Source of the DNA: Flavobacterium rivuli WB 3.3-2 = DSM 21788
GTDB lineage: Bacteria; Bacteroidota; Bacteroidia; Flavobacteriales; Flavobacteriaceae
Assembly: GCF_000378485.1 (NCBI RefSeq)
Contig: NZ_KB899966.1
Span: 1 to 64,000 of the forward strand
DNA: 64,000 bases
Direction: 5' to 3'
This document shows positions 1 to 64,000 of the stretch, piece by piece. Position 1 is the stretch's first letter. The number at the start of each line of letters is the position of its first letter. The position numbers and the translations under genes are program-made. The notes beneath the pieces were generated by a model that was not told the DNA's origin, did not search any database, and saw only the letters and a program-made list of their open reading frames with translations.

Positions 1-2
1 CG

Positions 3-194
3 AGGGAACTGCTTTTAAGCGAAAAAGGGTTACAAAAAAGAAAACAGCGCTCTGCCGATGTAGAACCTGTGTTCGCACATCTCAAACACAATAACAATTT
101 TAAGAGGTTTACTTTAAAAGGACTTGAAAAAGTAGAATTAGAGTTCGGATTAATGGCCTTAGCACACAATCTGAGAAAGAAAATAGCGGCGTAA
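3..194 (+). CDS. IS1182-family transposase, C-terminal fragment (runs off the left edge)
   Basis: An open frame enters from the left edge and ends at a TAA, giving 63 residues without a start. They contain SADVEPVFAHLKHN, then FKRFTLKGLEKVELE and LMALAHNLRK. This is the usual end of IS1182-type DDE transposases: the final acidic catalytic residue followed by the conserved 'aHNLrK' tail. It is seen in sequence and matched from family knowledge. Whether the element is intact cannot be judged because the rest lies outside the window. The right terminal inverted repeat should lie shortly after the stop, within about 195-245, but cannot be defined without the left end. Confidence 0.85.
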   Translation, partial: RELLLSEKGLQKRKQRSADVEPVFAHLKHNNNFKRFTLKGLEKVELEFGLMALAHNLRKKIAA

Positions 195-251
195 GCCACT
201 TGAAAAATATCCTGACCTGAAAAATATAATAGCCTAATATAATAATGCTAA

Positions 252-287
252 AAATGAAAAAACCGCCTCAATTGAATATTGAGACGG
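252..287 (-). terminator. Rho-independent terminator downstream of the SUI1 gene
   Basis: A 10-bp stem (263-272 with 278-287, one G-U pair) has a 5-base loop. On the minus strand it is followed by a run of T (252-262). It lies about 40 bases past the SUI1 stop codon and so ends that transcript. Confidence 0.8.
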
Positions 288-324
288 CTTCTTTGCAATT
301 TAATATCAGGTACACGGTATTAAA

Positions 325-675
325 CTATCCGCCTACACGTTTTACTTTATAACCTTCTTTAATAAGGAAATCCATTATTTTATCACGGAAGTTTCCCTGA
401 ATGATAATTTCGTTATCCTTAGCCGAACCACCAACACCACATAAGGTTTTAAGCTGTTTTGCAAGGCTTTTAAGGTCATCATCTGTTCCTTCAAAACCTT
501 TTATGATGGTTGCTACCTTGCCGCCACGGTTTTTTTTATCAAGATGCGCCTCAAGTTTTTGCTGACTGTTAGGCAACGTTTCCTGAGGTTCTTCATTAGA
601 GCCTATTTCAAAATCTTTATTGGTAGAAAATACAAATCCGCCAAGGTCTTCAAGACTGCTTATTTTTTTTGCCAT
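325..675 (-). CDS. SUI1/eIF1-like translation factor (YciH family)
   Basis: The protein has 116 residues. An acidic, low-complexity N-terminus of about 50 residues is followed by a SUI1 domain (about 51-116) with GGKVATIIKGFEG, LCGVGGSAKDNEI and the closing 'I..GNFRDKIMDFLIKEGYKVKR'. Bacterial YciH proteins are short eIF1 homologues that bind the small ribosomal subunit and influence initiation fidelity; the length and domain position are normal for the Bacteroidota form. It is a single gene with its own terminator. The upstream side (on the minus strand) carries the inverted repeat that borders the GxxExxY gene. The start ATG is the only sensible one before the acidic segment. Confidence 0.9.
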   Translation of the reverse strand: MAKKISSLEDLGGFVFSTNKDFEIGSNEEPQETLPNSQQKLEAHLDKKNRGGKVATIIKGFEGTDDDLKSLAKQLKTLCGVGGSAKDNEIIIQGNFRDKIMDFLIKEGYKVKRVGG

Positions 676-686
676 ATTTATTTATA

Positions 687-731
687 ATGGAACGCGGATG
701 CCGCCGATCAGGCGGATTTTCGCGAATCTTA
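687..731 (+). repeat. Left inverted repeat bordering the GxxExxY gene
   Basis: It begins ATGGAACGCGGATGCC, which is repeated exactly and inverted at 1146-1161. Beyond those 16 bases the two arms stay similar for about 43 bases (GCGGATTT, CGC and GAT blocks). This arm also contains a small hairpin, CCGCC-GATCA-GGCGG, at 701-715. It overlaps the stop codon of the gene it borders. Confidence 0.75.
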
Positions 732-1103
732 TTTGTTAATGTTTTCAAACACTTTTCTGACAAACTCTGGCTTCTTGCCAAAATTAAGTAATAGGCCAAC
801 TTCACAATGAGTGCTCCTTAGATAATTTACGATTTGGTGTTCAAAGTCTTTTGTTAGGTAATCACAAGCTTTAAGTTCAAGTATAATTATATTATTTACA
901 ATAATATCGGCAAAGTAGTCCCCAACAGGCAAGTCTTTATAATATACCGTAATTTTCCGTTGAGCATTCACTTCAAAACCTCTTGATTTCAATTCATAAA
1001 ACATAGCATTCTGATAAACCCGTTCCAAAAAGCCATAACCAAGCTCATTATATACATCATAGAATGCCTTTAATATTTCAGATGTCAATTCCTTATAAAG
1101 CAT
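729..1103 (-). CDS. GxxExxY protein, PD-(D/E)XK nuclease-like fold
   Basis: The 124-residue protein has the name-giving motif as GFLERVY near residues 24-30. It also has an Asp followed by beta-strand residues and ELK ('DYFADIIV..IIILELKA', about 67-83), the D...ExK layout of the PD-(D/E)XK nuclease superfamily to which this family is assigned. Length is typical. The molecular function of the family is not established. The gene sits precisely between two inverted repeats (687-731 and 1118-1161), and its stop codon lies in the left one. This suggests the gene and repeats form a unit. No partner gene is adjacent; the oxygenase upstream on the same strand is unrelated. Confidence 0.85.
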   Translation of the reverse strand: MLYKELTSEILKAFYDVYNELGYGFLERVYQNAMFYELKSRGFEVNAQRKITVYYKDLPVGDYFADIIVNNIIILELKACDYLTKDFEHQIVNYLRSTHCEVGLLLNFGKKPEFVRKVFENINK

Positions 1104-1117
1104 TATGATAATTATTA

Positions 1118-1161
1118 TAAATCTGCGTAAATCCGCTCAATCCGTGGCATCCGCGTTCCAT
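1118..1161 (-). repeat. Right inverted repeat bordering the GxxExxY gene
   Basis: It is the inverted partner of 687-731. The outer 16 bases match exactly and the inner part matches imperfectly with the same GCGGATTT/CGC blocks. It lies between the GxxExxY start codon and the oxygenase stop codon. Confidence 0.75.
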
Positions 1162-1171
1162 ACATTAATTA

Positions 1172-2122
1172 TTATTTCTTAATCAAACCAAGCTCCACAA
1201 GCCTTTCATATAAAAAATCGCCGGCTGTAATATCATCATAAAGTTTAGGGTGTTCTGCATCTATACAATTAGGCAGGCAGTCCAGTTTCATTTCACTAAC
1301 CGGATGCATAAAAAATGGTATAGAGTAGCGTGATGTACCCCAAAGTTCTCGTGGCGGGTTAACCACCTGGTGAATAGTGCTTTTTAGCTTATTGTTTGTA
1401 TGGCGGCTAAGCATATCGCCTACATTTATAACAAGTTCGTCGGGTTCAGCAATAGCATCAATCCATTCGCCCTCATGGTTTTGTACCTGCAGGCCTTTGC
1501 CCTGTGCACCCATAAGCAGCGTAATAAGATTAATATCACCATGTGCGGCAGCACGTACTGCATTGTCAGGCTCAGATGTTATGGGAGGGTAGTGTATAGG
1601 GCGCAGAATACTGTTGCCCTCTGCCGCATATTTATCAAAGTAAAACTCGTCAAGGCCAAGGTAAATAGCAAGCGCGCGAAGCACATATACCCCTGTTTTT
1701 TCAAGCATTTTATAAGCCTCTTCGCCTACTTTATTAAACTCAGGAAGTTCTTTAACTTCTACATTGGCAGGATATTCGTTCTCATATTTAGAACCCTCAT
1801 CAAGATACTGCCCAAAATGCCAAAACTCTTTAAGGTCGCCCTCTTTACGGCCTTTAGCATGCTCTTTACCAAAAGAAACATAACCACGCTGACCACCAAT
1901 ACCCGGAATTTCGTACTGCTCTTTTATATCAACCGGAAGGCTGAAGAAATTTTTAACTTCGGTATACAGGCTGTCTACAAGCCTGTCGTCCAGAAAATGC
2001 CCTTTAAGTGCTACAAAGCCTATATCTTCATACGCTTTGCCGATTTCATTTACAAATTTTTGCTTGCGTTCCGGGTCGCCCGAAAGGAAATCACGCAGGT
2101 CCACACTGGGAATGTTTTGCAT
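1172..2122 (-). CDS. 2-oxoglutarate/Fe(II)-dependent oxygenase, isopenicillin N synthase family
   Basis: The 316-residue protein has an N-terminal DIOX_N region ('IPSVDLRDF', 'AYEDIGFVALKGH') and a C-terminal double-stranded beta-helix domain. The iron ligands are visible as H194-x-D196 (HGDINLITLL) and H251 (STIHQVV). R265-x-S267 (RYSIPFF) is the usual co-substrate carboxylate clamp. Plant and bacterial relatives hydroxylate or desaturate small molecules, and the substrate here is unknown. It stands alone on the minus strand upstream of the GxxExxY unit. The start ATG is followed directly by the conserved 'IPSVDL', so it is secure. Confidence 0.9.
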   Translation of the reverse strand: MQNIPSVDLRDFLSGDPERKQKFVNEIGKAYEDIGFVALKGHFLDDRLVDSLYTEVKNFFSLPVDIKEQYEIPGIGGQRGYVSFGKEHAKGRKEGDLKEFWHFGQYLDEGSKYENEYPANVEVKELPEFNKVGEEAYKMLEKTGVYVLRALAIYLGLDEFYFDKYAAEGNSILRPIHYPPITSEPDNAVRAAAHGDINLITLLMGAQGKGLQVQNHEGEWIDAIAEPDELVINVGDMLSRHTNNKLKSTIHQVVNPPRELWGTSRYSIPFFMHPVSEMKLDCLPNCIDAEHPKLYDDITAGDFLYERLVELGLIKK

Positions 2123-2281
2123 ACAGGTAGTTTATTGTTAATAACTTTAATGGCTATAAAGCCTTGCAGTTACAAAGCTAACAATAATTTTTTACCTGAC
2201 AGGGGGGAAGTTGTTAACAAGCCTGTATCTTATAATACTTAACAATTACTATATTGCAGCCCAAATAGAAATCTGCTATAA

Positions 2282-2956
2282 ATGAATGATCCTGTCTATA
2301 CAGTTATATTATTATTGCTGGGTACTGCAATATTAATTATGTTATTGTTTTTTACCGGTAAAGCCAGGATAAGACGTAAACTGGGAAAAGCTCCAATAAA
2401 AAAGATAAGCGAATTTAAAAGTGGCGAAACTGCAAAAATAAAAGGTAAAGTCAAAATTATAGGCGACCCGGTGATTGCCCTGCTGTCGAAGCGTAAATGT
2501 GCCTATTATCATGTTGTCGTAGAGAAAAAAGTTTACAATAGAAGAAATATAAACTGGAAGACAATTATCAATAAAGAGTTTGCGGGCACTTTCGTAATTA
2601 AAGACGGTAACGAATACGCCTATATTGACAGGGGAAATATAAAAAGTTATATCATGTTAGACAGAAATTATACATCCGGTTTAAGCAAAGATGCCCATCC
2701 TGTATTAGAAGCTTATTTAAATAGTCATGGTTATGATACAAAGGGAGTTTTCGGTCTTAACAATACTTTTCGTTATAAGGAAGGTATATTAGAAAATGGT
2801 GAAAGCATAGCTGTATTAGGTAAAGGCAAATGGAAAGACGCAAAGGAGGCCGGATTACCTTCTGATTACAAAAATATCCTTGTTATTAGTCAGGAAAAAG
2901 GCGAATACGTTTATCTAAGCGACGACCCTGACGTAGTAGAAGGTACTATGTACTAA
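2282..2956 (+). CDS. Membrane-anchored GIDE-domain-like protein
   Basis: The 224-residue protein has one N-terminal membrane helix (about residues 6-25) and then a basic stretch. A soluble domain contains 'KISEFKSGETAKIKGKV', 'LLSKRKCAYYHVVVEKKV', a Trp and 'GTFVIKDGNEYAYID'. The order of G.v.G.V, a central C-x-Y-...-V-E-K strand and a later D-G-x-x-A/Y strand resembles the GIDE domain of membrane proteins related to MUL1, seen without the RING finger in bacteria. The family match is by memory of the pattern and is moderate. It is likely a single-gene unit, divergent from the oxygenase. Function is unknown. Confidence 0.55.
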   Translation: MNDPVYTVILLLLGTAILIMLLFFTGKARIRRKLGKAPIKKISEFKSGETAKIKGKVKIIGDPVIALLSKRKCAYYHVVVEKKVYNRRNINWKTIINKEFAGTFVIKDGNEYAYIDRGNIKSYIMLDRNYTSGLSKDAHPVLEAYLNSHGYDTKGVFGLNNTFRYKEGILENGESIAVLGKGKWKDAKEAGLPSDYKNILVISQEKGEYVYLSDDPDVVEGTMY

Positions 2957-3104
2957 GAGTTTTGTCGGTTTCAGTCATATTGCATAACTCTGGTGTTCTC
3001 GTAACAAATTTTTAACCAATAAAATCATTCAATAATAAAACGGTAAAGATTAAGTAACCCGGTTTCCTATTAATAACACCATTTTTGGGCAAACTAATTT
3101 ACTT

Positions 3105-4799
3105 ATGAAACCAACACAACAAAGCAGGAGAAACTTTCTTAAAACAACCATGTGGGCTGCCGGGGCAATTATTATCGCTCCAAATTTTATTAGCTGTAAT
3201 GATGACGATGATACACCAAGCGGCATTAATTCTTCGGGGTTCACTAATAAAAATTTTAACGAAGGCCTTGCGAGTTTTGATCCTACAAGCTCATCTGTAA
3301 TAATCTGGACACGTTATAACAGGCCAAATGCAGAGGTTATATGGGAGGTTGCTACAGCACAGGATTTTAAAACCATAGTAAGGACTGGTAAAATTACTAC
3401 AGAAACTACGAGAGACCTTACAATATCTATAGAGCTGACAGAACTTGATGCCGACCAAAAGTTATACTACCGCTTTATGAATGTGCAGGACGAGGCTATT
3501 TCTGTTATTGGAGAAACCCTTACGCTTCCTGTAAACCCATCATCGGTAAAGCTTGCGGTTTGTTCATGTTCTAACTATCAGGCAGGATATTTTAATGTGT
3601 ATGATGCTATGGCAACATCTGATGCGCAGGTTATCGTGCATTTGGGCGATTATATTTATGAGTATGAAGCAGGAGGGTATGGGTCTACGCCTCAAAATGC
3701 CTCGCTAAACAGGCAGCACATCCCTTCGGGCGAAATACTATCGTTAGAGGACTACAGAACGCGCTATAAACAATACAGATCTGACGTTTCGTTACAGCTT
3801 GCCCACCAGAAAAAGCCTTTTATATGTGTATGGGATGATCATGAAATAGCCAATGATACTTATAAAGACGGTGCAGAAAACCATACCCCTGCAACCGAAG
3901 GTAATTTTGAGGTAAGAAAACAGCATGCACTACAGGCTTATAGCGAGTTCATCCCTTTTTCGAGACAGGACGAAAACAATAATTCGTTAATTTACCGTAC
4001 TATAAAAATAGGCAGCCTTGTAAACCTTATCATGCTGGATACCCGCGTTATTGCACGCGACAAGCAGCTCAATATTACCGATTATTATACATCTTCAGGA
4101 TTTGATGGTGTGGCATTCCAGACAGCACTTACCAACCCGTCACGAACGTTAATGGGTACTACACAACGTAACTGGCTTATAAATGAAATTAGCGGAAGCA
4201 GTGCCAAATGGCAGGTGTTAGGGCAGCAGATATTAATGGGCAAAATGTACATTCCTGCCGAGCTACTGTTAGCTTTTGGTCAGCCAGGCTTTGCAACAAT
4301 ATTGCAGCAGTTGGTTACTATTAAAGTGAGGATGGCTAATAACGACCCTACAGTTACAGCTCAGGAAAGGGCACGCGTACAAACCGTTATACCATACAAC
4401 CTTGATGCGTGGGATGGTTACCCTGTAGACCGTGAAATACTATACGGCGCACTAAATGGCAAAAAAATTATTACTCTTGCAGGAGATACCCACAATGCAT
4501 GGCACAATGTACTGCGCGCACAGGATGGTACAGAGGTAGGTGTAGAGTTTGCCACATCGAGTGTTACATCGCCGGGGTTTGAAACGTATTTGGGCAATGT
4601 TGATGCTGCTACTATTGCAGCTTTCCAGCAATCGCTCTTATTGCTGGTAGACGGTCTTAAATATTTTGATGCCGCAAGAAGAGGTTATCTTATGGCGACC
4701 TTTACTCAAGCCGATGTAAAATCAGAATGGGTATTTGTAAACAGCATTTTGTCTCAGTCGTATGCCACAGAGATTGGGCATAGTGTGACGTATTCATAA
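3105..4799 (+). CDS. Alkaline phosphatase D (PhoD) family phosphoesterase, exported
   Basis: The 564-residue protein has an N-terminal twin-arginine signal (SRRNFLKTTMWAAGAIIIAP) followed by an Asp-rich linker. It has the PhoD N-terminal beta domain ('FNEGLASFDPTSSSVIIWTRY') and a metallophosphatase core. Core motifs are 'AVCSCSNYQAGYFNVYDAM', 'HLGDYIYEY', 'VWDDHEIANDTYKDG' and 'ITLAGDTHNAWH'. These are the metal ligands of PhoD, a phosphodiesterase/phosphomonoesterase acting outside the cytoplasm. Length fits the family. The chosen ATG places the RR motif at residues 8-9. Phosphate limitation is the usual inducer in the family, but no Pho box is recognised here. Confidence 0.92.
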   Translation: MKPTQQSRRNFLKTTMWAAGAIIIAPNFISCNDDDDTPSGINSSGFTNKNFNEGLASFDPTSSSVIIWTRYNRPNAEVIWEVATAQDFKTIVRTGKITTETTRDLTISIELTELDADQKLYYRFMNVQDEAISVIGETLTLPVNPSSVKLAVCSCSNYQAGYFNVYDAMATSDAQVIVHLGDYIYEYEAGGYGSTPQNASLNRQHIPSGEILSLEDYRTRYKQYRSDVSLQLAHQKKPFICVWDDHEIANDTYKDGAENHTPATEGNFEVRKQHALQAYSEFIPFSRQDENNNSLIYRTIKIGSLVNLIMLDTRVIARDKQLNITDYYTSSGFDGVAFQTALTNPSRTLMGTTQRNWLINEISGSSAKWQVLGQQILMGKMYIPAELLLAFGQPGFATILQQLVTIKVRMANNDPTVTAQERARVQTVIPYNLDAWDGYPVDREILYGALNGKKIITLAGDTHNAWHNVLRAQDGTEVGVEFATSSVTSPGFETYLGNVDAATIAAFQQSLLLLVDGLKYFDAARRGYLMATFTQADVKSEWVFVNSILSQSYATEIGHSVTYS

Positions 4800-4820
4800 C
4801 AGGCTATTTTATAAAACAAA

Positions 4821-4849
4821 AAATCTCCCGGTTATGGGAGATTTTTTGC
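4821..4849 (+). terminator. Rho-independent terminator after phoD-like gene
   Basis: A perfect 9-bp stem (4821-4829 with 4836-4844) has a 6-base loop and is followed by T at 4842-4847. It lies about 20 bases past the phosphatase stop. Confidence 0.9.
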
Positions 4850-4931
4850 TTTATAATAATACCTCCAAACGGTATATTTGTAAATGATGATACATTTTAT
4901 AGCAGGTATTATTGCCTAATGTATTCAAAAA

Positions 4932-5082
4932 TGTCACGCAAAGGCGCAGAGTCGCAAAGGGGTAATAAATACGATTGCATCCCAGCGACTGTTAAGTCGC
5001 AAAGCTTTGCGACTTAACAGTCGCTAAAAAAGTAATCCTGCTGTAGGTTGCAAACTTTGCGCCTCTGCGCCTTTGCGTGACA
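4932..5082. repeat. 151-bp inverted-repeat element with nested palindrome (MITE-like)
   Basis: The ends are 28-bp inverted repeats (4932-4959 and 5055-5082) with one mismatch, built from the motif CGCAAAGGCGCAGAG. In the middle lies a separate perfect palindrome (4984-5025). The element contains no coding frame of note. It accounts for much of the gap between the phosphatase and the PhnA-like gene. The structure is seen directly; its mobility is inferred. Confidence 0.8.
4984..5025. repeat. Perfect 42-bp palindrome
   Basis: The two 21-base halves are exact reverse complements (starting AGCGACTGTTAAGTCGC and meeting at AAAG/CTTT), so the sequence can form a 21-bp cruciform or RNA stem with no loop bases. 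It sits inside the larger inverted-repeat element. Confidence 0.9.
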
Positions 5083-5099
5083 ATATTACTATAGATTTA

Positions 5100-5128
5100 T
5101 GAAATTTGTGCAATTCGTGGCTAAAAAA
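5100..5128. repeat. Solo half of the 'AATTCGTGGCTAA' hairpin repeat
   Basis: The stretch GAAATTTGTGCAATTCGTGG followed by CTAAAAAA matches the right arm of the hairpin repeats at 16729-16788 and 43205-43265, but its left arm is missing. It lies directly downstream of the PhnA-like stop codon (minus strand). Confidence 0.5.
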
Positions 5129-5132
5129 CAAT

Positions 5133-5714
5133 CTATGATTTTTTTACATACTTGGTAAGGATAACAATTAACTGGCCGTCAATTTTTCCCTCTACCTGTT
5201 CTATATTATCATGTACCAGGCGGATGTTGCGCACTGCTGTACCCACTTTTGCATTAATGGTAGAACCCTTTACATCAAGGTCTTTTATAAGGGTAACAGT
5301 ATCGCCGGTTTGCAAAATATTGCCGTTGCTGTCTTTATGAAACTGCACGCTGGCATCGCCGGTATGGTCGCCGGTAGCTTTAGCCCATTCTAACAGTTCG
5401 TCGTCAACGTACATCATATCAAGTGCATCGGCAGCCCAGCTCTCGTTACGGAAACGGTTTAGCATACGCCAGGAAACCACCTGTACGGCAGGCACTTCAC
5501 TCCACATAGAGGTTGGTAGTACACCCTGCCAAAAATCGGCATCCGGTTCCTCTTTTTTCTCTATCTGGTTAAAGCATTTTTCAGTTATAAGTATGTAACC
5601 ATCTGCACCGCGGTTAATGGCCGGTGGCACCTCATAAGCGGTAAGATTGTCTGCTACACTACTTAGTTCGCATTGGTTTCCGCTTCGTTGCTGCAGTATT
5701 TCTTCTAATTTCAT
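5133..5714 (-). CDS. PhnA domain-containing protein (YjdM-like)
   Basis: The 193-residue protein has two parts. The N-terminus ('LQQRSGNQCELS', about residues 6-17) keeps the PhnA zinc-ribbon start but only one clear Cys. The C-terminal 65 residues ('DSNGNILQTGDTVTLIKDL', 'KGSTINAKVGTAVRNIRL', 'IDGQLIVILTKYVKK') are a complete PhnA/YjdM SH3-like domain. The middle ('WQGVLPTSMWSEVPAVQVVSWRML') is conserved in the long Bacteroidota form. Despite the historic name, the family is not a proven phosphonate hydrolase. It is a monocistronic gene and its role is unknown. Confidence 0.85.
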   Translation of the reverse strand: MKLEEILQQRSGNQCELSSVADNLTAYEVPPAINRGADGYILITEKCFNQIEKKEEPDADFWQGVLPTSMWSEVPAVQVVSWRMLNRFRNESWAADALDMMYVDDELLEWAKATGDHTGDASVQFHKDSNGNILQTGDTVTLIKDLDVKGSTINAKVGTAVRNIRLVHDNIEQVEGKIDGQLIVILTKYVKKS

Positions 5715-5799
5715 TGTTTGGCTTTTATGGGCGCAAAGATAGGGATTTGGAAAAAATAATAGGTATTAATAAAAGCAATTGTATATACAGAGTACAGTT

Positions 5800-5881
5800 G
5801 CTGGCGTGAGCGTCACGCTCGTGCGTTAAATATTACATTTGTTTATAACTTTACCGGCACGAGCTTGAAGCTCGCGCTAGC
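5800..5881. repeat. REPIN-like pair of inverted palindromic repeats
   Basis: Two 25-26-base palindromic units face each other: 5800-5824 (core GAGCGTCACGCTC) and 5856-5881 (core GAGCTTGAAGCTC). They are separated by about 30 AT-rich bases. The second is an inverted copy of the first, and changes in one stem arm are matched by changes in the other. This is the organisation of REP doublets mobilised by REP-associated tyrosine transposases. No such transposase is in the window. Confidence 0.7.
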
Positions 5882-5888
5882 GGGGGGA

Positions 5889-6257
5889 TTACTTAATTCT
5901 TGTATATTCATCTTTATATTCATTTACAGTCACTGTGCCATCTGTTTCTGATTCACTTGGTAGATATAATTTTCCATCTTTGAACTTATATTTTATCTTT
6001 TTCGTACTCACCATTGTACCGCTCATAAAAATAGTTTCAATGTAATATGTTATTCCATTTTCTGATTCAAGTTTGTAGGTTGCTTTTAATTTTTTATTAA
6101 TACTTTCAAGGGTAATAAGATTTAAAAAGTTTAATTGCCCATCCTTCGTAAATTCAATAGCTGTCTTACTTTGCGGGGATTTAGTCCAAACTCCAACTAT
6201 ACTTTGAGAGAAAGCTATGCATGGAAAAAGGACTAATAAAATAATATATTTTTTCAT
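5889..6257 (-). CDS. Small secreted lipocalin-like protein
   Basis: The 122-residue protein has a clear Sec signal peptide (residues 1-17, ending AFSQS). Next comes 'IVGVWTKSP...AIEFTKDGQLNFL', the 'G.W......i.F..dG' opening typical of small lipocalin-like domains of Bacteroidota. The remainder alternates short beta strands ('YKLESENGITYYIET', 'KIKYKFKDGKLYLPS'). The mature protein of about 105 residues probably forms a periplasmic beta-barrel or sandwich. It is monocistronic, with a REPIN-like repeat immediately downstream. No specific ligand or function can be assigned. Confidence 0.65.
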   Translation of the reverse strand: MKKYIILLVLFPCIAFSQSIVGVWTKSPQSKTAIEFTKDGQLNFLNLITLESINKKLKATYKLESENGITYYIETIFMSGTMVSTKKIKYKFKDGKLYLPSESETDGTVTVNEYKDEYTRIK

Positions 6258-6876
6258 TATTTACATGGTATTAAAGACGGTCGGGCTGTTTGGAGTTAAT
6301 TTTTTAAAGTCCGAATGACGTTGGACTCTGAATAAAATTGTTTTATAGGAGGCAATGGGTAAACTCATAAAATCAATATTTATCAATTCTAAATATGCAT
6401 TGAAAAGGAACTTCTTTTCATCTTCCATAAACCTACTTATAATTAAATAAACTTACAAAAATTATTCTTACAAGGAATAAAGATTTTCATCGATAATCTT
6501 TACATACTAATACCATTGTTCTGCTATTTTCTAATTTTTGTTTGTCACATAATAAATGATTATTCTAAAATCACTACGGATTTCAACTCAAAATTTAAAC
6601 ATAAGCATCTCTCCCGTGCAGGCTTTGAAATACACGAGAGATTAATGCTTACTAATAGTTGGTTAATGGTGTAATAAGTTTATTGTTGGGGAAAATAATC
6701 TATTAATAACCAAACTGTTCAAAAATACACAGAACATTTTCGGCAAACATAAAGCCTTTATTGAATGATTAAAGGAGGTTTTCCTCATTTTAAAATATTT
6801 TTTATAACACTCACATCATCTTATGTTATTTTCTTACTTTTGAAATATCATAATTAATGATTATTCAAAAATCGCT
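6258..6876. other. 619-bp intergenic region with duplicated leader of the E1 gene
   Basis: No full gene was found here. It holds an imperfect copy (6525-6590) of the promoter/start region of the downstream dehydrogenase (6827-6890). Between the copies is a long-armed hairpin (6602-6651; arms TAAGCATCTCTCCCGTG and CACGAGAGATTAATGCTTA). In the upstream copy the position matching the E1 start codon reads ACG (6576-6578). Both copies keep a short frame beginning MII-x-KSL-x-IST, at 6556 (29 codons) and 6857 (14 codons). Confidence 0.6.
6835..6842 (+). promoter_or_regulatory. Bacteroidota -7 element of the E1 dehydrogenase promoter
   Basis: TACTTTTG matches TAnnTTTG exactly and lies 34 bases before the E1 start codon. 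A good TTTG partner 19 bases upstream is not present. Confidence 0.5.
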
Positions 6877-8853
6877 ATGGATTTCGACAGAAAGCAACTA
6901 ACAAACGAACAATTACTCGATTTATATAAAAAATTACTAAAACCAAGGCTTATAGAGGAGAAGATGCTTATCCTCATCCGTCAGGGCAAAGTATCTAAAT
7001 GGTTTAGCGGCATAGGGCAGGAGGCAATCTCTGTAGGGGTAACTGCCGTACTGCATAAAGACGAATATATTTTACCCATGCACCGCAACCTCGCTGTGTT
7101 TACCGGCAGGGATATCCCGCTTTACAGGCTATTCTCGCAATGGCAGGGTAAGGCTAATGGCTTTACTAAGGGCAGAGACAGGTCGTTTCATTTTGGTACG
7201 CAGGAGTTTAAGATAATAGGCATGATATCGCACTTAGGTCCGCAGCTTGGAGTGGCAGATGGTATTGCTCTTGCCCATAAACTGCGTAACGAAGGTAAAG
7301 TTACTGCCGTTTTTACCGGCGAAGGTGCTACCAGCGAAGGCGATTTTCATGAGGCACTTAATATTGCTGCCGTATGGGAACTGCCTGTAATGTTTATTAT
7401 AGAGAATAATGGCTACGGACTGAGCACGCCTACCAACGAGCAGTACCGTTGCGAGAATATTGCCGATAAAGGCATAGGCTATGGTATAGAAAGCCATATT
7501 ATAGATGGTAATAATATATTAGAGGTATATACTAAACTTGATGCCCTTGCTACCTCTATGCGCGAAAACCCAAGGCCTGTTTTGCTGGAATTTAAAACCT
7601 TCAGGATGCGCGGGCATGAAGAAGCAAGTGGTACAAAGTATGTTCCGCAGGAACTTATGGATATGTGGGCTGTAAAAGACCCTGTAACTAATTACAGGGA
7701 ATATCTTAAAACTGAAAAGGTATTAACCGATGAATATGACGAAGCACTTCGCGCTGAATTAAAGAAAGAAATCGACGAACATTACCAACAGGCTTCTGCT
7801 GAGCCAGCCATTGAAGCTAATTTAAGTGAAGAATTAAATGATGTTTACAAAACTTATGTATTTGAGGAAGTTAACTCAAAAAGTAATTCTGAAAATGTGC
7901 GGATGATTGATGCTATTTCGCAGGGGCTTAAACAGTCTATGGAGCGTCATGATAAGCTTGTTATTATGGGTCAGGACATTGCAGAATATGGCGGCGCGTT
8001 TAAAATTACTGATGGCTTTGTGGCCCAATTTGGGAAAGACAGGGTAAGGAATACACCAATATGTGAGTCGGCTATTGTGTCGGCAGGAATGGGATTGTCT
8101 ATTAATGGATATAAGTCGGTTATCGAGATGCAGTTTGCTGATTTTGTATCTACCGGCTTTAACCCCATAGTTAATTATCTTGCCAAAGTACATTACCGTT
8201 GGCAGGAAAACGCCGATGTAGTAGTGCGCATGCCATGTGGTGCAGGAGTACAGGCAGGGCCTTTTCATAGCCAGACCAACGAAGCATGGTTTACAAAAAC
8301 ACCCGGGCTTAAAGTGGTATATCCGGCATTTCCTTATGATGCAAAAGGATTATTGGCAACAGCCATAAACGACCCTAACCCGGTTATGTTCTTTGAGCAT
8401 AAGGCACTTTACCGCAGTATGTACCAGGATGTGCCAACAGATTATTACACATTGCCCTTTGGTAAAGCATCGCTTATAAAAGAAGGAGATGATGTAACTA
8501 TAATAAGTTTTGGCGCTGGCGTACACTGGGCATTAGAAACTTTGGCTAAAAAGCCCGAAATCAATGCTGATTTACTGGATTTAAGAACGCTTCAGCCACT
8601 TGATATGGAAGCTATTTTTACATCAGTTAAAAAGACAGGCAAGGCAATTATATTGCAGGAAGATACCCTGTTTGGTGGTATTGCCAGCGATATCGCCGCC
8701 ATGATCATGGAAAATTGTTTTGAACACCTTGACGCCCCGGTTAAACGTGTGGGTAGTTTAGAAAGTGCCATTCCGTTTACAAAAGCATTAGAAGACCAGT
8801 ATTTACCTAAAGCCCGCTTTGAAACTGCTTTAGCAGAATTGATAGCGTATTAA
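6877..8853 (+). CDS. Fused alpha/beta E1 component of a 2-oxoacid (branched-chain type) dehydrogenase
   Basis: The 658-residue protein joins E1-alpha (about 1-325) and E1-beta (about 340-658). The alpha part has the thiamine-diphosphate motif 'GEGATSEGDFHEALN' ending in 'ENNGYG' (about 148-180). The beta part opens 'MIDAISQGLKQSMERHDKLVIMGQDIAEYGG' and carries the usual 'RMPCGAGVQAGPFHSQTNEAWF' and C-terminal transketolase segment. It decarboxylates 2-oxoacids and passes the acyl group to an E2 lipoyl protein. No E2 or E3 gene is adjacent, so the partners must be encoded elsewhere. The fusion is common in Bacteroidota. Substrate (2-oxoisovalerate or pyruvate-like) is inferred. Confidence 0.9.
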   Translation: MDFDRKQLTNEQLLDLYKKLLKPRLIEEKMLILIRQGKVSKWFSGIGQEAISVGVTAVLHKDEYILPMHRNLAVFTGRDIPLYRLFSQWQGKANGFTKGRDRSFHFGTQEFKIIGMISHLGPQLGVADGIALAHKLRNEGKVTAVFTGEGATSEGDFHEALNIAAVWELPVMFIIENNGYGLSTPTNEQYRCENIADKGIGYGIESHIIDGNNILEVYTKLDALATSMRENPRPVLLEFKTFRMRGHEEASGTKYVPQELMDMWAVKDPVTNYREYLKTEKVLTDEYDEALRAELKKEIDEHYQQASAEPAIEANLSEELNDVYKTYVFEEVNSKSNSENVRMIDAISQGLKQSMERHDKLVIMGQDIAEYGGAFKITDGFVAQFGKDRVRNTPICESAIVSAGMGLSINGYKSVIEMQFADFVSTGFNPIVNYLAKVHYRWQENADVVVRMPCGAGVQAGPFHSQTNEAWFTKTPGLKVVYPAFPYDAKGLLATAINDPNPVMFFEHKALYRSMYQDVPTDYYTLPFGKASLIKEGDDVTIISFGAGVHWALETLAKKPEINADLLDLRTLQPLDMEAIFTSVKKTGKAIILQEDTLFGGIASDIAAMIMENCFEHLDAPVKRVGSLESAIPFTKALEDQYLPKARFETALAELIAY

Positions 8854-8886
8854 TATTTTAAAATAGATTCTTGTAACATACAATTT

Positions 8887-8927
8887 AGACAGGTATATAT
8901 ACTAATTATGTGCCTGTCTTTTGTTTT
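8887..8927 (+). terminator. Terminator after the E1 gene
   Basis: A 9-bp stem (8887-8895 with 8911-8919, one G-U pair) has a 15-base loop and is followed by TTTTGTTTT. The loop is long, so strength is uncertain. Confidence 0.55.
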
Positions 8928-8998
8928 GAAGAAAGATGGTGAAGCTATTGTTAATCTATTTTTTGCTGTAGGATCGTCAAATATAAGCTGGTAATCGG

Positions 8999-9304
8999 CT
9001 ATAGCCAAAGAATGCCTTTTAGCCGGGTTTTTACACTACAATGGGTAGCGGGTTTAGAGCCACGGCAGCCATCATCTGTAATATCTAAAATCTCTGCTTT
9101 AAGGTCTTTTATGGTTAAGGGCTGACCGTCGGCACGGTAAGCAATCACAGTACTGTTATCAAGATGAACAGCGTGGGCCACAGAATTTTCTTCGGCATCA
9201 CCATCCGGTTTATTTAAAAGTTGCTCAATCTTAGTTGTAAAACCGGCATCATCAGATTCCATTATTTTACTTATTACCTGTAATTTTAATTCAGCTATAT
9301 TCAT
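8999..9304 (-). CDS. Small antitoxin-like protein with atypical C-terminus
   Basis: The protein has 101 residues from the ATG at 9304; an ATG three codons further upstream is also possible. The first 75 residues ('MNIAELKLQVISKIMESDD', 'VIAYRADGQPLTIKDLKAEILDI') resemble small antitoxin-type proteins of Bacteroidota, where 'G.PLt...' precedes a C-terminal toxin-binding tail. Here the tail is instead 'DDGCRGSKPATHCSVKTRLK', Cys/Arg-rich and unlike the rest, as if the frame runs into unrelated repeat sequence. No toxin gene follows. It lies 23 bases downstream of the desaturase and may share its transcript. It may be an orphan or decayed antitoxin; function is not established. Confidence 0.45.
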   Translation of the reverse strand: MNIAELKLQVISKIMESDDAGFTTKIEQLLNKPDGDAEENSVAHAVHLDNSTVIAYRADGQPLTIKDLKAEILDITDDGCRGSKPATHCSVKTRLKGILWL

Positions 9305-9327
9305 AACAAACATTTATAAAGTTAACA

Positions 9328-10551
9328 TTAAGCCCCGTCATCGGTCTGTAAAACATATTCCTGATAACGTTTACCCAGAGAAAAAGATTTTTCAGAAATT
9401 ATCATGAGCATAACAGGTATAAATAAATACTTGGTTTGCCCCTGCGTGTAAAGTAAATAAGTTGATACTATAAACAACCTGCCATATTCCAGGTAGTATA
9501 TCCATTTACGTTGCTCTAACAGTGCGCCACAATTTATCAGGGTAATAAGTATAAAAGCAGCTGTAAATATTTTAGTAACCGCATCCTGGCTTTCATAATA
9601 ATACGTAAACCACATAAGCAGGGCAGTACATAATGCTACCTGAAAAGCAAGATATCCTTTAAACCGAAGTTGTTTAAGTTTAAGATTCCTGTCCTGTAAA
9701 AATTTCTTTTCCAGTTCCGGCCGTATGTCTTGATCCATATTGGCCGGGCTCCCAAAAACGGCTTTCCATTTGGCTTTGGCGCCCTCGGCTCTTTTATAAC
9801 TTTCATAGATCTCGAAATAATAATGAAAATGCATCCATAAAAAGCTAAAACTTTTAAGGGGGTGGGTTAGCCCATACTTTGGTTTTTCTTCCTCTACCTG
9901 AAAAGTACCAAACATTTTGTCCCAAAACACGAACATATCGCCATAGTTCTTATCAAGATATTTTTCGTCAGATGCATGGTGTACACCATGTAAAGAAGGT
10001 GTTATAAAAACATACTCGAGCCATTTTATACGCTCAATAATTTGGGTATGCGTAAAAAATGAATAACTGCCGTGCACCAATAGCATTGTTATAACCATTG
10101 TAGGGTGAAAACCCAACAATGGTAACACGCACCAAAACCCTGTACGTATAACAGCCTGTATGGTAGTTATACGGGCCGCCGCCGTAAAATTAAATTCTTC
10201 GCTATGGTGGTGTACTATGTGGGCTGCCCAAAAAATATTTACCTCATGGCCAAGGCGATGGTACCAGTACCATACAAAATCTGTGGCGAGTATTAGCGCT
10301 ATCCACACCATCCAATTGGCTGGAATAGTGAATAGTGCATAATGATTATATATCCAGTAATATAACTGGTAAAAACTGGCAGCAACAAAAAGGTTAAGAA
10401 GCCTCTCTGCAATACCAATGCTTACGTTTGATACCGAACTTTCATATTTAAATAAATATTCCTTTTTTTTATACTGCGCTGCTTTATATTCTAAAAAAAC
10501 AAACAGGAAAAAAGCAGGCATGGCGAAAGCCAGATAATTTATATTCTCCAT
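9328..10551 (-). CDS. Sterol desaturase/fatty acid hydroxylase family membrane protein
   Basis: The protein has 407 residues from the ATG at 10551; the frame can be extended to a TTG at 10584, but that lies in a palindrome. Membrane helices flank the di-iron histidine motifs HRLGH (about 98-102), HIVHH (111-115) and a later HGVHH, the H-x3-H, H-x2-HH, H-x2-HH set of the superfamily. A C-terminal block of three to four further helices (about 300-400) adds to the usual core of about 270 residues. Family members hydroxylate or desaturate lipids such as sterols, ceramides and alkylglycerols. The substrate here is unknown. Confidence 0.88.
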   Translation of the reverse strand: MENINYLAFAMPAFFLFVFLEYKAAQYKKKEYLFKYESSVSNVSIGIAERLLNLFVAASFYQLYYWIYNHYALFTIPANWMVWIALILATDFVWYWYHRLGHEVNIFWAAHIVHHHSEEFNFTAAARITTIQAVIRTGFWCVLPLLGFHPTMVITMLLVHGSYSFFTHTQIIERIKWLEYVFITPSLHGVHHASDEKYLDKNYGDMFVFWDKMFGTFQVEEEKPKYGLTHPLKSFSFLWMHFHYYFEIYESYKRAEGAKAKWKAVFGSPANMDQDIRPELEKKFLQDRNLKLKQLRFKGYLAFQVALCTALLMWFTYYYESQDAVTKIFTAAFILITLINCGALLEQRKWIYYLEYGRLFIVSTYLLYTQGQTKYLFIPVMLMIISEKSFSLGKRYQEYVLQTDDGA

Positions 10552-10582
10552 ATCATTTAAATGTGTAAGGTACAAAAATAAC

Positions 10583-10609
10583 AATACTCTACTAATTTAG
10601 TAGGGTATT
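10583..10609. repeat. 27-bp near-perfect palindrome upstream of the desaturase gene
   Basis: Arms of 13 bases (AATACTCTACTAA and its inverse with one mismatch) meet around a single central T. It lies 32 bases before the desaturase start codon and could be an operator or an RNA hairpin. Confidence 0.55.
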
Positions 10610-10611
10610 TG

Positions 10612-10647
10612 TATAAAAAAAATATCAACCGGTTAAAGTTGATATTT
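10612..10647 (-). terminator. Terminator of the serine hydrolase gene
   Basis: A perfect 10-bp stem (10620-10629 with 10638-10647) is followed on the minus strand by a run of T opposite the A-tract ending at 10622. It lies 20 bases past the stop of the hydrolase. Confidence 0.8.
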
Positions 10648-10666
10648 AAAGTATTGAAATTTAGTG

Positions 10667-11860
10667 CTATTCTGCACCATCTTCTTTGTCCGGCTCTATA
10701 GGATATTTACCAAACTGGGTAGAAAGTTTCCATATTTTGTAAGGTTTGTACGAAAATTTGTTCGACAATGATATAAGCGCTACAGTATCGCCCTTAAGGG
10801 TAACGTAAGACGACGTATTACCATGCCACCAGCCGTTGTGGTAAAATAGTTTTTCGCCGGTTTTCCATTCGTGCATACGTATGCCAAGGCCATAATTGCG
10901 CTCGCCTTTATGCTCATAGCTATACCCTTTAAAAACCTGTTTTACAAGTTTCGGGTTCAGGAATTTTTTAGAATAAGTGGCAAGGTCAAACTTTAGCAGG
11001 TCGCGAGGAGTAGAGTAAATATTTTTATCGCCATAAACAGCATCAAGAAAATCGAAGCCGTACTGTACATTATTACCTTTATATGAGAGGGATACTTTTT
11101 GCCTGTCGGTATCATAATTAAAGACAAAAGTGTTTTTCATTTCAAGCGGATCGAAGATAATTTTCTTCATAGCATCGCGGTAGTTCATGTGCGTAACCTT
11201 TTCTATAACCAGTGCAAGCATGGCATAATTGGTATTACAGTAACCAAATTTTTTGTCCGGCTTAAAGTAAAGGTTAAATTTATGCTCTGCTAAAAGGTTT
11301 AGTACATCCTGGTTTGTAAGCACACTCCTGTCCCATATTGCACGGTCATCGGCAAAATAGGCATAGTTAGGCAGGCCGCTACGGTGGTTAAGCAGCATTT
11401 GAATGGTAATATCCTCATAAGGAAATTCAGGCAGCAGGGTATTTACCTTTTGGTCGAGCTTAAGTTTATCAAGGTCTATAAGTTTTAATACCACGGCGGC
11501 GGTAAGCACTTTACTTACAGATGCTATATGTATAGGAGTGTTAGCTGTAATTTCTTCTTTAGTGCTTCGGTTAGCAAGGCCACCATATTTCTCGAACAAT
11601 ATCTGGCCATTTTTAGCCACAAGAAAACCTCCGCTAAGATCATTCTTTGGCCATATTTTATTATAAAAGTGCTCTATGGCATTTTTTTTAGAATTTTTAT
11701 AGCCAGTTGTAAGTTTGTTAAGTTCTATTTTTAGGGGAGTTATGTGTAAAACAGTATCTTTTACATTTTGCTCTTCTTCATTTTGTGCTGTGCTATTGTC
11801 TTTTTTGCATGAGGTTAAAAACAATATAAATATATAAGGTAGTATGTACTGGATCTTCAT
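10667..11860 (-). CDS. Serine hydrolase lipoprotein, beta-lactamase class C/PBP fold
   Basis: The protein has 397 residues from the ATG at 11860, giving a lipoprotein signal 'MKIQYILPYIFILFLTSC' with the acylated Cys at 18; an ATG at 11875 is the alternative. The catalytic S-x-x-K is SVSK in 'PIHIASVSKVLTAAVVLKL', the Y-x-N motif is YCN in 'KFGYCNTNYAMLALVIEKV', and a 'YHNGWWHGNTS' segment replaces the third box. Family enzymes are D-amino-acid peptidases, esterases or beta-lactamases; the lipid anchor places it in the cell envelope. Real substrate is unknown. It has its own terminator. Confidence 0.88.
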   Translation of the reverse strand: MKIQYILPYIFILFLTSCKKDNSTAQNEEEQNVKDTVLHITPLKIELNKLTTGYKNSKKNAIEHFYNKIWPKNDLSGGFLVAKNGQILFEKYGGLANRSTKEEITANTPIHIASVSKVLTAAVVLKLIDLDKLKLDQKVNTLLPEFPYEDITIQMLLNHRSGLPNYAYFADDRAIWDRSVLTNQDVLNLLAEHKFNLYFKPDKKFGYCNTNYAMLALVIEKVTHMNYRDAMKKIIFDPLEMKNTFVFNYDTDRQKVSLSYKGNNVQYGFDFLDAVYGDKNIYSTPRDLLKFDLATYSKKFLNPKLVKQVFKGYSYEHKGERNYGLGIRMHEWKTGEKLFYHNGWWHGNTSSYVTLKGDTVALISLSNKFSYKPYKIWKLSTQFGKYPIEPDKEDGAE

Positions 11861-12066
11861 TTTTGGAAATAACATAAAAGGGGCAAATATAGCCAAACCA
11901 AAGTTGTGTAAAACGGTTTTTATATAAGGTTAACAATTAAAATTTAGATTTATTGCCCTATTAAAACATAAAGTTTTGAAATGCAGTATGTTTACCCTTT
12001 TGCATTTATTTTATTTTAAGGCTAAACCAAAATTGCCTATTTTTACGGTAAATTATTACACTAACA

Positions 12067-12909
12067 ATGGATAAAATAGACTGGAAAACCGTTAAGGAAT
12101 TTGAAGATATAACCTATAAAAAATGCAATGGTGTAGCTCGTATAGCCTTTAACAGGCCGGATGTGCGTAACGCATTTAGGCCAAAAACCACAGCCGAGTT
12201 ATTTGAGGCTTTTCTTGATGCACGTGAAGATACCTCTATTGGGGTTGTATTACTTTCTGCAGAAGGGCCATCGAGCAAAGACGGTATATATTCTTTTTGC
12301 AGTGGCGGCGACCAAAAGGCGCGTGGGCAGCAGGGATATGTGGGCGATGATGGTATGCACCGTTTAAATATACTTGAAGTTCAGCGATTGATACGTTTTA
12401 TGCCAAAGGTAGTAATTGCCGTTGTACCGGGATGGGCAGTAGGTGGCGGGCATAGCCTGCATGTAGTGTGCGACCTTACCCTTGCCAGTAAAGAGCATGC
12501 CATTTTTAAACAAACTGATGCCGATGTTACCAGCTTTGATGGCGGATACGGATCTGCTTATCTTGCTAAAATGGTGGGCCAGAAGCGTGCCCGTGAGATT
12601 TTCTTTTTAGGCAGGAACTATTCTGCGCAGGATGCTTACGAAATGGGCATGGTTAATGCTGTAATCCCTCATGACGAACTTGAAGACACTGCATACGAAT
12701 GGGCTCAGGAAATACTGGGTAAATCGCCAACGTCTATTAAGATGCTTAAATTTGCATTTAATGCTACCGATGACGGTATGGTGGGGCAGCAGATATTTGC
12801 GGGTGAAGCCACACGCCTTACTTATATGACCGAAGAAGCTAAAGAAGGCCGTGATGCTTTCCTTGAAAAAAGAAAGCCTGACTTCAGGAATATAAAATGG
12901 ATACCATAG
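12067..12909 (+). CDS. menB: 1,4-dihydroxy-2-naphthoyl-CoA synthase
   Basis: The 280-residue crotonase-fold enzyme converts o-succinylbenzoyl-CoA to DHNA-CoA in menaquinone synthesis. MenB-specific signs are 'FCSGGDQKARGQQGYVGDDG' after the first fold, the oxyanion-hole segment 'VPGWAVGGGHSLHVVCDLTLAS', 'TDADVTSFDGGYGSAYLA' and the C-terminal 'FLEKRKPDFRNIKW'. Length is normal. It starts a run of plus-strand genes that includes menA and menC, so the menaquinone assignment is supported by context. A PH-domain gene follows 51 bases downstream. Confidence 0.97.
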   Translation: MDKIDWKTVKEFEDITYKKCNGVARIAFNRPDVRNAFRPKTTAELFEAFLDAREDTSIGVVLLSAEGPSSKDGIYSFCSGGDQKARGQQGYVGDDGMHRLNILEVQRLIRFMPKVVIAVVPGWAVGGGHSLHVVCDLTLASKEHAIFKQTDADVTSFDGGYGSAYLAKMVGQKRAREIFFLGRNYSAQDAYEMGMVNAVIPHDELEDTAYEWAQEILGKSPTSIKMLKFAFNATDDGMVGQQIFAGEATRLTYMTEEAKEGRDAFLEKRKPDFRNIKWIP

Positions 12910-12960
12910 AGTAATTTTCAAAGTCCAATTTTCAAATTACAAACAGAAATAAACAATAAT

Positions 12961-13560
12961 TTGGAACAGCCATTTTCTAACGAGATCATAGATACTTTAG
13001 CGCTTCCGCAGTTTGAGGATGTGCAGCTTACTCCGTTACACCCGTCTTATCTTAAGGTAATATGGTTTAACATTGCGTTGGTTTTTAGTATCATGGCAAT
13101 AGCTGCGGGAGCAGGTTTTTATTTTATAAATGAATTGCAACCATACCGGCTGGTAATTAGCGGTGCTTATATTTTTGTAGTAATCCTTACCATTGTAATA
13201 AACGTAATAAACTTTAAAACACGTGGATTTGCCTTTAGGGAACATGATGTTATATACCGCAGTGGTGCCATATCTGTAAGTACTACTATCATACCTTATA
13301 ACAGGGTGCAGCATGTAGCCATTCATGAAGGCCCCGTTGCCCGCTGGTTGGGTTTAGCTACAATTGAAGTTTTTACTGCCGGTGGTGTAGGCGGCGATAT
13401 TAAAATTCCTGGGCTCGAAAAAATTCACGCTGCTGCTATAAAGCAACTGGTTGTAGGCAAAATAGATTCTAAACAGGCAGAAGATGAAGAAGATATTTAC
13501 ACTGCAGCTACTAAAGAACAAGACTTACCGGAAGAAGATAATAATTATGAAAGATACTAA
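12961..13560 (+). CDS. bPH2 (YdbS-like) membrane protein
   Basis: The 199-residue protein starts at TTG; no ATG exists before the first membrane helix and the upstream frame has no other candidate. Two helices (about 25-50 and 58-80) precede a bacterial PH domain ('RSGAISVSTTIIPYNRVQHVAIHEGPVARWLGLATIEVFTAGG'). The C-terminus is acidic. YdbS-type proteins usually pair with a longer YdbT partner, which is exactly the next gene; the two overlap by 14 bases. Their biochemical role is unknown, though Bacillus relatives affect antimicrobial resistance. Confidence 0.85.
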   Translation: MEQPFSNEIIDTLALPQFEDVQLTPLHPSYLKVIWFNIALVFSIMAIAAGAGFYFINELQPYRLVISGAYIFVVILTIVINVINFKTRGFAFREHDVIYRSGAISVSTTIIPYNRVQHVAIHEGPVARWLGLATIEVFTAGGVGGDIKIPGLEKIHAAAIKQLVVGKIDSKQAEDEEDIYTAATKEQDLPEEDNNYERY

Positions 13561-15046
13561 TATTGATTTTAGCCAGCCACAGCGGCAGTCATTGTTAGGC
13601 GTTTTTATAATGTTTGCCGATGCTTTTCAGGAAAGTGTTCGAGCATTATTTCCTATTATTGTGATTTCGCTATTATCTGAAAAAAAGAAATTTATCTTTT
13701 ACCTTATTACTGCCGGCGTTGTGCTAATAGGGGGTTTATTAAGAGGCTATTTAAGATATCGCAATTTTACATTTTATATAGACAACAACGAGTTTATATT
13801 ACAGAAAGGGATCTTTAAAAAGACAAGAATTGGCATACCGCTACATAAAATACAGCAGGTAAACATTAACCAGAACTTTTTACAGCGTTTGCTTAAAATG
13901 TATGAAGTTGAGATTGATACTGCAGGAAGTTCTAAAACAGAAGTAACAATTAAAGCTGTTACAGCCCAATATGCACAGGCTCTAAAAGAACGCCTTATGC
14001 AGGATGTAGTTGGAAAAAACAAAATTGGAGATATTGCTGCTGATAGTGTACAAAACAAAGAAATACCTTTTATTACAGTTAGTTTTGCAAGTCTTTTAAA
14101 AACAGGTATTACCAGTAATTACGTTAGAAGCTTTGGTATTTTACTTGCCTTTTTTATTTCTACGTTTCAGCACCTTGATGAGTACCTTACCTACAGCGAT
14201 ACCAAAGACAATTTTATAAGCGAATATTTTAATACAACGTTTTTACTTCGCTTTATTGCGTTCATTGTTTTTTTAATCCTGATTTTAACTCTCGTTATCA
14301 ATCTTGTACGTACAATTTTACGCTTTTACAATTTTAAAGTAGTAAAGCAGCAAAACTCTCTGTTGCTTTCTCATGGCCTTATCAATACGCGAAATACAAT
14401 TATACGGCCAGACAAAGTTCAGATGGTTACCGTTGGACGCAATTACTTTCAGAAAAAATTTGATGTAAATGATGTAAAGATCCGCCAGGCATCAGATCTT
14501 GAGCAAAGTAAAGACCGGGCAAAAATGTCGATGGAAATTCCGGGGGTTAATCAGGCTGAAAAAAATGCCCTTTTAGAATTTCTGTTAGAAAAAATGCCAG
14601 AGCGCGGATTTCCTATTAAGCCTAACTTCCGTAAAATGATATTTGAGGCGTTTAAATATATTATTATCCCTGTTAGCTTACTATATGCATACACAAGGCT
14701 GATTCCGGATATTGCAGATATATTATATATAATACCTGTTTATATCGTTTTTGTAGCTACCCTTATTTATTTTGCCTTTCGCAACAGTCGCCTGTTTATA
14801 ACGCCCGATTTTATTATTCGGCAGCGTGGCGCCTGGGATATAGATAATGATATTTTGGCACCCCATAAAATACAAGGCATTAAACTGCAACAGTTTTTTT
14901 GGCAGAAAATGAGTAATGTGGGCACGATAAAAATTTACACAGCCGGTGGAGACGTTCATTTTGGATTAGCTAACTTTACACAACTGAAAAAACTCGCCAA
15001 TTACTGGCTATACCAGGTAGAGACAATCAATAAAAACTGGATGTAA
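13547..15046 (+). CDS. bPH2 (YdbT-like) membrane protein with repeated PH domains
   Basis: The protein has 499 residues from the ATG at 13547, inside the end of the YdbS-like gene. Three PH-like segments alternate with helix pairs: 'FILQKGIFKKTRIGIPLHKIQQVNI' (about 85), 'LLSHGLINTRNTIIRPDKVQMVTV' (about 285) and 'FIIRQRGAWDIDNDILAPHKIQGI' (about 425). This is the YdbT layout. The 14-base overlap implies translational coupling with its partner. The pair lies between menB and menA, perhaps only sharing the transcript. Confidence 0.87.
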   Translation: MKDTNIDFSQPQRQSLLGVFIMFADAFQESVRALFPIIVISLLSEKKKFIFYLITAGVVLIGGLLRGYLRYRNFTFYIDNNEFILQKGIFKKTRIGIPLHKIQQVNINQNFLQRLLKMYEVEIDTAGSSKTEVTIKAVTAQYAQALKERLMQDVVGKNKIGDIAADSVQNKEIPFITVSFASLLKTGITSNYVRSFGILLAFFISTFQHLDEYLTYSDTKDNFISEYFNTTFLLRFIAFIVFLILILTLVINLVRTILRFYNFKVVKQQNSLLLSHGLINTRNTIIRPDKVQMVTVGRNYFQKKFDVNDVKIRQASDLEQSKDRAKMSMEIPGVNQAEKNALLEFLLEKMPERGFPIKPNFRKMIFEAFKYIIIPVSLLYAYTRLIPDIADILYIIPVYIVFVATLIYFAFRNSRLFITPDFIIRQRGAWDIDNDILAPHKIQGIKLQQFFWQKMSNVGTIKIYTAGGDVHFGLANFTQLKKLANYWLYQVETINKNWM

Positions 15047-15081
15047 TACAATTACGAATTTTAAATTAGGAATTTTAAAAA

Positions 15082-15984
15082 ATGTCAAATACAAAAGCGT
15101 GGCTACAGGCCGCACGTTTACGCACACTGCCGCTGTCGGTATCAGGAATATTAGTAGGGAGTTTCTACGCCTTCTCTCAGGGATTTTCTAACTGGGCAAT
15201 ACTTGCTTTCGCCCTGGTAACTACATTAGGCTTACAGGTGCTTTCTAATTTTGCCAATGATTATGGCGATGGTGTTAAGGGTACCGATAACGAACATCGT
15301 ATAGGTCCGCAACGTGCCATACAAAGTGGCTCAATAACTATTGAAGCTATGAAAAAAGGCATAATAATTACATCTGTACTTACATTAATAGCTGCCGTTG
15401 TACTTATTTATATATCGTTTGGCAAAGAGAATTTTGCTTACTCCGTATTTTTCTTTTTTTTAGGTTTGGCAGCTATTGCTGCTGCGATTAAATATACAGT
15501 AGGTAATTCCGCTTACGGCTACAGAGGTTTGGGCGACTTGTTCGTGTTTATTTTCTTTGGGCTGGTAAGTGTACTGGGCTGTTACTTTTTATTTGCCAAA
15601 CATATAGATGGTTTTGCTGTACTACCGGCAATATCTGTTGGTTTACTAAGTGTGGCGGTACTAAACCTTAACAACATGCGCGATCAGGTAAGCGACGCTA
15701 TGTCGGGTAAAAATACACTTGTGGTAAAAATGGGACCTAAGCTGGCTAAGGTATATCATTATTCTATAATAATAACTGCACTGGTACTTACATTAACCTT
15801 TGCCATACTTAATAATTTCAGGCCTTTACAATATATTTTCTTAATTGCATACATCCCATTTTTAATACACATAAAAACGGTTGCTAAAAATACCGTACCG
15901 AGAGACCTTGACCCTGAACTTAAAAAAGTGGCGCTGGGAACATTTTTCTTATCGGTACTGTTATGCATAGCAATGCAGCTATAA
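15082..15984 (+). CDS. menA: 1,4-dihydroxy-2-naphthoate polyprenyltransferase
   Basis: The 300-residue UbiA-superfamily integral membrane enzyme attaches the polyprenyl chain to DHNA to make demethylmenaquinone. The first Asp-rich motif reads 'NFANDYGDGVKGTDNEHRIGPQR' (about 54-76). A second conserved segment is 'LNLNNMRDQVSDAMSGKNTL' (about 193-212). About eight membrane helices are visible. 'WLQAARLRTLPLSVSGILVG' is the classic MenA N-terminus and fixes the start. It lies between the PH pair and a metallo-hydrolase in the men block. Confidence 0.96.
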   Translation: MSNTKAWLQAARLRTLPLSVSGILVGSFYAFSQGFSNWAILAFALVTTLGLQVLSNFANDYGDGVKGTDNEHRIGPQRAIQSGSITIEAMKKGIIITSVLTLIAAVVLIYISFGKENFAYSVFFFFLGLAAIAAAIKYTVGNSAYGYRGLGDLFVFIFFGLVSVLGCYFLFAKHIDGFAVLPAISVGLLSVAVLNLNNMRDQVSDAMSGKNTLVVKMGPKLAKVYHYSIIITALVLTLTFAILNNFRPLQYIFLIAYIPFLIHIKTVAKNTVPRDLDPELKKVALGTFFLSVLLCIAMQL

Positions 15985-16043
15985 ATAGCAATATGTAATT
16001 GGTAACCATTCAATATCTATAAAAAATAATAACACATAATACT

Positions 16044-16721
16044 ATGAAAATTACATTTTACGGCCACGCGAGCCTTGGAATAGAAGTAGGAGGTAAACAT
16101 ATTTTAGTTGACCCATATATTACAGCCAACGAACTTGCAAGCCACATTGATATTACGCAGCTTAAAGCCGATTACATACTGGTTACTCACGCTCACGGCG
16201 ACCACGTTCTTGATGTGGAGGCTATTGCAACTAACACCGGTGCCACGATAGTATCTAACGCAGAGATTGCAACGTATTACACAAAAAAAGGTTTTAATGC
16301 GCACCCCATGAACCACGGCGGTAGCTGGAAATTTGATTTTGGCAGCGTTAAATATGTAAATGCTATACACTCAAGCCAGTTTCCTGATGGTACGTATGGT
16401 GGTAACCAGGGCGGTTTTGTTATAGAAACTACTAATAAAAACATTTACATTGCCGGAGATACTGCACTTACATATGATATGAAACTTATTCCGTTGCGTA
16501 CTAAGCTCGATCTTGCCATCCTGCCTATAGGCAGCAACTTTACCATGGATGCAGAAGATGCTATTATAGCGTCAGATTTTGTAGAGTGCGATAAAGTATT
16601 AGGTTATCATTACGACACCTTTGGCTACATCAAAATAGACCATGAAGATGCCAAAAAGAAATTTGCTGATAAGGGCAAAGAATTAATTCTTTTAGAAATA
16701 GGCTCTTCTATCGAATTATAA
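16044..16721 (+). CDS. Metallo-beta-lactamase-fold metal-dependent hydrolase (UlaG-like, UPF0173 type)
   Basis: The 225-residue protein has the short MBL fold. It starts 'MKITFYGHASLGIEVGGKHILVDP', has the metal motif THAHGDH (about 49-55), 'AIHSSQFPDGTYGG', 'IYIAGDTALTYDM' and 'YHYDTFGYI'. These features match the widely conserved UPF0173 hydrolases, whose substrates are unproven. Its position between menA and menC recurs in this group of bacteria as far as I recall, but a role in menaquinone synthesis is only a guess. It ends in a hairpin repeat that can act as terminator. Confidence 0.88.
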   Translation: MKITFYGHASLGIEVGGKHILVDPYITANELASHIDITQLKADYILVTHAHGDHVLDVEAIATNTGATIVSNAEIATYYTKKGFNAHPMNHGGSWKFDFGSVKYVNAIHSSQFPDGTYGGNQGGFVIETTNKNIYIAGDTALTYDMKLIPLRTKLDLAILPIGSNFTMDAEDAIIASDFVECDKVLGYHYDTFGYIKIDHEDAKKKFADKGKELILLEIGSSIEL

Positions 16722-16728
16722 TTTATTT

Positions 16729-16797
16729 AGCCACGAATTACGCAAATTCCACTAATTTAATTGGTGAAGATTCGTGTAATTCGTGGCTAATTTTTTT
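16729..16797 (+). terminator. Hairpin repeat acting as terminator after the UlaG-like gene
   Basis: An imperfect 60-base hairpin (16729-16788) has outer arms AGCCACGAATTACGC and its complement, and T residues at 16791-16797. The same arm sequence recurs at 5100-5122 and 43205-43265, so it is also a member of an interspersed repeat family. Confidence 0.65.
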
Positions 16798-16831
16798 AAG
16801 CAATTCATAATTTAAATTCGTAATTAATTAA

Positions 16832-17866
16832 ATGAAGGCAACTTACAAAAGATACATTTTAGATTTTAAACGCCCCAGTGGTACATCGAGAGGTGTAATG
16901 ACGGAAAAGGAAACCTGGTTTATCATTCTTGAAAATGATGGTAAGCAGGGCATAGGGGAGTGTGGTATTTTGAGGTCGCTTAGCATAGATGACAGGCCTG
17001 ATTATGAAGAAAAACTAAAATGGGCGTGCGATAATATTCATTATGGTGAGGAAAAATTATGGAATGAATTGATTGAATTCCCGTCGATACAATTTGGACT
17101 GGAGACAGCTTTTAAATCGTTGCAGGGAGAAACTTCCTATCTTTTATTTCCATCAGAATTTACAAAAGGAGAGGCGAACATCCCTATAAATGGACTCGTT
17201 TGGATGGGTGATGAAGCTTACATGAAAGAGCAAATAGAAGATAAAATTAAGCAGGGATTTAATTGCATAAAGCTTAAAATAGGCGCCATAGATTTTGTCT
17301 ATGAGTTGGGTTTATTACGGTTTATTCGAGAAAATTTCACACCACAAGAAATAGAAATAAGGGTAGATGCTAATGGTGCTTTTACCTTAGAATCTGCTTT
17401 AGATAAACTACAACAACTATCAGAATTTAAATTACATAGCATAGAGCAACCTATTAAAGTAGGGCAGCCTGACAGAATGGCGCAACTATGTAAAAACTCT
17501 CCATTACCAATTGCATTGGATGAAGAGCTAATAGGAGTTTTTGCTTATGAAAATAAAGAAGAGTTACTAAAAAAAATACAGCCACAGTACATCATATTAA
17601 AACCAAGTTTAGTGGGCGGATTTAAGGGATGTGCAGAATGGATAACAATTGCAGAAAAACTAAATATCGACTGGTGGGTAACATCTGCGTTAGAAAGTAA
17701 TATAGGGCTTAATGCAATTGCACAATGGACATTTATGCAAAATAACCTTATGCCACAGGGATTAGGAACCGGGGCTTTATACACCAATAATTTTGAAAGC
17801 CCTCTTGAAGTTAAAAATGGTGAACTGTGTTATAATCCTAACATAGCCTGGGAGATAAATATATAA
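16832..17866 (+). CDS. menC: o-Succinylbenzoate synthase
   Basis: The 344-residue enolase-superfamily enzyme dehydrates SHCHC to o-succinylbenzoate in menaquinone synthesis. The catalytic Lys pair is 'CIKLKIG', the metal ligands lie in 'RVDANGAF', 'SIEQPI' and 'ALDEELIG', and the second Lys is in 'ILKPSLVGGF'. 'SALESNIGLNAIAQW' is typical of MenC. With menB and menA upstream, three of the pathway's later enzymes are grouped here, but menD, menE and menF are not in the window. The stop overlaps the next ATG by one base (TAATG). Confidence 0.93.
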   Translation: MKATYKRYILDFKRPSGTSRGVMTEKETWFIILENDGKQGIGECGILRSLSIDDRPDYEEKLKWACDNIHYGEEKLWNELIEFPSIQFGLETAFKSLQGETSYLLFPSEFTKGEANIPINGLVWMGDEAYMKEQIEDKIKQGFNCIKLKIGAIDFVYELGLLRFIRENFTPQEIEIRVDANGAFTLESALDKLQQLSEFKLHSIEQPIKVGQPDRMAQLCKNSPLPIALDEELIGVFAYENKEELLKKIQPQYIILKPSLVGGFKGCAEWITIAEKLNIDWWVTSALESNIGLNAIAQWTFMQNNLMPQGLGTGALYTNNFESPLEVKNGELCYNPNIAWEINI

Positions 17867-18501
17867 TGAAGCCTCACTTTGTATACTTCGCATTATTTTT
17901 AATAGTACTTCTCGGTTGCTCTAAAAGCAATACATTTTCTAAAGAAACTACGGTAGGTGTTGTTCCTTACAAAGGAATGAGTGCCCAAAAAATTGATGAG
18001 CTTACAAAAGCCATAACGAGTTATTATGGCGTTACCGTTAAAATTCTACGTCAAAAAACACTACCTAAATCTGCTTTTATAAACATCAAGTCGCCCAGGT
18101 ATAGGGCTGATAGTATTATTGCAATACAGGAACGCAATATGCCTGAAGGTGTAGATTATATTTTAGGGCTTACAACTAAAGATGTTTCTGTTACCAAACA
18201 TGATGGTAACGGGAATATTAAACACCCTGAATGGCGTTATAACGACTTTGGTATTATGGGGTTGGCATATTGTCCCGGCAAAAGTTGCATCGTATCCGAT
18301 TTCAGGCTGAAAACTAATGATAAAGATTTACATCTCGCCCGGTTTAAAAAAGTTGTTATCCATGAACTGGGCCACAACTTTGGCCTGCCCCATTGCCCTA
18401 ACAAAAAATGCGTAATGACCGATGCAGTGGAATCTATAAAAACAATTGACAATGCAGATCCCGGGGTATGTAATGCATGTAGAAAAAAATTGAGGCTATA
18501 G
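17866..18501 (+). CDS. Archaemetzincin-type zinc metalloprotease, lipoprotein
   Basis: The 211-residue protein has a lipoprotein signal ('FALFLIVLLGC', Cys at about 18). The zinc site fits the archaemetzincin consensus exactly: HELGHNFGLPHC, four residues, C-V-M, seventeen residues, then C-N-A-C. So both the HExxHxxGxxH zinc ligands and the four-Cys structural zinc site are present. Archaemetzincins are known mostly from archaea and vertebrates; their substrates are poorly defined. The lipid anchor implies an envelope location. The gene is translationally coupled to menC. Confidence 0.9.
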   Translation: MKPHFVYFALFLIVLLGCSKSNTFSKETTVGVVPYKGMSAQKIDELTKAITSYYGVTVKILRQKTLPKSAFINIKSPRYRADSIIAIQERNMPEGVDYILGLTTKDVSVTKHDGNGNIKHPEWRYNDFGIMGLAYCPGKSCIVSDFRLKTNDKDLHLARFKKVVIHELGHNFGLPHCPNKKCVMTDAVESIKTIDNADPGVCNACRKKLRL

Positions 18502-18660
18502 TCTAAAATAATTAGCGAAGCTATGATTACATCTTATTAGTGTATATTATTCATATATTTTAGTATTAAATTGTATAGTAAATAAAAAAATCAATTTATT
18601 TTTTTATTATTCGTTTTTATATTGTTGCTAAATTAGTATATTTATGCAAAAATACTATAG

Positions 18661-19080
18661 ATGGATATTTTAGCCTGCCCTAAATGTCAGGATAATAAGA
18701 TCGTTAAAAGCGGTGTTATCAATGATAAACAAAGGTATCTCTGCAAGAACTGCAACTATTATTTTACCGTTAACAAGATGGGTAAAAAGATAGATAATTA
18801 TTATGTTACCAAGGCATTGCAGTTGTTTCTTGAAGGTCTTAGTTTTCGTGAAATAGAGCGTATTCTTGGTGTATCGCATGTTACGGTAAGCAACTGGGTA
18901 AAAGAGTTTAATATAACTAAGCCTTCTCACGGCGATTACCATCCTACCTATAAGATTTTCAATCATTTAGAATTAGTTGAGTATCTTAAAAACAAACAAC
19001 AGTTATCTGGTGCAGGCATGATAATTACAGAACTTGGCGATAAGTTTATGCTTATAAAATGGGAGCGTTTTAAAGACTAG
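18661..19080 (+). CDS. IS1/InsA-like zinc-ribbon plus helix-turn-helix protein, probably a domesticated regulator
   Basis: The 139-residue protein has an N-terminal zinc ribbon (C6-x2-C9 and C28-x2-C31: 'CPKCQD', 'CKNCNYYFT') as in InsA and IS1595 transposases. A helix-turn-helix follows ('LFLEGLSFREIERILGVSHVTVSNWVKEF', about 57-85). There is no DDE domain, and the C-terminus ends in 'GDKFMLIKWERF' rather than running into an InsB-like frame. No inverted repeats or duplicated targets frame it. It stands 104 bases ahead of a porin/transporter/acetate locus in the same direction, so a regulatory role is inferred. Confidence 0.75.
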   Translation: MDILACPKCQDNKIVKSGVINDKQRYLCKNCNYYFTVNKMGKKIDNYYVTKALQLFLEGLSFREIERILGVSHVTVSNWVKEFNITKPSHGDYHPTYKIFNHLELVEYLKNKQQLSGAGMIITELGDKFMLIKWERFKD

Positions 19081-19131
19081 CTATAGTACTTTACAGATAT
19101 ATATATTACTATAGTAATTCTTTCACATAAA

Positions 19132-19178
19132 TTTTGGAATTTGGCTGTACCAAATAATTAATTCACCTAATTCCAAAA
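19132..19178. promoter_or_regulatory. Inverted repeat upstream of the porin gene
   Basis: TTTTGGAATT and AATTCCAAAA (10-bp arms, 27 bases apart) lie just before the porin start. Two direct copies of CTATAGTA (19081-19088, 19109-19116) lie further upstream. This could be an operator or a leader hairpin; neither is proven. Confidence 0.4.
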
Positions 19179-19184
19179 CAAACC

Positions 19185-20555
19185 ATGAAACGAATTTCCA
19201 TCATTGCGGGGCTGCTACTCTGCTCGTGGGCAGGTTTTTCTCAGGGATCTAATGAATACAGTTCCGGTTTAAAGTTTAACCTCGATTCTACAGGTAATAA
19301 ATACATGCGTGCCATCATTTGGGACCAAATATGGTTCCGGTCTACAGAAATGAACCCAGGCACCATGATAAATGGCGAGGCGGCAAGTAACAGTACAGAT
19401 ATTGGCAACCGCAGGCTACGTATTTTATTATATGCGCAAATATCCAAGCGTTATATGATACTAACACATTTTGGTATCAACAATCAAACGTTTACTAATG
19501 GTGGTGCGGCAAGCACTACCGGCACAGGCGGGTATGGAGCTGCTAAAAAGCCCGGTATGTTTTTTCATGATGCATGGAATGAGTATGCTGTGGTACTTCC
19601 GGGAGAAAGCGGCAAATTTAGCCTTTCAATAGGGGGTGGGCTTCATTATTATATGGGGCTTTCGCGCATGACAATGTCATCTACCTTAAATTACCTCGCT
19701 GCCGATGCACCAATTTTTAACTGGCCACTCATAGAAAATTCTGACCAGTTTGCCCGCCAGATGGGGATTTTTGCAAAGGGTAAATATGGCAAGTTTGAAT
19801 ATCGCATGAGTGTAAACAAACCGTTTGCCACAAATCTTGCTCCGGTAGATTCGCCCACTGCAGATGCTGCTGTTGCGGTAGACAATAGTGGGAATACCAA
19901 ATGGAGCAAGGCAGGTTACTTTGAGTACCAGTTTCTTGATGTAGAATCTAATTTATTGCCTTATAAAGTGGGCAGTTACCTGGGAACAAAAAAAGTATTT
20001 AATGTGGGAGCCGGTTTTTACATGGCTCCCGATGCTACAAAAACATCTGTAGCGGGTGCATTACGAAAGCATGATATCAAACTCTTTGCAGGAGACGTGT
20101 TTTTAGATATGCCTGTAGGTACTAAAAAGGGAGCTGTTACGGTATACAGTGTTTTTTATGATTATGATTTTGGCCCAAATTACCTTCGTAACTTAGGTAT
20201 AATGAATGTAGGCGTAGCAGATGCTGCATTTACAGGAACTCCTGCTCTTGCCGGTGCCGGTAATGCACAGCCTACTATGGGTTCCGGAACAATATGGTAC
20301 ACACAGGCAGGCTTTTTAATACCAGATTCTCACGATAAACCAAAGGTGCGCATACAGCCTTTTGGGGCATTTACACACAAAAACTTTGATGCTTTGGACA
20401 AGGCAAGCTCGCAGTTTGACATAGGCTCTAACTTTTTTATAGACGGGCATCATGCCAAAATAACTACGCAATACTCTACAAGGCCGGTATATACCACGCC
20501 AGGGTCTTCCAGCCTTAAAGGCGAATTTTTAATTCAATTACAGGTATATCTATAA
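19185..20555 (+). CDS. Outer-membrane porin
   Basis: The 456-residue protein has a Sec signal (residues 1-19, ending GFSQG). The rest is a string of amphipathic beta strands with short turns and ends 'GEFLIQLQVYL', with the C-terminal aromatic/hydrophobic pattern of outer-membrane barrels. Bacteroidota homologues are annotated simply as porin. It lies 19 bases ahead of an MHS-family transporter, so the two probably form an uptake route for an organic acid or similar small substrate, the porin across the outer and the transporter across the inner membrane. Confidence 0.8.
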   Translation: MKRISIIAGLLLCSWAGFSQGSNEYSSGLKFNLDSTGNKYMRAIIWDQIWFRSTEMNPGTMINGEAASNSTDIGNRRLRILLYAQISKRYMILTHFGINNQTFTNGGAASTTGTGGYGAAKKPGMFFHDAWNEYAVVLPGESGKFSLSIGGGLHYYMGLSRMTMSSTLNYLAADAPIFNWPLIENSDQFARQMGIFAKGKYGKFEYRMSVNKPFATNLAPVDSPTADAAVAVDNSGNTKWSKAGYFEYQFLDVESNLLPYKVGSYLGTKKVFNVGAGFYMAPDATKTSVAGALRKHDIKLFAGDVFLDMPVGTKKGAVTVYSVFYDYDFGPNYLRNLGIMNVGVADAAFTGTPALAGAGNAQPTMGSGTIWYTQAGFLIPDSHDKPKVRIQPFGAFTHKNFDALDKASSQFDIGSNFFIDGHHAKITTQYSTRPVYTTPGSSSLKGEFLIQLQVYL

Positions 20556-20574
20556 ACTATAATTAACTAATACT

Positions 20575-22110
20575 ATGAGCGTAACATCTACTAAAGGGAT
20601 ATGGAAGGTTATTACAGCATCGTCCCTGGGAACACTTATCGAGTGGTATGACTTCTACATCTTTGGAAGCCTTGCTGTGGTAATTTCCACAAAATTTTTC
20701 CCGGCAGATAATCCTACGGCGGCATTCCTGTCTACATTGGCAACCTTTGCCGCGGGATTTGTAGTGCGCCCGTTTGGGGCACTGTTCTTTGGCCGGCTTG
20801 GCGATATCATTGGGCGTAAGTATACCTTTATGGTAACACTACTCCTTATGGGTGGGGCAACCTTTTTAATAGGCTGTATACCCAGTTATGAAAGTATAGG
20901 TTTCTGGGCACCGCTTGCTGTATTAATATTGCGCTTGCTACAAGGCCTTGCTCTTGGTGGTGAATATGGCGGTGCAGCAACGTATGTGGCCGAACATTCT
21001 CCTGCTAACCAGCGAGGCTACTGGACCTCATGGATACAAACCATGGCAACCTTTGGGCTTTTTATATCTTTAATGGTAATATTAGTTACAAGGGCAGTAC
21101 TCTCTCCCGAAGAATTTGACCTTTGGGGATGGAGGATACCTTTCTGGATCTCTATCATCATGGTGGTTGTATCGTATGTTATTAGGAGAAAAATGCACGA
21201 ATCGCCGGTATTTGCTAAGGCTAAAGCCGAAGGTAAAACAACTACTAATCCGCTTAAAGAAAGTTTTGGCAATAAACTGAACCTTAAGTTTGTATTGCTT
21301 GCACTGTTTGGTGCTGCAATGGGCCAGGGTGTTGTGTGGTACACAGGGCAGTTTTATGCCATGAGTTTTCTTAAAACGGTAATGTTTATAGACTCTTCTC
21401 AGGTAGATGCTTTATTAGGTATCGCTCTATTAATGGCTACCCCATTCTTTGTTTTCTTTGGCTGGCTGAGCGACAAAGTAGGCCGTAAGTCTATCATGAT
21501 GACGGGTATGCTGCTCGCTATATTACTCTACAGGCCTATATATACTGCCATGTACCAGACTACAGATGTGGCTACAAAGACCGAATTAGTTGAGAAAAGC
21601 ACTAAAGTAGCTGTAATTAAAGAAGCTAAAGAAGGTAAAATGGATTCTATTTATACAGCAACGAAAGAATTTGCAGATGGCACTAAATGGAGCCAGATTA
21701 AAACGGTACATTTAGAAGATGGAAAAAGTGTAATAGTGAATGGTAAGGTTAAAGCCGATACTAAAACTACAATTAACATAAACAACCATGACCGCTGGTG
21801 GTTAATATTCCTTGTGTTTATTCAGGTAATTTTTGTAACCATGGTATACGGCCCTATAGCTGCTTTCCTTGTAGAGATGTTCCCTGTAAAAATACGTTAC
21901 ACATCTATGTCATTGCCATACCACGTGGGTAACGGTATATTTGGCGGATTGCTGCCCGCAATATCTACATATTTTGTAACTACGGCAAAAGATGACGGCG
22001 ACCCGCAGTTTTACCTTGCAGGCTTATGGTATCCTATAGTTATTGCAGCTGTAAGCTTCCTGATAGGGATGGTATACTTAAAAACCAAAAACAACATAGA
22101 ACACGACTAA
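20575..22110 (+). CDS. MFS transporter, metabolite:H+ symporter (MHS/ProP-like) family
   Basis: The 511-residue protein opens 'SSLGTLIEWYDFYIFGSLAVV', the MHS signature. It continues 'FVVRPFGALFFGRLGDIIGRKYTF' (loop 2-3 motif) and 'ALGGEYGGAATYVAEH'. Twelve helices are evident. MHS members carry proline/betaine, citrate, 2-oxoglutarate, shikimate and similar compounds with protons. An unusual insertion of about 75 residues (about 325-400) splits the second half after 'RPIYTAMYQTT'. The neighbouring sensor kinase and acs suggest acetate or another short organic acid as substrate; this is inference. Confidence 0.88.
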   Translation: MSVTSTKGIWKVITASSLGTLIEWYDFYIFGSLAVVISTKFFPADNPTAAFLSTLATFAAGFVVRPFGALFFGRLGDIIGRKYTFMVTLLLMGGATFLIGCIPSYESIGFWAPLAVLILRLLQGLALGGEYGGAATYVAEHSPANQRGYWTSWIQTMATFGLFISLMVILVTRAVLSPEEFDLWGWRIPFWISIIMVVVSYVIRRKMHESPVFAKAKAEGKTTTNPLKESFGNKLNLKFVLLALFGAAMGQGVVWYTGQFYAMSFLKTVMFIDSSQVDALLGIALLMATPFFVFFGWLSDKVGRKSIMMTGMLLAILLYRPIYTAMYQTTDVATKTELVEKSTKVAVIKEAKEGKMDSIYTATKEFADGTKWSQIKTVHLEDGKSVIVNGKVKADTKTTININNHDRWWLIFLVFIQVIFVTMVYGPIAAFLVEMFPVKIRYTSMSLPYHVGNGIFGGLLPAISTYFVTTAKDDGDPQFYLAGLWYPIVIAAVSFLIGMVYLKTKNNIEHD

Positions 22111-22122
22111 AACACAACGATC

Positions 22123-22344
22123 ATGAAAACATTAAAAAGAATTTTAGGTGTCTTGTGGATAGCCCTTGCGGTGGCTGCAGCATACTTTTGTATATTTGAA
22201 TTTGGTTTGCCCAAGTTTACATCGGGCAAGCAGGAAGACCTTGTTTTTGGTATCATTATACTTTTTATACTTACGCCGCTTATTGTATTAGGGCTGGGAA
22301 TATTTGGTATATATGCCGTAAAAGGAGAATATGATAACGTTTAG
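22123..22344 (+). CDS. Small two-helix membrane protein (DUF6814-like)
   Basis: The 73-residue protein has two membrane helices (about 6-27 and 42-66) linked by 'LPKFTSGKQEDLVFGI'. It follows the MHS transporter by 12 bases, and to my memory a small protein of exactly this kind accompanies the transporter in many Bacteroidota. It may be an accessory subunit of the transporter. No enzymatic motif is present. Confidence 0.7.
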   Translation: MKTLKRILGVLWIALAVAAAYFCIFEFGLPKFTSGKQEDLVFGIIILFILTPLIVLGLGIFGIYAVKGEYDNV

Positions 22345-22368
22345 TTAATTAAGTTTTTAGAAGTTACT

Positions 22369-22398
22369 ATAGCTCTGCCATAAACACGGTAGGGCTAT
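22369..22398 (+). other. Hairpin between transporter genes and sensor genes
   Basis: Eleven-base arms (22369-22379 and 22388-22398, two G-U pairs) with an 8-base loop and no T-run. It could be a processing or attenuating hairpin separating the transport part from the signalling part. Confidence 0.35.
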
Positions 22399-22416
22399 AA
22401 CTGTTATAAACCGTAT

Positions 22417-22611
22417 ATGAGAAAAAGGCACGAACAAAAACTGCTTATACTGGCCATATTGCTGCTCATGGCATTTAACATGCCGTTAATGCTGCTGTTT
22501 GACAGTGCCGATGCCGTGGGTGGTATCCCTCTTTTATATGTTTATTTCTTTTCGGTCTGGACGCTTTCAATATTGATTTCTGTTTTTGTAATAAAAAGGT
22601 ATTATGAGTAG
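22417..22611 (+). CDS. Small two-helix membrane protein preceding the symporter-type kinase
   Basis: The 64-residue protein has two membrane helices (about 8-28 and 38-58) and a charged start 'MRKRHEQKLLIL'. Its last codons overlap the kinase start by 8 bases, so the two are co-translated. Many sodium:solute symporters have a small partner (DUF4212, DUF485 or DUF3311 types). This protein occupies that position relative to the symporter-like domain of the kinase and may be its small subunit. The sequence family is not firmly recognised. Confidence 0.7.
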   Translation: MRKRHEQKLLILAILLLMAFNMPLMLLFDSADAVGGIPLLYVYFFSVWTLSILISVFVIKRYYE

Positions 22612-25312
22612 CGCAGTATTATTACTTATACTATCTGTTTATCTTGGACTGCTATTTTTTGTAGCGCATTGGGCAGAAAAAAAATCCAACAGCAAGTGGA
22701 CAAACAACCCATTTGTTTATTCGCTTTCGCTGGCGGTTTATTGTTCAGCGTGGACGTATTATGGCAGTATAGGTGTAGCAGCAAAATCCGGATTAACCTA
22801 TTTACCCACTTATGTTGGGCCCATCATCATCATACCGGCGTGGATGATTATCCTGAGGCAGATAATCAGGATATCGCGGGTTAATAAAGTATCCAGCATT
22901 GCCGATTTTATTTCGCTGCGCTATGGTAACAGCCGTTTTTTAGGAGCTTTAGTATCATTGGTTTGCCTCTTCGGTATTTTGCCTTATATAGCACTACAGC
23001 TTAAGGCAATATCTGAAACCTTTCACGTAGTTACAAAAACGGGGTTAAGCTCTAATGTATTTAACGATACAACAACTTATGTAGCTATTGCACTGGCGTT
23101 GTTTGCGTCATACTATGGTACACGCTATGTAGATGCATCCGAAAAAAGGAAAGGTATAGTAACCGCTGTAGCTTTAGAATCATTATTAAAACTGTTCTTT
23201 TTTATACTGGTAGGATTGTATGTAACCTATTTTGTTTTTGATGGCTTTAGTGATATTTATGCACAGGCCAGTAAGCTGGAAGGCTTTGCAGCAAAAAACA
23301 CAATAGGTGGGATACCCGAAGCACTCAACTGGTTTTTACTTTGTGTACTCTCATTATTCGCTATATTTTTATTACCAAGACAGTTCCAGATGAGTGTGAT
23401 AGAAAATCATAGGGAAAGCCATGTAAAAACAGCAGTGTGGTTATTCCCGTTGTACTTATTGCTTATAAATATATTTGTATACCCGTTAGCCTGGGGTGGT
23501 AATATTTTGTTTGATGGTAAACATGCAAATGCCGACACCTATTCGTTGCTTATACCACAGCTTATGGGGAATCAAACCATAACGGTACTGGTTTTTCTTG
23601 GCGGATTTTCAGCAGCAATAAGTATGATCGTGGTTTCCTCTATAGGACTGTCAACAATGCTGAGTAACAACGTATTAATTCCGTATGGATTTTTAGGTAC
23701 GTTACAGTCCGGCACTCCCGAAGAAAATACCCGCCGCATTGTAAATATAAGGCGTGTAGGTATTTTTAGCCTTATCATTAGTGCCTATTTTATATATAGG
23801 GTAGTAGTACTTGACTATAACTTAGTGTCGATAGGCCTTGTGTCATTTGCAGTAATAGGGCAATTGGCACCGTCATTTTTTGGAGCAATAATTTGGAGGA
23901 GAGGATCGCGCAGGGGAGCTGTGGCAGGTATTATTGCCGGGTTTGCAGTATGCACATATACGCTGCTTATTCCTTATGCAACCGGGGCATCACACATTGG
24001 CAGCAGTTTTATAACAAAAGGGTTGTTTGGCAACAGTCTGCTTAAACCATTTGCTTTATTTGGTTTAGACTATCTCGACCCTGTGCCGCACGCTTTATTT
24101 TGGAGTATGTTTGCAAATATGTTTGTGTTTTTATGGGTTTCGGTGGCATTTAGGGGTAATTATCGTGAGCGCAATTATGCCGAGATGTTTGTAGATATAG
24201 ACAAGTATATAACCATGCATGAGAATGCTTTTATCTGGAAAGGGACGGCCTATACTAGCGACATTCAAAAAGTGCTGAAGCGATTTTTAGGCGAAGAGCG
24301 GACTATTCGTGCAATGAACATTTTTCACAACAAATATAGTGTAGACCGTAATGAAGATCTTGCCGATGCCCGCCTTATTAAATTTGCCGAAAACCTGCTT
24401 ACAGGCCATATAGGTACAGCCTCAGCTAAAATATTAATTGCGAGTGTAGTAAAGGAAGAAAAGATAACGTTACCGGAAGTATTAAAGATTCTGGAGGAAT
24501 CTCAGGAGAATCTTATCATCAATAAAAAACTCACAGAAACTTCAAATGAGCTTAAAATTATATCCGGAGAATTGCGGCAGGCAAATGAAAAGCTGATAAT
24601 TAAAGACCACCAGAAGGATGAATTTCTTGATACGGTAACACATGAGCTTAGAACGCCCATAACTGCTATTAAGGCAGCCAGCGAGATATTGTATGAAGAT
24701 GATGATGTGCCTAACGAAATACGGAAACAATTTTTGCAAAATATTATTTCTGAATCGGACAGGCTAAACAGGCTGATAGATAAAATACTGGACCTTGAAA
24801 AATTTGAAACCGGCAAACAGAAAATAAATGCAACATTAAATAACCTTGACCTTACTATCGAAAAGGCTTTAGAACCCCTTCAACAACTAATCAGGAATAA
24901 GGGTATAAGCATTCATCAGGTTAAGTGCGGCAGCGTAAATGCCTTTTATGATGAAGACAGGATCGTGCAGGTAATAACTAATTTGGTATCTAACGCTATT
25001 AAATTTTGCCCGGAAACAGATGGGAACATTTATATATCCATCAATGCGGATGAGCATGATATTATAACAGCAGTAAACGATAACGGCAGGGGCATACAAC
25101 CTGAGGATATTGAGACTATTTTTGATAAGTTTTACCAGTCTAACAACCAGAATATAAAAAAGCCTGAAGGCAGTGGGCTGGGGCTTGCCATAAGCAGGCA
25201 GATTATAGAATACCACAAAGGCAGGATCTGGGCAGAGAATCGCCGTGGTGGGGGCGCAAGCCTTATTTTTACATTACCAAAAATTGATAACCAAAGAAAA
25301 GAACAAGCATAA
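22604..25312 (+). CDS. Sodium:solute symporter-domain sensor histidine kinase (CbrA-like)
   Basis: The 902-residue protein begins with about 13 membrane helices of the solute:sodium symporter fold (about 1-530; 'SLAVYCSAWTYYGSIG', 'LPRQFQMSVIENH'). A linker with a coiled coil (about 610-670) follows. The HisKA box is 'DTVTHELRTPITAIK' (phospho-acceptor His680) and the ATPase domain has 'NLVSNAIKFCP', 'DNGRGI' and 'GSGLGLAIS'. CbrA, CrbS and MxtR kinases of this build regulate carbon and acetate use. It is followed six bases later by a receiver gene and then acs, so acetate sensing is a strong inference. Confidence 0.93.
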   Translation: MSSAVLLLILSVYLGLLFFVAHWAEKKSNSKWTNNPFVYSLSLAVYCSAWTYYGSIGVAAKSGLTYLPTYVGPIIIIPAWMIILRQIIRISRVNKVSSIADFISLRYGNSRFLGALVSLVCLFGILPYIALQLKAISETFHVVTKTGLSSNVFNDTTTYVAIALALFASYYGTRYVDASEKRKGIVTAVALESLLKLFFFILVGLYVTYFVFDGFSDIYAQASKLEGFAAKNTIGGIPEALNWFLLCVLSLFAIFLLPRQFQMSVIENHRESHVKTAVWLFPLYLLLINIFVYPLAWGGNILFDGKHANADTYSLLIPQLMGNQTITVLVFLGGFSAAISMIVVSSIGLSTMLSNNVLIPYGFLGTLQSGTPEENTRRIVNIRRVGIFSLIISAYFIYRVVVLDYNLVSIGLVSFAVIGQLAPSFFGAIIWRRGSRRGAVAGIIAGFAVCTYTLLIPYATGASHIGSSFITKGLFGNSLLKPFALFGLDYLDPVPHALFWSMFANMFVFLWVSVAFRGNYRERNYAEMFVDIDKYITMHENAFIWKGTAYTSDIQKVLKRFLGEERTIRAMNIFHNKYSVDRNEDLADARLIKFAENLLTGHIGTASAKILIASVVKEEKITLPEVLKILEESQENLIINKKLTETSNELKIISGELRQANEKLIIKDHQKDEFLDTVTHELRTPITAIKAASEILYEDDDVPNEIRKQFLQNIISESDRLNRLIDKILDLEKFETGKQKINATLNNLDLTIEKALEPLQQLIRNKGISIHQVKCGSVNAFYDEDRIVQVITNLVSNAIKFCPETDGNIYISINADEHDIITAVNDNGRGIQPEDIETIFDKFYQSNNQNIKKPEGSGLGLAISRQIIEYHKGRIWAENRRGGGASLIFTLPKIDNQRKEQA

Positions 25313-25318
25313 ATTGCC

Positions 25319-25684
25319 ATGAAAAAAATACTTATTGTAGACGACGAACCTAATATAGTGATGTCGCTGGAATATACTTTTAAGAAAAATAACTTTGAAG
25401 TCTTTATTGCCCGCGATGGGCAGGAGGCTCTTGAACTGCTTAAAGATCAAATTCCGGATGTAATAATACTTGATGTTATGATGCCTATGGTAGATGGCTA
25501 TGCAACCGTTGAGCAAATAAAAAAGAACGGCCGCCTTAAAAATACGAAGGTAATATTCCTTTCTGCTAAAAATAAGGAGAGCGATATAGAAAAGGGGTTA
25601 GCATTAGGCGCAAATCTTTATATGACAAAGCCTTTTTCTATTAAAAAACTATTAGAGCAGGTTAATGAACTGGTTGGGAAGTAA
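25319..25684 (+). CDS. Single-domain response regulator (CheY-like)
   Basis: The 121-residue receiver domain has no output domain: acidic pair D8-D9, phospho-acceptor D52 in 'DVIILDVMMPMVDGY', Ser in 'VIFLSAKN' and Lys in 'YMTKPFS'. Six bases separate it from the symporter-type kinase, so it is the cognate partner. Because it has no DNA-binding domain, the signal must be passed on by protein contact. This differs from the LuxR-type CrbR and NtrC-type CbrB partners known in Proteobacteria. Confidence 0.93.
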   Translation: MKKILIVDDEPNIVMSLEYTFKKNNFEVFIARDGQEALELLKDQIPDVIILDVMMPMVDGYATVEQIKKNGRLKNTKVIFLSAKNKESDIEKGLALGANLYMTKPFSIKKLLEQVNELVGK

Positions 25685-25758
25685 TTTCCTGCCAAACAGA
25701 TTAAATATTTATAAACGCTAAACCTCAAAAAAAGGATAAACAATAACGTTATATATAT

Positions 25759-25766
25759 TATTTTTG
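25759..25766 (+). promoter_or_regulatory. Possible -7 element of the acs promoter
   Basis: TATTTTTG matches TAnnTTTG, 76 bases before the acs start; a clear -33 TTTG is missing. This would leave a leader of about 70 bases, and acs would have its own promoter in addition to any readthrough. Confidence 0.4.
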
Positions 25767-25842
25767 CATAAATATATGTGATTTAAAAATAATCCTTAAT
25801 ATATTTACAAAGTCTTTAAAAATTGAATCAAAAACACACGCA

Positions 25843-27753
25843 ATGAGTTATTATCAGGTAAAAAACTTAGAACAATATTTCAAGCATTACAATAAATCCG
25901 TACGCGAACCAAGAAAATTTTGGGATAAAGTAGCCGATGAGAATTTTACATGGTACCAAAAATGGGATAAAGTTGTAGAGTTTGATATGCAGGAAGCTGA
26001 AGTTAAGTGGTTTATAAATGCAAAAGTTAACATAACAAAAAACTGTATAGACCGTCATTTGGCAAAAAGGGGTGAAAAGACCGCCATTATTTTTGAACCG
26101 AATGATCCTAAAGAAGATGCACTTCATATAACATATAACGAGCTGTACGACCGCGTTGCTAAAATGGCTAATGTGTTACGCTCACAGGGTATTAAAAAAG
26201 GTGACAGGGTATGTATCTACCTGCCCATGATACCGGAACTTGCCGTAAGTGTACTGGCATGTGCCAGGATTGGGGCAATACACTCGGTTATATTTGCAGG
26301 GTTTTCTGCCTCGGCAGTAGCCAGCAGGGTAATTGATTCAGGGTGTAAAATGGTTATCACATCAGATGGTGGTTTCCGTGGCAGCAAAAAAATTGAGCTT
26401 AAAAGTATTATAGACGATGCCTTAAAAACATGCCCGACTATAGATAAAGTATTAGTTGTAAAACGTACTAATGCAGATATTGATATGAAAGAAGGCCGTG
26501 ACCAGTGGTTACAGCCACTGCTTGATGAGGCAGAACCTAATAATGTTGCCGAGATAATGGATGCTGAAGACCCGTTGTTTATATTGTATACTTCAGGATC
26601 TACAGGAAAGCCGAAAGGCATGCTGCACACTACTGCAGGCTATATGGTTTATGCTGCTTATACCTTTAAGAATATATTTGCCTACGAAGAAAATGATGTG
26701 TACTGGTGTACTGCCGATATTGGCTGGATTACTGGGCACTCTTACATACTATACGGGCCATTATTAAATGGCGCTACTACGGTAATTTTTGAAGGCGTAC
26801 CGTCATACCCAGACTTCGGCCGTTTTTGGGAAGTTATAGACAAGCATAAAGTTACCCAGTTCTACACAGCGCCAACAGCTATTCGCTCGCTGGCTAAAGA
26901 AAACTGGTCTTGGGTAGACAAACATGATCTTACATCGCTTAAAGTAATAGGCTCTGTAGGAGAACCTATTAACGAAGAGGCATGGCACTGGTATAATGAC
27001 CACGTGGGCAAAAAGAAATCGCCTATTGTAGATACCTGGTGGCAAACAGAAACTGGTGGTATTATGATATCGCCACTACCATTTGTAACGCCAACAAAAC
27101 CTACTTATGCAACATTACCTTTACCGGGTGTACAGCCGGTATTGATGGACGAAAAACGTAATGAGATAGAAGGCAACCAGGTTGTGGGCAGCCTTTGTAT
27201 TAAGTTTCCATGGCCGGGTATGGCGCGTACCATTTGGGGTGATCATCAAAGGTTTAAAGATACTTATTTTACAACTTTCCCTGGTAAATACTTTACAGGA
27301 GATGGTGCATTACGCGACGAAGTTGGCTATTACAGGATAACCGGCCGTGTAGATGATGTTGTTATAGTATCTGGCCATAACCTTGGCACAGCACCTATAG
27401 AAGATGCTATAAATGAGCACCCTGCTGTGGCAGAATCTGCAATTGTAGGCTTCCCACACGACGTTAAGGGTAGCGCGCTGTATGGCTTTATTATTCTTAA
27501 AGAATCGGGCTCGGGTCGCGTTAAAGAAAATCTTGAAAAAGAAATTAATGAGCACATATCCAGCCATATAGGTCCAATTGCCAAACTTGATAAAATACAG
27601 TTCGTATCGGGATTGCCTAAAACACGATCTGGTAAAATTATGAGAAGGATATTACGTAAAATTGCCGAAGGCGACTTTAGTAATTTTGGTGATACATCTA
27701 CATTACTAAACCCTGAAATTGTTGAAGAAATTAAACAAAGCAGGATAGAGTAA
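25843..27753 (+). CDS. acs: Acetyl-CoA synthetase (AMP-forming)
   Basis: The 636-residue protein is full length for Acs. The N-terminal cap ('YFKHYNKSVREPRKFWDKVA'), the AMP-binding loop ('LYTSGSTGKPKGMLHT'), 'DTWWQTETGGIMISP' and the C-terminal 'LPKTRSGKIMRR' with the regulatory catalytic lysine (Lys598) are all present. It makes acetyl-CoA from acetate, ATP and CoA. It closes the porin-transporter-kinase-receiver run and is the main argument that this locus handles acetate. A strong terminator follows. Confidence 0.97.
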   Translation: MSYYQVKNLEQYFKHYNKSVREPRKFWDKVADENFTWYQKWDKVVEFDMQEAEVKWFINAKVNITKNCIDRHLAKRGEKTAIIFEPNDPKEDALHITYNELYDRVAKMANVLRSQGIKKGDRVCIYLPMIPELAVSVLACARIGAIHSVIFAGFSASAVASRVIDSGCKMVITSDGGFRGSKKIELKSIIDDALKTCPTIDKVLVVKRTNADIDMKEGRDQWLQPLLDEAEPNNVAEIMDAEDPLFILYTSGSTGKPKGMLHTTAGYMVYAAYTFKNIFAYEENDVYWCTADIGWITGHSYILYGPLLNGATTVIFEGVPSYPDFGRFWEVIDKHKVTQFYTAPTAIRSLAKENWSWVDKHDLTSLKVIGSVGEPINEEAWHWYNDHVGKKKSPIVDTWWQTETGGIMISPLPFVTPTKPTYATLPLPGVQPVLMDEKRNEIEGNQVVGSLCIKFPWPGMARTIWGDHQRFKDTYFTTFPGKYFTGDGALRDEVGYYRITGRVDDVVIVSGHNLGTAPIEDAINEHPAVAESAIVGFPHDVKGSALYGFIILKESGSGRVKENLEKEINEHISSHIGPIAKLDKIQFVSGLPKTRSGKIMRRILRKIAEGDFSNFGDTSTLLNPEIVEEIKQSRIE

Positions 27754-27773
27754 TATTTTCTATAAATTATACA

Positions 27774-27802
27774 GGCGGCATCATTAGGTGCCGCCTTTTT
27801 TT
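27774..27802 (+). terminator. Rho-independent terminator of acs
   Basis: GGCGGCA pairs with TGCCGCC (7 bp, 8-base loop), followed by seven T. It separates acs from the polyketide operon. Confidence 0.92.
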
Positions 27803-27851
27803 ATATTAATCATAACATTTGCCCACTATTAATTTGTTAAATTAGCACGTT

Positions 27852-28988
27852 ATGGCTACAAATCATGATGTGCTTATTATTGGTGGTGGACTGGCCGGAC
27901 TGGCCTCTGCCATTCATTTGTCTAAACAGGGGCTATCTGTTATTGTTATAGAAAAATCAGGTTATCCCAGGCATAAAGTATGTGGCGAATATATTTCGAA
28001 TGAAATTTTGCCATACCTGGAATGGCTTGATGTTGATGTTTCTACATTAAATCCGACACAACTACACCGTTTAGAATTTTCTACCACAACCAGAAGAGCC
28101 ATTACTGCACAATTGCCATTGGGCGGTTTTGGCATAAGCCGTTTTACTTTAGATAATTTTCTGTATCTAAAGGCATTGGCTAATGGCTGCATGTTTATAG
28201 AAGATACTGTTAATGATGTTTTTATTCAGGATGATATGTTTAGGGTACAGACTAAAAATGATATGTATATGTCTAAAATAGTATTAGGTGCCTTTGGCAA
28301 ACGATCAAATATCGATCAGCAATTAGCAAGAAGTTTTATCGGGACTAAATCACCCTGGCTTGCTGTAAAAGCACATTACAGCGGTAATTTCCCTAATGAT
28401 TTAGTAGCATTGCATAATTTTAGCGGTGGCTATTGTGGTGTGTCTAAAGTTGAAGACAATAAAATAAACATTTGCTACCTCGCAGATTATGCTACTTTTA
28501 AGCAGTATAAAAATATAGAAGACTATCAGCATGAAGTACTGTATAAAAATAAATGCCTTGAAACAATCTTTGAAAATAGCACCATCATGTTTGATAAGCC
28601 CTTAACGATTGGCCAGATATGTTTTGATAAAAAACTGTCTGTTGAAAAACATATTCTTATGATGGGCGATAGCGCCGGGCTTATTCATCCGCTTTGTGGT
28701 AATGGTATGGCCATGGCAATACATAGTGCTAAAATTGCATCAGAGTTGGTTTTATGTTATTATTCCGGGCAAATAACCCGTGAAGTTTTAGAAAAACAAT
28801 ATGCCCTCCACTGGAACAGGCTGTTTAACAAACGCTTGTTTACAGGCAGGATGCTGGGCAAGGTTTTACAAAATAAATCGCTGACGAACCAGCTGATGGA
28901 AGCTGCAGTAAATTTCCCGGTAATAGTGTCAAAAATTGTAAAGCATACTCATGGTAAACCCATTAAAACTGCTGCTAAATGGGAATAA
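27852..28988 (+). CDS. FAD-dependent oxidoreductase/monooxygenase (geranylgeranyl reductase-like) of the type III PKS operon
   Basis: The 378-residue protein starts with the dinucleotide motif 'DVLIIGGGLAGLASAIHL' (about 6-23). It then has 'YPRHKVCGEYISNEILPYLE', typical of the GGR/UbiH-like group, and 'MMGDSAGLIHPLCGNGMAMAIHSAKIA' (about 271-297), which binds the FAD ribitol. It is the first gene of a seven-gene operon with a methyltransferase and a type III PKS; an upstream TTTG (27818) and TAAATTAG (27838) form a weak promoter match. By analogy with SrsC of Streptomyces griseus it may hydroxylate or oxidise a polyketide ring; reduction of an alkyl chain is the alternative. Confidence 0.85.
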   Translation: MATNHDVLIIGGGLAGLASAIHLSKQGLSVIVIEKSGYPRHKVCGEYISNEILPYLEWLDVDVSTLNPTQLHRLEFSTTTRRAITAQLPLGGFGISRFTLDNFLYLKALANGCMFIEDTVNDVFIQDDMFRVQTKNDMYMSKIVLGAFGKRSNIDQQLARSFIGTKSPWLAVKAHYSGNFPNDLVALHNFSGGYCGVSKVEDNKINICYLADYATFKQYKNIEDYQHEVLYKNKCLETIFENSTIMFDKPLTIGQICFDKKLSVEKHILMMGDSAGLIHPLCGNGMAMAIHSAKIASELVLCYYSGQITREVLEKQYALHWNRLFNKRLFTGRMLGKVLQNKSLTNQLMEAAVNFPVIVSKIVKHTHGKPIKTAAKWE

Positions 28989-29692
28989 ATACTAATTACC
29001 GCACACAGGAACCAGAAATAATGGACGATTTTTTACTTAAAGGTGAGGAACTACGTGATGCTTTAGACAAAATTGCAGCCATTAATCAATTGCTTGGCGG
29101 CAATAAACTTACATTAAGCGGGATTAGGCGATTGCTTACCAATCATGACAAAAATAAAACTATTACTATAGTTGATATTGGCTGTGGAAATGGCGATATG
29201 CTGCGCATGCTTGCTAATTATGGCAAAGCACAACATCTTAACCTAAATTTAATAGGTATTGATGCTAATGCCTTTACCATTAGTTATGCAGAGCAGCTTA
29301 CAGAGAAATATTCTAATATAACATTTAAGTGTATCGATATCTTCAGCCCGCAATTTAATAAACTAAATTATGATATTGTACTATGCACACTTACGTTACA
29401 CCATTTTTCAGACAACGATATTGAAGATATTATTGCTACCTTTAAGAAAAATGCAGCTATAGGTGTTGTAATAAACGACCTGCACCGTAGTAAATTAGCC
29501 TATAGGCTTTTTGCTGTAATCTGCAGGATCTTTGCCTTAAACAGGATGTCTCGTAAAGACGGCCTGGTATCTATACTACGAGGTTTTAAAAAAGAAGAAC
29601 TTGAAGCCTATTCTCAAAAACTGAATTTAAAAAACTACAGCATTCACTGGAAATGGGCATTTAGGTACCAATGGATAATATATAACCTATGA
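28979..29692 (+). CDS. SAM-dependent methyltransferase of the type III PKS operon
   Basis: The 237-residue class I methyltransferase has motif I 'TIVDIGCGNGDMLRML' (about 61-76), 'LIGIDANAFTISYAEQL', and 'DIVLCTLTLHHFSDNDIEDII' as motif IV/V. The start 'NYRTQEPEIMDDFLLKGEELRDALDKIAAINQLLGG' matches the family often found beside type III PKS genes. It overlaps the oxidoreductase by 10 bases and the PKS by 4, so all three are translationally coupled. Likely target is a hydroxyl or ring carbon of the polyketide, as for SrsB or BpsB; this is inference. Confidence 0.88.
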   Translation: MGINTNYRTQEPEIMDDFLLKGEELRDALDKIAAINQLLGGNKLTLSGIRRLLTNHDKNKTITIVDIGCGNGDMLRMLANYGKAQHLNLNLIGIDANAFTISYAEQLTEKYSNITFKCIDIFSPQFNKLNYDIVLCTLTLHHFSDNDIEDIIATFKKNAAIGVVINDLHRSKLAYRLFAVICRIFALNRMSRKDGLVSILRGFKKEELEAYSQKLNLKNYSIHWKWAFRYQWIIYNL

Positions 29693-30741
29693 GTGTAAAA
29701 ATAGTAACCGCTACAAAGCAATTGCCTCAATATTCGCGAACTACAGCAGATATATTACCCCTTTTAGACGGTTGGCTGCAAGGCCAGGACGAGCGTTTTA
29801 TCAAAAAGGTAAAGAAAATATTTGAAGGTGCAGCAGTAGATGTCCGCTATTCTATAATGGATCCGCTGGAGGTTTTTACGGCCACATCATTTGAAGATAA
29901 AAATGATATTTATGTACGCGAAGTAATTAAGCTTGGCGAACAGGTATTGCAAAACGCATTAAGTAAAGCAGGGTGGGAGCCGCAAACGCTGGATTATATT
30001 ATAACAGTGAGCTGTACCGGCATAATGATACCCTCGCTTGATGCTTACCTTATTAATAAAATGAATCTGCGGCAGGATATTGTGCGCCTGCCGGTAACAG
30101 AGATGGGCTGTGCAGCAGGTATATCAGGAATTATATATGCTAAGAATTTTTTAAAGGCAAATCCGGGAAAACGTGCTGCTGTTATAGCAGTAGAGTCGCC
30201 AACGGCAACATTTCAGCTCGATGATTTTTCTATGCCTAATATTGTAAGTGCAGCAATATTTGGCGATGGTGCAGCCTGTTGCTTATTATCATCTTACAAA
30301 GAAGATAGTGGCCCTGAAATTATAGATGAGCAAATGTATCATTTTTATGACGCAGAACACATGATGGGCTTTAAGCTTACTAACAGTGGCCTGCAAATGG
30401 TTTTAGATATTGAAGTGCCGGACACAATTGCGGCACATTTTGGCGATATCATTCATCCATTCCTGCAACGCAATAATCTTACTATAGAAGATATTGATCA
30501 TCTTATATTTCATCCCGGTGGAAAAAAGATAGTACAGACGGTAGAAGAATTATTCTCCGGCCTTGGCAAGAACATAAACGATACTAAAGAAGTATTGCGG
30601 CACTATGGCAACATGTCGAGCGCAACGGTACTTTATGTTTTAGAACGTATTTTAGACAGTAACCCAAAAGTGGGAGAGCGGGGGGTAATGCTAAGTTTTG
30701 GTCCAGGATTTTCGGCGCAACGTGTTTTATTACAATGGTAA
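29689..30741 (+). CDS. Type III polyketide synthase (chalcone/stilbene synthase family)
   Basis: The 350-residue thiolase-fold synthase has its catalytic triad visible: Cys141 in 'TEMGCAAGISG', His275 in 'IFHPGGKKIV' and Asn308 in 'GNMSSATV'. The C-terminal 'LSFGPGFSAQRVLLQW' is the family G-F-G-P-G loop. Bacterial members extend acyl-CoA or acyl-ACP with malonyl-CoA and cyclise to pyrones, resorcinols or phloroglucinols. Here an ACP, ketosynthase and dehydratase lie in the same operon, so a long or unsaturated acyl-ACP starter is plausible. Product is unknown. Confidence 0.95.
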   Translation: MSVKIVTATKQLPQYSRTTADILPLLDGWLQGQDERFIKKVKKIFEGAAVDVRYSIMDPLEVFTATSFEDKNDIYVREVIKLGEQVLQNALSKAGWEPQTLDYIITVSCTGIMIPSLDAYLINKMNLRQDIVRLPVTEMGCAAGISGIIYAKNFLKANPGKRAAVIAVESPTATFQLDDFSMPNIVSAAIFGDGAACCLLSSYKEDSGPEIIDEQMYHFYDAEHMMGFKLTNSGLQMVLDIEVPDTIAAHFGDIIHPFLQRNNLTIEDIDHLIFHPGGKKIVQTVEELFSGLGKNINDTKEVLRHYGNMSSATVLYVLERILDSNPKVGERGVMLSFGPGFSAQRVLLQW

Positions 30742-30758
30742 ACAAAAAGATTTAATTT

Positions 30759-31196
30759 ATGGAATTTAATGATATTTTAGCAAAGCTGCCATATAGCAAA
30801 CCCTTTTTATTTGTAGATGAGCTTTTACATGTAGATGAAAATAGCATAAGCGGCACATATACTTTTGATGAGAATCTCGACTTTTACAAAGGCCATTTTA
30901 AAGGCAACCCTGTGACCCCCGGAGTAATTTTAACCGAAACTATGGCACAGATAGGTATGGTGTGCCTTGGAATTTATCTCTTAGATGATAAGTTGACACC
31001 AGAGACTGTAATAGCCTTTACATCAGCCGATATGCAATTTTTAAAAGCTGTTTATCCTAATGAAAAAGTAACCGTATTTGCAGAGAAAACATTTTTTAGG
31101 TTTGGTAAGATAAAATGTAACGTGGTTATGAAAAACGAAGCTGGAGACGAAGTTTGTAAAGGCGTAGTTGCAGGCATGATAACTAAAAACCTATGA
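30759..31196 (+). CDS. 3-hydroxyacyl-ACP dehydratase, FabZ-like hot-dog protein
   Basis: The 145-residue single hot-dog domain has the FabZ active-site region 'FYKGHFKGNPVTPGVILTETMAQIG'. The catalytic His is His46, and the usual acidic residue is Glu in 'LTETMAQ'. The N-terminal 'LPYSKPFLFVDELLHVDENSISG' is also typical of FabZ. It dehydrates beta-hydroxyacyl-ACP to enoyl-ACP. It sits between the PKS and a ketosynthase and overlaps the latter by 4 bases. It probably introduces a double bond into an acyl starter or chain. Confidence 0.9.
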   Translation: MEFNDILAKLPYSKPFLFVDELLHVDENSISGTYTFDENLDFYKGHFKGNPVTPGVILTETMAQIGMVCLGIYLLDDKLTPETVIAFTSADMQFLKAVYPNEKVTVFAEKTFFRFGKIKCNVVMKNEAGDEVCKGVVAGMITKNL

Positions 31197-32467
31197 AGCG
31201 CAGAGTGGTAATAACCGGCATGGGTATAGTTGCCCCAAATGGGGTAGGTATTCCTGCATTTACCCACGCTATAAAAAACGGCACATCGGGTATCAGGCAT
31301 GATAAGCAGTTAGAACAACTTAAATTTTCCTGCCAGATTGCCGGTCAGCCTGTTATTACAGAAGAAATAAAATCTAACTATTTTACTGACCTTGATCTTC
31401 GCGGCTTTAACAGCACCGGAATTATGTACGGTATTATTGCAGGTATGGAAGCATGGGTTAATGCCGGTTTGCCCATCAATAATAATGAAGACCCTGACTG
31501 GGATAGTGGGACTATTTTTGGTTCCGGGACATCCGGTATTGATAAATTCAGGGAAAGTATTTATAAAATAGACGAGTTACAAACCCGAAGGTTAGGCAGT
31601 ACCGTTGTAGCACAAACCATGAATAGTGGCATAAGCGCCTATCTTGGAGGTAAACTGGGGTTAGGTAATATTGTTACCACAAACTCTTCGGCCTGTGCAA
31701 CAGGTGCAGAGGCTATTTTAATGGCTTATGAACGTATACTATCAGGCAAGGCAAAACGTATACTTGCAGGCAGTACAGGAGACAGCGGCCCTTACATTTG
31801 GGCAGGATTTGATGCTATGCGGGTTTGTACCTCTAAACATAATGATTCTCCTGAAAAAGGATCGCGTCCAATGAGTGCTTCTGCGTCAGGATTTGTGCCC
31901 GGAAGCGGTGCAGGAGCATTAGTTATAGAAGATTTAGAAACTGCCCTGCAGCGCGGAGCTACCATTTATGCCGAAATACTGGGTGGCCATGTAAATTCTG
32001 GCGGGCAGCGTGGTAGTGGAACTATGACGGCACCAAATAGTGTTGCGGTGCAGCGATGTATAACATCGGCTTTAGAAAATGCAGGGGTAACTCCGGATGC
32101 TGTTGATGTAATCAACGGGCATTTAACAGCAACCACCAAAGACAGCCTTGAAATAGAGAACTGGACTAAAGCATTAGGGCGCAGCGGAGTAGATTTTCCT
32201 TATATAAATTCGATAAAATCAATGACGGGACACTGCCTTAGTGCCGCAGGAAGCATAGAAAGTGTTGCTGCAGTATTGCAATTGCATGAAGGATTTATAT
32301 TTTCAAATATTAACTGCGACGACCTGAACCCAGAGATTGCAGTACTGATTGATGCTTCAAAAATTCCAACTAAAATCATAAATAGAGAACTGAATATAAT
32401 TGCCAAAGCCAGTTTTGGTTTTGGCGATGTAAATGCATGCATCATATTTAAAAAATATAATACTTAA
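31193..32467 (+). CDS. Beta-ketoacyl-ACP synthase (FabF-like)
   Basis: The 424-residue condensing enzyme has Cys168 in 'TNSSACATGAEAI', His310 in 'VINGHLTATTKDS', and Lys342 and His347 in 'SIKSMTGHCLSAAGS'. So the decarboxylative Cys-His-His set is intact, though the second motif is 'GHLTATTKDS' instead of the usual 'AHGTGTPLND'. It should elongate acyl-ACP with malonyl-ACP. No ketoreductase or enoyl reductase is in the operon, so these steps would be borrowed from fatty acid synthesis. Coupled to the dehydratase by an ATGA overlap. Confidence 0.92.
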   Translation: MKRRVVITGMGIVAPNGVGIPAFTHAIKNGTSGIRHDKQLEQLKFSCQIAGQPVITEEIKSNYFTDLDLRGFNSTGIMYGIIAGMEAWVNAGLPINNNEDPDWDSGTIFGSGTSGIDKFRESIYKIDELQTRRLGSTVVAQTMNSGISAYLGGKLGLGNIVTTNSSACATGAEAILMAYERILSGKAKRILAGSTGDSGPYIWAGFDAMRVCTSKHNDSPEKGSRPMSASASGFVPGSGAGALVIEDLETALQRGATIYAEILGGHVNSGGQRGSGTMTAPNSVAVQRCITSALENAGVTPDAVDVINGHLTATTKDSLEIENWTKALGRSGVDFPYINSIKSMTGHCLSAAGSIESVAAVLQLHEGFIFSNINCDDLNPEIAVLIDASKIPTKIINRELNIIAKASFGFGDVNACIIFKKYNT

Positions 32468-32471
32468 CGCC

Positions 32472-32726
32472 ATGAACAAACAGGAACTTATAGAAAAACT
32501 AAAGATTATTGTAAAACCTTATACAACAAATAGTGAGGCGTACCAAAACCTTAATGAAAATACTGACTTTATAAAGGACCTGAAAATAAATTCGGCTAAC
32601 CTTGTAGATATTGTACTGGATGTAGAAGAGCAGTTTGATGTGATAATTGAAAATGAAGATATGGAGCGGATGCTCGATATAAAGACAGCTGTAGAAATCA
32701 TTGAAACCAAACTTGCAGCAAAATGA
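32472..32726 (+). CDS. Acyl carrier protein
   Basis: The protein has 84 residues from the ATG at 32472; an upstream in-frame ATG lies inside the ketosynthase and is unlikely. The helix II start reads 'LKINSANLVDIVLDVEEQFDV', so the phosphopantetheine Ser is probably Ser41 in N-S-A rather than the usual D-S-L. The protein is acidic and four-helical in pattern. It should carry the growing acyl chain for the ketosynthase, dehydratase and possibly the type III PKS. It overlaps the transferase gene by 4 bases. Confidence 0.85.
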   Translation: MNKQELIEKLKIIVKPYTTNSEAYQNLNENTDFIKDLKINSANLVDIVLDVEEQFDVIIENEDMERMLDIKTAVEIIETKLAAK

Positions 32727-33208
32727 TAGGTAATGATGTTGTAGATATCATACAATCGCGTAAAGAAAGCAACTGGCAGCGCCAGGGTTTTTTAAATAAG
32801 ATATTTACCACCGAGGAACAGCAATTTATTACAATCTATCCTGATCCGGAAATTATGGTATGGATACTCTGGAGTATGAAAGAAGCAGCTTATAAAATAT
32901 ATAACAGGCAAACAGCAGTACGTTCATTTAATCCCAAGCATCTGGTTTGTAATATTAATAATAAACATTACGGGACAGTAATGTGTTATAATTTAATATT
33001 TTATACTACAACAAGTGTAAAAAAAAATTGCATTTATACAGTTGCCTCAACATCAAAAAAAAATCTTAAAAACGTATACGAAATATATGACCCGTTGATT
33101 TTTAAAGATAATAATGGATTGCCTTATGTAATAAATAACAAAGGAAAGATACAGCCAGTATCTGTAAGCCATCATGGAAAATATTATAAAATTGCTGGAT
33201 TAATATAG
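32723..33208 (+). CDS. 4'-Phosphopantetheinyl transferase
   Basis: The 161-residue member of the PPTase superfamily has 'IGNDVVDI' at the N-terminus and 'WILWSMKEAAYKIYNRQ' (about 47-63), the two metal/CoA-binding motifs. It transfers phosphopantetheine from CoA to the carrier protein. Being last in the operon and coupled by ATGA to the ACP gene, it most likely primes that ACP, whose acceptor motif is unusual. The C-terminal third is divergent and lysine-rich. Confidence 0.88.
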   Translation: MIGNDVVDIIQSRKESNWQRQGFLNKIFTTEEQQFITIYPDPEIMVWILWSMKEAAYKIYNRQTAVRSFNPKHLVCNINNKHYGTVMCYNLIFYTTTSVKKNCIYTVASTSKKNLKNVYEIYDPLIFKDNNGLPYVINNKGKIQPVSVSHHGKYYKIAGLI

Positions 33209-33365
33209 GTTAAGTTAAAACTAAGAAAGGAAATATTAAGTTTTGAACCTATAATGACAATTTTGATTGAAGTGGAAATAGAGATTTTTGTTATAGATAT
33301 TGGCTTTTTAGCACTGCATAGCATGGTGTGTAATTTTTTTTAAGAGTTTATATTAACACCCATTG

Positions 33366-33396
33366 TTTGAGTATTATCCATTTTTAAATATATTTG
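33366..33396 (+). promoter_or_regulatory. Canonical Bacteroidota promoter of the PAS kinase gene
   Basis: TTTG (33366-33369), exactly 19 bases, then TATATTTG (33389-33396) is a full match to the -33/-7 consensus of the primary sigma factor in Bacteroidota. It lies 27 bases ahead of the start codon. The rest of the 33209-33423 gap shows nothing else. Confidence 0.75.
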
Positions 33397-33423
33397 TATT
33401 GCAACCCCACTAAAATTTAAATA

Positions 33424-36156
33424 ATGCTAACAAATGGTGCCGATACCGATCATCTTCGTAAAGCCCTTGAGGCTTCCGGTACAGGTACTTGGTGCTTCGA
33501 CGTGGCTTCGGGAAAAATCTTTGCCGACGCTATAGCAAAACAACTGTTTGGCATTACAGCATCTACTACAACATACACACATTTGTTTGCACTGGCGCAC
33601 CCCGATGACAGGGAGGCAGTAAATAATGCAGTATTAACAGCTTTATCATTTGGTGTTTTAGATGTTACTTATAATACACTCAATGGCAGAATAACTGTAA
33701 AAGGTAAAAAATTTACCGACGAACATAGTGGTATACAAAGTTTTCATGGAACTGTTCGCCTTACAGTATTTAAAACGAAACCACTTGCAAAAGTAGCCAA
33801 AAATGAAGATACACTTAATGCCATTATTGAGCAATCGCCCATAGCAATCGCTCTATATGTGGGCCGCGAAATGGTAGTAGGCCTTGCTAATGATGTTATG
33901 CTTAATTTTTGGGGTAAAGATAAATCTATTATAGGGCAACGCCTTGAAATTGCAGTACCCGAACTTGAGGGGCAGCCATTTTTACAAATACTTGATAATG
34001 TATTTACTACGGGAGAAACTTACCAGGTTACTGAAGCCCCTGCAAAACTTGCCGTAAATGGTATTTTAGATATTTATTATTTTGATTTTACATACAAGCC
34101 CCTCTTTGACGATAAAGGTAAGGTCTATGCCATTATGAATATGGCGGTAGATGTATCTGACAGAATGCAATCTAAAGAACTATTACAGCAAAGTGAAGCC
34201 CGTTTCAGGACAATTACAGAGCAAAGCCCCATGGCAATAGGCCTGCTAAAAAGCAGGGACATGATTATTGAGTTAGGTAATGAAAAGATTTTTGAGGTGT
34301 GGGGCAAAGATGCTTCTATTGTAGGTGTACCTTTAATTGAAGCATTGCCAGAAATTGAGGGTCAGGGTTTTATAGATATTTTGAGAAATGTTTACGATAG
34401 CGGCATGGCCTATAAAGGCTATGATGTAGTTGCAAAACTTAGGCACAACGGAATTTTAACGGATGTGTATTTTGATTTTATTTATACACCGCTTAAAGAT
34501 GAAGATGGCAACGTATCTGGTATATTAATACTTGCTAATGATGTTACCCAGCGCATACAAACCATAAAAAAAATAGTGGAGAGTGAGGAGCGGTTTAAAG
34601 CCGTGATTTACTCTGCACAGGCAGCAATGGCCGTATTTAAGGGGCGCGATTTAGTTGCTGATATTGCCAACGATGCTTTTCTCGAATTTGTAGGCCGTAC
34701 AGAAAAAGAAATGATAGGCCGCCCGTTGCTGGAATCTATGCCGGAAATGGCAGGGCAATCGTCTATAGAATTAATGCATGAAGTATTTGATAAAGGTATT
34801 AAAACCCATCATTACGGCAGGCTAATATACATATTAAAAAATGGCGTTTTAACACCTAATTACTATAATGTAAGCTATACACCTTTGTTTGACAGTGAAG
34901 GTAATGTATATGCGGTGCTTGATATTGCTATTGATGTAACCGAATCTATTAAAGCACAACAGGCCATTGAAGAAGCTGAAGCATCTCTTAGGGGGGCGAT
35001 AGAACTGGCTGAATTAGGTACATGGAACCTTAATCCGCAAACAGGTATCCTAACTTATTCTGAAAGGATGTTAGAATGGTTTGGCTTCACGGGAGAACCT
35101 GAAAACCTGAGAGATGTGTACAATATTATTAATGACACCGACAGGGAAAGGATAGAAAAAGCAATATTAAGGGCGCTTGATCCTGAGTCTGACGGTATTT
35201 ACAATGAGGAATACACGATTGTAAACAGGGTTACAAAGCGCGAACGAATTTTACATGCCCAGGGTAAGGCGTTCTTTGATGCATCAGGAAAAGCATATAT
35301 GATTAGTGGTACCGCACAGGATATTACTACACAAAGAAAATTACAACTTGCTTTAGAGGGCGAAGTAAAAGCAAGAACTGTAGCACTGCAGGAAGCTAAC
35401 AAGGAACTCGAAGATATTAATTACAGGCTTGTTAATACAAATAAAGAGCTGGAACAATATGCTTATGTGGCAAGCCATGATTTGCAGGAGCCATTACGTA
35501 AAATAAGCATGTTTTCTAATTTATTAAGAGACCGGGATAAAGATAGTATACATAAATCTACTATTGATAAAATTGTGCGTTCATCTGAAAGAATGTCTCT
35601 GCTTATAAAAGACCTTTTAGAATTTTCGAGGCTATTAAATCCCGATACCCGTTTTGTGCGTACAAATATGCAAACAATTGTCAGTGCTATTATAACTGAT
35701 TTTGAATTGATGGTGGAGGAAAAGAAAGCTGAAATAATTGCAGATGTCCTGCCTACGATTGATGCAGTACCATTACAAATGAACCAGTTATTTTTTAATC
35801 TGATTGGTAACTCATTAAAATTTATAGGACCCGAAACTATACCTAAAATAATTATTGGCTGTAGAAAAATTGATAGGGAAGAGGTAAAACTATATTTACC
35901 ACAGCTAACAGATTATAACTATTATTGTTTCTCTGTAAAAGATAATGGTATTGGTATTGACGAACAGTATCAAAAACAAATTTTCGAAGTTTTTAAAAGG
36001 CTACACTCTCGTACCGAATATTCAGGTTCGGGTATTGGCTTGGCTATTTGCAGGCGCATAGCAGCAAATCATGGAGGTGCTATCTATATAGAGTCTGCAT
36101 TGGGCAAGGGTACAACTTTTAATGTTATCTTGCCAGAAAAGCAACCAGAGGAGTAA
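33424..36156 (+). CDS. Soluble multi-PAS sensor histidine kinase
   Basis: The 910-residue protein has no membrane helix or signal peptide. Five PAS domains (about 10-115, 127-250, 255-380, 386-510, 518-645) are followed by a coiled coil. A HisKA domain has 'YVASHDLQEPLRKISMFSNLL' (His685) and the ATPase domain has 'NLIGNSLKF', 'DNGIGI' and 'GSGIGLAIC'. PAS 2-4 are clearly internal copies of each other ('GREMVVGLAND', 'SRDMIIELGNE', 'GRDLVADIAND'). No cognate regulator is adjacent. The cue is unknown but must be cytoplasmic. Confidence 0.92.
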   Translation: MLTNGADTDHLRKALEASGTGTWCFDVASGKIFADAIAKQLFGITASTTTYTHLFALAHPDDREAVNNAVLTALSFGVLDVTYNTLNGRITVKGKKFTDEHSGIQSFHGTVRLTVFKTKPLAKVAKNEDTLNAIIEQSPIAIALYVGREMVVGLANDVMLNFWGKDKSIIGQRLEIAVPELEGQPFLQILDNVFTTGETYQVTEAPAKLAVNGILDIYYFDFTYKPLFDDKGKVYAIMNMAVDVSDRMQSKELLQQSEARFRTITEQSPMAIGLLKSRDMIIELGNEKIFEVWGKDASIVGVPLIEALPEIEGQGFIDILRNVYDSGMAYKGYDVVAKLRHNGILTDVYFDFIYTPLKDEDGNVSGILILANDVTQRIQTIKKIVESEERFKAVIYSAQAAMAVFKGRDLVADIANDAFLEFVGRTEKEMIGRPLLESMPEMAGQSSIELMHEVFDKGIKTHHYGRLIYILKNGVLTPNYYNVSYTPLFDSEGNVYAVLDIAIDVTESIKAQQAIEEAEASLRGAIELAELGTWNLNPQTGILTYSERMLEWFGFTGEPENLRDVYNIINDTDRERIEKAILRALDPESDGIYNEEYTIVNRVTKRERILHAQGKAFFDASGKAYMISGTAQDITTQRKLQLALEGEVKARTVALQEANKELEDINYRLVNTNKELEQYAYVASHDLQEPLRKISMFSNLLRDRDKDSIHKSTIDKIVRSSERMSLLIKDLLEFSRLLNPDTRFVRTNMQTIVSAIITDFELMVEEKKAEIIADVLPTIDAVPLQMNQLFFNLIGNSLKFIGPETIPKIIIGCRKIDREEVKLYLPQLTDYNYYCFSVKDNGIGIDEQYQKQIFEVFKRLHSRTEYSGSGIGLAICRRIAANHGGAIYIESALGKGTTFNVILPEKQPEE

Positions 36157-36167
36157 ACAAAAAATAG

Positions 36168-36770
36168 TTATATCCCTATTTTTCGTTTTAATTTAAGGAA
36201 AACAAGAGCAGTAGTGTAAGCATTTCCCCATGCTGTAAGCCTGTCACTCTTATCTATTTTTAGAGCATCGCACACATCATCCAGGCTGGTTCGTGTGTCA
36301 TCCGGCAGGCCTTTCCATCGTTGGTAAAGTGCATTTGTATCCATTAACGGGTTTTTAAGCCTGCCAAGGTCAAGACGTTTTAATGCCTGGTTAACCATCT
36401 CAATGTCAAGATTAACATTATGGCCCACTAATATTGAATCTTTTACAAAATTAAGAAACTGTATCATGCCTTCGGCTTCTACAACTTTTTCGCTACTAAG
36501 GTCTACAATACCATTGTTAAAAGCTATCGACTTTGGGCTAAACTTATCCTGCAGTATAGCAACTTCAAGAAAGTCGCCCACCTCAATACCATTCCCTACA
36601 ACGGCAATTGCACCAATAGATAATATTACATCTTCTTTAGCATCAACACCTGTAGTTTCCATATCAAAAACTACAAAACGCTTTTGTGCAGAATTATCAT
36701 CTGTATCAAATAAGTTAATATAATTTTTCCAAAACTGTGGGGTACTCCCGGTAAGCCATTCAAAAGCCAT
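36168..36770 (-). CDS. DnaQ-like 3'-5' exonuclease-fold protein with altered ExoIII motif
   Basis: The 200-residue protein keeps ExoI D36-x-E38 ('VFDMETTG') and the ExoII Asp122 ('GHNVNLDIEM'). In ExoIII the usual H-x4-D is replaced by Leu178 and Asn183 ('RLTAWGNAYTTAL', codons CTT and AAT). Two of five catalytic residues are therefore lost and activity is doubtful. It follows the cNMP/CBS/DUF294 gene by two bases. That pair is widely linked to symporter and acs genes in other phyla, so a role in a signalling complex rather than DNA repair is possible. Confidence 0.85.
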   Translation of the reverse strand: MAFEWLTGSTPQFWKNYINLFDTDDNSAQKRFVVFDMETTGVDAKEDVILSIGAIAVVGNGIEVGDFLEVAILQDKFSPKSIAFNNGIVDLSSEKVVEAEGMIQFLNFVKDSILVGHNVNLDIEMVNQALKRLDLGRLKNPLMDTNALYQRWKGLPDDTRTSLDDVCDALKIDKSDRLTAWGNAYTTALVFLKLKRKIGI

Positions 36771-36772
36771 AA

Positions 36773-38698
36773 TTAATTGATGTAGGTTAGTGAAAAGCGG
36801 TTTTTAATAAGGTCGTGAATATCACTAATAGGCTGAAAACAGTTTTTAAGTTTTACTTTATCATTTTTAGATAACTCACTTAAATTTAAATACCTGCCAT
36901 TAGAACTATTTACTAATCCTTCTTCTGTTCTAAAGCGTTGCAATACGTTAAAAGCCTCGGCACATTCTTCATAAAGATCGGCATGTTGCGGCTCTATATC
37001 GGCCAGTTTTTTAAAGCGATGGTAGGTATTAGTAATTTCAGTTTGCCCCTGACTTAGAGCTAAAAGCCTTGCAGCATCTATAAGAGGCTCAAGGGCACGG
37101 GCTTTTATATCAAAATAATCTTTATGTTCTCCGTCGCCTTCAACCAGAAACTGCCTGAAAAACCCAAGCGGTGGCGGGTTCTTTAGCGTATCATTGGCAA
37201 GAAAAGCAAAGAACTTTTTATTTCGTAAAATTCGTTCCTTAATAAGTTCTGTCAATGTGTCTTCAATAGCGGGGAAACCGTAAATAAAATCAAAATCAAA
37301 AAACAAAGTGCTTATCTCTACACCTTTTTCTGCCGGAGTATTAATCCAGGTGTTATATTGCTTAATCCAGTCTGTTAATGATTTACACCATTGCGGATTT
37401 CTTGCCATTATATTATGTGGCGAAAATTCGTACCCCACTTTGCTAAGCGATTCAGTAACCAATTCTGCAAGTTCTAAAAAATAACGTTTAACACTTTCAT
37501 ACTGTTCTGGCTGTACATCTTCAAAAACCAATGCATTATCCTGGTCTGTAAGTAATAATTGCTCTTTACGTCCCTGGCTACCTATGTTTATCCATGTAAA
37601 GCGAACAGGGGGGTGGGTACCCATTTTTAGTACTGCAAGCTCTATGGCTCTTCGTGTTAATGCTATATTAATCTCTGCAACAATGTTAGACATGTGCGAG
37701 ATAGGAATGTTTTTATCTATAGAACTTTGTATAAGGTCGGTAAGTTTTTCACGAACATACTTAAGTTCTTTATTATTAGTTGCCCTGCGGGTTTGTTTTA
37801 AAAGTACCCCCGGTGTGTTTGCTTGTGCTGCCACTACATCATGCTCTGATATTATGCCGCTTACTGCAGATTTATCGCTACCATCGCGGGTTACACACAA
37901 GTGGCCCACATCATGCTTAAGCATAATCATTTGCGCTTCTGCAACCGATATATTCTCCGGAACTGTAATTACCGGGCTTGTCATAACTTCCTGAGCCTCG
38001 GCAGTAATAGGAAAAAGGCCGGTAGCAATTTTAGAACGAAGATCCCTGTCGGTAATAATACCAACAGGCAGCTGGTTTTGCTGGATTATCACACTACCTA
38101 TGGCACTGTTTGCCATTGTTTTAGCAATAAACATCAAAACATCATCCGGATTAGCAGTAATGGGGTTCCGTGTGTATTTAATGGGTTGGAAGTATTGTAT
38201 GTCTGCATCCTGCTCATTAAATATTGTATTTTCCGATAATAAACGCCCGCTACGTTCCTTATCATAAGGATTACGTGTTTGCGAAGCAAAACTTTCAAGC
38301 AAAAATTCGAGTACTTTTGGATTTTGCGTTACGTACGGCTGAAAAACCTTTATAGGAATACCATATATTATAGCTTCTTCGCGGGCACGGGCAGTCATCA
38401 AATAGTCATTCTTAGCAAAAAAAGGGCGCAGGCCGAGAATATCACCTTCATCACACTTATCTATTAGAGTCTCTTCAGCGTCAGACGTAAGAGAAAGTCC
38501 TAAAGCCCCATCTTTAACTATATAAAAATCAGAATGTGTGGTATCACCTCCTTTAAAGAGCACCTGGTTTTTTTCGAGATACACAACTTTACATTGCAGT
38601 GCAATATCAAGCAGCTCAGCAGGCGTAAGGCTACTAAAGGGCGGGTAGTGCTTTAAAAAATCGGCAACATTTTGAGCAACAGGGTTTTTCATTACCAC
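36773..38698 (-). CDS. cNMP-binding/CBS/DUF294 nucleotidyltransferase-like protein
   Basis: The 641-residue protein has three parts. A cyclic-nucleotide-binding domain (about 1-130) comes first, and two CBS repeats follow (about 165-290; 'VMTSPVITVPENISVAEAQ'). A GlnD-like nucleotidyltransferase domain ('GSQGRKEQLLLTDQDNALVF', about 372-391) ends with the DUF294 C-terminal helical part. The G-S...R-E...D-x-D pattern implies a working NTase site. It may uridylylate or adenylylate a partner protein in response to adenylates. An alternative start lies two codons inside. Confidence 0.9.
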   Translation of the reverse strand: MVMKNPVAQNVADFLKHYPPFSSLTPAELLDIALQCKVVYLEKNQVLFKGGDTTHSDFYIVKDGALGLSLTSDAEETLIDKCDEGDILGLRPFFAKNDYLMTARAREEAIIYGIPIKVFQPYVTQNPKVLEFLLESFASQTRNPYDKERSGRLLSENTIFNEQDADIQYFQPIKYTRNPITANPDDVLMFIAKTMANSAIGSVIIQQNQLPVGIITDRDLRSKIATGLFPITAEAQEVMTSPVITVPENISVAEAQMIMLKHDVGHLCVTRDGSDKSAVSGIISEHDVVAAQANTPGVLLKQTRRATNNKELKYVREKLTDLIQSSIDKNIPISHMSNIVAEINIALTRRAIELAVLKMGTHPPVRFTWINIGSQGRKEQLLLTDQDNALVFEDVQPEQYESVKRYFLELAELVTESLSKVGYEFSPHNIMARNPQWCKSLTDWIKQYNTWINTPAEKGVEISTLFFDFDFIYGFPAIEDTLTELIKERILRNKKFFAFLANDTLKNPPPLGFFRQFLVEGDGEHKDYFDIKARALEPLIDAARLLALSQGQTEITNTYHRFKKLADIEPQHADLYEECAEAFNVLQRFRTEEGLVNSSNGRYLNLSELSKNDKVKLKNCFQPISDIHDLIKNRFSLTYIN

Positions 38699-38800
38699 TA
38701 AATTTATGCTAAAAATACTGTTTTTTAAGTATATCCAAAAGAAATGCTAATGTGAAAAACACAAAGATTTGTTAAATTTATTTTGTTAAAGCATTAGCCC

Positions 38801-38830
38801 TTGGCTGTATGCTCTAAGTTGCTACCTTTA
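38801..38830 (+). promoter_or_regulatory. Promoter of the DUF2911 gene
   Basis: TTG (38801-38803), 19 bases, TACCTTTA (38823-38830): one base off the -7 consensus with the correct spacing, 23 bases before the start codon. Confidence 0.6.
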
Positions 38831-38853
38831 CATAATAACACAAATTTATAACA

Positions 38854-39366
38854 ATGAAATTTACAACGAAAATTGCCATACTATTTATGGCTGTATTTAC
38901 AACATCTATGGCTGTAGCACAGGAAAAAAAACCTGCAAGCCCGGCAGCTACTGCAACAGGAACAATTAACGGATCTGTAGTAACTGTTAACTACAGCAGC
39001 CCATTTGTAAAAGGCAGGACTATTTGGGGCGAACTTGTGCCTTATGGTAAGGTATGGCGTGCAGGTGCTAATGCTGCTACAACTTTTGAAACAAGCAAAA
39101 CTGTAAAAGTTGAAGGTAAAGACCTGGCTGCAGGAAAATATACTTTTTTTGTAATACCGGAAAAAGATGGTAAAGCAACGGTAATATTTAATAAAGAAAT
39201 TACCGACCTGAATCCGTTTAATTATGATGAAAAGAAAGATGCTTTAAGAGTTTCTGTAAAAACAAAAAAATCGGCTAAACCATTTGAAAGTCTGGTTTAT
39301 ACAGTTGGTAAAAATAATGTAACTCTTAGTTGGGAAAATCTTGAAATTCCTGTTAGTATAAAATAA
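38854..39366 (+). CDS. DUF2911 secreted protein
   Basis: The 170-residue protein has a signal peptide of about 22 residues (ending AVAQ). The DUF2911 hallmark follows: 'VTVNYSSPFVKGRTIWGELVPYGKVWRAGANAATTFETSKTV', and later 'GKYTFFVIPEKDGKATVIFNKE'. This family is abundant in Bacteroidota, predicted periplasmic or outer membrane, with no known function. It stands alone between its own promoter and terminator. Confidence 0.92.
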   Translation: MKFTTKIAILFMAVFTTSMAVAQEKKPASPAATATGTINGSVVTVNYSSPFVKGRTIWGELVPYGKVWRAGANAATTFETSKTVKVEGKDLAAGKYTFFVIPEKDGKATVIFNKEITDLNPFNYDEKKDALRVSVKTKKSAKPFESLVYTVGKNNVTLSWENLEIPVSIK

Positions 39367-39387
39367 GCACTCATATAATATATTAAG

Positions 39388-39421
39388 AGTCCGTTATATT
39401 AAGGTATAGCGGACTTTTTTA
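39388..39421 (+). terminator. Terminator of the DUF2911 gene
   Basis: An 11-bp stem (39388-39398 with 39405-39415, one G-U pair) has a 6-base loop and is followed by T at 39415-39420. Confidence 0.88.
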
Positions 39422-39614
39422 TATTAATTAAACAGATTACTCAAAGGTTTTTGCTATTTTATATTTTACATAATATACATTATAAGTCAAACTGAATGAA
39501 TTTAAAAGGAGGGATGTTTTAGCTATTTTACAATATAAAATTATAGACTTTAAATGTATTACCATGCTTCTGTAATCGTCTACTTTATTTACCTTGCGGC
39601 AAATTTTAAAAACT

Positions 39615-40187
39615 ATGTCGGCCAACTATATTGTAGATACACAAATAACAGATAAAATTTATAGCGTACAGGAAATTATGTACCGTGATTTTGAACGTTG
39701 CACATTTACCAATTGCGATTTTACACAGGCAGATTTTCTTGGTGTTGCCTTTACCGATTGTATTTTTATTTCTTGCAATTTTAAAGAAGCTAAAATAAAC
39801 TATGTTTCGCTACGCGATGCATCGTTTACTAATTGCAATTTTACAAGCGTAAATTTTGCAATGGTTGATGATTTATTATTTAGTGTAGAATTTAAAGACT
39901 GTATACTCGACTATGCAAAATTTTACACCTTAAAGCTTAAAGGAACTTTATTTACTAATTGTAGTTTAACGGCTGTAGATTTTATGAAATCTGATCTTAC
40001 AGATGTTATATTCGATAATTGCAACCTGCACAAAAGCGTTTTTAGCGACACAATTGCTAATAAAACTGATTTTACTACCAGTTATAACTTTACAATAGAT
40101 CCTGAAAGGAACAAATTAAAAAAGGCAAAGTTCTCGCAGGCAGGACTTAAGGGTCTTTTAGAGAAGTATGATTTAATAATTAAGTAA
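39615..40187 (+). CDS. Pentapeptide-repeat protein
   Basis: The protein has 190 residues from the ATG at 39615; a TTG at 39594 is less likely because it lies where a promoter -7 would be. About 25 pentapeptide repeats of the A/C-(D/N)-(L/F)-x-x type run from residue 25 to 150 ('CTFTNCDFTQADFLG', 'CNFTSVNFAMVDD'), giving a right-handed four-sided helix. The central residues are mostly Phe. Qnr-like DNA mimics share the fold, but nothing here shows that function. The C-terminal 'LKGLLEKYDLIIK' is conserved in the group. Confidence 0.85.
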   Translation: MSANYIVDTQITDKIYSVQEIMYRDFERCTFTNCDFTQADFLGVAFTDCIFISCNFKEAKINYVSLRDASFTNCNFTSVNFAMVDDLLFSVEFKDCILDYAKFYTLKLKGTLFTNCSLTAVDFMKSDLTDVIFDNCNLHKSVFSDTIANKTDFTTSYNFTIDPERNKLKKAKFSQAGLKGLLEKYDLIIK

Positions 40188-40227
40188 ATTTAGCCCGTAT
40201 TCATTAGGAATATAGTAACATTTAGTT

Positions 40228-40313
40228 TACATTTGCAGCTTACTATTAATCATGTTATGGGTTTTTAGTATTTAAGACCCGGGGGCTTCCACCATCGGGT
40301 CTTTGCTTTTTTA
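40228..40313 (+). ncRNA. Possible short transcription unit with micro-ORF and terminator
   Basis: TACATTTG (40228-40235) is a perfect -7 element. About 40 bases later a hairpin (AAGACCCG 40274-40281 with CGGGTCTT 40296-40303) is followed by a T-rich run. The predicted RNA is only about 70 nt and contains a 7-codon frame MLWVFSI (40252-40275) whose stop enters the hairpin. No gene on this strand follows, since glyA is on the other strand. It may be a small RNA or a stranded attenuator. The rest of 40188-40515 holds only the glyA terminator. Confidence 0.4.
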
Positions 40314-40463
40314 TATAGGTTTGTAATTTTAATTTCTTCAAAAATTAAAATCTGTATTACTCCTTAAAAATTTTCCTTAACTTATTATTGACATATGGAG
40401 TATCATCTTTGCAGATTCTCTTTATAGATATTCAACGTCGCAGATGTACCTTTGATTAGCAAA

Positions 40464-40490
40464 CATAAAAAATCCCTCTTACGAGGGATT
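40464..40490 (-). terminator. Terminator of glyA
   Basis: A perfect 8-bp stem (40471-40478 with 40483-40490) with a TTAC loop is followed on the minus strand by T (opposite 40464-40472). It lies 26 bases beyond the glyA stop. Confidence 0.9.
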
Positions 40491-40515
40491 CTAACATAAT
40501 ATAAGCAGGTCAATA

Positions 40516-41790
40516 TTAATAAACAAATATTGGCCTTTCGCTCATCATCTCATTCACTTCATCAGCCACTTCTTCAAGAACAGCCTCATCAGTATGGTTT
40601 GTAATAACTCTGTCTATAAGATTAACAATAGTTTCCATATCAGCTTCAACAAGTCCGCGTGTAGTTATAGCAGCCGTACCAATACGGATACCCGATGTTA
40701 CAAACGGAGATTTATCATCAAACGGAACCATATTCTTGTTTACAGTAATTTCAGCTTTTACAAGGGCATTTTCGGCATCTTTACCAGAGATGTTTTTGTT
40801 TCTAAGGTCGATAAGCATCATGTGGTTATCAGTACCTCCAGATATAATATCATAACCTCTTTTAACAAAAGCTTCGGCCATAACTTTGGCATTTTTTTGT
40901 ACCTGCCTTGCGTATGTAAAGAACTCATCAGATAATGCTTCGCCAAAAGCAACAGCCTTAGCAGCAATAATGTGCTCTAAAGGCCCACCCTGGTTACCTG
41001 GGAAAACAGCAAGGTCTAATAAAGAAGACATCATTCTTATTTCTCCTTTAGGAGTCGTAAGACCAAATGGGTTTTCAAAGTCTTTACCCATTAATATAAG
41101 CCCTCCCCTTGGCCCTCTCAGGGTTTTATGAGTTGTAGTAGTAACTACATGGCAATGAGGTAAAGGGTCGTTCATTAAGCCTTTAGCAATAAGCCCTGCA
41201 GGGTGTGCAATATCGGCAAATAAAAATGCGCCCACGCTGTCAGCTATTTGACGAAAACGCTCAAAATCCATATCACGTGAGTATGCCGAGGCACCTGCAA
41301 TAATTAGTTTTGGTTTTTCTCTTTCAGCAATTTCCTGTATCTTATCATAGTTTAAACGACCTGTTTCCTTTTCAACGCCATAAAATACAGGAACATATAG
41401 TTTTCCTGAAAAGTTTACGGGAGAACCGTGTGTTAAATGGCCACCGTGGGAAAGGTCGAAACCTAAAATTTTATCACCCGGCTTAATAAAAGCATGAAAT
41501 ACCGATGCATTAGCCTGAGAACCTGAGTGTGGCTGTACGTTAGCATACTCTGCGCCGAACAGTGCTTTTGCCCTGTCTATAGCTATTTGCTCTACAACAT
41601 CTACTACTTCGCATCCACCATAATATCTTTTGCCCGGGTATCCCTCGGCATATTTATTAGTTAGCACAGATCCTGCAGCTTCCATTACCTGGTCGCTTAC
41701 AAAGTTTTCAGATGCAATTAGTTCCAGGCCGTGTATCTGCCTGTCCTGCTCTTCAAGAATAAGGTCGAAAATTTGTTCGTCGCGTTGCAT
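40516..41790 (-). CDS. glyA: Serine hydroxymethyltransferase
   Basis: The protein has 424 residues from the ATG at 41790; the frame is open 34 codons further upstream, but that part is non-homologous. The PLP enzyme interconverts serine and glycine with tetrahydrofolate. '[37 protein letters not shown]' is the N-terminal signature, and '[16 protein letters not shown]' carries the PLP-binding Lys. Length is standard for the family. It is divergent from fahA with 108 bases between start codons. Confidence 0.97.
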
Positions 41791-41898
41791 TGTATAATTT
41801 TTCGTTAATTTGCCGACAAAAATACAAAAAACGTTTGTTAAAACGAGATATGCAACTATATTTGATAACGCAATAAAGCAAGAAACACACATACAACT

Positions 41899-43185
41899 AT
41901 GCCGCTAATAGCAAACAACCCTAATAGAAAATCCTGGCTTAATGTACCTAAAGACAGCGATTTCCCCATACAAAACATTCCTTTTGGTGTGTTTATAACT
42001 AAAGATGATGTAGTAACTATAGGTACACGCATAGGCGACAACGCTATAGATCTTGGCGCTTTGCAGCAACTTAATTATTTTGAAGGTATAGAACTTACCG
42101 ATGATATGTTTATGCAGGATACGCTAAACGATTTTATATCAGATGGTAAGAAAACATGGCGACTTGTGCGTAACCGAATTGCTGAATTATTTGATATTAA
42201 CAATGCAAAATTAAAAGATAATGAAGCCCACAGGGAAGTTGTTATTTTTAATATAGAAGATGTAGAAATGCAATTGCCTGTACTTATAGGTGATTATACC
42301 GATTTTTACAGTAGTAAAGAACATGCTACAAATGTAGGGATGATGTTTCGTGATCCTGAAAATGCTTTGCTGCCTAACTGGCTGCATTTGCCTGTGGGGT
42401 ATCATGGCAGGTCGTCTACCATTGTACCTTCGGGTATACCGGTACACAGGCCATTAGGACAAACGTTACCAAATGGTGAGAGCAAACCCGTTTTTGGTCC
42501 GTCTAAACTGGTAGATTTTGAGCTTGAAATGGCTTTTATTACTACCGATGCCAATGTAATGGGCGAAACCATTCCTGTGGAGGAAGCCGAAGAGCATATT
42601 TTTGGGCTTGTGTTATTTAACGACTGGAGTGCGCGCGACATCCAGAAATGGGAATACGTGCCGCTTGGGCCATTCTTAGCCAAAAATTTTGCATCGTCTA
42701 TGTCGCCATGGATTGTTACGCTTGATGCTTTGGAACCTTTCCGTACTAAGGGGCCGGAGCAGGACCCACAGCCTATGGAATATTTACAACAACAGGGCGA
42801 GCACGCATTTGATATTAAACTTCAGGTAGCTATAGAGCCTGAAGATAGTGAAGAAACCATAGTTAGCAACTCTAACTTTAAGTACATGTACTGGAGTATG
42901 AGCCAGCAGCTTGCACACCATACCATAAATGGCTGCCGTATTAATAGTGGCGACCTTATGGGCAGCGGAACAATATCCGGACCTACGCCGGATAGTTTTG
43001 GGTCGATGCTGGAACTAAGCTGGGGCGGTAAAAACCCTGTAAAACTTAATGACGGCAGCGAACGTAAATTTATTAATGATGGCGATACCGTTATTATGCG
43101 CGGCCATTGTGAGAACGATACTATACGTATAGGCTTTGGCGAAGTTTGTAGTAAGCTTCTCCCTCCCTTTATTAAACATAAATAG
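41899..43185 (+). CDS. fahA: Fumarylacetoacetase
   Basis: The 428-residue protein has an N-terminal SH3-like FAH_N domain (about 15-120) and a C-terminal FAH domain ('[20 protein letters not shown]', '[16 protein letters not shown]', '[10 protein letters not shown]', '[24 protein letters not shown]'). It cleaves fumarylacetoacetate to fumarate and acetoacetate, the last step of tyrosine and phenylalanine breakdown. The other pathway genes are not adjacent. The acidic metal ligands in 'DFELEM' are intact. Confidence 0.95.
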
Positions 43186-43204
43186 TATTTACTAATAATA
43201 CTTC

Positions 43205-43265
43205 AGACACGAATTTTACTAATTAGCATGAATTAAATTTGTGAGAATTTGTGAAATTCGTGTCT
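43205..43265. repeat. Interspersed hairpin repeat after fahA
   Basis: An imperfect 61-base hairpin has arms AGACACGAATTTTACTAATT and the inverse ending GAAATTCGTGTCT. It is the same family as 16729-16788, with a variant end (AGACACGAA for AGCCACGAA). It may help end fahA transcription. Confidence 0.6.
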
Positions 43266-43481
43266 TTCTATTTATCAACCACTTAAAGTAGATGTTAATT
43301 CTGCATAAAATCATTTCAACAGAATATGAGGTTAAAAATTTTACTTTAAAATTTCGCACCCCATATTTATATTACTATAATTTTAGCATATTCTTATTAA
43401 ATTTCTTATAGTTTACTTTTATGGTTATTGTGTAAAAAGCAGTTCGTAACTTTATTGTTTCACTTTGAAACAATAATTGTA

Positions 43482-44720
43482 ATGAATTCTGATATATCTC
43501 CTAAAAAGGGCATTAATCCTTTTGTAATTGCCTGGATACTTGGCCTGCTTTTTTACTTTCTCGAATATGCGGTACGCTCTGCCCCCAGTATTATGATACC
43601 ACAACTTAGGGAGGCATTCTCCACATCAGCCAGTGGTGTAAGCACTATTATTGGAGCTTACTACATTACCTATTCTATTACCAGCCTTGCCGCCGGTATG
43701 GCTCTGGACAAGGCTGGGGCTAAATACCCGCTCTTTGGCGGCGCCATAGTTTTAGGCTTAGGCTGCCTGCTGTTTACGTTTGCAGGTTATTATCCCGGTT
43801 ACATTAGCAGGTTGCTGCAAGGCGCGGGGTCGGCAATGGCATTTCCTGCCTGTGTGTATATTGCTGTAAGGGCATTTTCGGCAAGCAAGTTAGCTACAGC
43901 CATTGGCGCAACACAAAGTTTGGGCATGCTCGGTGGCTCTGCAGGGCAATTTTTAGCAGCCCCTCTATTACAAAATGGCCTTTCATTAGCCCATTTCTGG
44001 ATTATTTTAGGAGTATTTTCATTTATCATAGGTGCATTTATCGTTTATATTATTCCACAGGAAAAAATCACAATAGACGCTAACGTGCAGCGACAAAGCT
44101 TACTGGCACCCTATAAAATAGTATTCTCGAACCCGCAAAGTTACCTTTCGGGATTAGTCTCAGGATTGCTCTTTGCCCCTACTACAATTTTTGCAATGAC
44201 CTGGGGTGTGGCTTTTTTCCAGACGGGCAGGCATTTAGATTTTAGTAATGCAACACTAACCTGTGCCATAGTCCCTTTAGGCTGGGCTGTAGGCTGCCCG
44301 TTACTCGGTTGGCTTGCCGACAAAATTGGACGTAGGAAACCTGTGGTTATAGGTGGGGCATCGGTTATGATAATCAGTTTGTTGCAACTAATTTATTTAC
44401 CAAATCTCATGGCACCCTACATTACAATGTTTATAATGGGCGTTGCATCTGGCGCAGCAATGATACCCTACTCTATAATTAAAGAGGCAAACCCTGATAA
44501 AGTTAAAGGCAGCGCAACGGGAACCATTAATTTTCTAACATTTGGAGTTACATCATTATTAGGCCCGCTCTTTAATTATATGTATGGCAAAGACCTTTCT
44601 ACCACTACCGATAATGAAGGGCATTTTCGTTCGGCGGGAATGTTTTGGGTTATAGGAATAGCATTAGCCATGGTTATCTGCTTTTTTTTAAAGGAAACCG
44701 GCTCTAAAAAGAAAGTATAG
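43482..44720 (+). CDS. MFS transporter (NNP/sugar-phosphate-like antiporter group)
   Basis: The protein has 412 residues from the ATG at 43482. Twelve helices are evident, with 'FLEYAVRSAPSIMIPQLREAF' in helix 1, 'AAGMALDKAGAKYPLFGGAIVL' as the loop 2-3 motif and 'LADKIGRRKPVVIGGASVMI' as its repeat in the second half. Related Bacteroidota and Legionella carriers of the Pht type take up amino acids or similar. The substrate is unknown. It is a single gene with its own terminator. Confidence 0.85.
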   Translation: MNSDISPKKGINPFVIAWILGLLFYFLEYAVRSAPSIMIPQLREAFSTSASGVSTIIGAYYITYSITSLAAGMALDKAGAKYPLFGGAIVLGLGCLLFTFAGYYPGYISRLLQGAGSAMAFPACVYIAVRAFSASKLATAIGATQSLGMLGGSAGQFLAAPLLQNGLSLAHFWIILGVFSFIIGAFIVYIIPQEKITIDANVQRQSLLAPYKIVFSNPQSYLSGLVSGLLFAPTTIFAMTWGVAFFQTGRHLDFSNATLTCAIVPLGWAVGCPLLGWLADKIGRRKPVVIGGASVMIISLLQLIYLPNLMAPYITMFIMGVASGAAMIPYSIIKEANPDKVKGSATGTINFLTFGVTSLLGPLFNYMYGKDLSTTTDNEGHFRSAGMFWVIGIALAMVICFFLKETGSKKKV

Positions 44721-44748
44721 CTTTAAAATAATTTTACCTTAATATAAT

Positions 44749-44777
44749 ACGCACCCCTATTTTGTGGTGCGTTTTTT
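44749..44777 (+). terminator. Terminator of the MFS transporter gene
   Basis: ACGCACC (44749-44755) pairs with GGTGCGT (44766-44772), followed by six T. Confidence 0.88.
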
Positions 44778-45218
44778 GCTTTATATGGCAATAAGTTAGT
44801 AGTTGGTATTTAACTTTTAGGGGTTTATTCGTGAAATTTATTTTTTTTACCGAAAAACCTGTAATGTTTTTTATAAATGATTTACATTTGCAACCATGAA
44901 TAAAAATGAATTACATAGTAATGCTATGTCGCGCACTAACACCCCGGTAATTTGCCGGATGGTGCGGCTATAATAATGCCGCAAAAGTTTTTAGCCAGAA
45001 TTTTCACTTTTATTTTTTATTACATTGAAAACACAACCTGTTTTTTTTATAGGGTCTTCTCTCACAGACCATGGTTTTATAAGCAACCTTAACTCTTTCC
45101 CGAGCCCGATGCGTCTCAGGCCGTAAGGTATACTTATATTTTAAGAATGGGTCCGTCCTGTTTATTACACCACAATTAGTTTCCCTATTTATACATCATT
45201 TATTTCTTTTTCCCCGAA
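44778..45218 (+). promoter_or_regulatory. Long leader of the arginine operon with attenuator-like structure
   Basis: A -7 element TACATTTG (44883-44890) stands six bases before a 25-codon leader frame (44896-44973). Overlapping its end is a hairpin TGCGGC/GCCGCA (44963-44968 with 44978-44983) followed by AAAGTTTTT, which resembles a terminator. A competing CCGG/CCGG stem (44944-44947 with 44955-44958) lies inside the coding part. A further hairpin GGTCT/AGACC lies at about 45052-45069, and a second micro-frame MRLRP at 45109-45126. Together this looks like ribosome-mediated attenuation by arginine. Confidence 0.6.
44896..44973 (+). CDS. Leader peptide of the arginine operon
   Basis: The 25-residue frame ends 'SRTNTPVICRMVRL' and has three Arg codons (CGC, CGG, CGG), the last two within the closing five residues where ribosome stalling would uncover or mask the following hairpin. 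Its stop codon TAA lies in the loop of that hairpin. The start is so close to the promoter that the RNA would be nearly leaderless. It is upstream of the whole arg operon. The peptide role is inferred from position and composition. Confidence 0.55.
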   Translation: MNKNELHSNAMSRTNTPVICRMVRL

Positions 45219-45854
45219 ATGAATATATCTATTGTAATAGCCCGAGAGGAGCACTACAAGTTTGCCCAGGAAATTTGCGACACCATGTACGCAAGTGCTA
45301 TACAGCGCGGTACGGGTATTGCCAAACGTTCGCCTGAATACATTGTTAAAAAAATGGAAGGCAGTGATGCCATCATTGCAGTTGCCGATGGTAAGTTTGC
45401 TGGCTTTTGCTATATAGAAAGCTGGTCGCACGGTAAGTATGTCGCTAATTCCGGACTTATTGTACACCCTGATTATCGTAATCATGGTTTAGCCAAAAAA
45501 ATCAAAACAAGGGTTTTTGAATATTCGCAGGAAAAATATCCGGGTGCCAAAATATTTGGTATTACCACCGGCCTTGCGGTTATGAAAATAAACTCCGATT
45601 TAGGATATAAACCTGTACCCTTTAGCGAACTTACAGACGACCCTACCTTTTGGAAAGGCTGCAGCGGCTGTAATAATTTTGATATCCTGCAACGTAAAGA
45701 TTATAAAATGTGCTTGTGTACCGGCATGTTATATGATCCTGCAGAGAAGAAAAACGAAGAAGAAGATCAATATACCTTTAACAAAAAAGTGCTGGCAAGG
45801 TTAAAAAGCATCAAGCAGGCACTATTTCTTAAAAAAGACAAAGACCATGAGTAA
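45219..45854 (+). CDS. GNAT-family N-acyltransferase, probable N-acyl-glutamate synthase of arginine synthesis
   Basis: The 211-residue protein has a GNAT core: 'AIIAVADGKFAGFCYIESW' as beta strands 2-4, 'SGLIVHPDYRNHGLAKKIKTRVFEYS' as the acyl-CoA-binding motif, and 'FGITTGLAVMKINSDLGY'. The C-terminus has a Cys cluster (C-x2-C in 'KGCSGCNNFDIL', then 'MCLCTGMLYDP'). It heads the arginine operon and overlaps argG by 8 bases. No argA or argJ is otherwise present, so it probably acylates glutamate for the pathway. In Bacteroidota the acyl group may be succinyl rather than acetyl. Confidence 0.8.
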   Translation: MNISIVIAREEHYKFAQEICDTMYASAIQRGTGIAKRSPEYIVKKMEGSDAIIAVADGKFAGFCYIESWSHGKYVANSGLIVHPDYRNHGLAKKIKTRVFEYSQEKYPGAKIFGITTGLAVMKINSDLGYKPVPFSELTDDPTFWKGCSGCNNFDILQRKDYKMCLCTGMLYDPAEKKNEEEDQYTFNKKVLARLKSIKQALFLKKDKDHE

Positions 45855-47043
45855 AAAATTAGTTTTGGCATACAGCGGCGGATTAGATACGTCTTATTGC
45901 CTAAAGTATCTTAAAAACGATTTGGGGTATGAAGTACATACCATACTTATAAACACCGGCGGTTTTGATGAAGCTGAACTTACAGCTATAGAAAAACGCG
46001 CGTACGAGCTGGGCAGCGCCCACCACGTTAACCTTGACATAATAGACAAGTACTACGACAAAGCCATTAAATATTTAGTTTATGGTAACGTACTTAAAAA
46101 TAATACCTATCCGCTATCTGTAAGTGCCGAGAGGGTTTTCCAGGCTTTAGAAACAGTACGCTATGCAAAAAACGTAGGTGCCGATGCTATTGCCCACGGT
46201 AGCACAGGAGCAGGTAACGACCAGATTCGTTTTGATCTTGTTTTCCAGACCATTGCTCCGGAAATGCAGATCATTACCCCTATTCGCGACCTAAAGCTAA
46301 CACGCCAGCAGGAAGTAGAATACCTTCAAAAAAATGGAGTGGAATATTCATGGGAAAAGGCACAATACTCTATCAATAAAGGTATTTGGGGAACGAGCGT
46401 GGGTGGTAAAGAAACGCTTACATCTTCGCAGCCATTACCGGAGAGTGCTTACCCATCTCAATTATTAAAAATAAAAGAAAGTAAAGTTACGCTTCATTTT
46501 GAAAAAGGAGAACTTATAGGTTTGGATGATCAATTTGAAAAGCCTTCGGCAAATATCCAGAAACTGGAAAAACTGGCTTCGGCGTATGCCATAGGCCGTG
46601 ATATTCACGTGGGTGATACTATTATAGGCATTAAAGGCCGTGTAGGTTTTGAAGCTGCTGCTCCGCTAATAACCATTAAAGCGCACCACCTGCTTGAAAA
46701 ACATACGTTAGGCAAGTGGCAGCAATACTGGAAAGAACAATTGGGCAACTGGTACGGTATGCTGTTTCATGAAGGGCAATACCTTGACCCCGTTATGCGC
46801 AACATAGAGACGTTTCTTGAGGATACCCAGAAAACCGTTACCGGAACAGTAACTGTTACCCTTAAACCATACCACTTTACGCTTGACGGAATTGAATCGG
46901 CACACGATTTAATGAATACCGGATTTGGACAGTATGGCGAAGTGAATAATGCCTGGACAGCAGATGATGCCAAAGGCTTTATTAAAATAGTGGGCAATGC
47001 CCAGAATATTTACGCTCAGGTTAACAACGAAAAATATGATTAA
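45847..47043 (+). CDS. argG: Argininosuccinate synthase
   Basis: The 398-residue enzyme joins citrulline and aspartate with ATP. The N-terminal PP-loop is 'LVLAYSGGLDTSYCLKYL'. 'AHGSTGAGNDQIRFDLVFQ', 'YSINKGIWGTSVGGKETL' and 'DGIESAHDLMNTGFGQYGEVNNAW' are the substrate-binding segments. The ATG lies within the end of the GNAT gene, and its own stop overlaps argC by 8 bases. Confidence 0.97.
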   Translation: MSKKLVLAYSGGLDTSYCLKYLKNDLGYEVHTILINTGGFDEAELTAIEKRAYELGSAHHVNLDIIDKYYDKAIKYLVYGNVLKNNTYPLSVSAERVFQALETVRYAKNVGADAIAHGSTGAGNDQIRFDLVFQTIAPEMQIITPIRDLKLTRQQEVEYLQKNGVEYSWEKAQYSINKGIWGTSVGGKETLTSSQPLPESAYPSQLLKIKESKVTLHFEKGELIGLDDQFEKPSANIQKLEKLASAYAIGRDIHVGDTIIGIKGRVGFEAAAPLITIKAHHLLEKHTLGKWQQYWKEQLGNWYGMLFHEGQYLDPVMRNIETFLEDTQKTVTGTVTVTLKPYHFTLDGIESAHDLMNTGFGQYGEVNNAWTADDAKGFIKIVGNAQNIYAQVNNEKYD

Positions 47044-48013
47044 CATTGGCATCATTGGCGGATCGGGATACACTGCAGGCGAATTACTACGCTTACTGGT
47101 AAACCACCCGCAGTCTACTATCGATTTTGTGTACAGCACCACCAATGCCGGTAGCCCGGTAGCTTCTGTACACGATGATCTATATGGTAGTCTGGAATTG
47201 AACTTTACCGATACAGTTAAGCCTGATGTTGATGTAGTGTTCCTTTGTTTAGGCCATGGTAAATCGATATCATTTTTACAGGAACATCCTTTTTCGGCAA
47301 ATGCCAGAATAATTGATCTCGGTAATGACTTTCGCCTTGCAAAAGATGCTGCCTTTAATGGTAAAACCTTTGTATACGGATTGCCGGAAATGAATCGTGA
47401 AGTTATAAAATCGGCACAATATATTGCAAATCCGGGATGCTTTGCCACAGCAATACAATTAGCATTATTGCCACTGGCAAAAAATAGCCTGCTTATTGAT
47501 ACTGTGCATATAAACGCAACAACGGGCAGTACCGGTGCCGGGGTTATGCCTTCGCCTACTTCCCATCACCCGTGGCGTACAAATAATATGTCGCATTATA
47601 AAGCATTCGAGCACCAGCATTTGGGTGAGATCATCCAGAGTTTGCAGTTAACGCAACAAGGATTTAACGAAGAGATATTGTTCATTCCTAACCGTGGCGA
47701 TTTTACACGTGGTATTTTTGCAACACTTTATACCAAACTGCCAGCTGATTTTAATCAAGTTGTAGAACTGTATAAAGAGTATTATGATGGTGAGCCTTTT
47801 GTAAAAGTAACTACAGATAATATTAGTCTTAAGCTTGCTATACAAACTAACAATTGTTTTATAAGCCTTGAACAAAAGGGTAATTATTTACTAATAACAT
47901 CAGTAATAGATAACCTTGTTAAAGGTGCAAGCGGGCAGGCAATTGAGAATATGAACCTGATGTTCGGGCTGGAAGAAACAACAGGATTAAAACTGAAAGC
48001 TGCGGGATTTTAA
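47036..48013 (+). CDS. argC: N-acyl-gamma-glutamyl-phosphate reductase
   Basis: The protein has 325 residues from the ATG at 47036, which puts 'INIGIIGGSGYTAGELLRLL' at the N-terminus; 39 bases of upstream open frame are overlap with argG only. The catalytic Cys135 lies in 'ANPGCFATAIQLALLPL'. 'TGSTGAGVMPSPTSHHPWRTNN' and 'FIPNRGDFTRGIFATLY' complete the family pattern. It reduces the acyl-glutamyl phosphate with NADPH. Confidence 0.95.
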   Translation: MINIGIIGGSGYTAGELLRLLVNHPQSTIDFVYSTTNAGSPVASVHDDLYGSLELNFTDTVKPDVDVVFLCLGHGKSISFLQEHPFSANARIIDLGNDFRLAKDAAFNGKTFVYGLPEMNREVIKSAQYIANPGCFATAIQLALLPLAKNSLLIDTVHINATTGSTGAGVMPSPTSHHPWRTNNMSHYKAFEHQHLGEIIQSLQLTQQGFNEEILFIPNRGDFTRGIFATLYTKLPADFNQVVELYKEYYDGEPFVKVTTDNISLKLAIQTNNCFISLEQKGNYLLITSVIDNLVKGASGQAIENMNLMFGLEETTGLKLKAAGF

Positions 48014-48041
48014 TTCCCTGCAGTTACGTAAACTAATTTAA

Positions 48042-48070
48042 ACCTACAAGGTCTTGGAGACCTTGCAGGT
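48042..48070. repeat. Intercistronic palindromic repeat within the arg operon
   Basis: A 13-bp stem (ACCTACAAGGTCT with its inverse, one G-U pair) and TGG loop. The ACCTACAAGGTCT...AGACCTTG(T/C)AGGT form is, as I recall, common between flavobacterial genes. It lies between argC and argD and overlaps the false upstream start of argD. Confidence 0.65.
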
Positions 48071-48095
48071 TGAGCAAAACCTAAAAACAAATACA

Positions 48096-49229
48096 ATGAG
48101 TTTATTCAATGTATACCCCATATACAATATTACCCCGGTTAAGGCACTGGGCGCAAAAGTATGGGACGATAAAGGCCAGGAATACCTCGATTTTTACGGA
48201 GGCCATGGAGTGATTTCTGCCGGTCACTCCCACCCCGACTATGTTAAGGCAATTACAGAGCAGGTTGGTAAAATAGGATTTTATTCTAACTCCATACAAA
48301 ACCCATTGCAGGAAGCCCTTGGTGTAAAACTTACACAGTTTTCCGGCTATCCTGATTATACATTATTTTTATGCAATTCGGGAGCAGAGGCTAACGAAAA
48401 TGCACTTAAGCTCGCATCATTCCATAATGGAAAGAAAAAGGTAATTGCATTTAAAAAAGCATTTCACGGACGTACATCTGCGGCTGTAGCAGCTACCGAT
48501 AATCCATCAATTGTTGCACCTATAAACGCAGGCCATGAAGTGGTTTTTCTTCCTTTAAATGACATCGATGCATTAAATGCAGAGATTACTAAAGGTGATG
48601 TTTGTATCGTAATTATAGAAGGCATACAGGGCGTAGGCGGATTAGACCAGGGAACAACTGAATTTTTTCAGGCTGTGGCCAAAGCCTGCGAAGCTAATGG
48701 TGTTGTATTGATATTAGATGAAATACAAAGCGGTTACGGGCGTTCGGGAAAATTCTTTGCGCACCAGCACCATGACATTAAGCCAGACATTATAACACTT
48801 GCTAAAGGTATGGGCAATGGCTTTCCTATTGGTGGCATACTAATATCTCCCAAATTTACAGCGTCTTACGGTTTATTAGGAACAACCTTTGGTGGTAACC
48901 ATCTTGCTTCGGCAGCAGCATTATCTGTTTTAGAGATTATCGAAAAAGAAAACCTGATCGAAAATGTAAATACCATAAGCGCCTATTTTAAAGAACTTGC
49001 AGTACAGATACCCCAAGTTAAAAATATAAAAGGCCGCGGCTTAATGTTGGGGCTCGAATTTGACTTTGATGTGACAGAGCTTCGAAAAAAGCTTATATAT
49101 GAGGAATTTATTTTTACAGGTAATGCCTCTCAAAAAAATCTGCTGCGTATATTGCCTCCCCTTTCTATAACAAGAGAAGATGTGGATGTATTTTTTGCCG
49201 GGTTAAAAAATGTATTAAAAGATTTATAA
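48096..49229 (+). CDS. argD: N-acyl-ornithine aminotransferase
   Basis: The protein has 377 residues from the ATG at 48096; an in-frame ATG at 48054 sits inside the palindromic repeat. It is a class III PLP aminotransferase: 'DDKGQEYLDFYGGHGVISAGHSHP', 'FLCNSGAEANENALKLA', 'LILDEIQSGYGRSGKFFAHQ' and 'ITLAKGMGNGFPIGG', with the PLP lysine in 'LAKG'. It makes N-acyl-ornithine from the semialdehyde and glutamate. Position between argC and argF' supports the assignment. Confidence 0.94.
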   Translation: MSLFNVYPIYNITPVKALGAKVWDDKGQEYLDFYGGHGVISAGHSHPDYVKAITEQVGKIGFYSNSIQNPLQEALGVKLTQFSGYPDYTLFLCNSGAEANENALKLASFHNGKKKVIAFKKAFHGRTSAAVAATDNPSIVAPINAGHEVVFLPLNDIDALNAEITKGDVCIVIIEGIQGVGGLDQGTTEFFQAVAKACEANGVVLILDEIQSGYGRSGKFFAHQHHDIKPDIITLAKGMGNGFPIGGILISPKFTASYGLLGTTFGGNHLASAAALSVLEIIEKENLIENVNTISAYFKELAVQIPQVKNIKGRGLMLGLEFDFDVTELRKKLIYEEFIFTGNASQKNLLRILPPLSITREDVDVFFAGLKNVLKDL

Positions 49230-49274
49230 CTGTTTTATTAATTAAACATAAGGTTAGGTTAACCAAAACAACAA

Positions 49275-50222
49275 ATGAAAAACTTCACCTCTGTTGATGA
49301 TATTCAGGATCTTAACGAACTTGTATCGTTGGCTAAAGCCATTAAGGCGGCACCTTTTGCTGATAAAGAAATTGGTAAAAACAAAACCCTTGGGTTATTG
49401 TTTTTTAATCCAAGTTTAAGGACAAGGCTCAGTACACAAAAGGCGGCGCTCAACCTTGGGATGGATGCCATTGTAATGAACCTGAATACCGAAGGCTGGC
49501 TGTTGGAATTTGAAGATGGCGTAATTATGGATGGCAATAAGGCCGAACATATAAAGGAAGCAGCACAGGTGGTATCGCAATACTGCGACATCATTGCGGT
49601 GCGAAGCTTTCCTTCACTTACAGATAAGCAAAAAGATGAAGAAGAGCAGGTTATAAATTCATTTAAAAAATATGCATCAGTGCCGGTAGTAAGCCTTGAA
49701 GGTTCTACAGAGCATCCTTTACAGGCAGTAGCCGATGCACTTACCGTTGAAGAATATAAAACAACAGCCAGGCCAAAAGTGGTACTTACATGGGCTCCGC
49801 ACCCTAAAGCGTTGCCGCACGCGGTACCTAATTCGTTTGTTAAAGTGATGAAAAAGGCTGATGTTGATTTTGTAATTACCCACCCTGAAGGCTATGAATT
49901 GAATCCTGAATTTACAGAGGGAGTTACTATTACACATAACCAAGATGAAGCATTTAAAGATGCAGATTTTATTTATGCTAAAAACTGGAGCAATTATATA
50001 GATTACGGACAAATTACAAGTAAAGATCCGTTGTGGACAGTGACCACCGAAAAAATGGCACTGACAAACAAGGGTAAATTTATGCACTGCCTTCCCGTGC
50101 GCCGTAACATGATTGTTACCGATGAAGTATTAGATAGCGATGCTTCTATCGTGATTCAGCAGGCAAATAATCGTACCTATGCTGCGCAGGCCATACTAAC
50201 TAAAATACTTAAGGATGAGTAA
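49275..50222 (+). CDS. argF': N-acetyl/N-succinyl-ornithine carbamoyltransferase
   Basis: The 315-residue transcarbamylase has the carbamoyl-phosphate motif modified to 'SLRTRLSTQKA' (classical OTC has S-T-R-T) and 'MHCLPVRRNMIVTDEVLDS' near the end. These, with 'EGWLLEFEDGVIMDG', are marks of the acylornithine-specific enzyme of Bacteroidota (AOTC/SOTC). It makes acyl-citrulline, so the acyl group is removed after this step rather than before. The ATG of argB lies in its last codons (8-base overlap). Confidence 0.93.
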   Translation: MKNFTSVDDIQDLNELVSLAKAIKAAPFADKEIGKNKTLGLLFFNPSLRTRLSTQKAALNLGMDAIVMNLNTEGWLLEFEDGVIMDGNKAEHIKEAAQVVSQYCDIIAVRSFPSLTDKQKDEEEQVINSFKKYASVPVVSLEGSTEHPLQAVADALTVEEYKTTARPKVVLTWAPHPKALPHAVPNSFVKVMKKADVDFVITHPEGYELNPEFTEGVTITHNQDEAFKDADFIYAKNWSNYIDYGQITSKDPLWTVTTEKMALTNKGKFMHCLPVRRNMIVTDEVLDSDASIVIQQANNRTYAAQAILTKILKDE

Positions 50223-50997
50223 ACCACAGCTTTCGGTAGTAAAAATAGGCGGCAATGTAATAGATAACGAGTCGGCGCTACAAGCTTTTTTGGTTGATTT
50301 TGCTGCACTTGAAGGCTTTAAGATACTGGTACATGGTGGCGGTAAAATAGCAACCAAGATTGCCGAAAGCCTTGATATTACAGCGATCTTTCATGAAGGC
50401 CGACGCATTACCGATAGACCAATGCTTGACGTTGCTGTAATGACGTATGCCGGATTAATAAATAAGGATATAACCGCTAAGTTACAGGCTTTACAAAACA
50501 ACGCTATGGGCTTTACAGGAGCCGATGGTAACCTTATACTATCTGAAAAGAGAAAAAATGCCGCCGTTGATTTTGGCTTTGTAGGAGATGTTGTAGCAGT
50601 TAACGCCGATTTAATACAGGTTTTACTGCTGCAAAATGTGGTTCCTGTTTTTAGTGCAATTACGCATGACGGTAAAGGCCAGCTGTTTAACACTAATGCC
50701 GATACTATTGCCAGCACTATTGCCGTTGCGTGCAGTAATTACTTTAATGTAAACTTATTGTATTGTTTCGAGAAAAAAGGTGTCCTCATGGACTCCGAAA
50801 ATGAGGAATCTGTTATAAAAAACCTTACTTTTGAAGCCTACCGGGAGCTGTGTGAGCAAAAAGTTATCCATTCTGGCATGTTGCCTAAACTGGAAAATTG
50901 CTTTGATGCACTGCATAAGGGGGTTTCGCAAATTGGCATAGGAAGCCCGGAAATGCTGAAAAAAGATAACAGCATTTTTACACTGGTAACTGCCTGA
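50215..50997 (+). CDS. argB: N-acyl-glutamate kinase
   Basis: The 260-residue amino-acid kinase has 'LSVVKIGGNVIDNE' (P-loop-like start), 'KILVHGGGKIATKIAESL', 'EGRRITDRPMLDVAVMTYAGLINK' and 'NTNADTIASTIAVA'. It phosphorylates N-acyl-glutamate, step two of the pathway. It is coupled to argF' by the overlap. The short form is usual for Bacteroidota. Confidence 0.93.
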   Translation: MSKPQLSVVKIGGNVIDNESALQAFLVDFAALEGFKILVHGGGKIATKIAESLDITAIFHEGRRITDRPMLDVAVMTYAGLINKDITAKLQALQNNAMGFTGADGNLILSEKRKNAAVDFGFVGDVVAVNADLIQVLLLQNVVPVFSAITHDGKGQLFNTNADTIASTIAVACSNYFNVNLLYCFEKKGVLMDSENEESVIKNLTFEAYRELCEQKVIHSGMLPKLENCFDALHKGVSQIGIGSPEMLKKDNSIFTLVTA

Positions 50998-51012
50998 CCA
51001 AATATTAACTGA

Positions 51013-52140
51013 ATGAGTGGCAAAACAATACATACCTTAACACAAGAAGCTATAAACCTGCTAAAACAGCTAATTGCTACGCCTTCTTTTTCATCTGAAG
51101 AAGATCAGACGGCAGCGCTGATTAATGCCTGGTTTACTAATAACACTATCCCTTTTAAAAGGGAAAATAATAACCTGTGGGCGTTTAATAAGCATTTTGA
51201 TGAAGCTAAGCCTACCTTATTGCTTAATTCGCACCACGATACTGTAAAACCAAACCAGGGTTACACTTTAAACCCGTTTGAACCTATTGAGAAAGACGGA
51301 AAATTATTTGGTTTGGGCAGTAATGATGCAGGAGGTTGCTTAGTATCTTTATTAGCAACATTTACGCATTTTTATAACGCTGAAAACCTTGCTTACAACC
51401 TTGTCATGGTAGCATCTGCCGAGGAAGAAAGCAGTGGGCAAAATGGATTGAACAGCGTATTAAAACATTTACCGGAACTGGATTGCGCCATTGTGGGTGA
51501 ACCTACAGAAATGCAGCTTGCCATTGCCGAAAAAGGGCTTTTAGTGCTTGATGTTATAGTTGAAGGTACACCGGGACATGCTGCCCACCCTAATGATAAT
51601 GTGTCTATTTACAACGCAATAGAAGTTATAGAATGGTTTAGGGATTACCGTTTCGAGAAAGTATCTGATGTTTTAGGACCTATGAAAATGACCGTTACAG
51701 GTATACATGCCGGTAAACAACACAATGTAGTTCCTGCTGAATGTCAGCTTGTTGTAGACGTTCGTGTAAATGATTGCTATAACAACCCGGAAGTACTGGA
51801 GATTATTAAAAATGAGTTGGACGGTAAGGCAAAGGTAACACCAAGATCGCTGCACCTTAACTCATCATCAATACCTAAAGAGCATGCACTTGTACTGGCA
51901 GGTATAGAATTAGGCAGGACAACCTATGGTTCACCCACATTGTCTGACCAGTCGGTACTAAGCTGCCAGTCGCTTAAACTGGGGCCGGGTTACTCTCCCC
52001 GCTCGCACAGTGCTGATGAATTTATATATATCAAAGAAATTGAAGAAGGAGTAGCATTGTATATTGAGATACTTTCTAAATTCCTGAAACAAGAAACAAT
52101 ACCGGTGCATCAAGCCGTAACACAGCCTGAAAATTTATAG
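51013..52140 (+). CDS. argE: M20-family deacylase, probable N-acyl-citrulline/ornithine deacylase
   Basis: The 375-residue di-zinc peptidase has metal ligands in 'LLNSHHDTVKP', 'LGSNDAGGCLVSLL', 'ASAEEESSGQNGL' (catalytic Glu pair) and 'AIVGEPTEMQLAIAEKG'. A dimerisation domain lies in the middle (about 180-290). Given argF' upstream, the natural substrate is probably N-acetyl- or N-succinyl-citrulline. It lies 15 bases after argB and 19 before argH. Confidence 0.9.
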   Translation: MSGKTIHTLTQEAINLLKQLIATPSFSSEEDQTAALINAWFTNNTIPFKRENNNLWAFNKHFDEAKPTLLLNSHHDTVKPNQGYTLNPFEPIEKDGKLFGLGSNDAGGCLVSLLATFTHFYNAENLAYNLVMVASAEEESSGQNGLNSVLKHLPELDCAIVGEPTEMQLAIAEKGLLVLDVIVEGTPGHAAHPNDNVSIYNAIEVIEWFRDYRFEKVSDVLGPMKMTVTGIHAGKQHNVVPAECQLVVDVRVNDCYNNPEVLEIIKNELDGKAKVTPRSLHLNSSSIPKEHALVLAGIELGRTTYGSPTLSDQSVLSCQSLKLGPGYSPRSHSADEFIYIKEIEEGVALYIEILSKFLKQETIPVHQAVTQPENL

Positions 52141-52159
52141 GCAACCTAATTACAACTAA

Positions 52160-53440
52160 ATGAAACTCTGGGATAAAGGCATACCTACCGATAAAAAAAC
52201 CGACCTCTTTACTGTGGGCAATGACCGCGAACTCGACCTTGTGCTGGCCAGGTATGATGTTATAGGTTCTATGGCACATGCTAAAATGCTTGGGAAAACT
52301 GGATTGCTTACCCCTCAGGAAGCTGATGATCTGATAATTGCTTTACAGGATATTTTAGTTGACATTGAAAACGGGAATTTCACAATAGAAGATTCTTTTG
52401 AAGATGTACATAGTAAAGTAGAGTACCTGCTTATAGAAAAGTTAGGCGATACCGGTAAAAAAATACACGTAGCGCGTTCCCGTAATGACCAGGTTTTAAC
52501 TGATGTTCATCTTTATGTAAAGGCCGAATTGTTAACTATTAAAGCACAGGTAAAAGAATTATTCAATTTACTTATTGCATTAAGTAAGCAATACCAACAA
52601 ATTCTGTTACCGGGATATACGCATTTTCAGGTCGCTATGCCATCATCGTTTGGGATGTGGTTTTCGGCGTATGCTGAGAGCCTGATAGACGATGTTACAA
52701 TGCTTAATGCAGCACTTACGGTGGCTGATCAAAACCCGTTAGGATCGGCAGCGGGATATGGCAGCTCCTTCCCTATCGATCGTACTTTTACAACTCAGGA
52801 AATGGGGTTTGCAACATTAAAATACAATTCGGTTGCAGCACAAATGAGCCGTGGCAAGACCGAGAAAACAGCTGCTTTTGCAATGGCATCTGTAGCAGGA
52901 ACATTATCTAAACTGTCAATGGATATTTGTTTGTACCTGAGCCAGAATTTCAATTTCATAAGCCTGCCGCAGCATTTAACAACAGGCAGCAGCATTATGC
53001 CGCACAAAAAAAATCCGGATATTTTCGAGCTTATTCGCGGTAAATGCAATAAAATTCAGGCATTGCCGTATGAGCTAACCCTTATTACCAATAACCTGCC
53101 AAGCGGCTATCATAGGGAGTTTCAATTACTTAAAGAAGGATTATTTCCTGCGTTGCAAACCTTAAAGTCATGCCTTGAAATGGCTGTCTATTCGATTAAA
53201 GAAATCAAAGTAAACGAGCATATACTCGACGATAAAAAATACGACTACCTGTTTACTGTCGACAAACTTAATGAGCTGGTTACTGCCGGAGTGCCCTTTA
53301 GGGATGCCTACAAAATTGTAGGAGAACAGGTGGATAACGGCACATTTACATCGCCAAAGGCAACTGAACATACCCATGAAGGCAGTATAAATAATTTATG
53401 CCTTGATGAGATTGTGGCCAAGATGGAGAAGGTTTTGTAG
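52160..53440 (+). CDS. argH: Argininosuccinate lyase
   Basis: The 426-residue protein is a fumarase/aspartase-superfamily enzyme. 'HVARSRNDQVLTDVHLYVK', 'LPGYTHFQVAMPSSFGMWFSAYAE' and the signature 'TTGSSIMPHKKNPDIFELIRG' with the catalytic Ser are present. It releases arginine and fumarate and is the last enzyme of the pathway and of the operon. No clear terminator follows; instead a hairpin covers the next gene's start. Confidence 0.96.
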   Translation: MKLWDKGIPTDKKTDLFTVGNDRELDLVLARYDVIGSMAHAKMLGKTGLLTPQEADDLIIALQDILVDIENGNFTIEDSFEDVHSKVEYLLIEKLGDTGKKIHVARSRNDQVLTDVHLYVKAELLTIKAQVKELFNLLIALSKQYQQILLPGYTHFQVAMPSSFGMWFSAYAESLIDDVTMLNAALTVADQNPLGSAAGYGSSFPIDRTFTTQEMGFATLKYNSVAAQMSRGKTEKTAAFAMASVAGTLSKLSMDICLYLSQNFNFISLPQHLTTGSSIMPHKKNPDIFELIRGKCNKIQALPYELTLITNNLPSGYHREFQLLKEGLFPALQTLKSCLEMAVYSIKEIKVNEHILDDKKYDYLFTVDKLNELVTAGVPFRDAYKIVGEQVDNGTFTSPKATEHTHEGSINNLCLDEIVAKMEKVL

Positions 53441-53442
53441 TT

Positions 53443-53491
53443 TTTTTCATAACTTAACACCTTACCATTTAATGTATTAAGTTATGAAAAA
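53443..53491 (+). other. Hairpin enclosing the start codon of the thioredoxin-like gene
   Basis: TTTTTCATAACTTAA (53443-53457) is the exact complement of TTAAGTTATGAAAAA (53477-53491). The 15-bp stem includes the ATG at 53484 and the first Lys codon. If formed in readthrough RNA from argH it would block initiation. Confidence 0.55.
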
Positions 53492-54530
53492 TTTTATATT
53501 AATTATATTGGTATTTTTTTTCATCTCATGTAAAAAAGAGGATACATTATCATCAATATCTACGGAAAATAATGGAACTCAAATTGATGTAGAAATTACC
53601 TCTGATACTAAAGCTGATAGTATTATCGTTACTGATATTGAATACAAAAATTGGAAATCTTTTCCTGACCAGCCACAATTTACGGCACAATTTGATACAA
53701 ATGTGCCTCATCAATATATAATTGCATTTTATTTAAATGGCAAACCGTATACTAATGATAAAGAACTATGGCTTAACAATGGTAACCCAAAAGTAAAGCT
53801 ACATTTTAAAGATAAAAAAGTAGTAATTGATACTGTAGCCAACTCTCTAATTTATTATGAGTACTTTTCTTTTATTAAAAAACTGGATTCGTTAGATACT
53901 GATAATGATAGTATTTCCCGGAATAAATATTTATTAAATAAAATTGAAGAACATTTTAATGATTCATTTTCTAATCTTGTTGCTGCGAACTATTTAGGTT
54001 ATAATAGGTCTAATAGTAAGAATCTTAAAATCCTACTTAGCAAAATTGAAAAGCAGAGTAGTGATATAAAAAACTCAAATTCATCAGTCTACACGCAGTT
54101 AAAACAGTTACTTACTACTAAAAAGTTCAATCTTTCAGAATACTCGCTAATTAATACTAATGGCGATACAATTAAGCCTATTGTAAAACAGGACAAACTT
54201 TATCTTATAGATTTTTGGTTTGTAAGATGCCTTCCTTGTGCTGCCGATCATAAACTTATACAGCAGCGTATTAATGATTTCAAAAAGCATAATATTGAAG
54301 TTGTGGGTATTGCTAAAGAAAACTCATTTAAAAGCTGGGACAATTATCTTAAAAAGCACAATTATAACTGGACGAATTATAAAGAAATGATTCCGTTTAA
54401 AACTAATCCATCTGATAGTTTAGGGATTGATGTTTATCCCACTTATGTAATTGTAAACAGTAAAGGAGAAGTTGCATCTAAACGTTACAACTACGTTAAA
54501 GATGTATTTGAGGATTATCTCGATAAGTAA
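53484..54530 (+). CDS. Thioredoxin-like lipoprotein (TlpA/ResA type)
   Basis: The 348-residue protein has a lipoprotein signal 'MKNFILIILVFFFISC' (Cys16). The N-terminal half is Lys/Asp/Asn-rich and resembles DUF4369-like beta domains ('QFDTNVPHQYIIAFYLNGKPY'). The C-terminal thioredoxin fold has the redox pair C-L-P-C in 'DFWFVRCLPCAADHKLIQQ' (about 247-265), then 'DVYPTYVIVNSKGEV' with the cis-Pro. It likely reduces periplasmic disulfides. Base composition is more AT-rich than the arg genes. Confidence 0.85.
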   Translation: MKNFILIILVFFFISCKKEDTLSSISTENNGTQIDVEITSDTKADSIIVTDIEYKNWKSFPDQPQFTAQFDTNVPHQYIIAFYLNGKPYTNDKELWLNNGNPKVKLHFKDKKVVIDTVANSLIYYEYFSFIKKLDSLDTDNDSISRNKYLLNKIEEHFNDSFSNLVAANYLGYNRSNSKNLKILLSKIEKQSSDIKNSNSSVYTQLKQLLTTKKFNLSEYSLINTNGDTIKPIVKQDKLYLIDFWFVRCLPCAADHKLIQQRINDFKKHNIEVVGIAKENSFKSWDNYLKKHNYNWTNYKEMIPFKTNPSDSLGIDVYPTYVIVNSKGEVASKRYNYVKDVFEDYLDK

Positions 54531-54647
54531 ACGTACTCAGTTTTGCCAATGGACTCAACATTAAATATATTGTAAAGTGCTCAAAAACCTGATTATCATT
54601 TAAGAAAAGCGTAACAGGCAGGTACTTAAAAAACCAACTTTTTTTAG

Positions 54648-54655
54648 TAAATTTG
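54648..54655 (+). promoter_or_regulatory. -7 element of the aguB promoter
   Basis: TAAATTTG matches TAnnTTTG, 25 bases ahead of the aguB start. A -33 TTTG at the standard distance is not evident. Confidence 0.5.
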
Positions 54656-54679
54656 CGGCTTAAATTTTATGTAACTGTC

Positions 54680-55555
54680 ATGGGAAAAGTAAAAATTGGA
54701 TTGGTACAAATGAGCTGTGTTAAAGACAAGCAGCCCAACATGGATAAAGCAATTAAAGAAATTCGTAAAGCTGCTGCACAAGGCGCAAACATTATATGCC
54801 TTCAGGAGTTATTTACTTCCTTATATTTTTGTGATGTAGAAGATTATGAGAACTTTAAGCTGGCAGAGGCAATACCCGGTCCCTCTACAGAAGCGCTTAG
54901 TGCTGTAGCCAAAGAGCTTAACGTTGTAATAATTGCTTCGCTTTTTGAAAAACGTGCCGAGGGGCTTTATCACAATACTACTGCTGTGCTTGATGCAGAT
55001 GGTACGTATCTTGGTAAGTACCGAAAAATGCACATTCCGGATGATCCGGCTTTCTACGAAAAATTCTATTTTACCCCGGGCGACCTGGGTTATAAAGTAT
55101 TCCAAACAAAATTTGCTAAGATTGGTGTGCTTATTTGCTGGGATCAGTGGTATCCTGAAGCAAGCCGCATCACAGCACTTATGGGGGCCGAGGTTATGTT
55201 CTACCCTACCGCTATTGGCTGGGCAACAAGCCAGGACGAAGATACCAACAAGGAACAATATGATGCTTGGCAAACCATTCAGCGTTCGCATGCCGTTGCA
55301 AATGGCGTACACGTTGTTAGCGTTAACCGCGTAGGCTTTGAGCAGGATGGCGACATGAAATTTTGGGGTGGCAGCTTTGTGGCAAACCCACAAGGTAAAT
55401 TACTATACTTAGGATCTCATGAGAACGAAGAAACAACTGTTGTTGATATAGATACTAATGCTACTGACCATTACCGCACGCACTGGCCATTCCTTCGCGA
55501 CCGAAGGATTGACAGCTACCAGCCTATTACAAAACGATATTTAGACGGAGATTAA
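54680..55555 (+). CDS. aguB: N-carbamoylputrescine amidohydrolase
   Basis: The protein has 291 residues from the ATG at 54680. The nitrilase fold has Glu in 'NIICLQELFTSLYFC', Lys in 'LGKYRKMHIPDDP' and Cys153 in 'IGVLICWDQWYPEASR'. 'FYFTPGDLGY' and 'FWGGSFVANPQGKLL' are typical of AguB. It converts N-carbamoylputrescine to putrescine, CO2 and ammonia. The adjacent agmatine deiminase makes its substrate, which confirms the call. Confidence 0.95.
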   Translation: MGKVKIGLVQMSCVKDKQPNMDKAIKEIRKAAAQGANIICLQELFTSLYFCDVEDYENFKLAEAIPGPSTEALSAVAKELNVVIIASLFEKRAEGLYHNTTAVLDADGTYLGKYRKMHIPDDPAFYEKFYFTPGDLGYKVFQTKFAKIGVLICWDQWYPEASRITALMGAEVMFYPTAIGWATSQDEDTNKEQYDAWQTIQRSHAVANGVHVVSVNRVGFEQDGDMKFWGGSFVANPQGKLLYLGSHENEETTVVDIDTNATDHYRTHWPFLRDRRIDSYQPITKRYLDGD

Positions 55556-55608
55556 TCTTTGTTAGAAGTTTAAAGTTTTAGGTTATTCATAATTGTTTCA
55601 ATTTTACA

Positions 55609-56679
55609 ATGATATTAAACACAGCACAAACCCCCAAATCTTTGGGATTCCATTTTCCGGCAGAGTTTGAAAGACAAAGAGCGCTATGGTTATCATGGCC
55701 GCACAAAGAGGCTTCATGGCCCGGAAAACTGCACCTTATATATAAACCATACTGCGAATTTATACTACAGGTTTCACGCCACCAGAAAGTATGCATTAAT
55801 GTAGGCGATGCTGCAATGCAACAGTTTGCACTATCTCAAATTGAGAAGTTTGCACCGCTTGTTCCGGTAGCACAATTAAATGAAATTTCATTTTACCTGC
55901 ACCCTACCAATGATGCATGGTGTCGCGACCATGGCCCTGCATTTTTAGTAAACAAAACTACAAACGAAAAAGCAATTGTTGACTGGGGATATAATGCATG
56001 GGGCGATAAATACCCTCCGTATGACCTGGACGATGTAATACCTACCCGTATAGGCGAAGCACTTGGGCTTAAAGTATTTAATCCGGGTATTGTTATGGAA
56101 GGCGGCAGTGTAGAGTTTAATGGTAAAGGAACTTTACTAACCACTACGGCTTGTTTACTTAATAAAAACCGTAATCCGCATTTAACGCAATCTCAAATAG
56201 AGGAATACCTTATACAATATTATGGTGTAGAGCATATACTATGGCTTGGCGATGGTATTGTAGGCGATGATACTGATGGCCACATTGATGATATTACCCG
56301 TTTTGTAAACGAAGACACAGTTGTTACTGTTGTAGAACATCATAAGAATGATGATAATTACGAGCTGTTGCAGGAAAATTTAAAAAGCCTGCACACCATG
56401 CGCCTGCAGGATGGTAAACAGCTTAATGTTATTGAACTTCCAATGCCTAGAGCAGTAGTTTACGAAGACCAAAGGTTGCCGGCATCTTATGCTAATTTTT
56501 ATATAGCTAACGAGACCGTTATTGTGCCAACTTTCCGTGATACAGAAAATGACACTAAAGCTCTTGATATTTTGCAGGATTGTTTTAAAAGCCGTGAAAT
56601 TATAGGCATAGATTCGACGGATCTTATTTGGGGGTTAGGCAGCTTTCATTGTCTTAGCCAGCAGGAACCGTCTATTTAG
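55609..56679 (+). CDS. aguA: Agmatine deiminase
   Basis: The 356-residue peptidyl-arginine-deiminase-fold enzyme has 'ALWLSWPHKEASWPGK', 'DAWCRDHGPAFLV', 'DTDGHIDDITRFV' and the nucleophile Cys348 in 'GLGSFHCLSQQ'. It hydrolyses agmatine to N-carbamoylputrescine. With aguB 53 bases upstream it completes putrescine formation from agmatine; the arginine decarboxylase is not in the window. Confidence 0.96.
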   Translation: MILNTAQTPKSLGFHFPAEFERQRALWLSWPHKEASWPGKLHLIYKPYCEFILQVSRHQKVCINVGDAAMQQFALSQIEKFAPLVPVAQLNEISFYLHPTNDAWCRDHGPAFLVNKTTNEKAIVDWGYNAWGDKYPPYDLDDVIPTRIGEALGLKVFNPGIVMEGGSVEFNGKGTLLTTTACLLNKNRNPHLTQSQIEEYLIQYYGVEHILWLGDGIVGDDTDGHIDDITRFVNEDTVVTVVEHHKNDDNYELLQENLKSLHTMRLQDGKQLNVIELPMPRAVVYEDQRLPASYANFYIANETVIVPTFRDTENDTKALDILQDCFKSREIIGIDSTDLIWGLGSFHCLSQQEPSI

Positions 56680-56763
56680 TTAGCAGTATTCAGTTACAGT
56701 AGGCAGCAGCTTCACTCTTAAAAAGTAAACAGTTTTAGTCGCAATAATCACGCAAAGTGCTGA

Positions 56764-57084
56764 TTACTGTGACTGTGACTGAGTCTGAAAACTTAAAATT
56801 GTTCGTATAATATCATCCTTCGGTACAACGCCTGATTGCCTCCATAACATTTTTCCGTTCTGGAAAAGCATGAGCGTAGGCACTCCTTTTACCTGAAATT
56901 GTGGAGTAGACATTAATGCCTGATTTTTGTCTACATCTACTTTTATAATTTTTATTTTATCGCCCAGGCTTTCCTTTACGTCTTTAAGTATAGGAGCCAT
57001 CATTTGGCATGGGCCACACCAGGTTGCAAAAAAATCTATAAGCACAGGTTCTGAACTATTTATAAGGGTAGAAAAGCTATTCAT
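56764..57084 (-). CDS. Thioredoxin
   Basis: The 106-residue classical thioredoxin fold has W-C-G-P-C in 'FFATWCGPCQMMAPILKDV' and the cis-Pro in 'VKGVPTLMLFQNGK'. There is no signal peptide, so it is cytoplasmic. The odd end 'FQTQSQSQ' comes from a short tandem of GACTGT/GACTGA-like repeats at the stop codon (56764-56785). It is convergent with aguA. Confidence 0.93.
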   Translation of the reverse strand: MNSFSTLINSSEPVLIDFFATWCGPCQMMAPILKDVKESLGDKIKIIKVDVDKNQALMSTPQFQVKGVPTLMLFQNGKMLWRQSGVVPKDDIIRTILSFQTQSQSQ

Positions 57085-57253
57085 ATCTGATAATTTTATT
57101 TAAAATTAGTAAATTCCGATTAGACATTTACCACGTTAAGATAAAATTATAATGTTCATAATTGTTAGTTAAACCTATCTTATAGAATTGGTAACACTAA
57201 TTTTTACAATAGTTTTTTTCCTACTTTTAACGCAAACAAACAGAAATTGCGCC

Positions 57254-58828
57254 ATGAAAAAAACACATTTTATAGTAGCCTTTATTTTAGGATGTACGCT
57301 GCTTACTACCTCTTGTAAGAAAAAAGATGGAGAAGTAACGGATAACACCGAAGTACATGACCATGATGAAGCTACAATACCATTAGACACCACTAAAATT
57401 ACTGCTTTCTTTGTAAAACACCCCGATTTTAAGCAGTTTGAGCAAGAGGTAAAAAAATTATACTCTAAACACAATCATTATGTATGGCAGGATAAGGGCG
57501 GACTTATAGAGTTTGCAGATGTGGTTCATAATAAAGTAAATCAGCTTGATAACGAAGGACTTGAGGTTAAGGTTCCTTATAAAGATGAGTTAAATGCCAT
57601 TTTTGATGATGCTAAGAGCAAACCCGATACTGATAGTGAGCTGCTTATTAGCTCGATGTATTTTTTTTATGCTAAAAGAGTACTTGAAGGACTTGATCCA
57701 AGTAAAAGTAAAGAAACAGGATGGTACCTGCCGCGTGACAGGGTAGATTATGTGGCATATCTTGATACGTTAATGAAAGACCCTAAGCTGATTAAGCGTG
57801 ATGAATCGGAACTTTTTAGCCAGTACTATAACCTGCGTAAAGGTTTACAAAAATATCGCGATATTGAAAAAAAAGGCGGATGGGGAACCATTGCACTTAA
57901 TGAAGGTGTAAAATCATTGAAAGAAGGCGATTCGGCTGCGGCTATTGTACAAATACGTAAAAGGCTTACACTTGAAGGATACCTTAAAAGTGATTCGGGA
58001 AAATCAGTATTTGATACAGACCTTGCCGGTGGGCTTAAAGCCTATGAGGAAAAGCATAACCGCGTTTTTGATGGTAAAATAGGCCCTGCTATAGTTACAG
58101 AAATGAATATGCCGGTAGCACAGCTAATAAAAACCATATCGATAAACATGGAACGTTGCCGATGGATATCTCCTAAAATGGATAAAGCTCCAGAGGTTAT
58201 AGCGGTTAATATACCATCTTACAGGCTGGTTTATTTTAAAAGTGGTAAGCCCGTATTTACATCTAAGGTTGTTGTGGGTAAAGAACTTAATAAAACGGTT
58301 GTATTTAGCGGACAAATGAGTTACCTTAATTTTGCGCCTTACTGGAATATCCCTACCAGCATTTTAAACAAAGAAATTAAACCTGGTATTGCTAAAAACC
58401 CTAACTATCTTGCCAAACACAATATGGAGTGGAACGGTAATATGGTGCGCCAGAAACCGGGTGGGCAAAACTCCTTAGGTAAAGTAAAATTTATGTTCCC
58501 AAATACTAATAATATTTACCTGCACGATACACCGGCCAAAAGTCTTTTTAATAAAGACGACAGGGCTTTTAGCCACGGCTGTGTACGCGTAGAAAAAGCC
58601 CGCGACCTTGCCATTATGATTACTAAAGAAGATGGAAACTGGACAGAAGCAAAAGTTGATAAAGCCATGAATGCGGGTAAAGAAAGTACTTACGTACTTA
58701 AAAAGAAAATACCGGTATACATTGCCTATTTTACTGCATGGGCAGATGAAAATGGGAATGTAGCTTTCTTTGAAGACATTTACAAACGCGACAATAGATT
58801 ATCAGGCTTGCTTTATGCATCAAAATAG
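57254..58828 (+). CDS. L,D-transpeptidase lipoprotein (YcbB-like)
   Basis: The protein has 524 residues from the ATG at 57254, giving a lipoprotein signal 'MKKTHFIVAFILGCTLLTTSC'. A helical N-terminal domain (about 50-220) and a peptidoglycan-binding domain ('IVQIRKRLTLEGYLKSDSG', 'GPAIVTEMNMPV') follow. The YkuD catalytic domain has 'FSHGCVRVEKA' with nucleophile Cys443. It forms 3-3 cross-links in peptidoglycan or attaches proteins to it. Anchoring in the envelope is predicted from the lipobox. Confidence 0.92.
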   Translation: MKKTHFIVAFILGCTLLTTSCKKKDGEVTDNTEVHDHDEATIPLDTTKITAFFVKHPDFKQFEQEVKKLYSKHNHYVWQDKGGLIEFADVVHNKVNQLDNEGLEVKVPYKDELNAIFDDAKSKPDTDSELLISSMYFFYAKRVLEGLDPSKSKETGWYLPRDRVDYVAYLDTLMKDPKLIKRDESELFSQYYNLRKGLQKYRDIEKKGGWGTIALNEGVKSLKEGDSAAAIVQIRKRLTLEGYLKSDSGKSVFDTDLAGGLKAYEEKHNRVFDGKIGPAIVTEMNMPVAQLIKTISINMERCRWISPKMDKAPEVIAVNIPSYRLVYFKSGKPVFTSKVVVGKELNKTVVFSGQMSYLNFAPYWNIPTSILNKEIKPGIAKNPNYLAKHNMEWNGNMVRQKPGGQNSLGKVKFMFPNTNNIYLHDTPAKSLFNKDDRAFSHGCVRVEKARDLAIMITKEDGNWTEAKVDKAMNAGKESTYVLKKKIPVYIAYFTAWADENGNVAFFEDIYKRDNRLSGLLYASK

Positions 58829-58864
58829 AATAATGCTTTAACTCAGCCTACTAAAAAAATAAAA

Positions 58865-58906
58865 AGGTTATTCCTTAATGCGATGCATTGGGTTTAACCT
58901 GTTTTT
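58865..58906. terminator. Bidirectional terminator between convergent genes
   Basis: AGGTTA/TAACCT outer stem with inner AATGC-GAT-GCATT stem, flanked by A-tract on the left and T-rich sequence on the right. It could serve both the L,D-transpeptidase and the NlpC/P60 gene. Confidence 0.65.
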
Positions 58907-58957
58907 ATTTATGTTATATAATGTATTATCTTATGTCTGTATTCAGACGTTTTTCAG

Positions 58958-59473
58958 CTAAAGTTTCAGCGGATCTATACATTTATAGAACCTCCTGGTG
59001 TATTGGTCACTGCCTAATTCACTTATTGTCACAGCCATTTCTTTGCCTGATGATGCATGGATAAATTTAGATTTCATACCATTGGCTTCGCATACTATAC
59101 CCACATGCCCAACAGATTTACTGTCTCTGTACCCATAAAATACCAACACATCCCCTACTTTAAATTCTTCAGGTTTTAACGGTTTTCCAACTTTTGAAAA
59201 CCCCGATGAACTTCTTGGAAGTTCAATGTCAAAATTTTTAAAAACAAAATTCACAAAGCCGGAACAGTCAAAACCTTTTTGTGGGCTGCCACCTGCATAA
59301 CAGTATTTAGTACCCATGTATTTTTTTGCAAATGCAATTATAGAATCGCGCTGAATATCATCGGCAGATATTGCAGACGATACTATATTAGTTTTTACAG
59401 GTTTTGCCTCTTCCCTGCACGAAAAAAATGCGATGCCTGCCAATAGTAAAATAGTGTGTTGTAATAACTTCAT
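58958..59473 (-). CDS. NlpC/P60 (C40) peptidase lipoprotein
   Basis: The protein has 171 residues from the ATG at 59473, with a lipoprotein signal 'LLQHTILLLAGIAFFSC'. The C40 domain has the nucleophile in 'KGFDCSGFVNFVF', His in 'SVGHVGIVCE' and the third residue in 'FIHASSG'. It is expected to cut gamma-D-glutamyl peptide bonds in peptidoglycan. It lies convergent with an L,D-transpeptidase, so two wall enzymes are neighbours. Confidence 0.92.
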   Translation of the reverse strand: MKLLQHTILLLAGIAFFSCREEAKPVKTNIVSSAISADDIQRDSIIAFAKKYMGTKYCYAGGSPQKGFDCSGFVNFVFKNFDIELPRSSSGFSKVGKPLKPEEFKVGDVLVFYGYRDSKSVGHVGIVCEANGMKSKFIHASSGKEMAVTISELGSDQYTRRFYKCIDPLKL

Positions 59474-59599
59474 AAAAGCGAAGATAACAAAACACATTTT
59501 TTAAGTAGTAAATAAATGTGGGTTTAACGCTTAAAAACAATTATTACCTATTAAGTACCCTATATAGTAATAATATAAAAATGATGGGTTTTTATTTAA

Positions 59600-59634
59600 A
59601 AAGAAAAATCCCACAACCATTATAGTGTGAGATT
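59600..59634 (-). terminator. Terminator of the mdaB-ygiN pair
   Basis: A 9-bp stem (59607-59615 with 59626-59634, one G-U pair) is followed on the minus strand by T, 52 bases past the monooxygenase stop. Confidence 0.75.
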
Positions 59635-59685
59635 ATTGTTTAGCAAATAATTTAAAACTATTGGCTAACCATCTATGCTATGTAA

Positions 59686-59982
59686 TTATTTTATTTTATT
59701 TGTAATGTAAATTCCCGGTCCCTCAAGTAATAAAGGCTCAGCTTCCTTAATAAATTTAAGAATATGAGGTGTTTTATTGTGCGCTTCCAGTTCTTCTGCG
59801 CTACGCCATATTTCATGAAAAATAAAAATGTTAGGTTCGTCTACTGCCTGATGCAGGTCGTATTGCAGGCATGCAGCTTCGGTTCGCGATCCTTTTACAA
59901 GCTCCTCTAAAACAGCTTTCATTTCGGCTACTTTATCAGTCTTGCTTTTTATTATTGCGGTTAATGGTATCATAATGTTCAA
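59686..59982 (-). CDS. Antibiotic biosynthesis monooxygenase-domain protein (YgiN-like)
   Basis: The 98-residue ABM ferredoxin-like fold has 'ITPLTAIIKSKTDKV'-type strand 1 (here 'IPLTAIIKSKTDKVAEM'), 'EAACLQYDLHQAVDEPNIFIFHEIWRSAEELEAHNKTPHI'. It is two bases downstream of the mdaB-like gene. In E. coli, ygiN (quinol monooxygenase) also neighbours mdaB, and the pair is proposed to form a quinone redox cycle. The same role is inferred here. Confidence 0.88.
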   Translation of the reverse strand: MNIMIPLTAIIKSKTDKVAEMKAVLEELVKGSRTEAACLQYDLHQAVDEPNIFIFHEIWRSAEELEAHNKTPHILKFIKEAEPLLLEGPGIYITNKIK

Positions 59983-59984
59983 TT

Positions 59985-60593
59985 TTATAGTGTTACTTGT
60001 GTACCTAAAAAAACTTCTGTTAAGTGGTTCTTGTACAGTTGCATATCGCGTACAATATCGGCATTTTTTTCTATATCATGAAAGTGTATGCCCGGCAAAG
60101 GTTCCATACCTGTAAAAGCATTCATACGATGAAACCCAAAAAGCGGGCCTTCATCTACACTATGTTCATTAAAGAATTCCCCCGGCAGCGTAAAAGCTTC
60201 TTTAGGAGCATTCCATGATGTGGTAACCATATATTTACGCCCCTGCATAGTACCGCCTGTGCCGTAATTTATGGCAGGATTAGAGCGCGATCGGCCGTCG
60301 CTGTTATAAATACCTTTAGCATGGCCTTCGGTAAAAACAACATCTATATATTTTTTAAAATTGTGTGGTAGCTGAAACCACCATATTGGGGTATGGTAAA
60401 TTACTACATCTGCCCAAACGTATTTTGCAACTTCTTCGGCGGCATCATATCCCGAACTAATATTAGTTATCTTAACTTCAAAATCACTGTGGTTACTAAA
60501 AAAAGCAAATGTTTCGGCAGCCACAGTATCGTTAAATTTTCCACCGGAATGGCCAAACTCCTGTCCACCATTTATTATAAATATCTTTGTCAT
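59985..60593 (-). CDS. mdaB: NAD(P)H:quinone oxidoreductase, MdaB-like flavodoxin fold
   Basis: The 202-residue protein starts 'KIFIINGGQEFGHSGGKFNDTV' (FMN/FAD phosphate loop). 'ADVVIYHTPIWWFQLPHNFKKYIDVVF' is the conserved active-site segment of MdaB. 'YGTGGTMQGRKYMVTTSWNAP' and 'LPGIHFHDIEKNADI' complete it. It reduces quinones by two electrons, avoiding semiquinone. It is transcribed with the YgiN-like gene and diverges from a LysR regulator. Confidence 0.9.
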   Translation of the reverse strand: MTKIFIINGGQEFGHSGGKFNDTVAAETFAFFSNHSDFEVKITNISSGYDAAEEVAKYVWADVVIYHTPIWWFQLPHNFKKYIDVVFTEGHAKGIYNSDGRSRSNPAINYGTGGTMQGRKYMVTTSWNAPKEAFTLPGEFFNEHSVDEGPLFGFHRMNAFTGMEPLPGIHFHDIEKNADIVRDMQLYKNHLTEVFLGTQVTL

Positions 60594-60618
60594 AATTATT
60601 TGATCATTTTTTATAATG

Positions 60619-60626
60619 CAAATTTA
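60619..60626 (-). promoter_or_regulatory. -7 element of the mdaB promoter
   Basis: Reads TAAATTTG on the minus strand, 25 bases before the mdaB start codon. Confidence 0.5.
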
Positions 60627-60662
60627 CAACGCAATAAACTATTATTAAAATAACATAATTTA

Positions 60663-60670
60663 TACCTTTG
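60663..60670 (+). promoter_or_regulatory. -7 element of the LysR regulator promoter
   Basis: TACCTTTG, a perfect TAnnTTTG, 24 bases before the regulator start. The divergent -7 elements are about 37 bases apart, leaving room for one shared operator. Confidence 0.55.
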
Positions 60671-60694
60671 CATCATAATTATAATAGTTACGTT

Positions 60695-61591
60695 ATGGTA
60701 AATTTAGAATGGTACCGCACTTTTAAGGCTGTTTATAAAACGGGAACACTTACCGGCGCAGCGCAGGAGCTGTTTATATCCCAACCCGGCGTAAGCCTGC
60801 ACCTTAGCTCATTAGAAAATTACACCGGTTATAAATTATTCGATCGTAAAGGCCGACGCATGGAACCTACAGAGCGTGGAAAAGTACTGTATAACTTTAT
60901 TACCGAAGCACTTACTAAACTTGAAGATGCCGAAAAGAACTTTCAGCGCAGTACAGAAAAGCATACACCTACCATAAGCGTAGGGATGTGTTTTGAAACA
61001 TTTCAGATTACTTTAGAGCCCTACATTGCTACCCTGCCCTTTAATGTAATCATTCAATTTGGCGAGTACCCGGAAATGGTTGCCAATCTTGAAAAAGGTA
61101 TACTCGATCTTATAATCACCCCGCAAATGGTAACGTCAGCCACAGTTGAATATGAAGCCTTTAGTAAAGAAACCATTGTGCTTGTGGGTGGTACTACTAC
61201 CGATGAAGAAGCTTTTAAAACACTCCTTTCCTTCAACGATCAGCAAGATTTGGAAGAATGGTTAAAGCACCAAAAATGGTATGGCACCACGGGCGATATG
61301 GAACACCTACGCCGTTTTTGGCAATTAAATTTTGGTAAATATCCAGATTTCAGGCCAAATTATATTGTACCTAACCTTAATTCTATTGTACGCTGCCTGG
61401 GTAGCGGCATTGGGCTGGCAGTTATACCCGATTTTTTATGCCGCAGAGAATTAGATAACGGTACCATTAAGCTTATTTGGGAAGGGAACTCTAAACTTAC
61501 TAACATCCTTCATTTTGCCACAAGAAAAAAAACAATGTATGCTGATGAGATTGATGTTATAAAAAATATATTTAAAGAGGTAATGATATAA
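60695..61591 (+). CDS. LysR-family transcriptional regulator
   Basis: The protein has 298 residues from the ATG at 60695; an upstream in-frame ATG at 60668 overlaps the -7 element. The N-terminal winged helix is 'WYRTFKAVYKTGTLTGAAQELFISQPGVSLHLSSLENYTGYKLFDRKGR', and a periplasmic-binding-like effector domain follows (about 85-298). Divergent placement next to mdaB-ygiN makes it the likely regulator of that pair, probably responding to quinones or related electrophiles; this is inference from layout. Confidence 0.93.
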   Translation: MVNLEWYRTFKAVYKTGTLTGAAQELFISQPGVSLHLSSLENYTGYKLFDRKGRRMEPTERGKVLYNFITEALTKLEDAEKNFQRSTEKHTPTISVGMCFETFQITLEPYIATLPFNVIIQFGEYPEMVANLEKGILDLIITPQMVTSATVEYEAFSKETIVLVGGTTTDEEAFKTLLSFNDQQDLEEWLKHQKWYGTTGDMEHLRRFWQLNFGKYPDFRPNYIVPNLNSIVRCLGSGIGLAVIPDFLCRRELDNGTIKLIWEGNSKLTNILHFATRKKTMYADEIDVIKNIFKEVMI

Positions 61592-61722
61592 AATTTTAGA
61601 ATTTAGCTTTAAATTACTTTAGTAAGAAGATTGATGTAAAAATTTGGATTAAAGTAACGTTAAATGGTTTTTACCCAATATTAGCTTTTGGTAATTTTAA
61701 GTATAAACTTAAAAATCACACC

Positions 61723-62145
61723 ATGAGCAAGTCGTTAATTGTAAAGCACAGCATAAAAATAGATGCAGCACCAAGCCGTATTTGGGAAATTCTTACAAAA
61801 CCGGAGTATATCCGTCAATGGGATAAACTGCCGGAAGATTTTGGTGATTACGAAATTCATCCCGCCACAATTATAGAATGGCCTGAACAAAAAAGGCTTA
61901 ACGTAGTAGAGTTTGATTTGAACAAATCGTTAAAATACTCGTTGTCAATACCCGAATGGCGAGAACAAGGCGTTTTGCACATTGGCTACAATTACAATTT
62001 GTCAATTGATTCTGAAGGGTACACGTGGCTGGGTGTAGAAATTGGCGATTTTGCAATTCTTACAGAAGCAGATAGATATTATAACGAAAATAGTATCTTT
62101 GGGCAAACGGCTTCTCAAAAAATAAAAGAGCTTGCCGAAAATTAA
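61723..62145 (+). CDS. SRPBCC/AHSA1-domain protein
   Basis: The 140-residue START-like helix-grip fold opens 'VKHSIKIDAAPSRIWEILTKPEYIRQWDKLPEDF', the standard SRPBCC/AHSA1 beginning. Later come 'LHIGYNYNLSIDSEGYTWLGVEIGDFAIL' and a C-terminal helix. Members bind hydrophobic ligands or act as HSP90 activator-like proteins, and the ligand here is unknown. TAGCTTTTG about 40 bases upstream resembles a -7 element with one extra base. Confidence 0.87.
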   Translation: MSKSLIVKHSIKIDAAPSRIWEILTKPEYIRQWDKLPEDFGDYEIHPATIIEWPEQKRLNVVEFDLNKSLKYSLSIPEWREQGVLHIGYNYNLSIDSEGYTWLGVEIGDFAILTEADRYYNENSIFGQTASQKIKELAEN

Positions 62146-62173
62146 TTCACAGCATATTAAAACATATTATATT

Positions 62174-63028
62174 TTGGATATTACCATTACTAATAAGCAA
62201 CTTACAGCTACCATAAACCCTAAAGGTGCCGAACTGAATTCTCTTAAAAGCAATACCAATACAGAATATATTTGGGAAGGCAATGCTAAATACTGGGGCA
62301 AGCACTCACCGGTGTTGTTCCCTATTGTAGGCACTTTAAAAAATAATTCGTATTTATATGAAGGACAGGTGCATGCACTTAGCCGCCACGGGTTTGCAAG
62401 GGATAACAACTTTACAGTAAAAAATCAAACCGAAGACAGCGTTACATTTTCACTTTCATCTAATGACGATACCCGTCGTGTATATCCATTTGATTTTGAG
62501 TTAGAACTGGTATATACCATAAAAGACAGCACCTTATTTTTAGACTATGTAGTTACTAATAAGGGCGATAAGCCACTGCCCTTTTCCATTGGTGCGCACC
62601 CTGCTTTTGCGTTACCCGGAAAATTTGAAAGTTACAGCCTCCAGTTTGAACAAGATGAGCCATTAGTTAGTACACAACTTACAGATGACTTACTATCTGA
62701 TAAAACCGATATACTAACTGCGGAAAACGGAATTTTACCGCTGACTTATAAATTATTTGAGAATGACGCCTTGATATTTAAGTCTTTACAATCAAGAGCA
62801 GTAACAATAAAACAGGACAATAAAAATATTTTGAAAGTAACGTATCCTAATTTTCCGCATTTAGGGATATGGACTAAGGAGAATGCCCCATTTTTATGCA
62901 TAGAGCCATGGCAGGGATATTCTGACTCGCCTGAAACCAAGGGGAATTTAATTGAAAAGGAAGGAATTATACTTCTTAACTCAGGCGATAAGTATACGGT
63001 CGGTTTTAGCGTAAAAATTTATAATTAA
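62174..63028 (+). CDS. Aldose 1-epimerase family protein (galactose mutarotase-like, LacX/YeaD type)
   Basis: The frame has no ATG near its start. A TTG at 62174 gives 'LDITITNKQLTATINPKGAEL', matching the normal beginning of the family (284 residues); a TTG at 62132 inside the preceding gene would add 14 residues. Core motifs are 'KYWGKHSPVLFPIVGTL', 'LSRHGFARDNNFTV', 'FSIGAHPAFALPG' (catalytic His) and 'FLCIEPWQGYSDSPETKG' (catalytic Glu). The sugar substrate is unknown. A GH95 fucosidase follows, so a role in fucose or galactose use is possible. Confidence 0.85.
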   Translation: MDITITNKQLTATINPKGAELNSLKSNTNTEYIWEGNAKYWGKHSPVLFPIVGTLKNNSYLYEGQVHALSRHGFARDNNFTVKNQTEDSVTFSLSSNDDTRRVYPFDFELELVYTIKDSTLFLDYVVTNKGDKPLPFSIGAHPAFALPGKFESYSLQFEQDEPLVSTQLTDDLLSDKTDILTAENGILPLTYKLFENDALIFKSLQSRAVTIKQDNKNILKVTYPNFPHLGIWTKENAPFLCIEPWQGYSDSPETKGNLIEKEGIILLNSGDKYTVGFSVKIYN

Positions 63029-63119
63029 TTTATTATATCGCATCCCATTACGTTATGCAATAAGAAATTAAATTTTAATTATCTTAACAACAACCTTACA
63101 AATGGCTAAATTCATTTAA

Positions 63120-64000
63120 ATGCGCAATATCACACGTAAATTTTTTATTCCCTTATATTTAATATTATTTGTAATCCCGCTTTATGCCCAAAAAGATGTA
63201 AAGCTAACCTATACTAAACCTGCTGCCGTATGGACAGAAGCCCTGCCTGTAGGTAACGGCCGGTTAGGTGCTATGGTTTTTGGCGGTGTAAATGATGAGT
63301 TAATTCAGCTCAACGAGGCAACTTTATGGAGTGGTGGCCCGGTTAAAAAAAATATTAACCCTGATGCCTATCAAAACTTAGAGATCGTGCGAAATGCCCT
63401 TAGGGAAGAAGATTTTGCAAAAGCGTATGAAAGCACTAAAAAAATGCAGGGTCTTTACTCTGAAAGTTATTTGCCTTTAGGCGATTTAAATATAAATCAG
63501 GATTTTAAAAATGCTGTACCAACATCCTACAGCCGGGAACTAAACCTTGAAGATGCAATTACAACTACCACTTTTACCATTAATGGTGTAACTTATAAAA
63601 GAGAAGTTTTTGCATCGGCACCTGGACAGTGCATTATTATAAGGCTCACTGCCAGCCAAAATAAAAAACTATCCGTATCAATAAATGCTTCAAGCCAGCT
63701 AAAGTTTGAAAAATCTTTTAATAGCAACTCTTTATACATTAAAGGCAGAGCTCCTGCACATGCCGATCCCAGTTATATAAATTATAATAAAGAGCCTATT
63801 GTATATAACGACGCTACGGGATGTAATGGTATGCGTTTTGAAATAATTATGAAACCTGTTGTTAAACATGGAAATATAACTATAGATAACGATACACTGA
63901 AAATAGAAAATGCTACAGAGATAGTACTTTTTGTATCTGCTGCAACAAGCTTTAACGGGTATGATAAGTGCCCGGACAGCGATGGTAAAGACGAACATTT
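63120..64000 (+). CDS. Glycoside hydrolase family 95 (alpha-L-fucosidase-like), N-terminal part
   Basis: The open frame runs from ATG 63120 to the window edge without a stop (at least 293 residues). After a signal peptide (about 1-23, ending PLYAQ) come 'YTKPAAVWTEALPVGNGRLGAMVFGG' and 'LNEATLWSGGP', the hallmark opening of GH95. Then follow 'YLPLGDLNI', 'YSRELNLEDAITTTTF' and 'VTYKREVFASAPGQ' of the N-terminal beta domain. GH95 enzymes cut alpha-1,2-linked fucose (some act on L-galactose). The catalytic helical barrel lies beyond the window. Confidence 0.93.
   Translation, partial: MRNITRKFFIPLYLILFVIPLYAQKDVKLTYTKPAAVWTEALPVGNGRLGAMVFGGVNDELIQLNEATLWSGGPVKKNINPDAYQNLEIVRNALREEDFAKAYESTKKMQGLYSESYLPLGDLNINQDFKNAVPTSYSRELNLEDAITTTTFTINGVTYKREVFASAPGQCIIIRLTASQNKKLSVSINASSQLKFEKSFNSNSLYIKGRAPAHADPSYINYNKEPIVYNDATGCNGMRFEIIMKPVVKHGNITIDNDTLKIENATEIVLFVSAATSFNGYDKCPDSDGKDEH

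Follow-up and report, generated by a model that had tools for sequence, protein, structure and literature searches.

Described systems and the place of this locus

Streptomyces SrsABC combines a type III polyketide synthase (PKS) with a methyltransferase and a flavoprotein, and Bacillus BpsAB pairs a PKS with a methyltransferase. The methyltransferase of the Srs and Bps systems (SrsB) is of the ICMT type.

The nearest known logic to that of the operon described here is that of Azotobacter vinelandii ArsABCD, an operon which likewise joins type III PKS, fatty-acid-synthase activities and a phosphopantetheinyl transferase (PPTase). In that system ArsB and ArsC receive chains directly from the acyl carrier protein (ACP) domain of the operon-encoded ArsA, and ArsD is the PPTase (PMC6274091, PMC4824345; here and below, articles are cited for the portions of their text that were available). 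Ars relies on a type I fatty acid synthase protein and two PKSs, whereas the operon in the window, that is the whole 64,000-nucleotide stretch of Flavobacterium rivuli DNA that was analysed, encodes no such single multidomain protein but a discrete ketosynthase (KS), dehydratase (DH) and ACP, with a discrete enoyl reductase (ER) as well in relatives. Relative to Ars, the operon also adds a methyltransferase and a flavoprotein.

An adjacent trio of PKS, methyltransferase and oxidoreductase is shared with the cyanobacterial hierridin genes HidABC and with planctomycete operons, a likeness drawn from published descriptions, and no KS/DH/ACP cassette is described for these in the available portions of PMC8086630 and PMC10896814. 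A C14 acyl-ACP starter has been proposed for HidC (PMC8086630). Dialkylresorcinol, the DarAB product, derives from two fatty-acid-pathway intermediates (PMC3992019); the window operon has neither DarA nor DarB and its condensing enzyme differs, but in two genomes DarAB adjoins an ER-DH-KS-ACP-PPTase block like the one considered here. Similarly, Caulobacter AcpR, with AasR and serine palmitoyltransferase, is a specialised ACP feeding one lipid-forming condensing enzyme (PMC9386255), as our model would have it for the window; AcpR receives its chain from an acyl-ACP synthetase, whereas a private KS and DH are the proposed builders here. The sequence-only reading of this DNA knew of no described product for the gene order, and none was found in the available text of the literature searched.

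Gene content and boundaries of the operon

The features of the locus, all on the plus strand, are as follows.

27773-27796, plus strand: intrinsic terminator 3' of the upstream acetyl-CoA synthetase gene (10-pair stem, loop of 4, T run)
27852-28988, plus strand: FAD-dependent oxidoreductase, geranylgeranyl-reductase / FAD_binding_3 superfamily (TIGR02032, 104 bits, cutoff 158.8; PF01494)
28979-29692, plus strand: class I SAM-dependent methyltransferase (PF13649/PF13847; PRK06202 family below cutoff)
29689-30741, plus strand: type III PKS, F type, in its own clan (PF00195/PF02797; clan support 100)
30193-30213, plus strand: PKS codons 169-175, signature ESPTATF (codons checked; in the alignment Pro171 lies opposite the Cys of Pks11 ELC)
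30742-30758, plus strand: PKS-DH junction lacking a FabL-like enoyl reductase (a reductase gene stands here in 24 of 46 related loci)
30759-31196, plus strand: FabZ-like hot-dog dehydratase (PF07977)
31193-32467, plus strand: FabF-like elongating ketosynthase (PF00109/PF02801; fabF 277 bits, cutoff 494)
32433-32726 (second start 32472), plus strand: acyl carrier protein (ACP models below their own cutoffs)
32723-33208, plus strand: 4'-phosphopantetheinyl transferase (PF01648)

The ORF listing and family profile searches gave seven ORFs between 27852 and 33208, and their coordinates, families and order all agree with the seven-gene operon originally proposed. The operon is real and its gene order is beyond chance, since the identical seven genes occur in the same order and strand at 79 of 80 named Flavobacteriaceae loci. 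The eightieth (L094) ends after the PKS gene at a contig end, and at one locus (L113) the FAD gene is cut at a contig start. The folds of the operon proteins are clear from their sequences.

Tight junctions had also been proposed, and most stand: exact ATGA overlaps at methyltransferase/PKS, DH/KS and ACP/PPTase, a 10-nt overlap between the FAD and methyltransferase genes, and a 17-nt gap between PKS and DH. The KS/ACP overlap, however, hinges on which ACP start is chosen; a second in-frame ATG at 32472, 4 nt past the KS stop and giving an 84-aa ACP, is likely the true start. The terminator ahead of the operon was found as described; an identical scan across 25000-36000 returned 17 terminator-like sites, where shuffling predicts 8.5. 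A downstream kinase promoter (TATATTTG with an upstream TTTG, 33366-33396) was rejected as proof of the operon end because the window holds 93 copies of TANNTTTG, close to the 94.5 expected.

Tailoring enzymes and a separate clan of PKS

The FAD gene, present at 45 of the 46 F-type loci (the exception, L325, starts at a contig end), likely encodes a ring hydroxylase or reductase. The methyltransferase gene is present at all 46. Its product in the window matches the Methyltransf_25/31/12/11 models and no ICMT model in the family profile search. As such, the suggested parallel with SrsABC fails by homology at the methyltransferase, which is a class I enzyme of the Methyltransf_25/31 type, in contrast to the ICMT type of SrsABC and BpsAB, and SrsABC was set aside as a homologous model; ICMT-type partner genes sit instead at 23 of 64 other type III PKS loci of Bacteroidota, with two examples confirmed. 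Both the flavoprotein and the methyltransferase resemble their counterparts at PKS-methyltransferase-FAD trio loci, among the Bacteroidota trio proteins compared.

The synthase is a type III PKS by PF00195/PF02797 matches above cutoff and by its triad C141/H275/N308, which was reported earlier as intact and proves invariant at all 46 related loci. Its lineage differs from that of the Bacteroidota trio PKSs. In the PKS tree the T/M clan, trio PKSs among them, is separate from F with support 100, and mean identity is 27.7% between the F core and the main trio group and 47.1% within the latter. The clan carries the signature E-[SA]-P-x-[AS]-T-F, in which the third position is Pro in 46/46 F-type PKSs and Cys in 65/65 other type III PKS comparators. 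Combining the alignment with the acyl-tunnel position given in PMC6274091 (PKS18 Cys205 / CHS Thr194), we infer that Pro171 corresponds to that position. What is new here is a PKS that forms its own clan and has Pro at the inferred acyl-tunnel position. Two further ideas were dropped: kinship of F-type PKSs with the ICMT-partnered clan rather than the trio clan, because the tree is unrooted and the F+T+M grouping in the best tree has support of 33, so that it is neither established nor refuted, and, on protein identities, the firm claim that the PKS and not the tailoring genes was exchanged.

A dedicated chain-building set

The survey of Bacteroidota for this gene order, proposed with the sequence-only reading, extended beyond the family. 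In the phylum draw, DH, KS and ACP stand beside the PKS in all 33 genomes with an F-type PKS, and the operon KS type occurs in only 5 of 362 genomes without one. Among the other type III PKS loci examined in Bacteroidota, 64 in number, none has an operon-type KS within 5 kb; contig ends leave 12 of them with under 5 kb of sequence on one side. This co-occurrence supports a dedicated acyl-ACP supply, as had been suggested.

The active sites of the set are conserved. KS residues C168, H310 and H347, previously noted as intact, and DH residues H46 and E60 are invariant at 46/46 related loci; ACP S54 is conserved at 44/44 aligned loci, although three of these are 31-bit matches at loci counted as lacking a dedicated ACP; and PPTase D5 and E54 are conserved in 34/34. 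The operon KS is 30-33% identical to the two other matches in its genome, so it is not a recent FabF copy. By profile, five of the 46 F-type loci (L321-L325) have no dedicated ACP, and the PPTase gene is present at 34 and missing from 12; an ACP of its own is therefore no absolute requirement for the system. The operon contains no ketoreductase or malonyl transacylase gene.

The set also occurs beside other lipid-forming systems. A reductase-DH-KS-ACP-PPTase block in the same order adjoins DarAB in two genomes (L255 and L294), both neighbouring DarB proteins scoring above the curated cutoff, and DH-KS-ACP adjoins a GNAT/glycosyltransferase pair in three genomes. Because similar chain-making sets stand beside other lipid-making enzymes, they suggest a reusable part.

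Proposed pathway and alternatives

What was observed is the gene content and its conservation, the co-occurrence, the intact active sites and the pattern of reductase presence and absence; from these we infer every chemical step, the chain length, the ring type and the cell role of what we judge, with moderate confidence, to be an operon for phenolic lipids that supplies its own starter. The PPTase would convert the ACP to its holo form, on which the FabF-like KS and FabZ-like DH would assemble a fatty (or 2-enoyl) chain; the malonyl transacylase and ketoreductase, as well as priming, would come from the housekeeping pathway of fatty acid synthesis. The type III PKS would then take the chain from the ACP, extend it with about three malonyl-CoA units and cyclise it, yielding an alkyl- or alkenyl-resorcinol (or a pyrone), after which the flavoprotein would hydroxylate or reduce the ring and the methyltransferase would methylate it. 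F-type PKSs probably build aromatic lipids. Consistent with this reading are the KS/DH/ACP co-occurrence, the invariant residues, the divergent KS, the block beside DarB, the Ars precedent and the kinship of flavoprotein and methyltransferase to those of trio loci; against it stand the missing operon ketoreductase, the loci without ACP or PPTase, the scattered reductase, the FabV gene of the genome and DpgA as best NCBIfam match.

Since the window lacks the FabL-like reductase, either a different cellular reductase would complete the chain or the chain would keep a double bond. The latter leads to an alternative, on balance unlikely, in which the PKS uses an unfinished 2-enoyl (or polyenoyl) thioester: the KS would yield 3-oxoacyl-ACP and the DH 2-enoyl-ACP, with no enoyl reductase to follow, and the product would be either an alkenyl-resorcinol with conjugated double bonds or a head-to-head product like that of DarB. 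None of the 17 genus genomes that have the PKS in the phylum draw carries the reductase in its operon, and no match at E 1e-40 was found elsewhere in them. Relocation of the FabL-like reductase was rejected, as the 21 first-draw genomes without it gave no match at E 1e-40. The neighbouring DarB in L255 and L294 also fits. However, 24 of the 46 family loci encode the reductase, and its absence recurs in several lineages, with five changes of presence or absence on a PKS tree that covers 35 of the 46 loci and has several unsupported forks. Where present, it has FabL as its best NCBIfam model, below cutoff in all three proteins tested, and 3oic as best PDB match; a Y-x6-K motif aligns in 23 of the 24, the remaining one (L326) being unaligned there. 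Such scatter could mean that housekeeping fatty acid synthesis readily takes the place of the module. Furthermore, the FabV model PF12241 matches the source genome at 379 bits (cutoff 22.1) and 0/14 control genomes, and this FabV-family enoyl reductase could act in trans. FabI was uninformative as a backup, with NF006369 at best at 69 bits, below cutoff, and above it in only 1/14 controls, and two weak SDR candidates proved on inspection by eye to be other SDRs. The window PKS is moreover a chalcone/stilbene-type enzyme and not a DarB (NF053539, 21.9 bits, cutoff 550). The unsaturated starter proposed earlier is only partly supported: the missing FabL-like reductase speaks for it, the scattered absence and the FabV gene against it.

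It is improbable that the operon instead runs an ordinary acyl-CoA alkylresorcinol pathway, as in planctomycete loci, with KS, DH and ACP merely adjusting the general fatty-acid supply. Planctomycete PKSs from trio operons gave C15/C17 alkylresorcinols in Corynebacterium (PMC10896814), and loci that have the trio but no cassette are a common type (19/64 by gene content), but in the phylum draw the cassette strictly accompanies the F-type PKS, whose tunnel signature also differs. It is very improbable that the PKS is a DpgA- or THNS-type synthase starting from malonyl alone or from a short starter, since the best NCBIfam match, DpgA, reaches 177 bits against an equivalog cutoff of 425 and was rejected as generic (four other Bacteroidota type III PKSs score 154-174), the best solved relative by structure match is the long-chain pyrone synthase Pks11, and KS, DH and ACP would have no role.

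Wider significance

Among the biosynthetic loci predicted in these bacteria, type III PKS clusters are one of the more frequent kinds, at 9% of Flavobacteriaceae gene clusters (PMC7440613) and 10.74% in a Flavobacteriaceae/Weeksellaceae set (PMC10734526). The Bacteroidota loci examined are now sorted into gene-content types, one of which carries its own chain-building cassette, and many Bacteroidota carry this so far uncharacterised F-type gene set.

A bolder proposal, which we hold tentatively, is that the F-type PKS works only on chains custom-made on its own ACP by ER-DH-KS-ACP(-PPTase), a portable cassette of discrete proteins, that this cassette serves at least three lipid head-forming systems of Bacteroidota (the F-type PKS, DarAB, and a glycosyltransferase paired with a GNAT-type N-acyltransferase), and that the missing ER in Flavobacterium leads to a conjugated alkenyl phenolic lipid. 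If the pathway proposed above holds, the operon would be a discrete-enzyme counterpart of Azotobacter Ars, the choice between acyl-ACP and acyl-CoA starters would become testable in Flavobacterium, of which laboratory strains exist, and the family would offer a naturally occurring cassette that seems to have passed from one lipid pathway to another.

The operon and its surroundings

The seven open reading frames lie on the plus strand where the sequence-only reading had placed them, and ORF calling and family model searches returned the families it had named, in a genome (G000) of 4.49 Mb on 22 contigs. The catalytic residues it had listed are intact and invariant in 46/46 related loci, and the terminator ahead of the operon is present. 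Of the proposed layout, only the start of the ACP was corrected.

27852-33208, + strand: flavoprotein oxidoreductase (FAD), class I methyltransferase (MT), type III PKS, FabZ-like dehydratase (DH), FabF-like ketosynthase (KS), ACP and phosphopantetheinyl transferase (PPT)
32472, + strand: ATG from which the ACP is 84 aa, removing the long overlap onto KS
33366-33396: TTTG, 19 nt and TATATTTG, upstream of a PAS/histidine kinase gene that starts 215 nt past PPT

The last feature resembles the Bacteroidota promoter consensus; TANNTTTG alone occurs in the window at chance level.

The arrangement is well conserved among named relatives. A contig scan gave 319 stretches encoding a relative, and in 79 of the best 80 of these the seven genes keep their order and strand; the remaining locus (L094) is cut after PKS, and FAD of L113 is cut at the contig start. 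The best named PKS match, at 90%, comes from F. subsaxonicum (L035; the scan may omit records very near the window's own), where homologues of acetyl-CoA synthetase and histidine kinase flank the operon on either side, as in the window.

A PKS clan tied to its own chain-building genes

In a first draw of 395 genomes sampled evenly across the phylum, type III PKSs (E<=1e-30) were counted in 169. The clan of the window's enzyme, here called F type, was present in 33 of the 395, including 17 of 24 genomes of the genus, with identities of 68-100% and the next best match at 35%. Stretches were taken round all 33 F-type PKSs and round 64 loci from the other 136 genomes with a type III PKS match, and profiles for the cassette genes (DH-KS-ACP, with or without PPT and a FabL-like enoyl reductase, ER) were built from F-type genes. 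By profile search DH, KS and ACP adjoin the PKS in 33/33 F-type genomes, versus an F-type KS within 5 kb at 0/64 other loci (12 of which extend for under 5 kb to one side), which supports the dedicated set proposed from the sequence. The 64 other PKSs instead neighbour an ICMT-family methyltransferase (23), MT and FAD in a PKS-MT-FAD trio (19), MT without a close FAD match (11) or none of these (11); examples of the ICMT, UbiA and flavoprotein neighbours were confirmed with Pfam.

The reverse search, using the KS of a locus without F-type PKS (L255) at E<=1e-90, recovered 38/395 phylum genomes, namely the 33 F-type genomes and five more. In a second draw, of 395 genomes from the class, KS matched in 32; 18 of them were new, and 13 of those F-type. 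Having been found via KS, the 13 loci count toward gene content and are uninformative on co-occurrence. Across the resulting 46 F-type loci, PKS, MT, DH and KS occur in 46, FAD in 45 (the exception lies at a contig edge), ACP in 41, PPT in 34 and ER in 24, the last after dropping an unrelated opposite-strand gene of L125 (84 bits) from a raw count of 25.

Five divergent F-type clusters (L321-L325) carry no dedicated ACP or PPT by profile. The ACP profile found nothing in L321 and L323 and only a 31-bit match in L322, L324 and L325, a score also reached in L173, next to a KS of housekeeping type from the window's genome. A few genes off, L322, L324 and L325 encode another FabF-type KS, so they may draw on the housekeeping ACP. 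In another F-type locus, L326, two tandem methyltransferase genes lie upstream of PKS at 5575-6651.

F-type PKSs form their own clan in two trees (support 100 in both), apart from the clan of the trios (T) and a further group, M (support 100 in one of these trees). The best tree places F with the T/M clan against the rest at a support of 33, so the branching order of the F, ICMT-partnered and trio clans is tentative. A DpgA identity for the F-type PKS was rejected, the match being generic.

Identity (%) of FAD, MT and PKS, in that order (means in the first two rows)
F-core vs main trio group: 41.5, 34.2, 27.7
Within trio: 45.0, 43.9, 47.1
Within F-core: 53.8, 52.5, 74.0
Eight deep F-type loci vs F-core: 37.8, 27.7, 53.8

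Within F-core the PKS is thus the best conserved. Because FAD and MT of the eight deep loci are more distant from F-core than those of the trios while the PKSs are close, the tailoring genes, rather than the PKS, may have been swapped. In either case the PKS would differ in history from its tailoring genes.

A motif further marks the clan: E-[SA]-P-x-[AS]-T-F is found in 46/46 F-type PKSs, and its third place is Cys in 65/65 others (the 64 and L263; one, EEFCSLT, was read after a one-E shift). In PMC6274091, PKS18 Cys205 is equated with CHS Thr194 and described as a residue lining the acyl tunnel. From this and a Pks11 alignment we infer that the third place of the motif, mapped through PKS18, is a starter-pocket position.

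Enoyl reductase and starter saturation

The ER is an SDR of ~265 aa between PKS and DH. FabL was the best NCBIfam match for all three tested (150-161 bits vs a cutoff of 328), and the best solved relative is the enoyl-ACP reductase 3oic, which we take to be B. subtilis FabL. The Y-x6-K motif aligns in 23/24, L326 being gapped there. ER occurs in 12/33 first-draw F-type genomes, always within the operon, and a genome-wide search at E<=1e-40 gave no match in the other 21, all 17 of the genus included. The PKS-DH gap of the 79 complete named loci is at most 558 nt, which is too short for an ER gene. On a PKS tree holding 35 of the 46 F-type rows, ER state changes five times (several forks unsupported); because L323, L326 and the group L321-L330, which branch deep, carry ER, loss is the simpler reading.

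In ten Flavobacterium loci (L036, L039, L040, L044, L047, L049, L055, L059, L070, L106) the gap of ~160-560 nt, the site of the ER gene in relatives, looks repeat-rich by eye, with motifs such as AAATCCGTTTTTATCCGCGT.

The cassette of the window therefore consists of KS, DH and ACP without a dedicated ER, as the unsaturated starter of the sequence-only reading would need. This agrees with such a starter without proving it, since a gene for a FabV-family enoyl reductase (PF12241, 379 bits; G000:C1:201481-202188, L335) is present in the genome. No match to the FabI model exceeds the cutoff there, so the cell may depend on FabV for its housekeeping enoyl reduction.

The cassette at other lipid loci

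The five first-draw genomes with this KS type and no F-type PKS fall at two kinds of locus. In L255 (G099) and L294 (G391), an ER-DH-KS-ACP-PPT block is divergent to DarB (632 and 612 bits vs a cutoff of 550) and a neighbour which we take to be DarA, although in L255 it has no Pfam or NCBIfam match at the thresholds used. These are probably dialkylresorcinol-type loci with their own chain-building cassette. In L256-L258, from one family, DH-KS-ACP is flanked by genes for a protein that matches GNAT weakly and for a family 2 glycosyltransferase (in L257 by profile only). The L256 cassette also includes ER; there the GNAT-like and glycosyltransferase genes share one side of the block, and ~4 kb away on the other lies a gene that resembles BioF/serine palmitoyltransferase at scores below all cutoffs. 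These loci may serve the synthesis of a sulfonolipid or a ceramide-like lipid.

The picture is less clear for the five new second-draw genomes in which no F-type PKS was detected. L317 and L319/L320 have another gene order, with a FabH-like KS in L320, and L318 is cut by contig ends. In L327, which begins at a contig end, and L328, KS-ACP-PPT (with DH in L328) adjoins PhyH-like dioxygenase (Pfam-tested in L328), glycosyltransferase-like and asparagine-synthase-looking genes.

Of the 19 Bacteroidota trios, 12 lie no more than 5 kb from a gene resembling UbiA-family prenyltransferases (two Pfam-confirmed), which suggests prenylated phenols.

Trio loci with a UbiA-like neighbour: L146, L149, L152, L154, L209-L212, L214-L217

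Proposed mechanism and significance

In the proposed pathway, PPT would convert the ACP to the holo form that carries the chain, KS would elongate and DH dehydrate it, and housekeeping FAS would supply ketoreduction and malonyl loading. The PKS would then accept the chain, add malonyl-CoA units and cyclise it to a resorcinol or pyrone, and FAD and MT would tailor the ring. A precedent is ArsABCD, where dedicated FAS, PKS and PPTase are joined in one operon (PMC4824345) and ArsB/ArsC receive the acyl chain from ACP (PMC6274091), and hierridin (PMC8086630) and planctomycete alkylresorcinols (PMC10896814) offer precedents for trio chemistry.

Flavobacteriaceae type III PKS clusters appear as genome-mining predictions in PMC7440613, PMC10734526 and PMC9859067, while a table in PMC9100364 assigns, by citation, 'hypocrellin and kanamycin synthesis' to type III PKSs of Spirosoma and Flavobacterium; the available parts of these four sources hold no experiment on the operon. 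Neither a product nor the gene order was found among the top-ranked matches (12-20 of up to 948) in the open-licence literature, where a description could be missed; the sequence-only reading likewise knew of no described product. The operon is real and widespread. It is probably a variant of a known theme, a type III PKS supplied by its own FAS; new are the separate clan of its PKS and the sharing of its cassette with other lipid loci.
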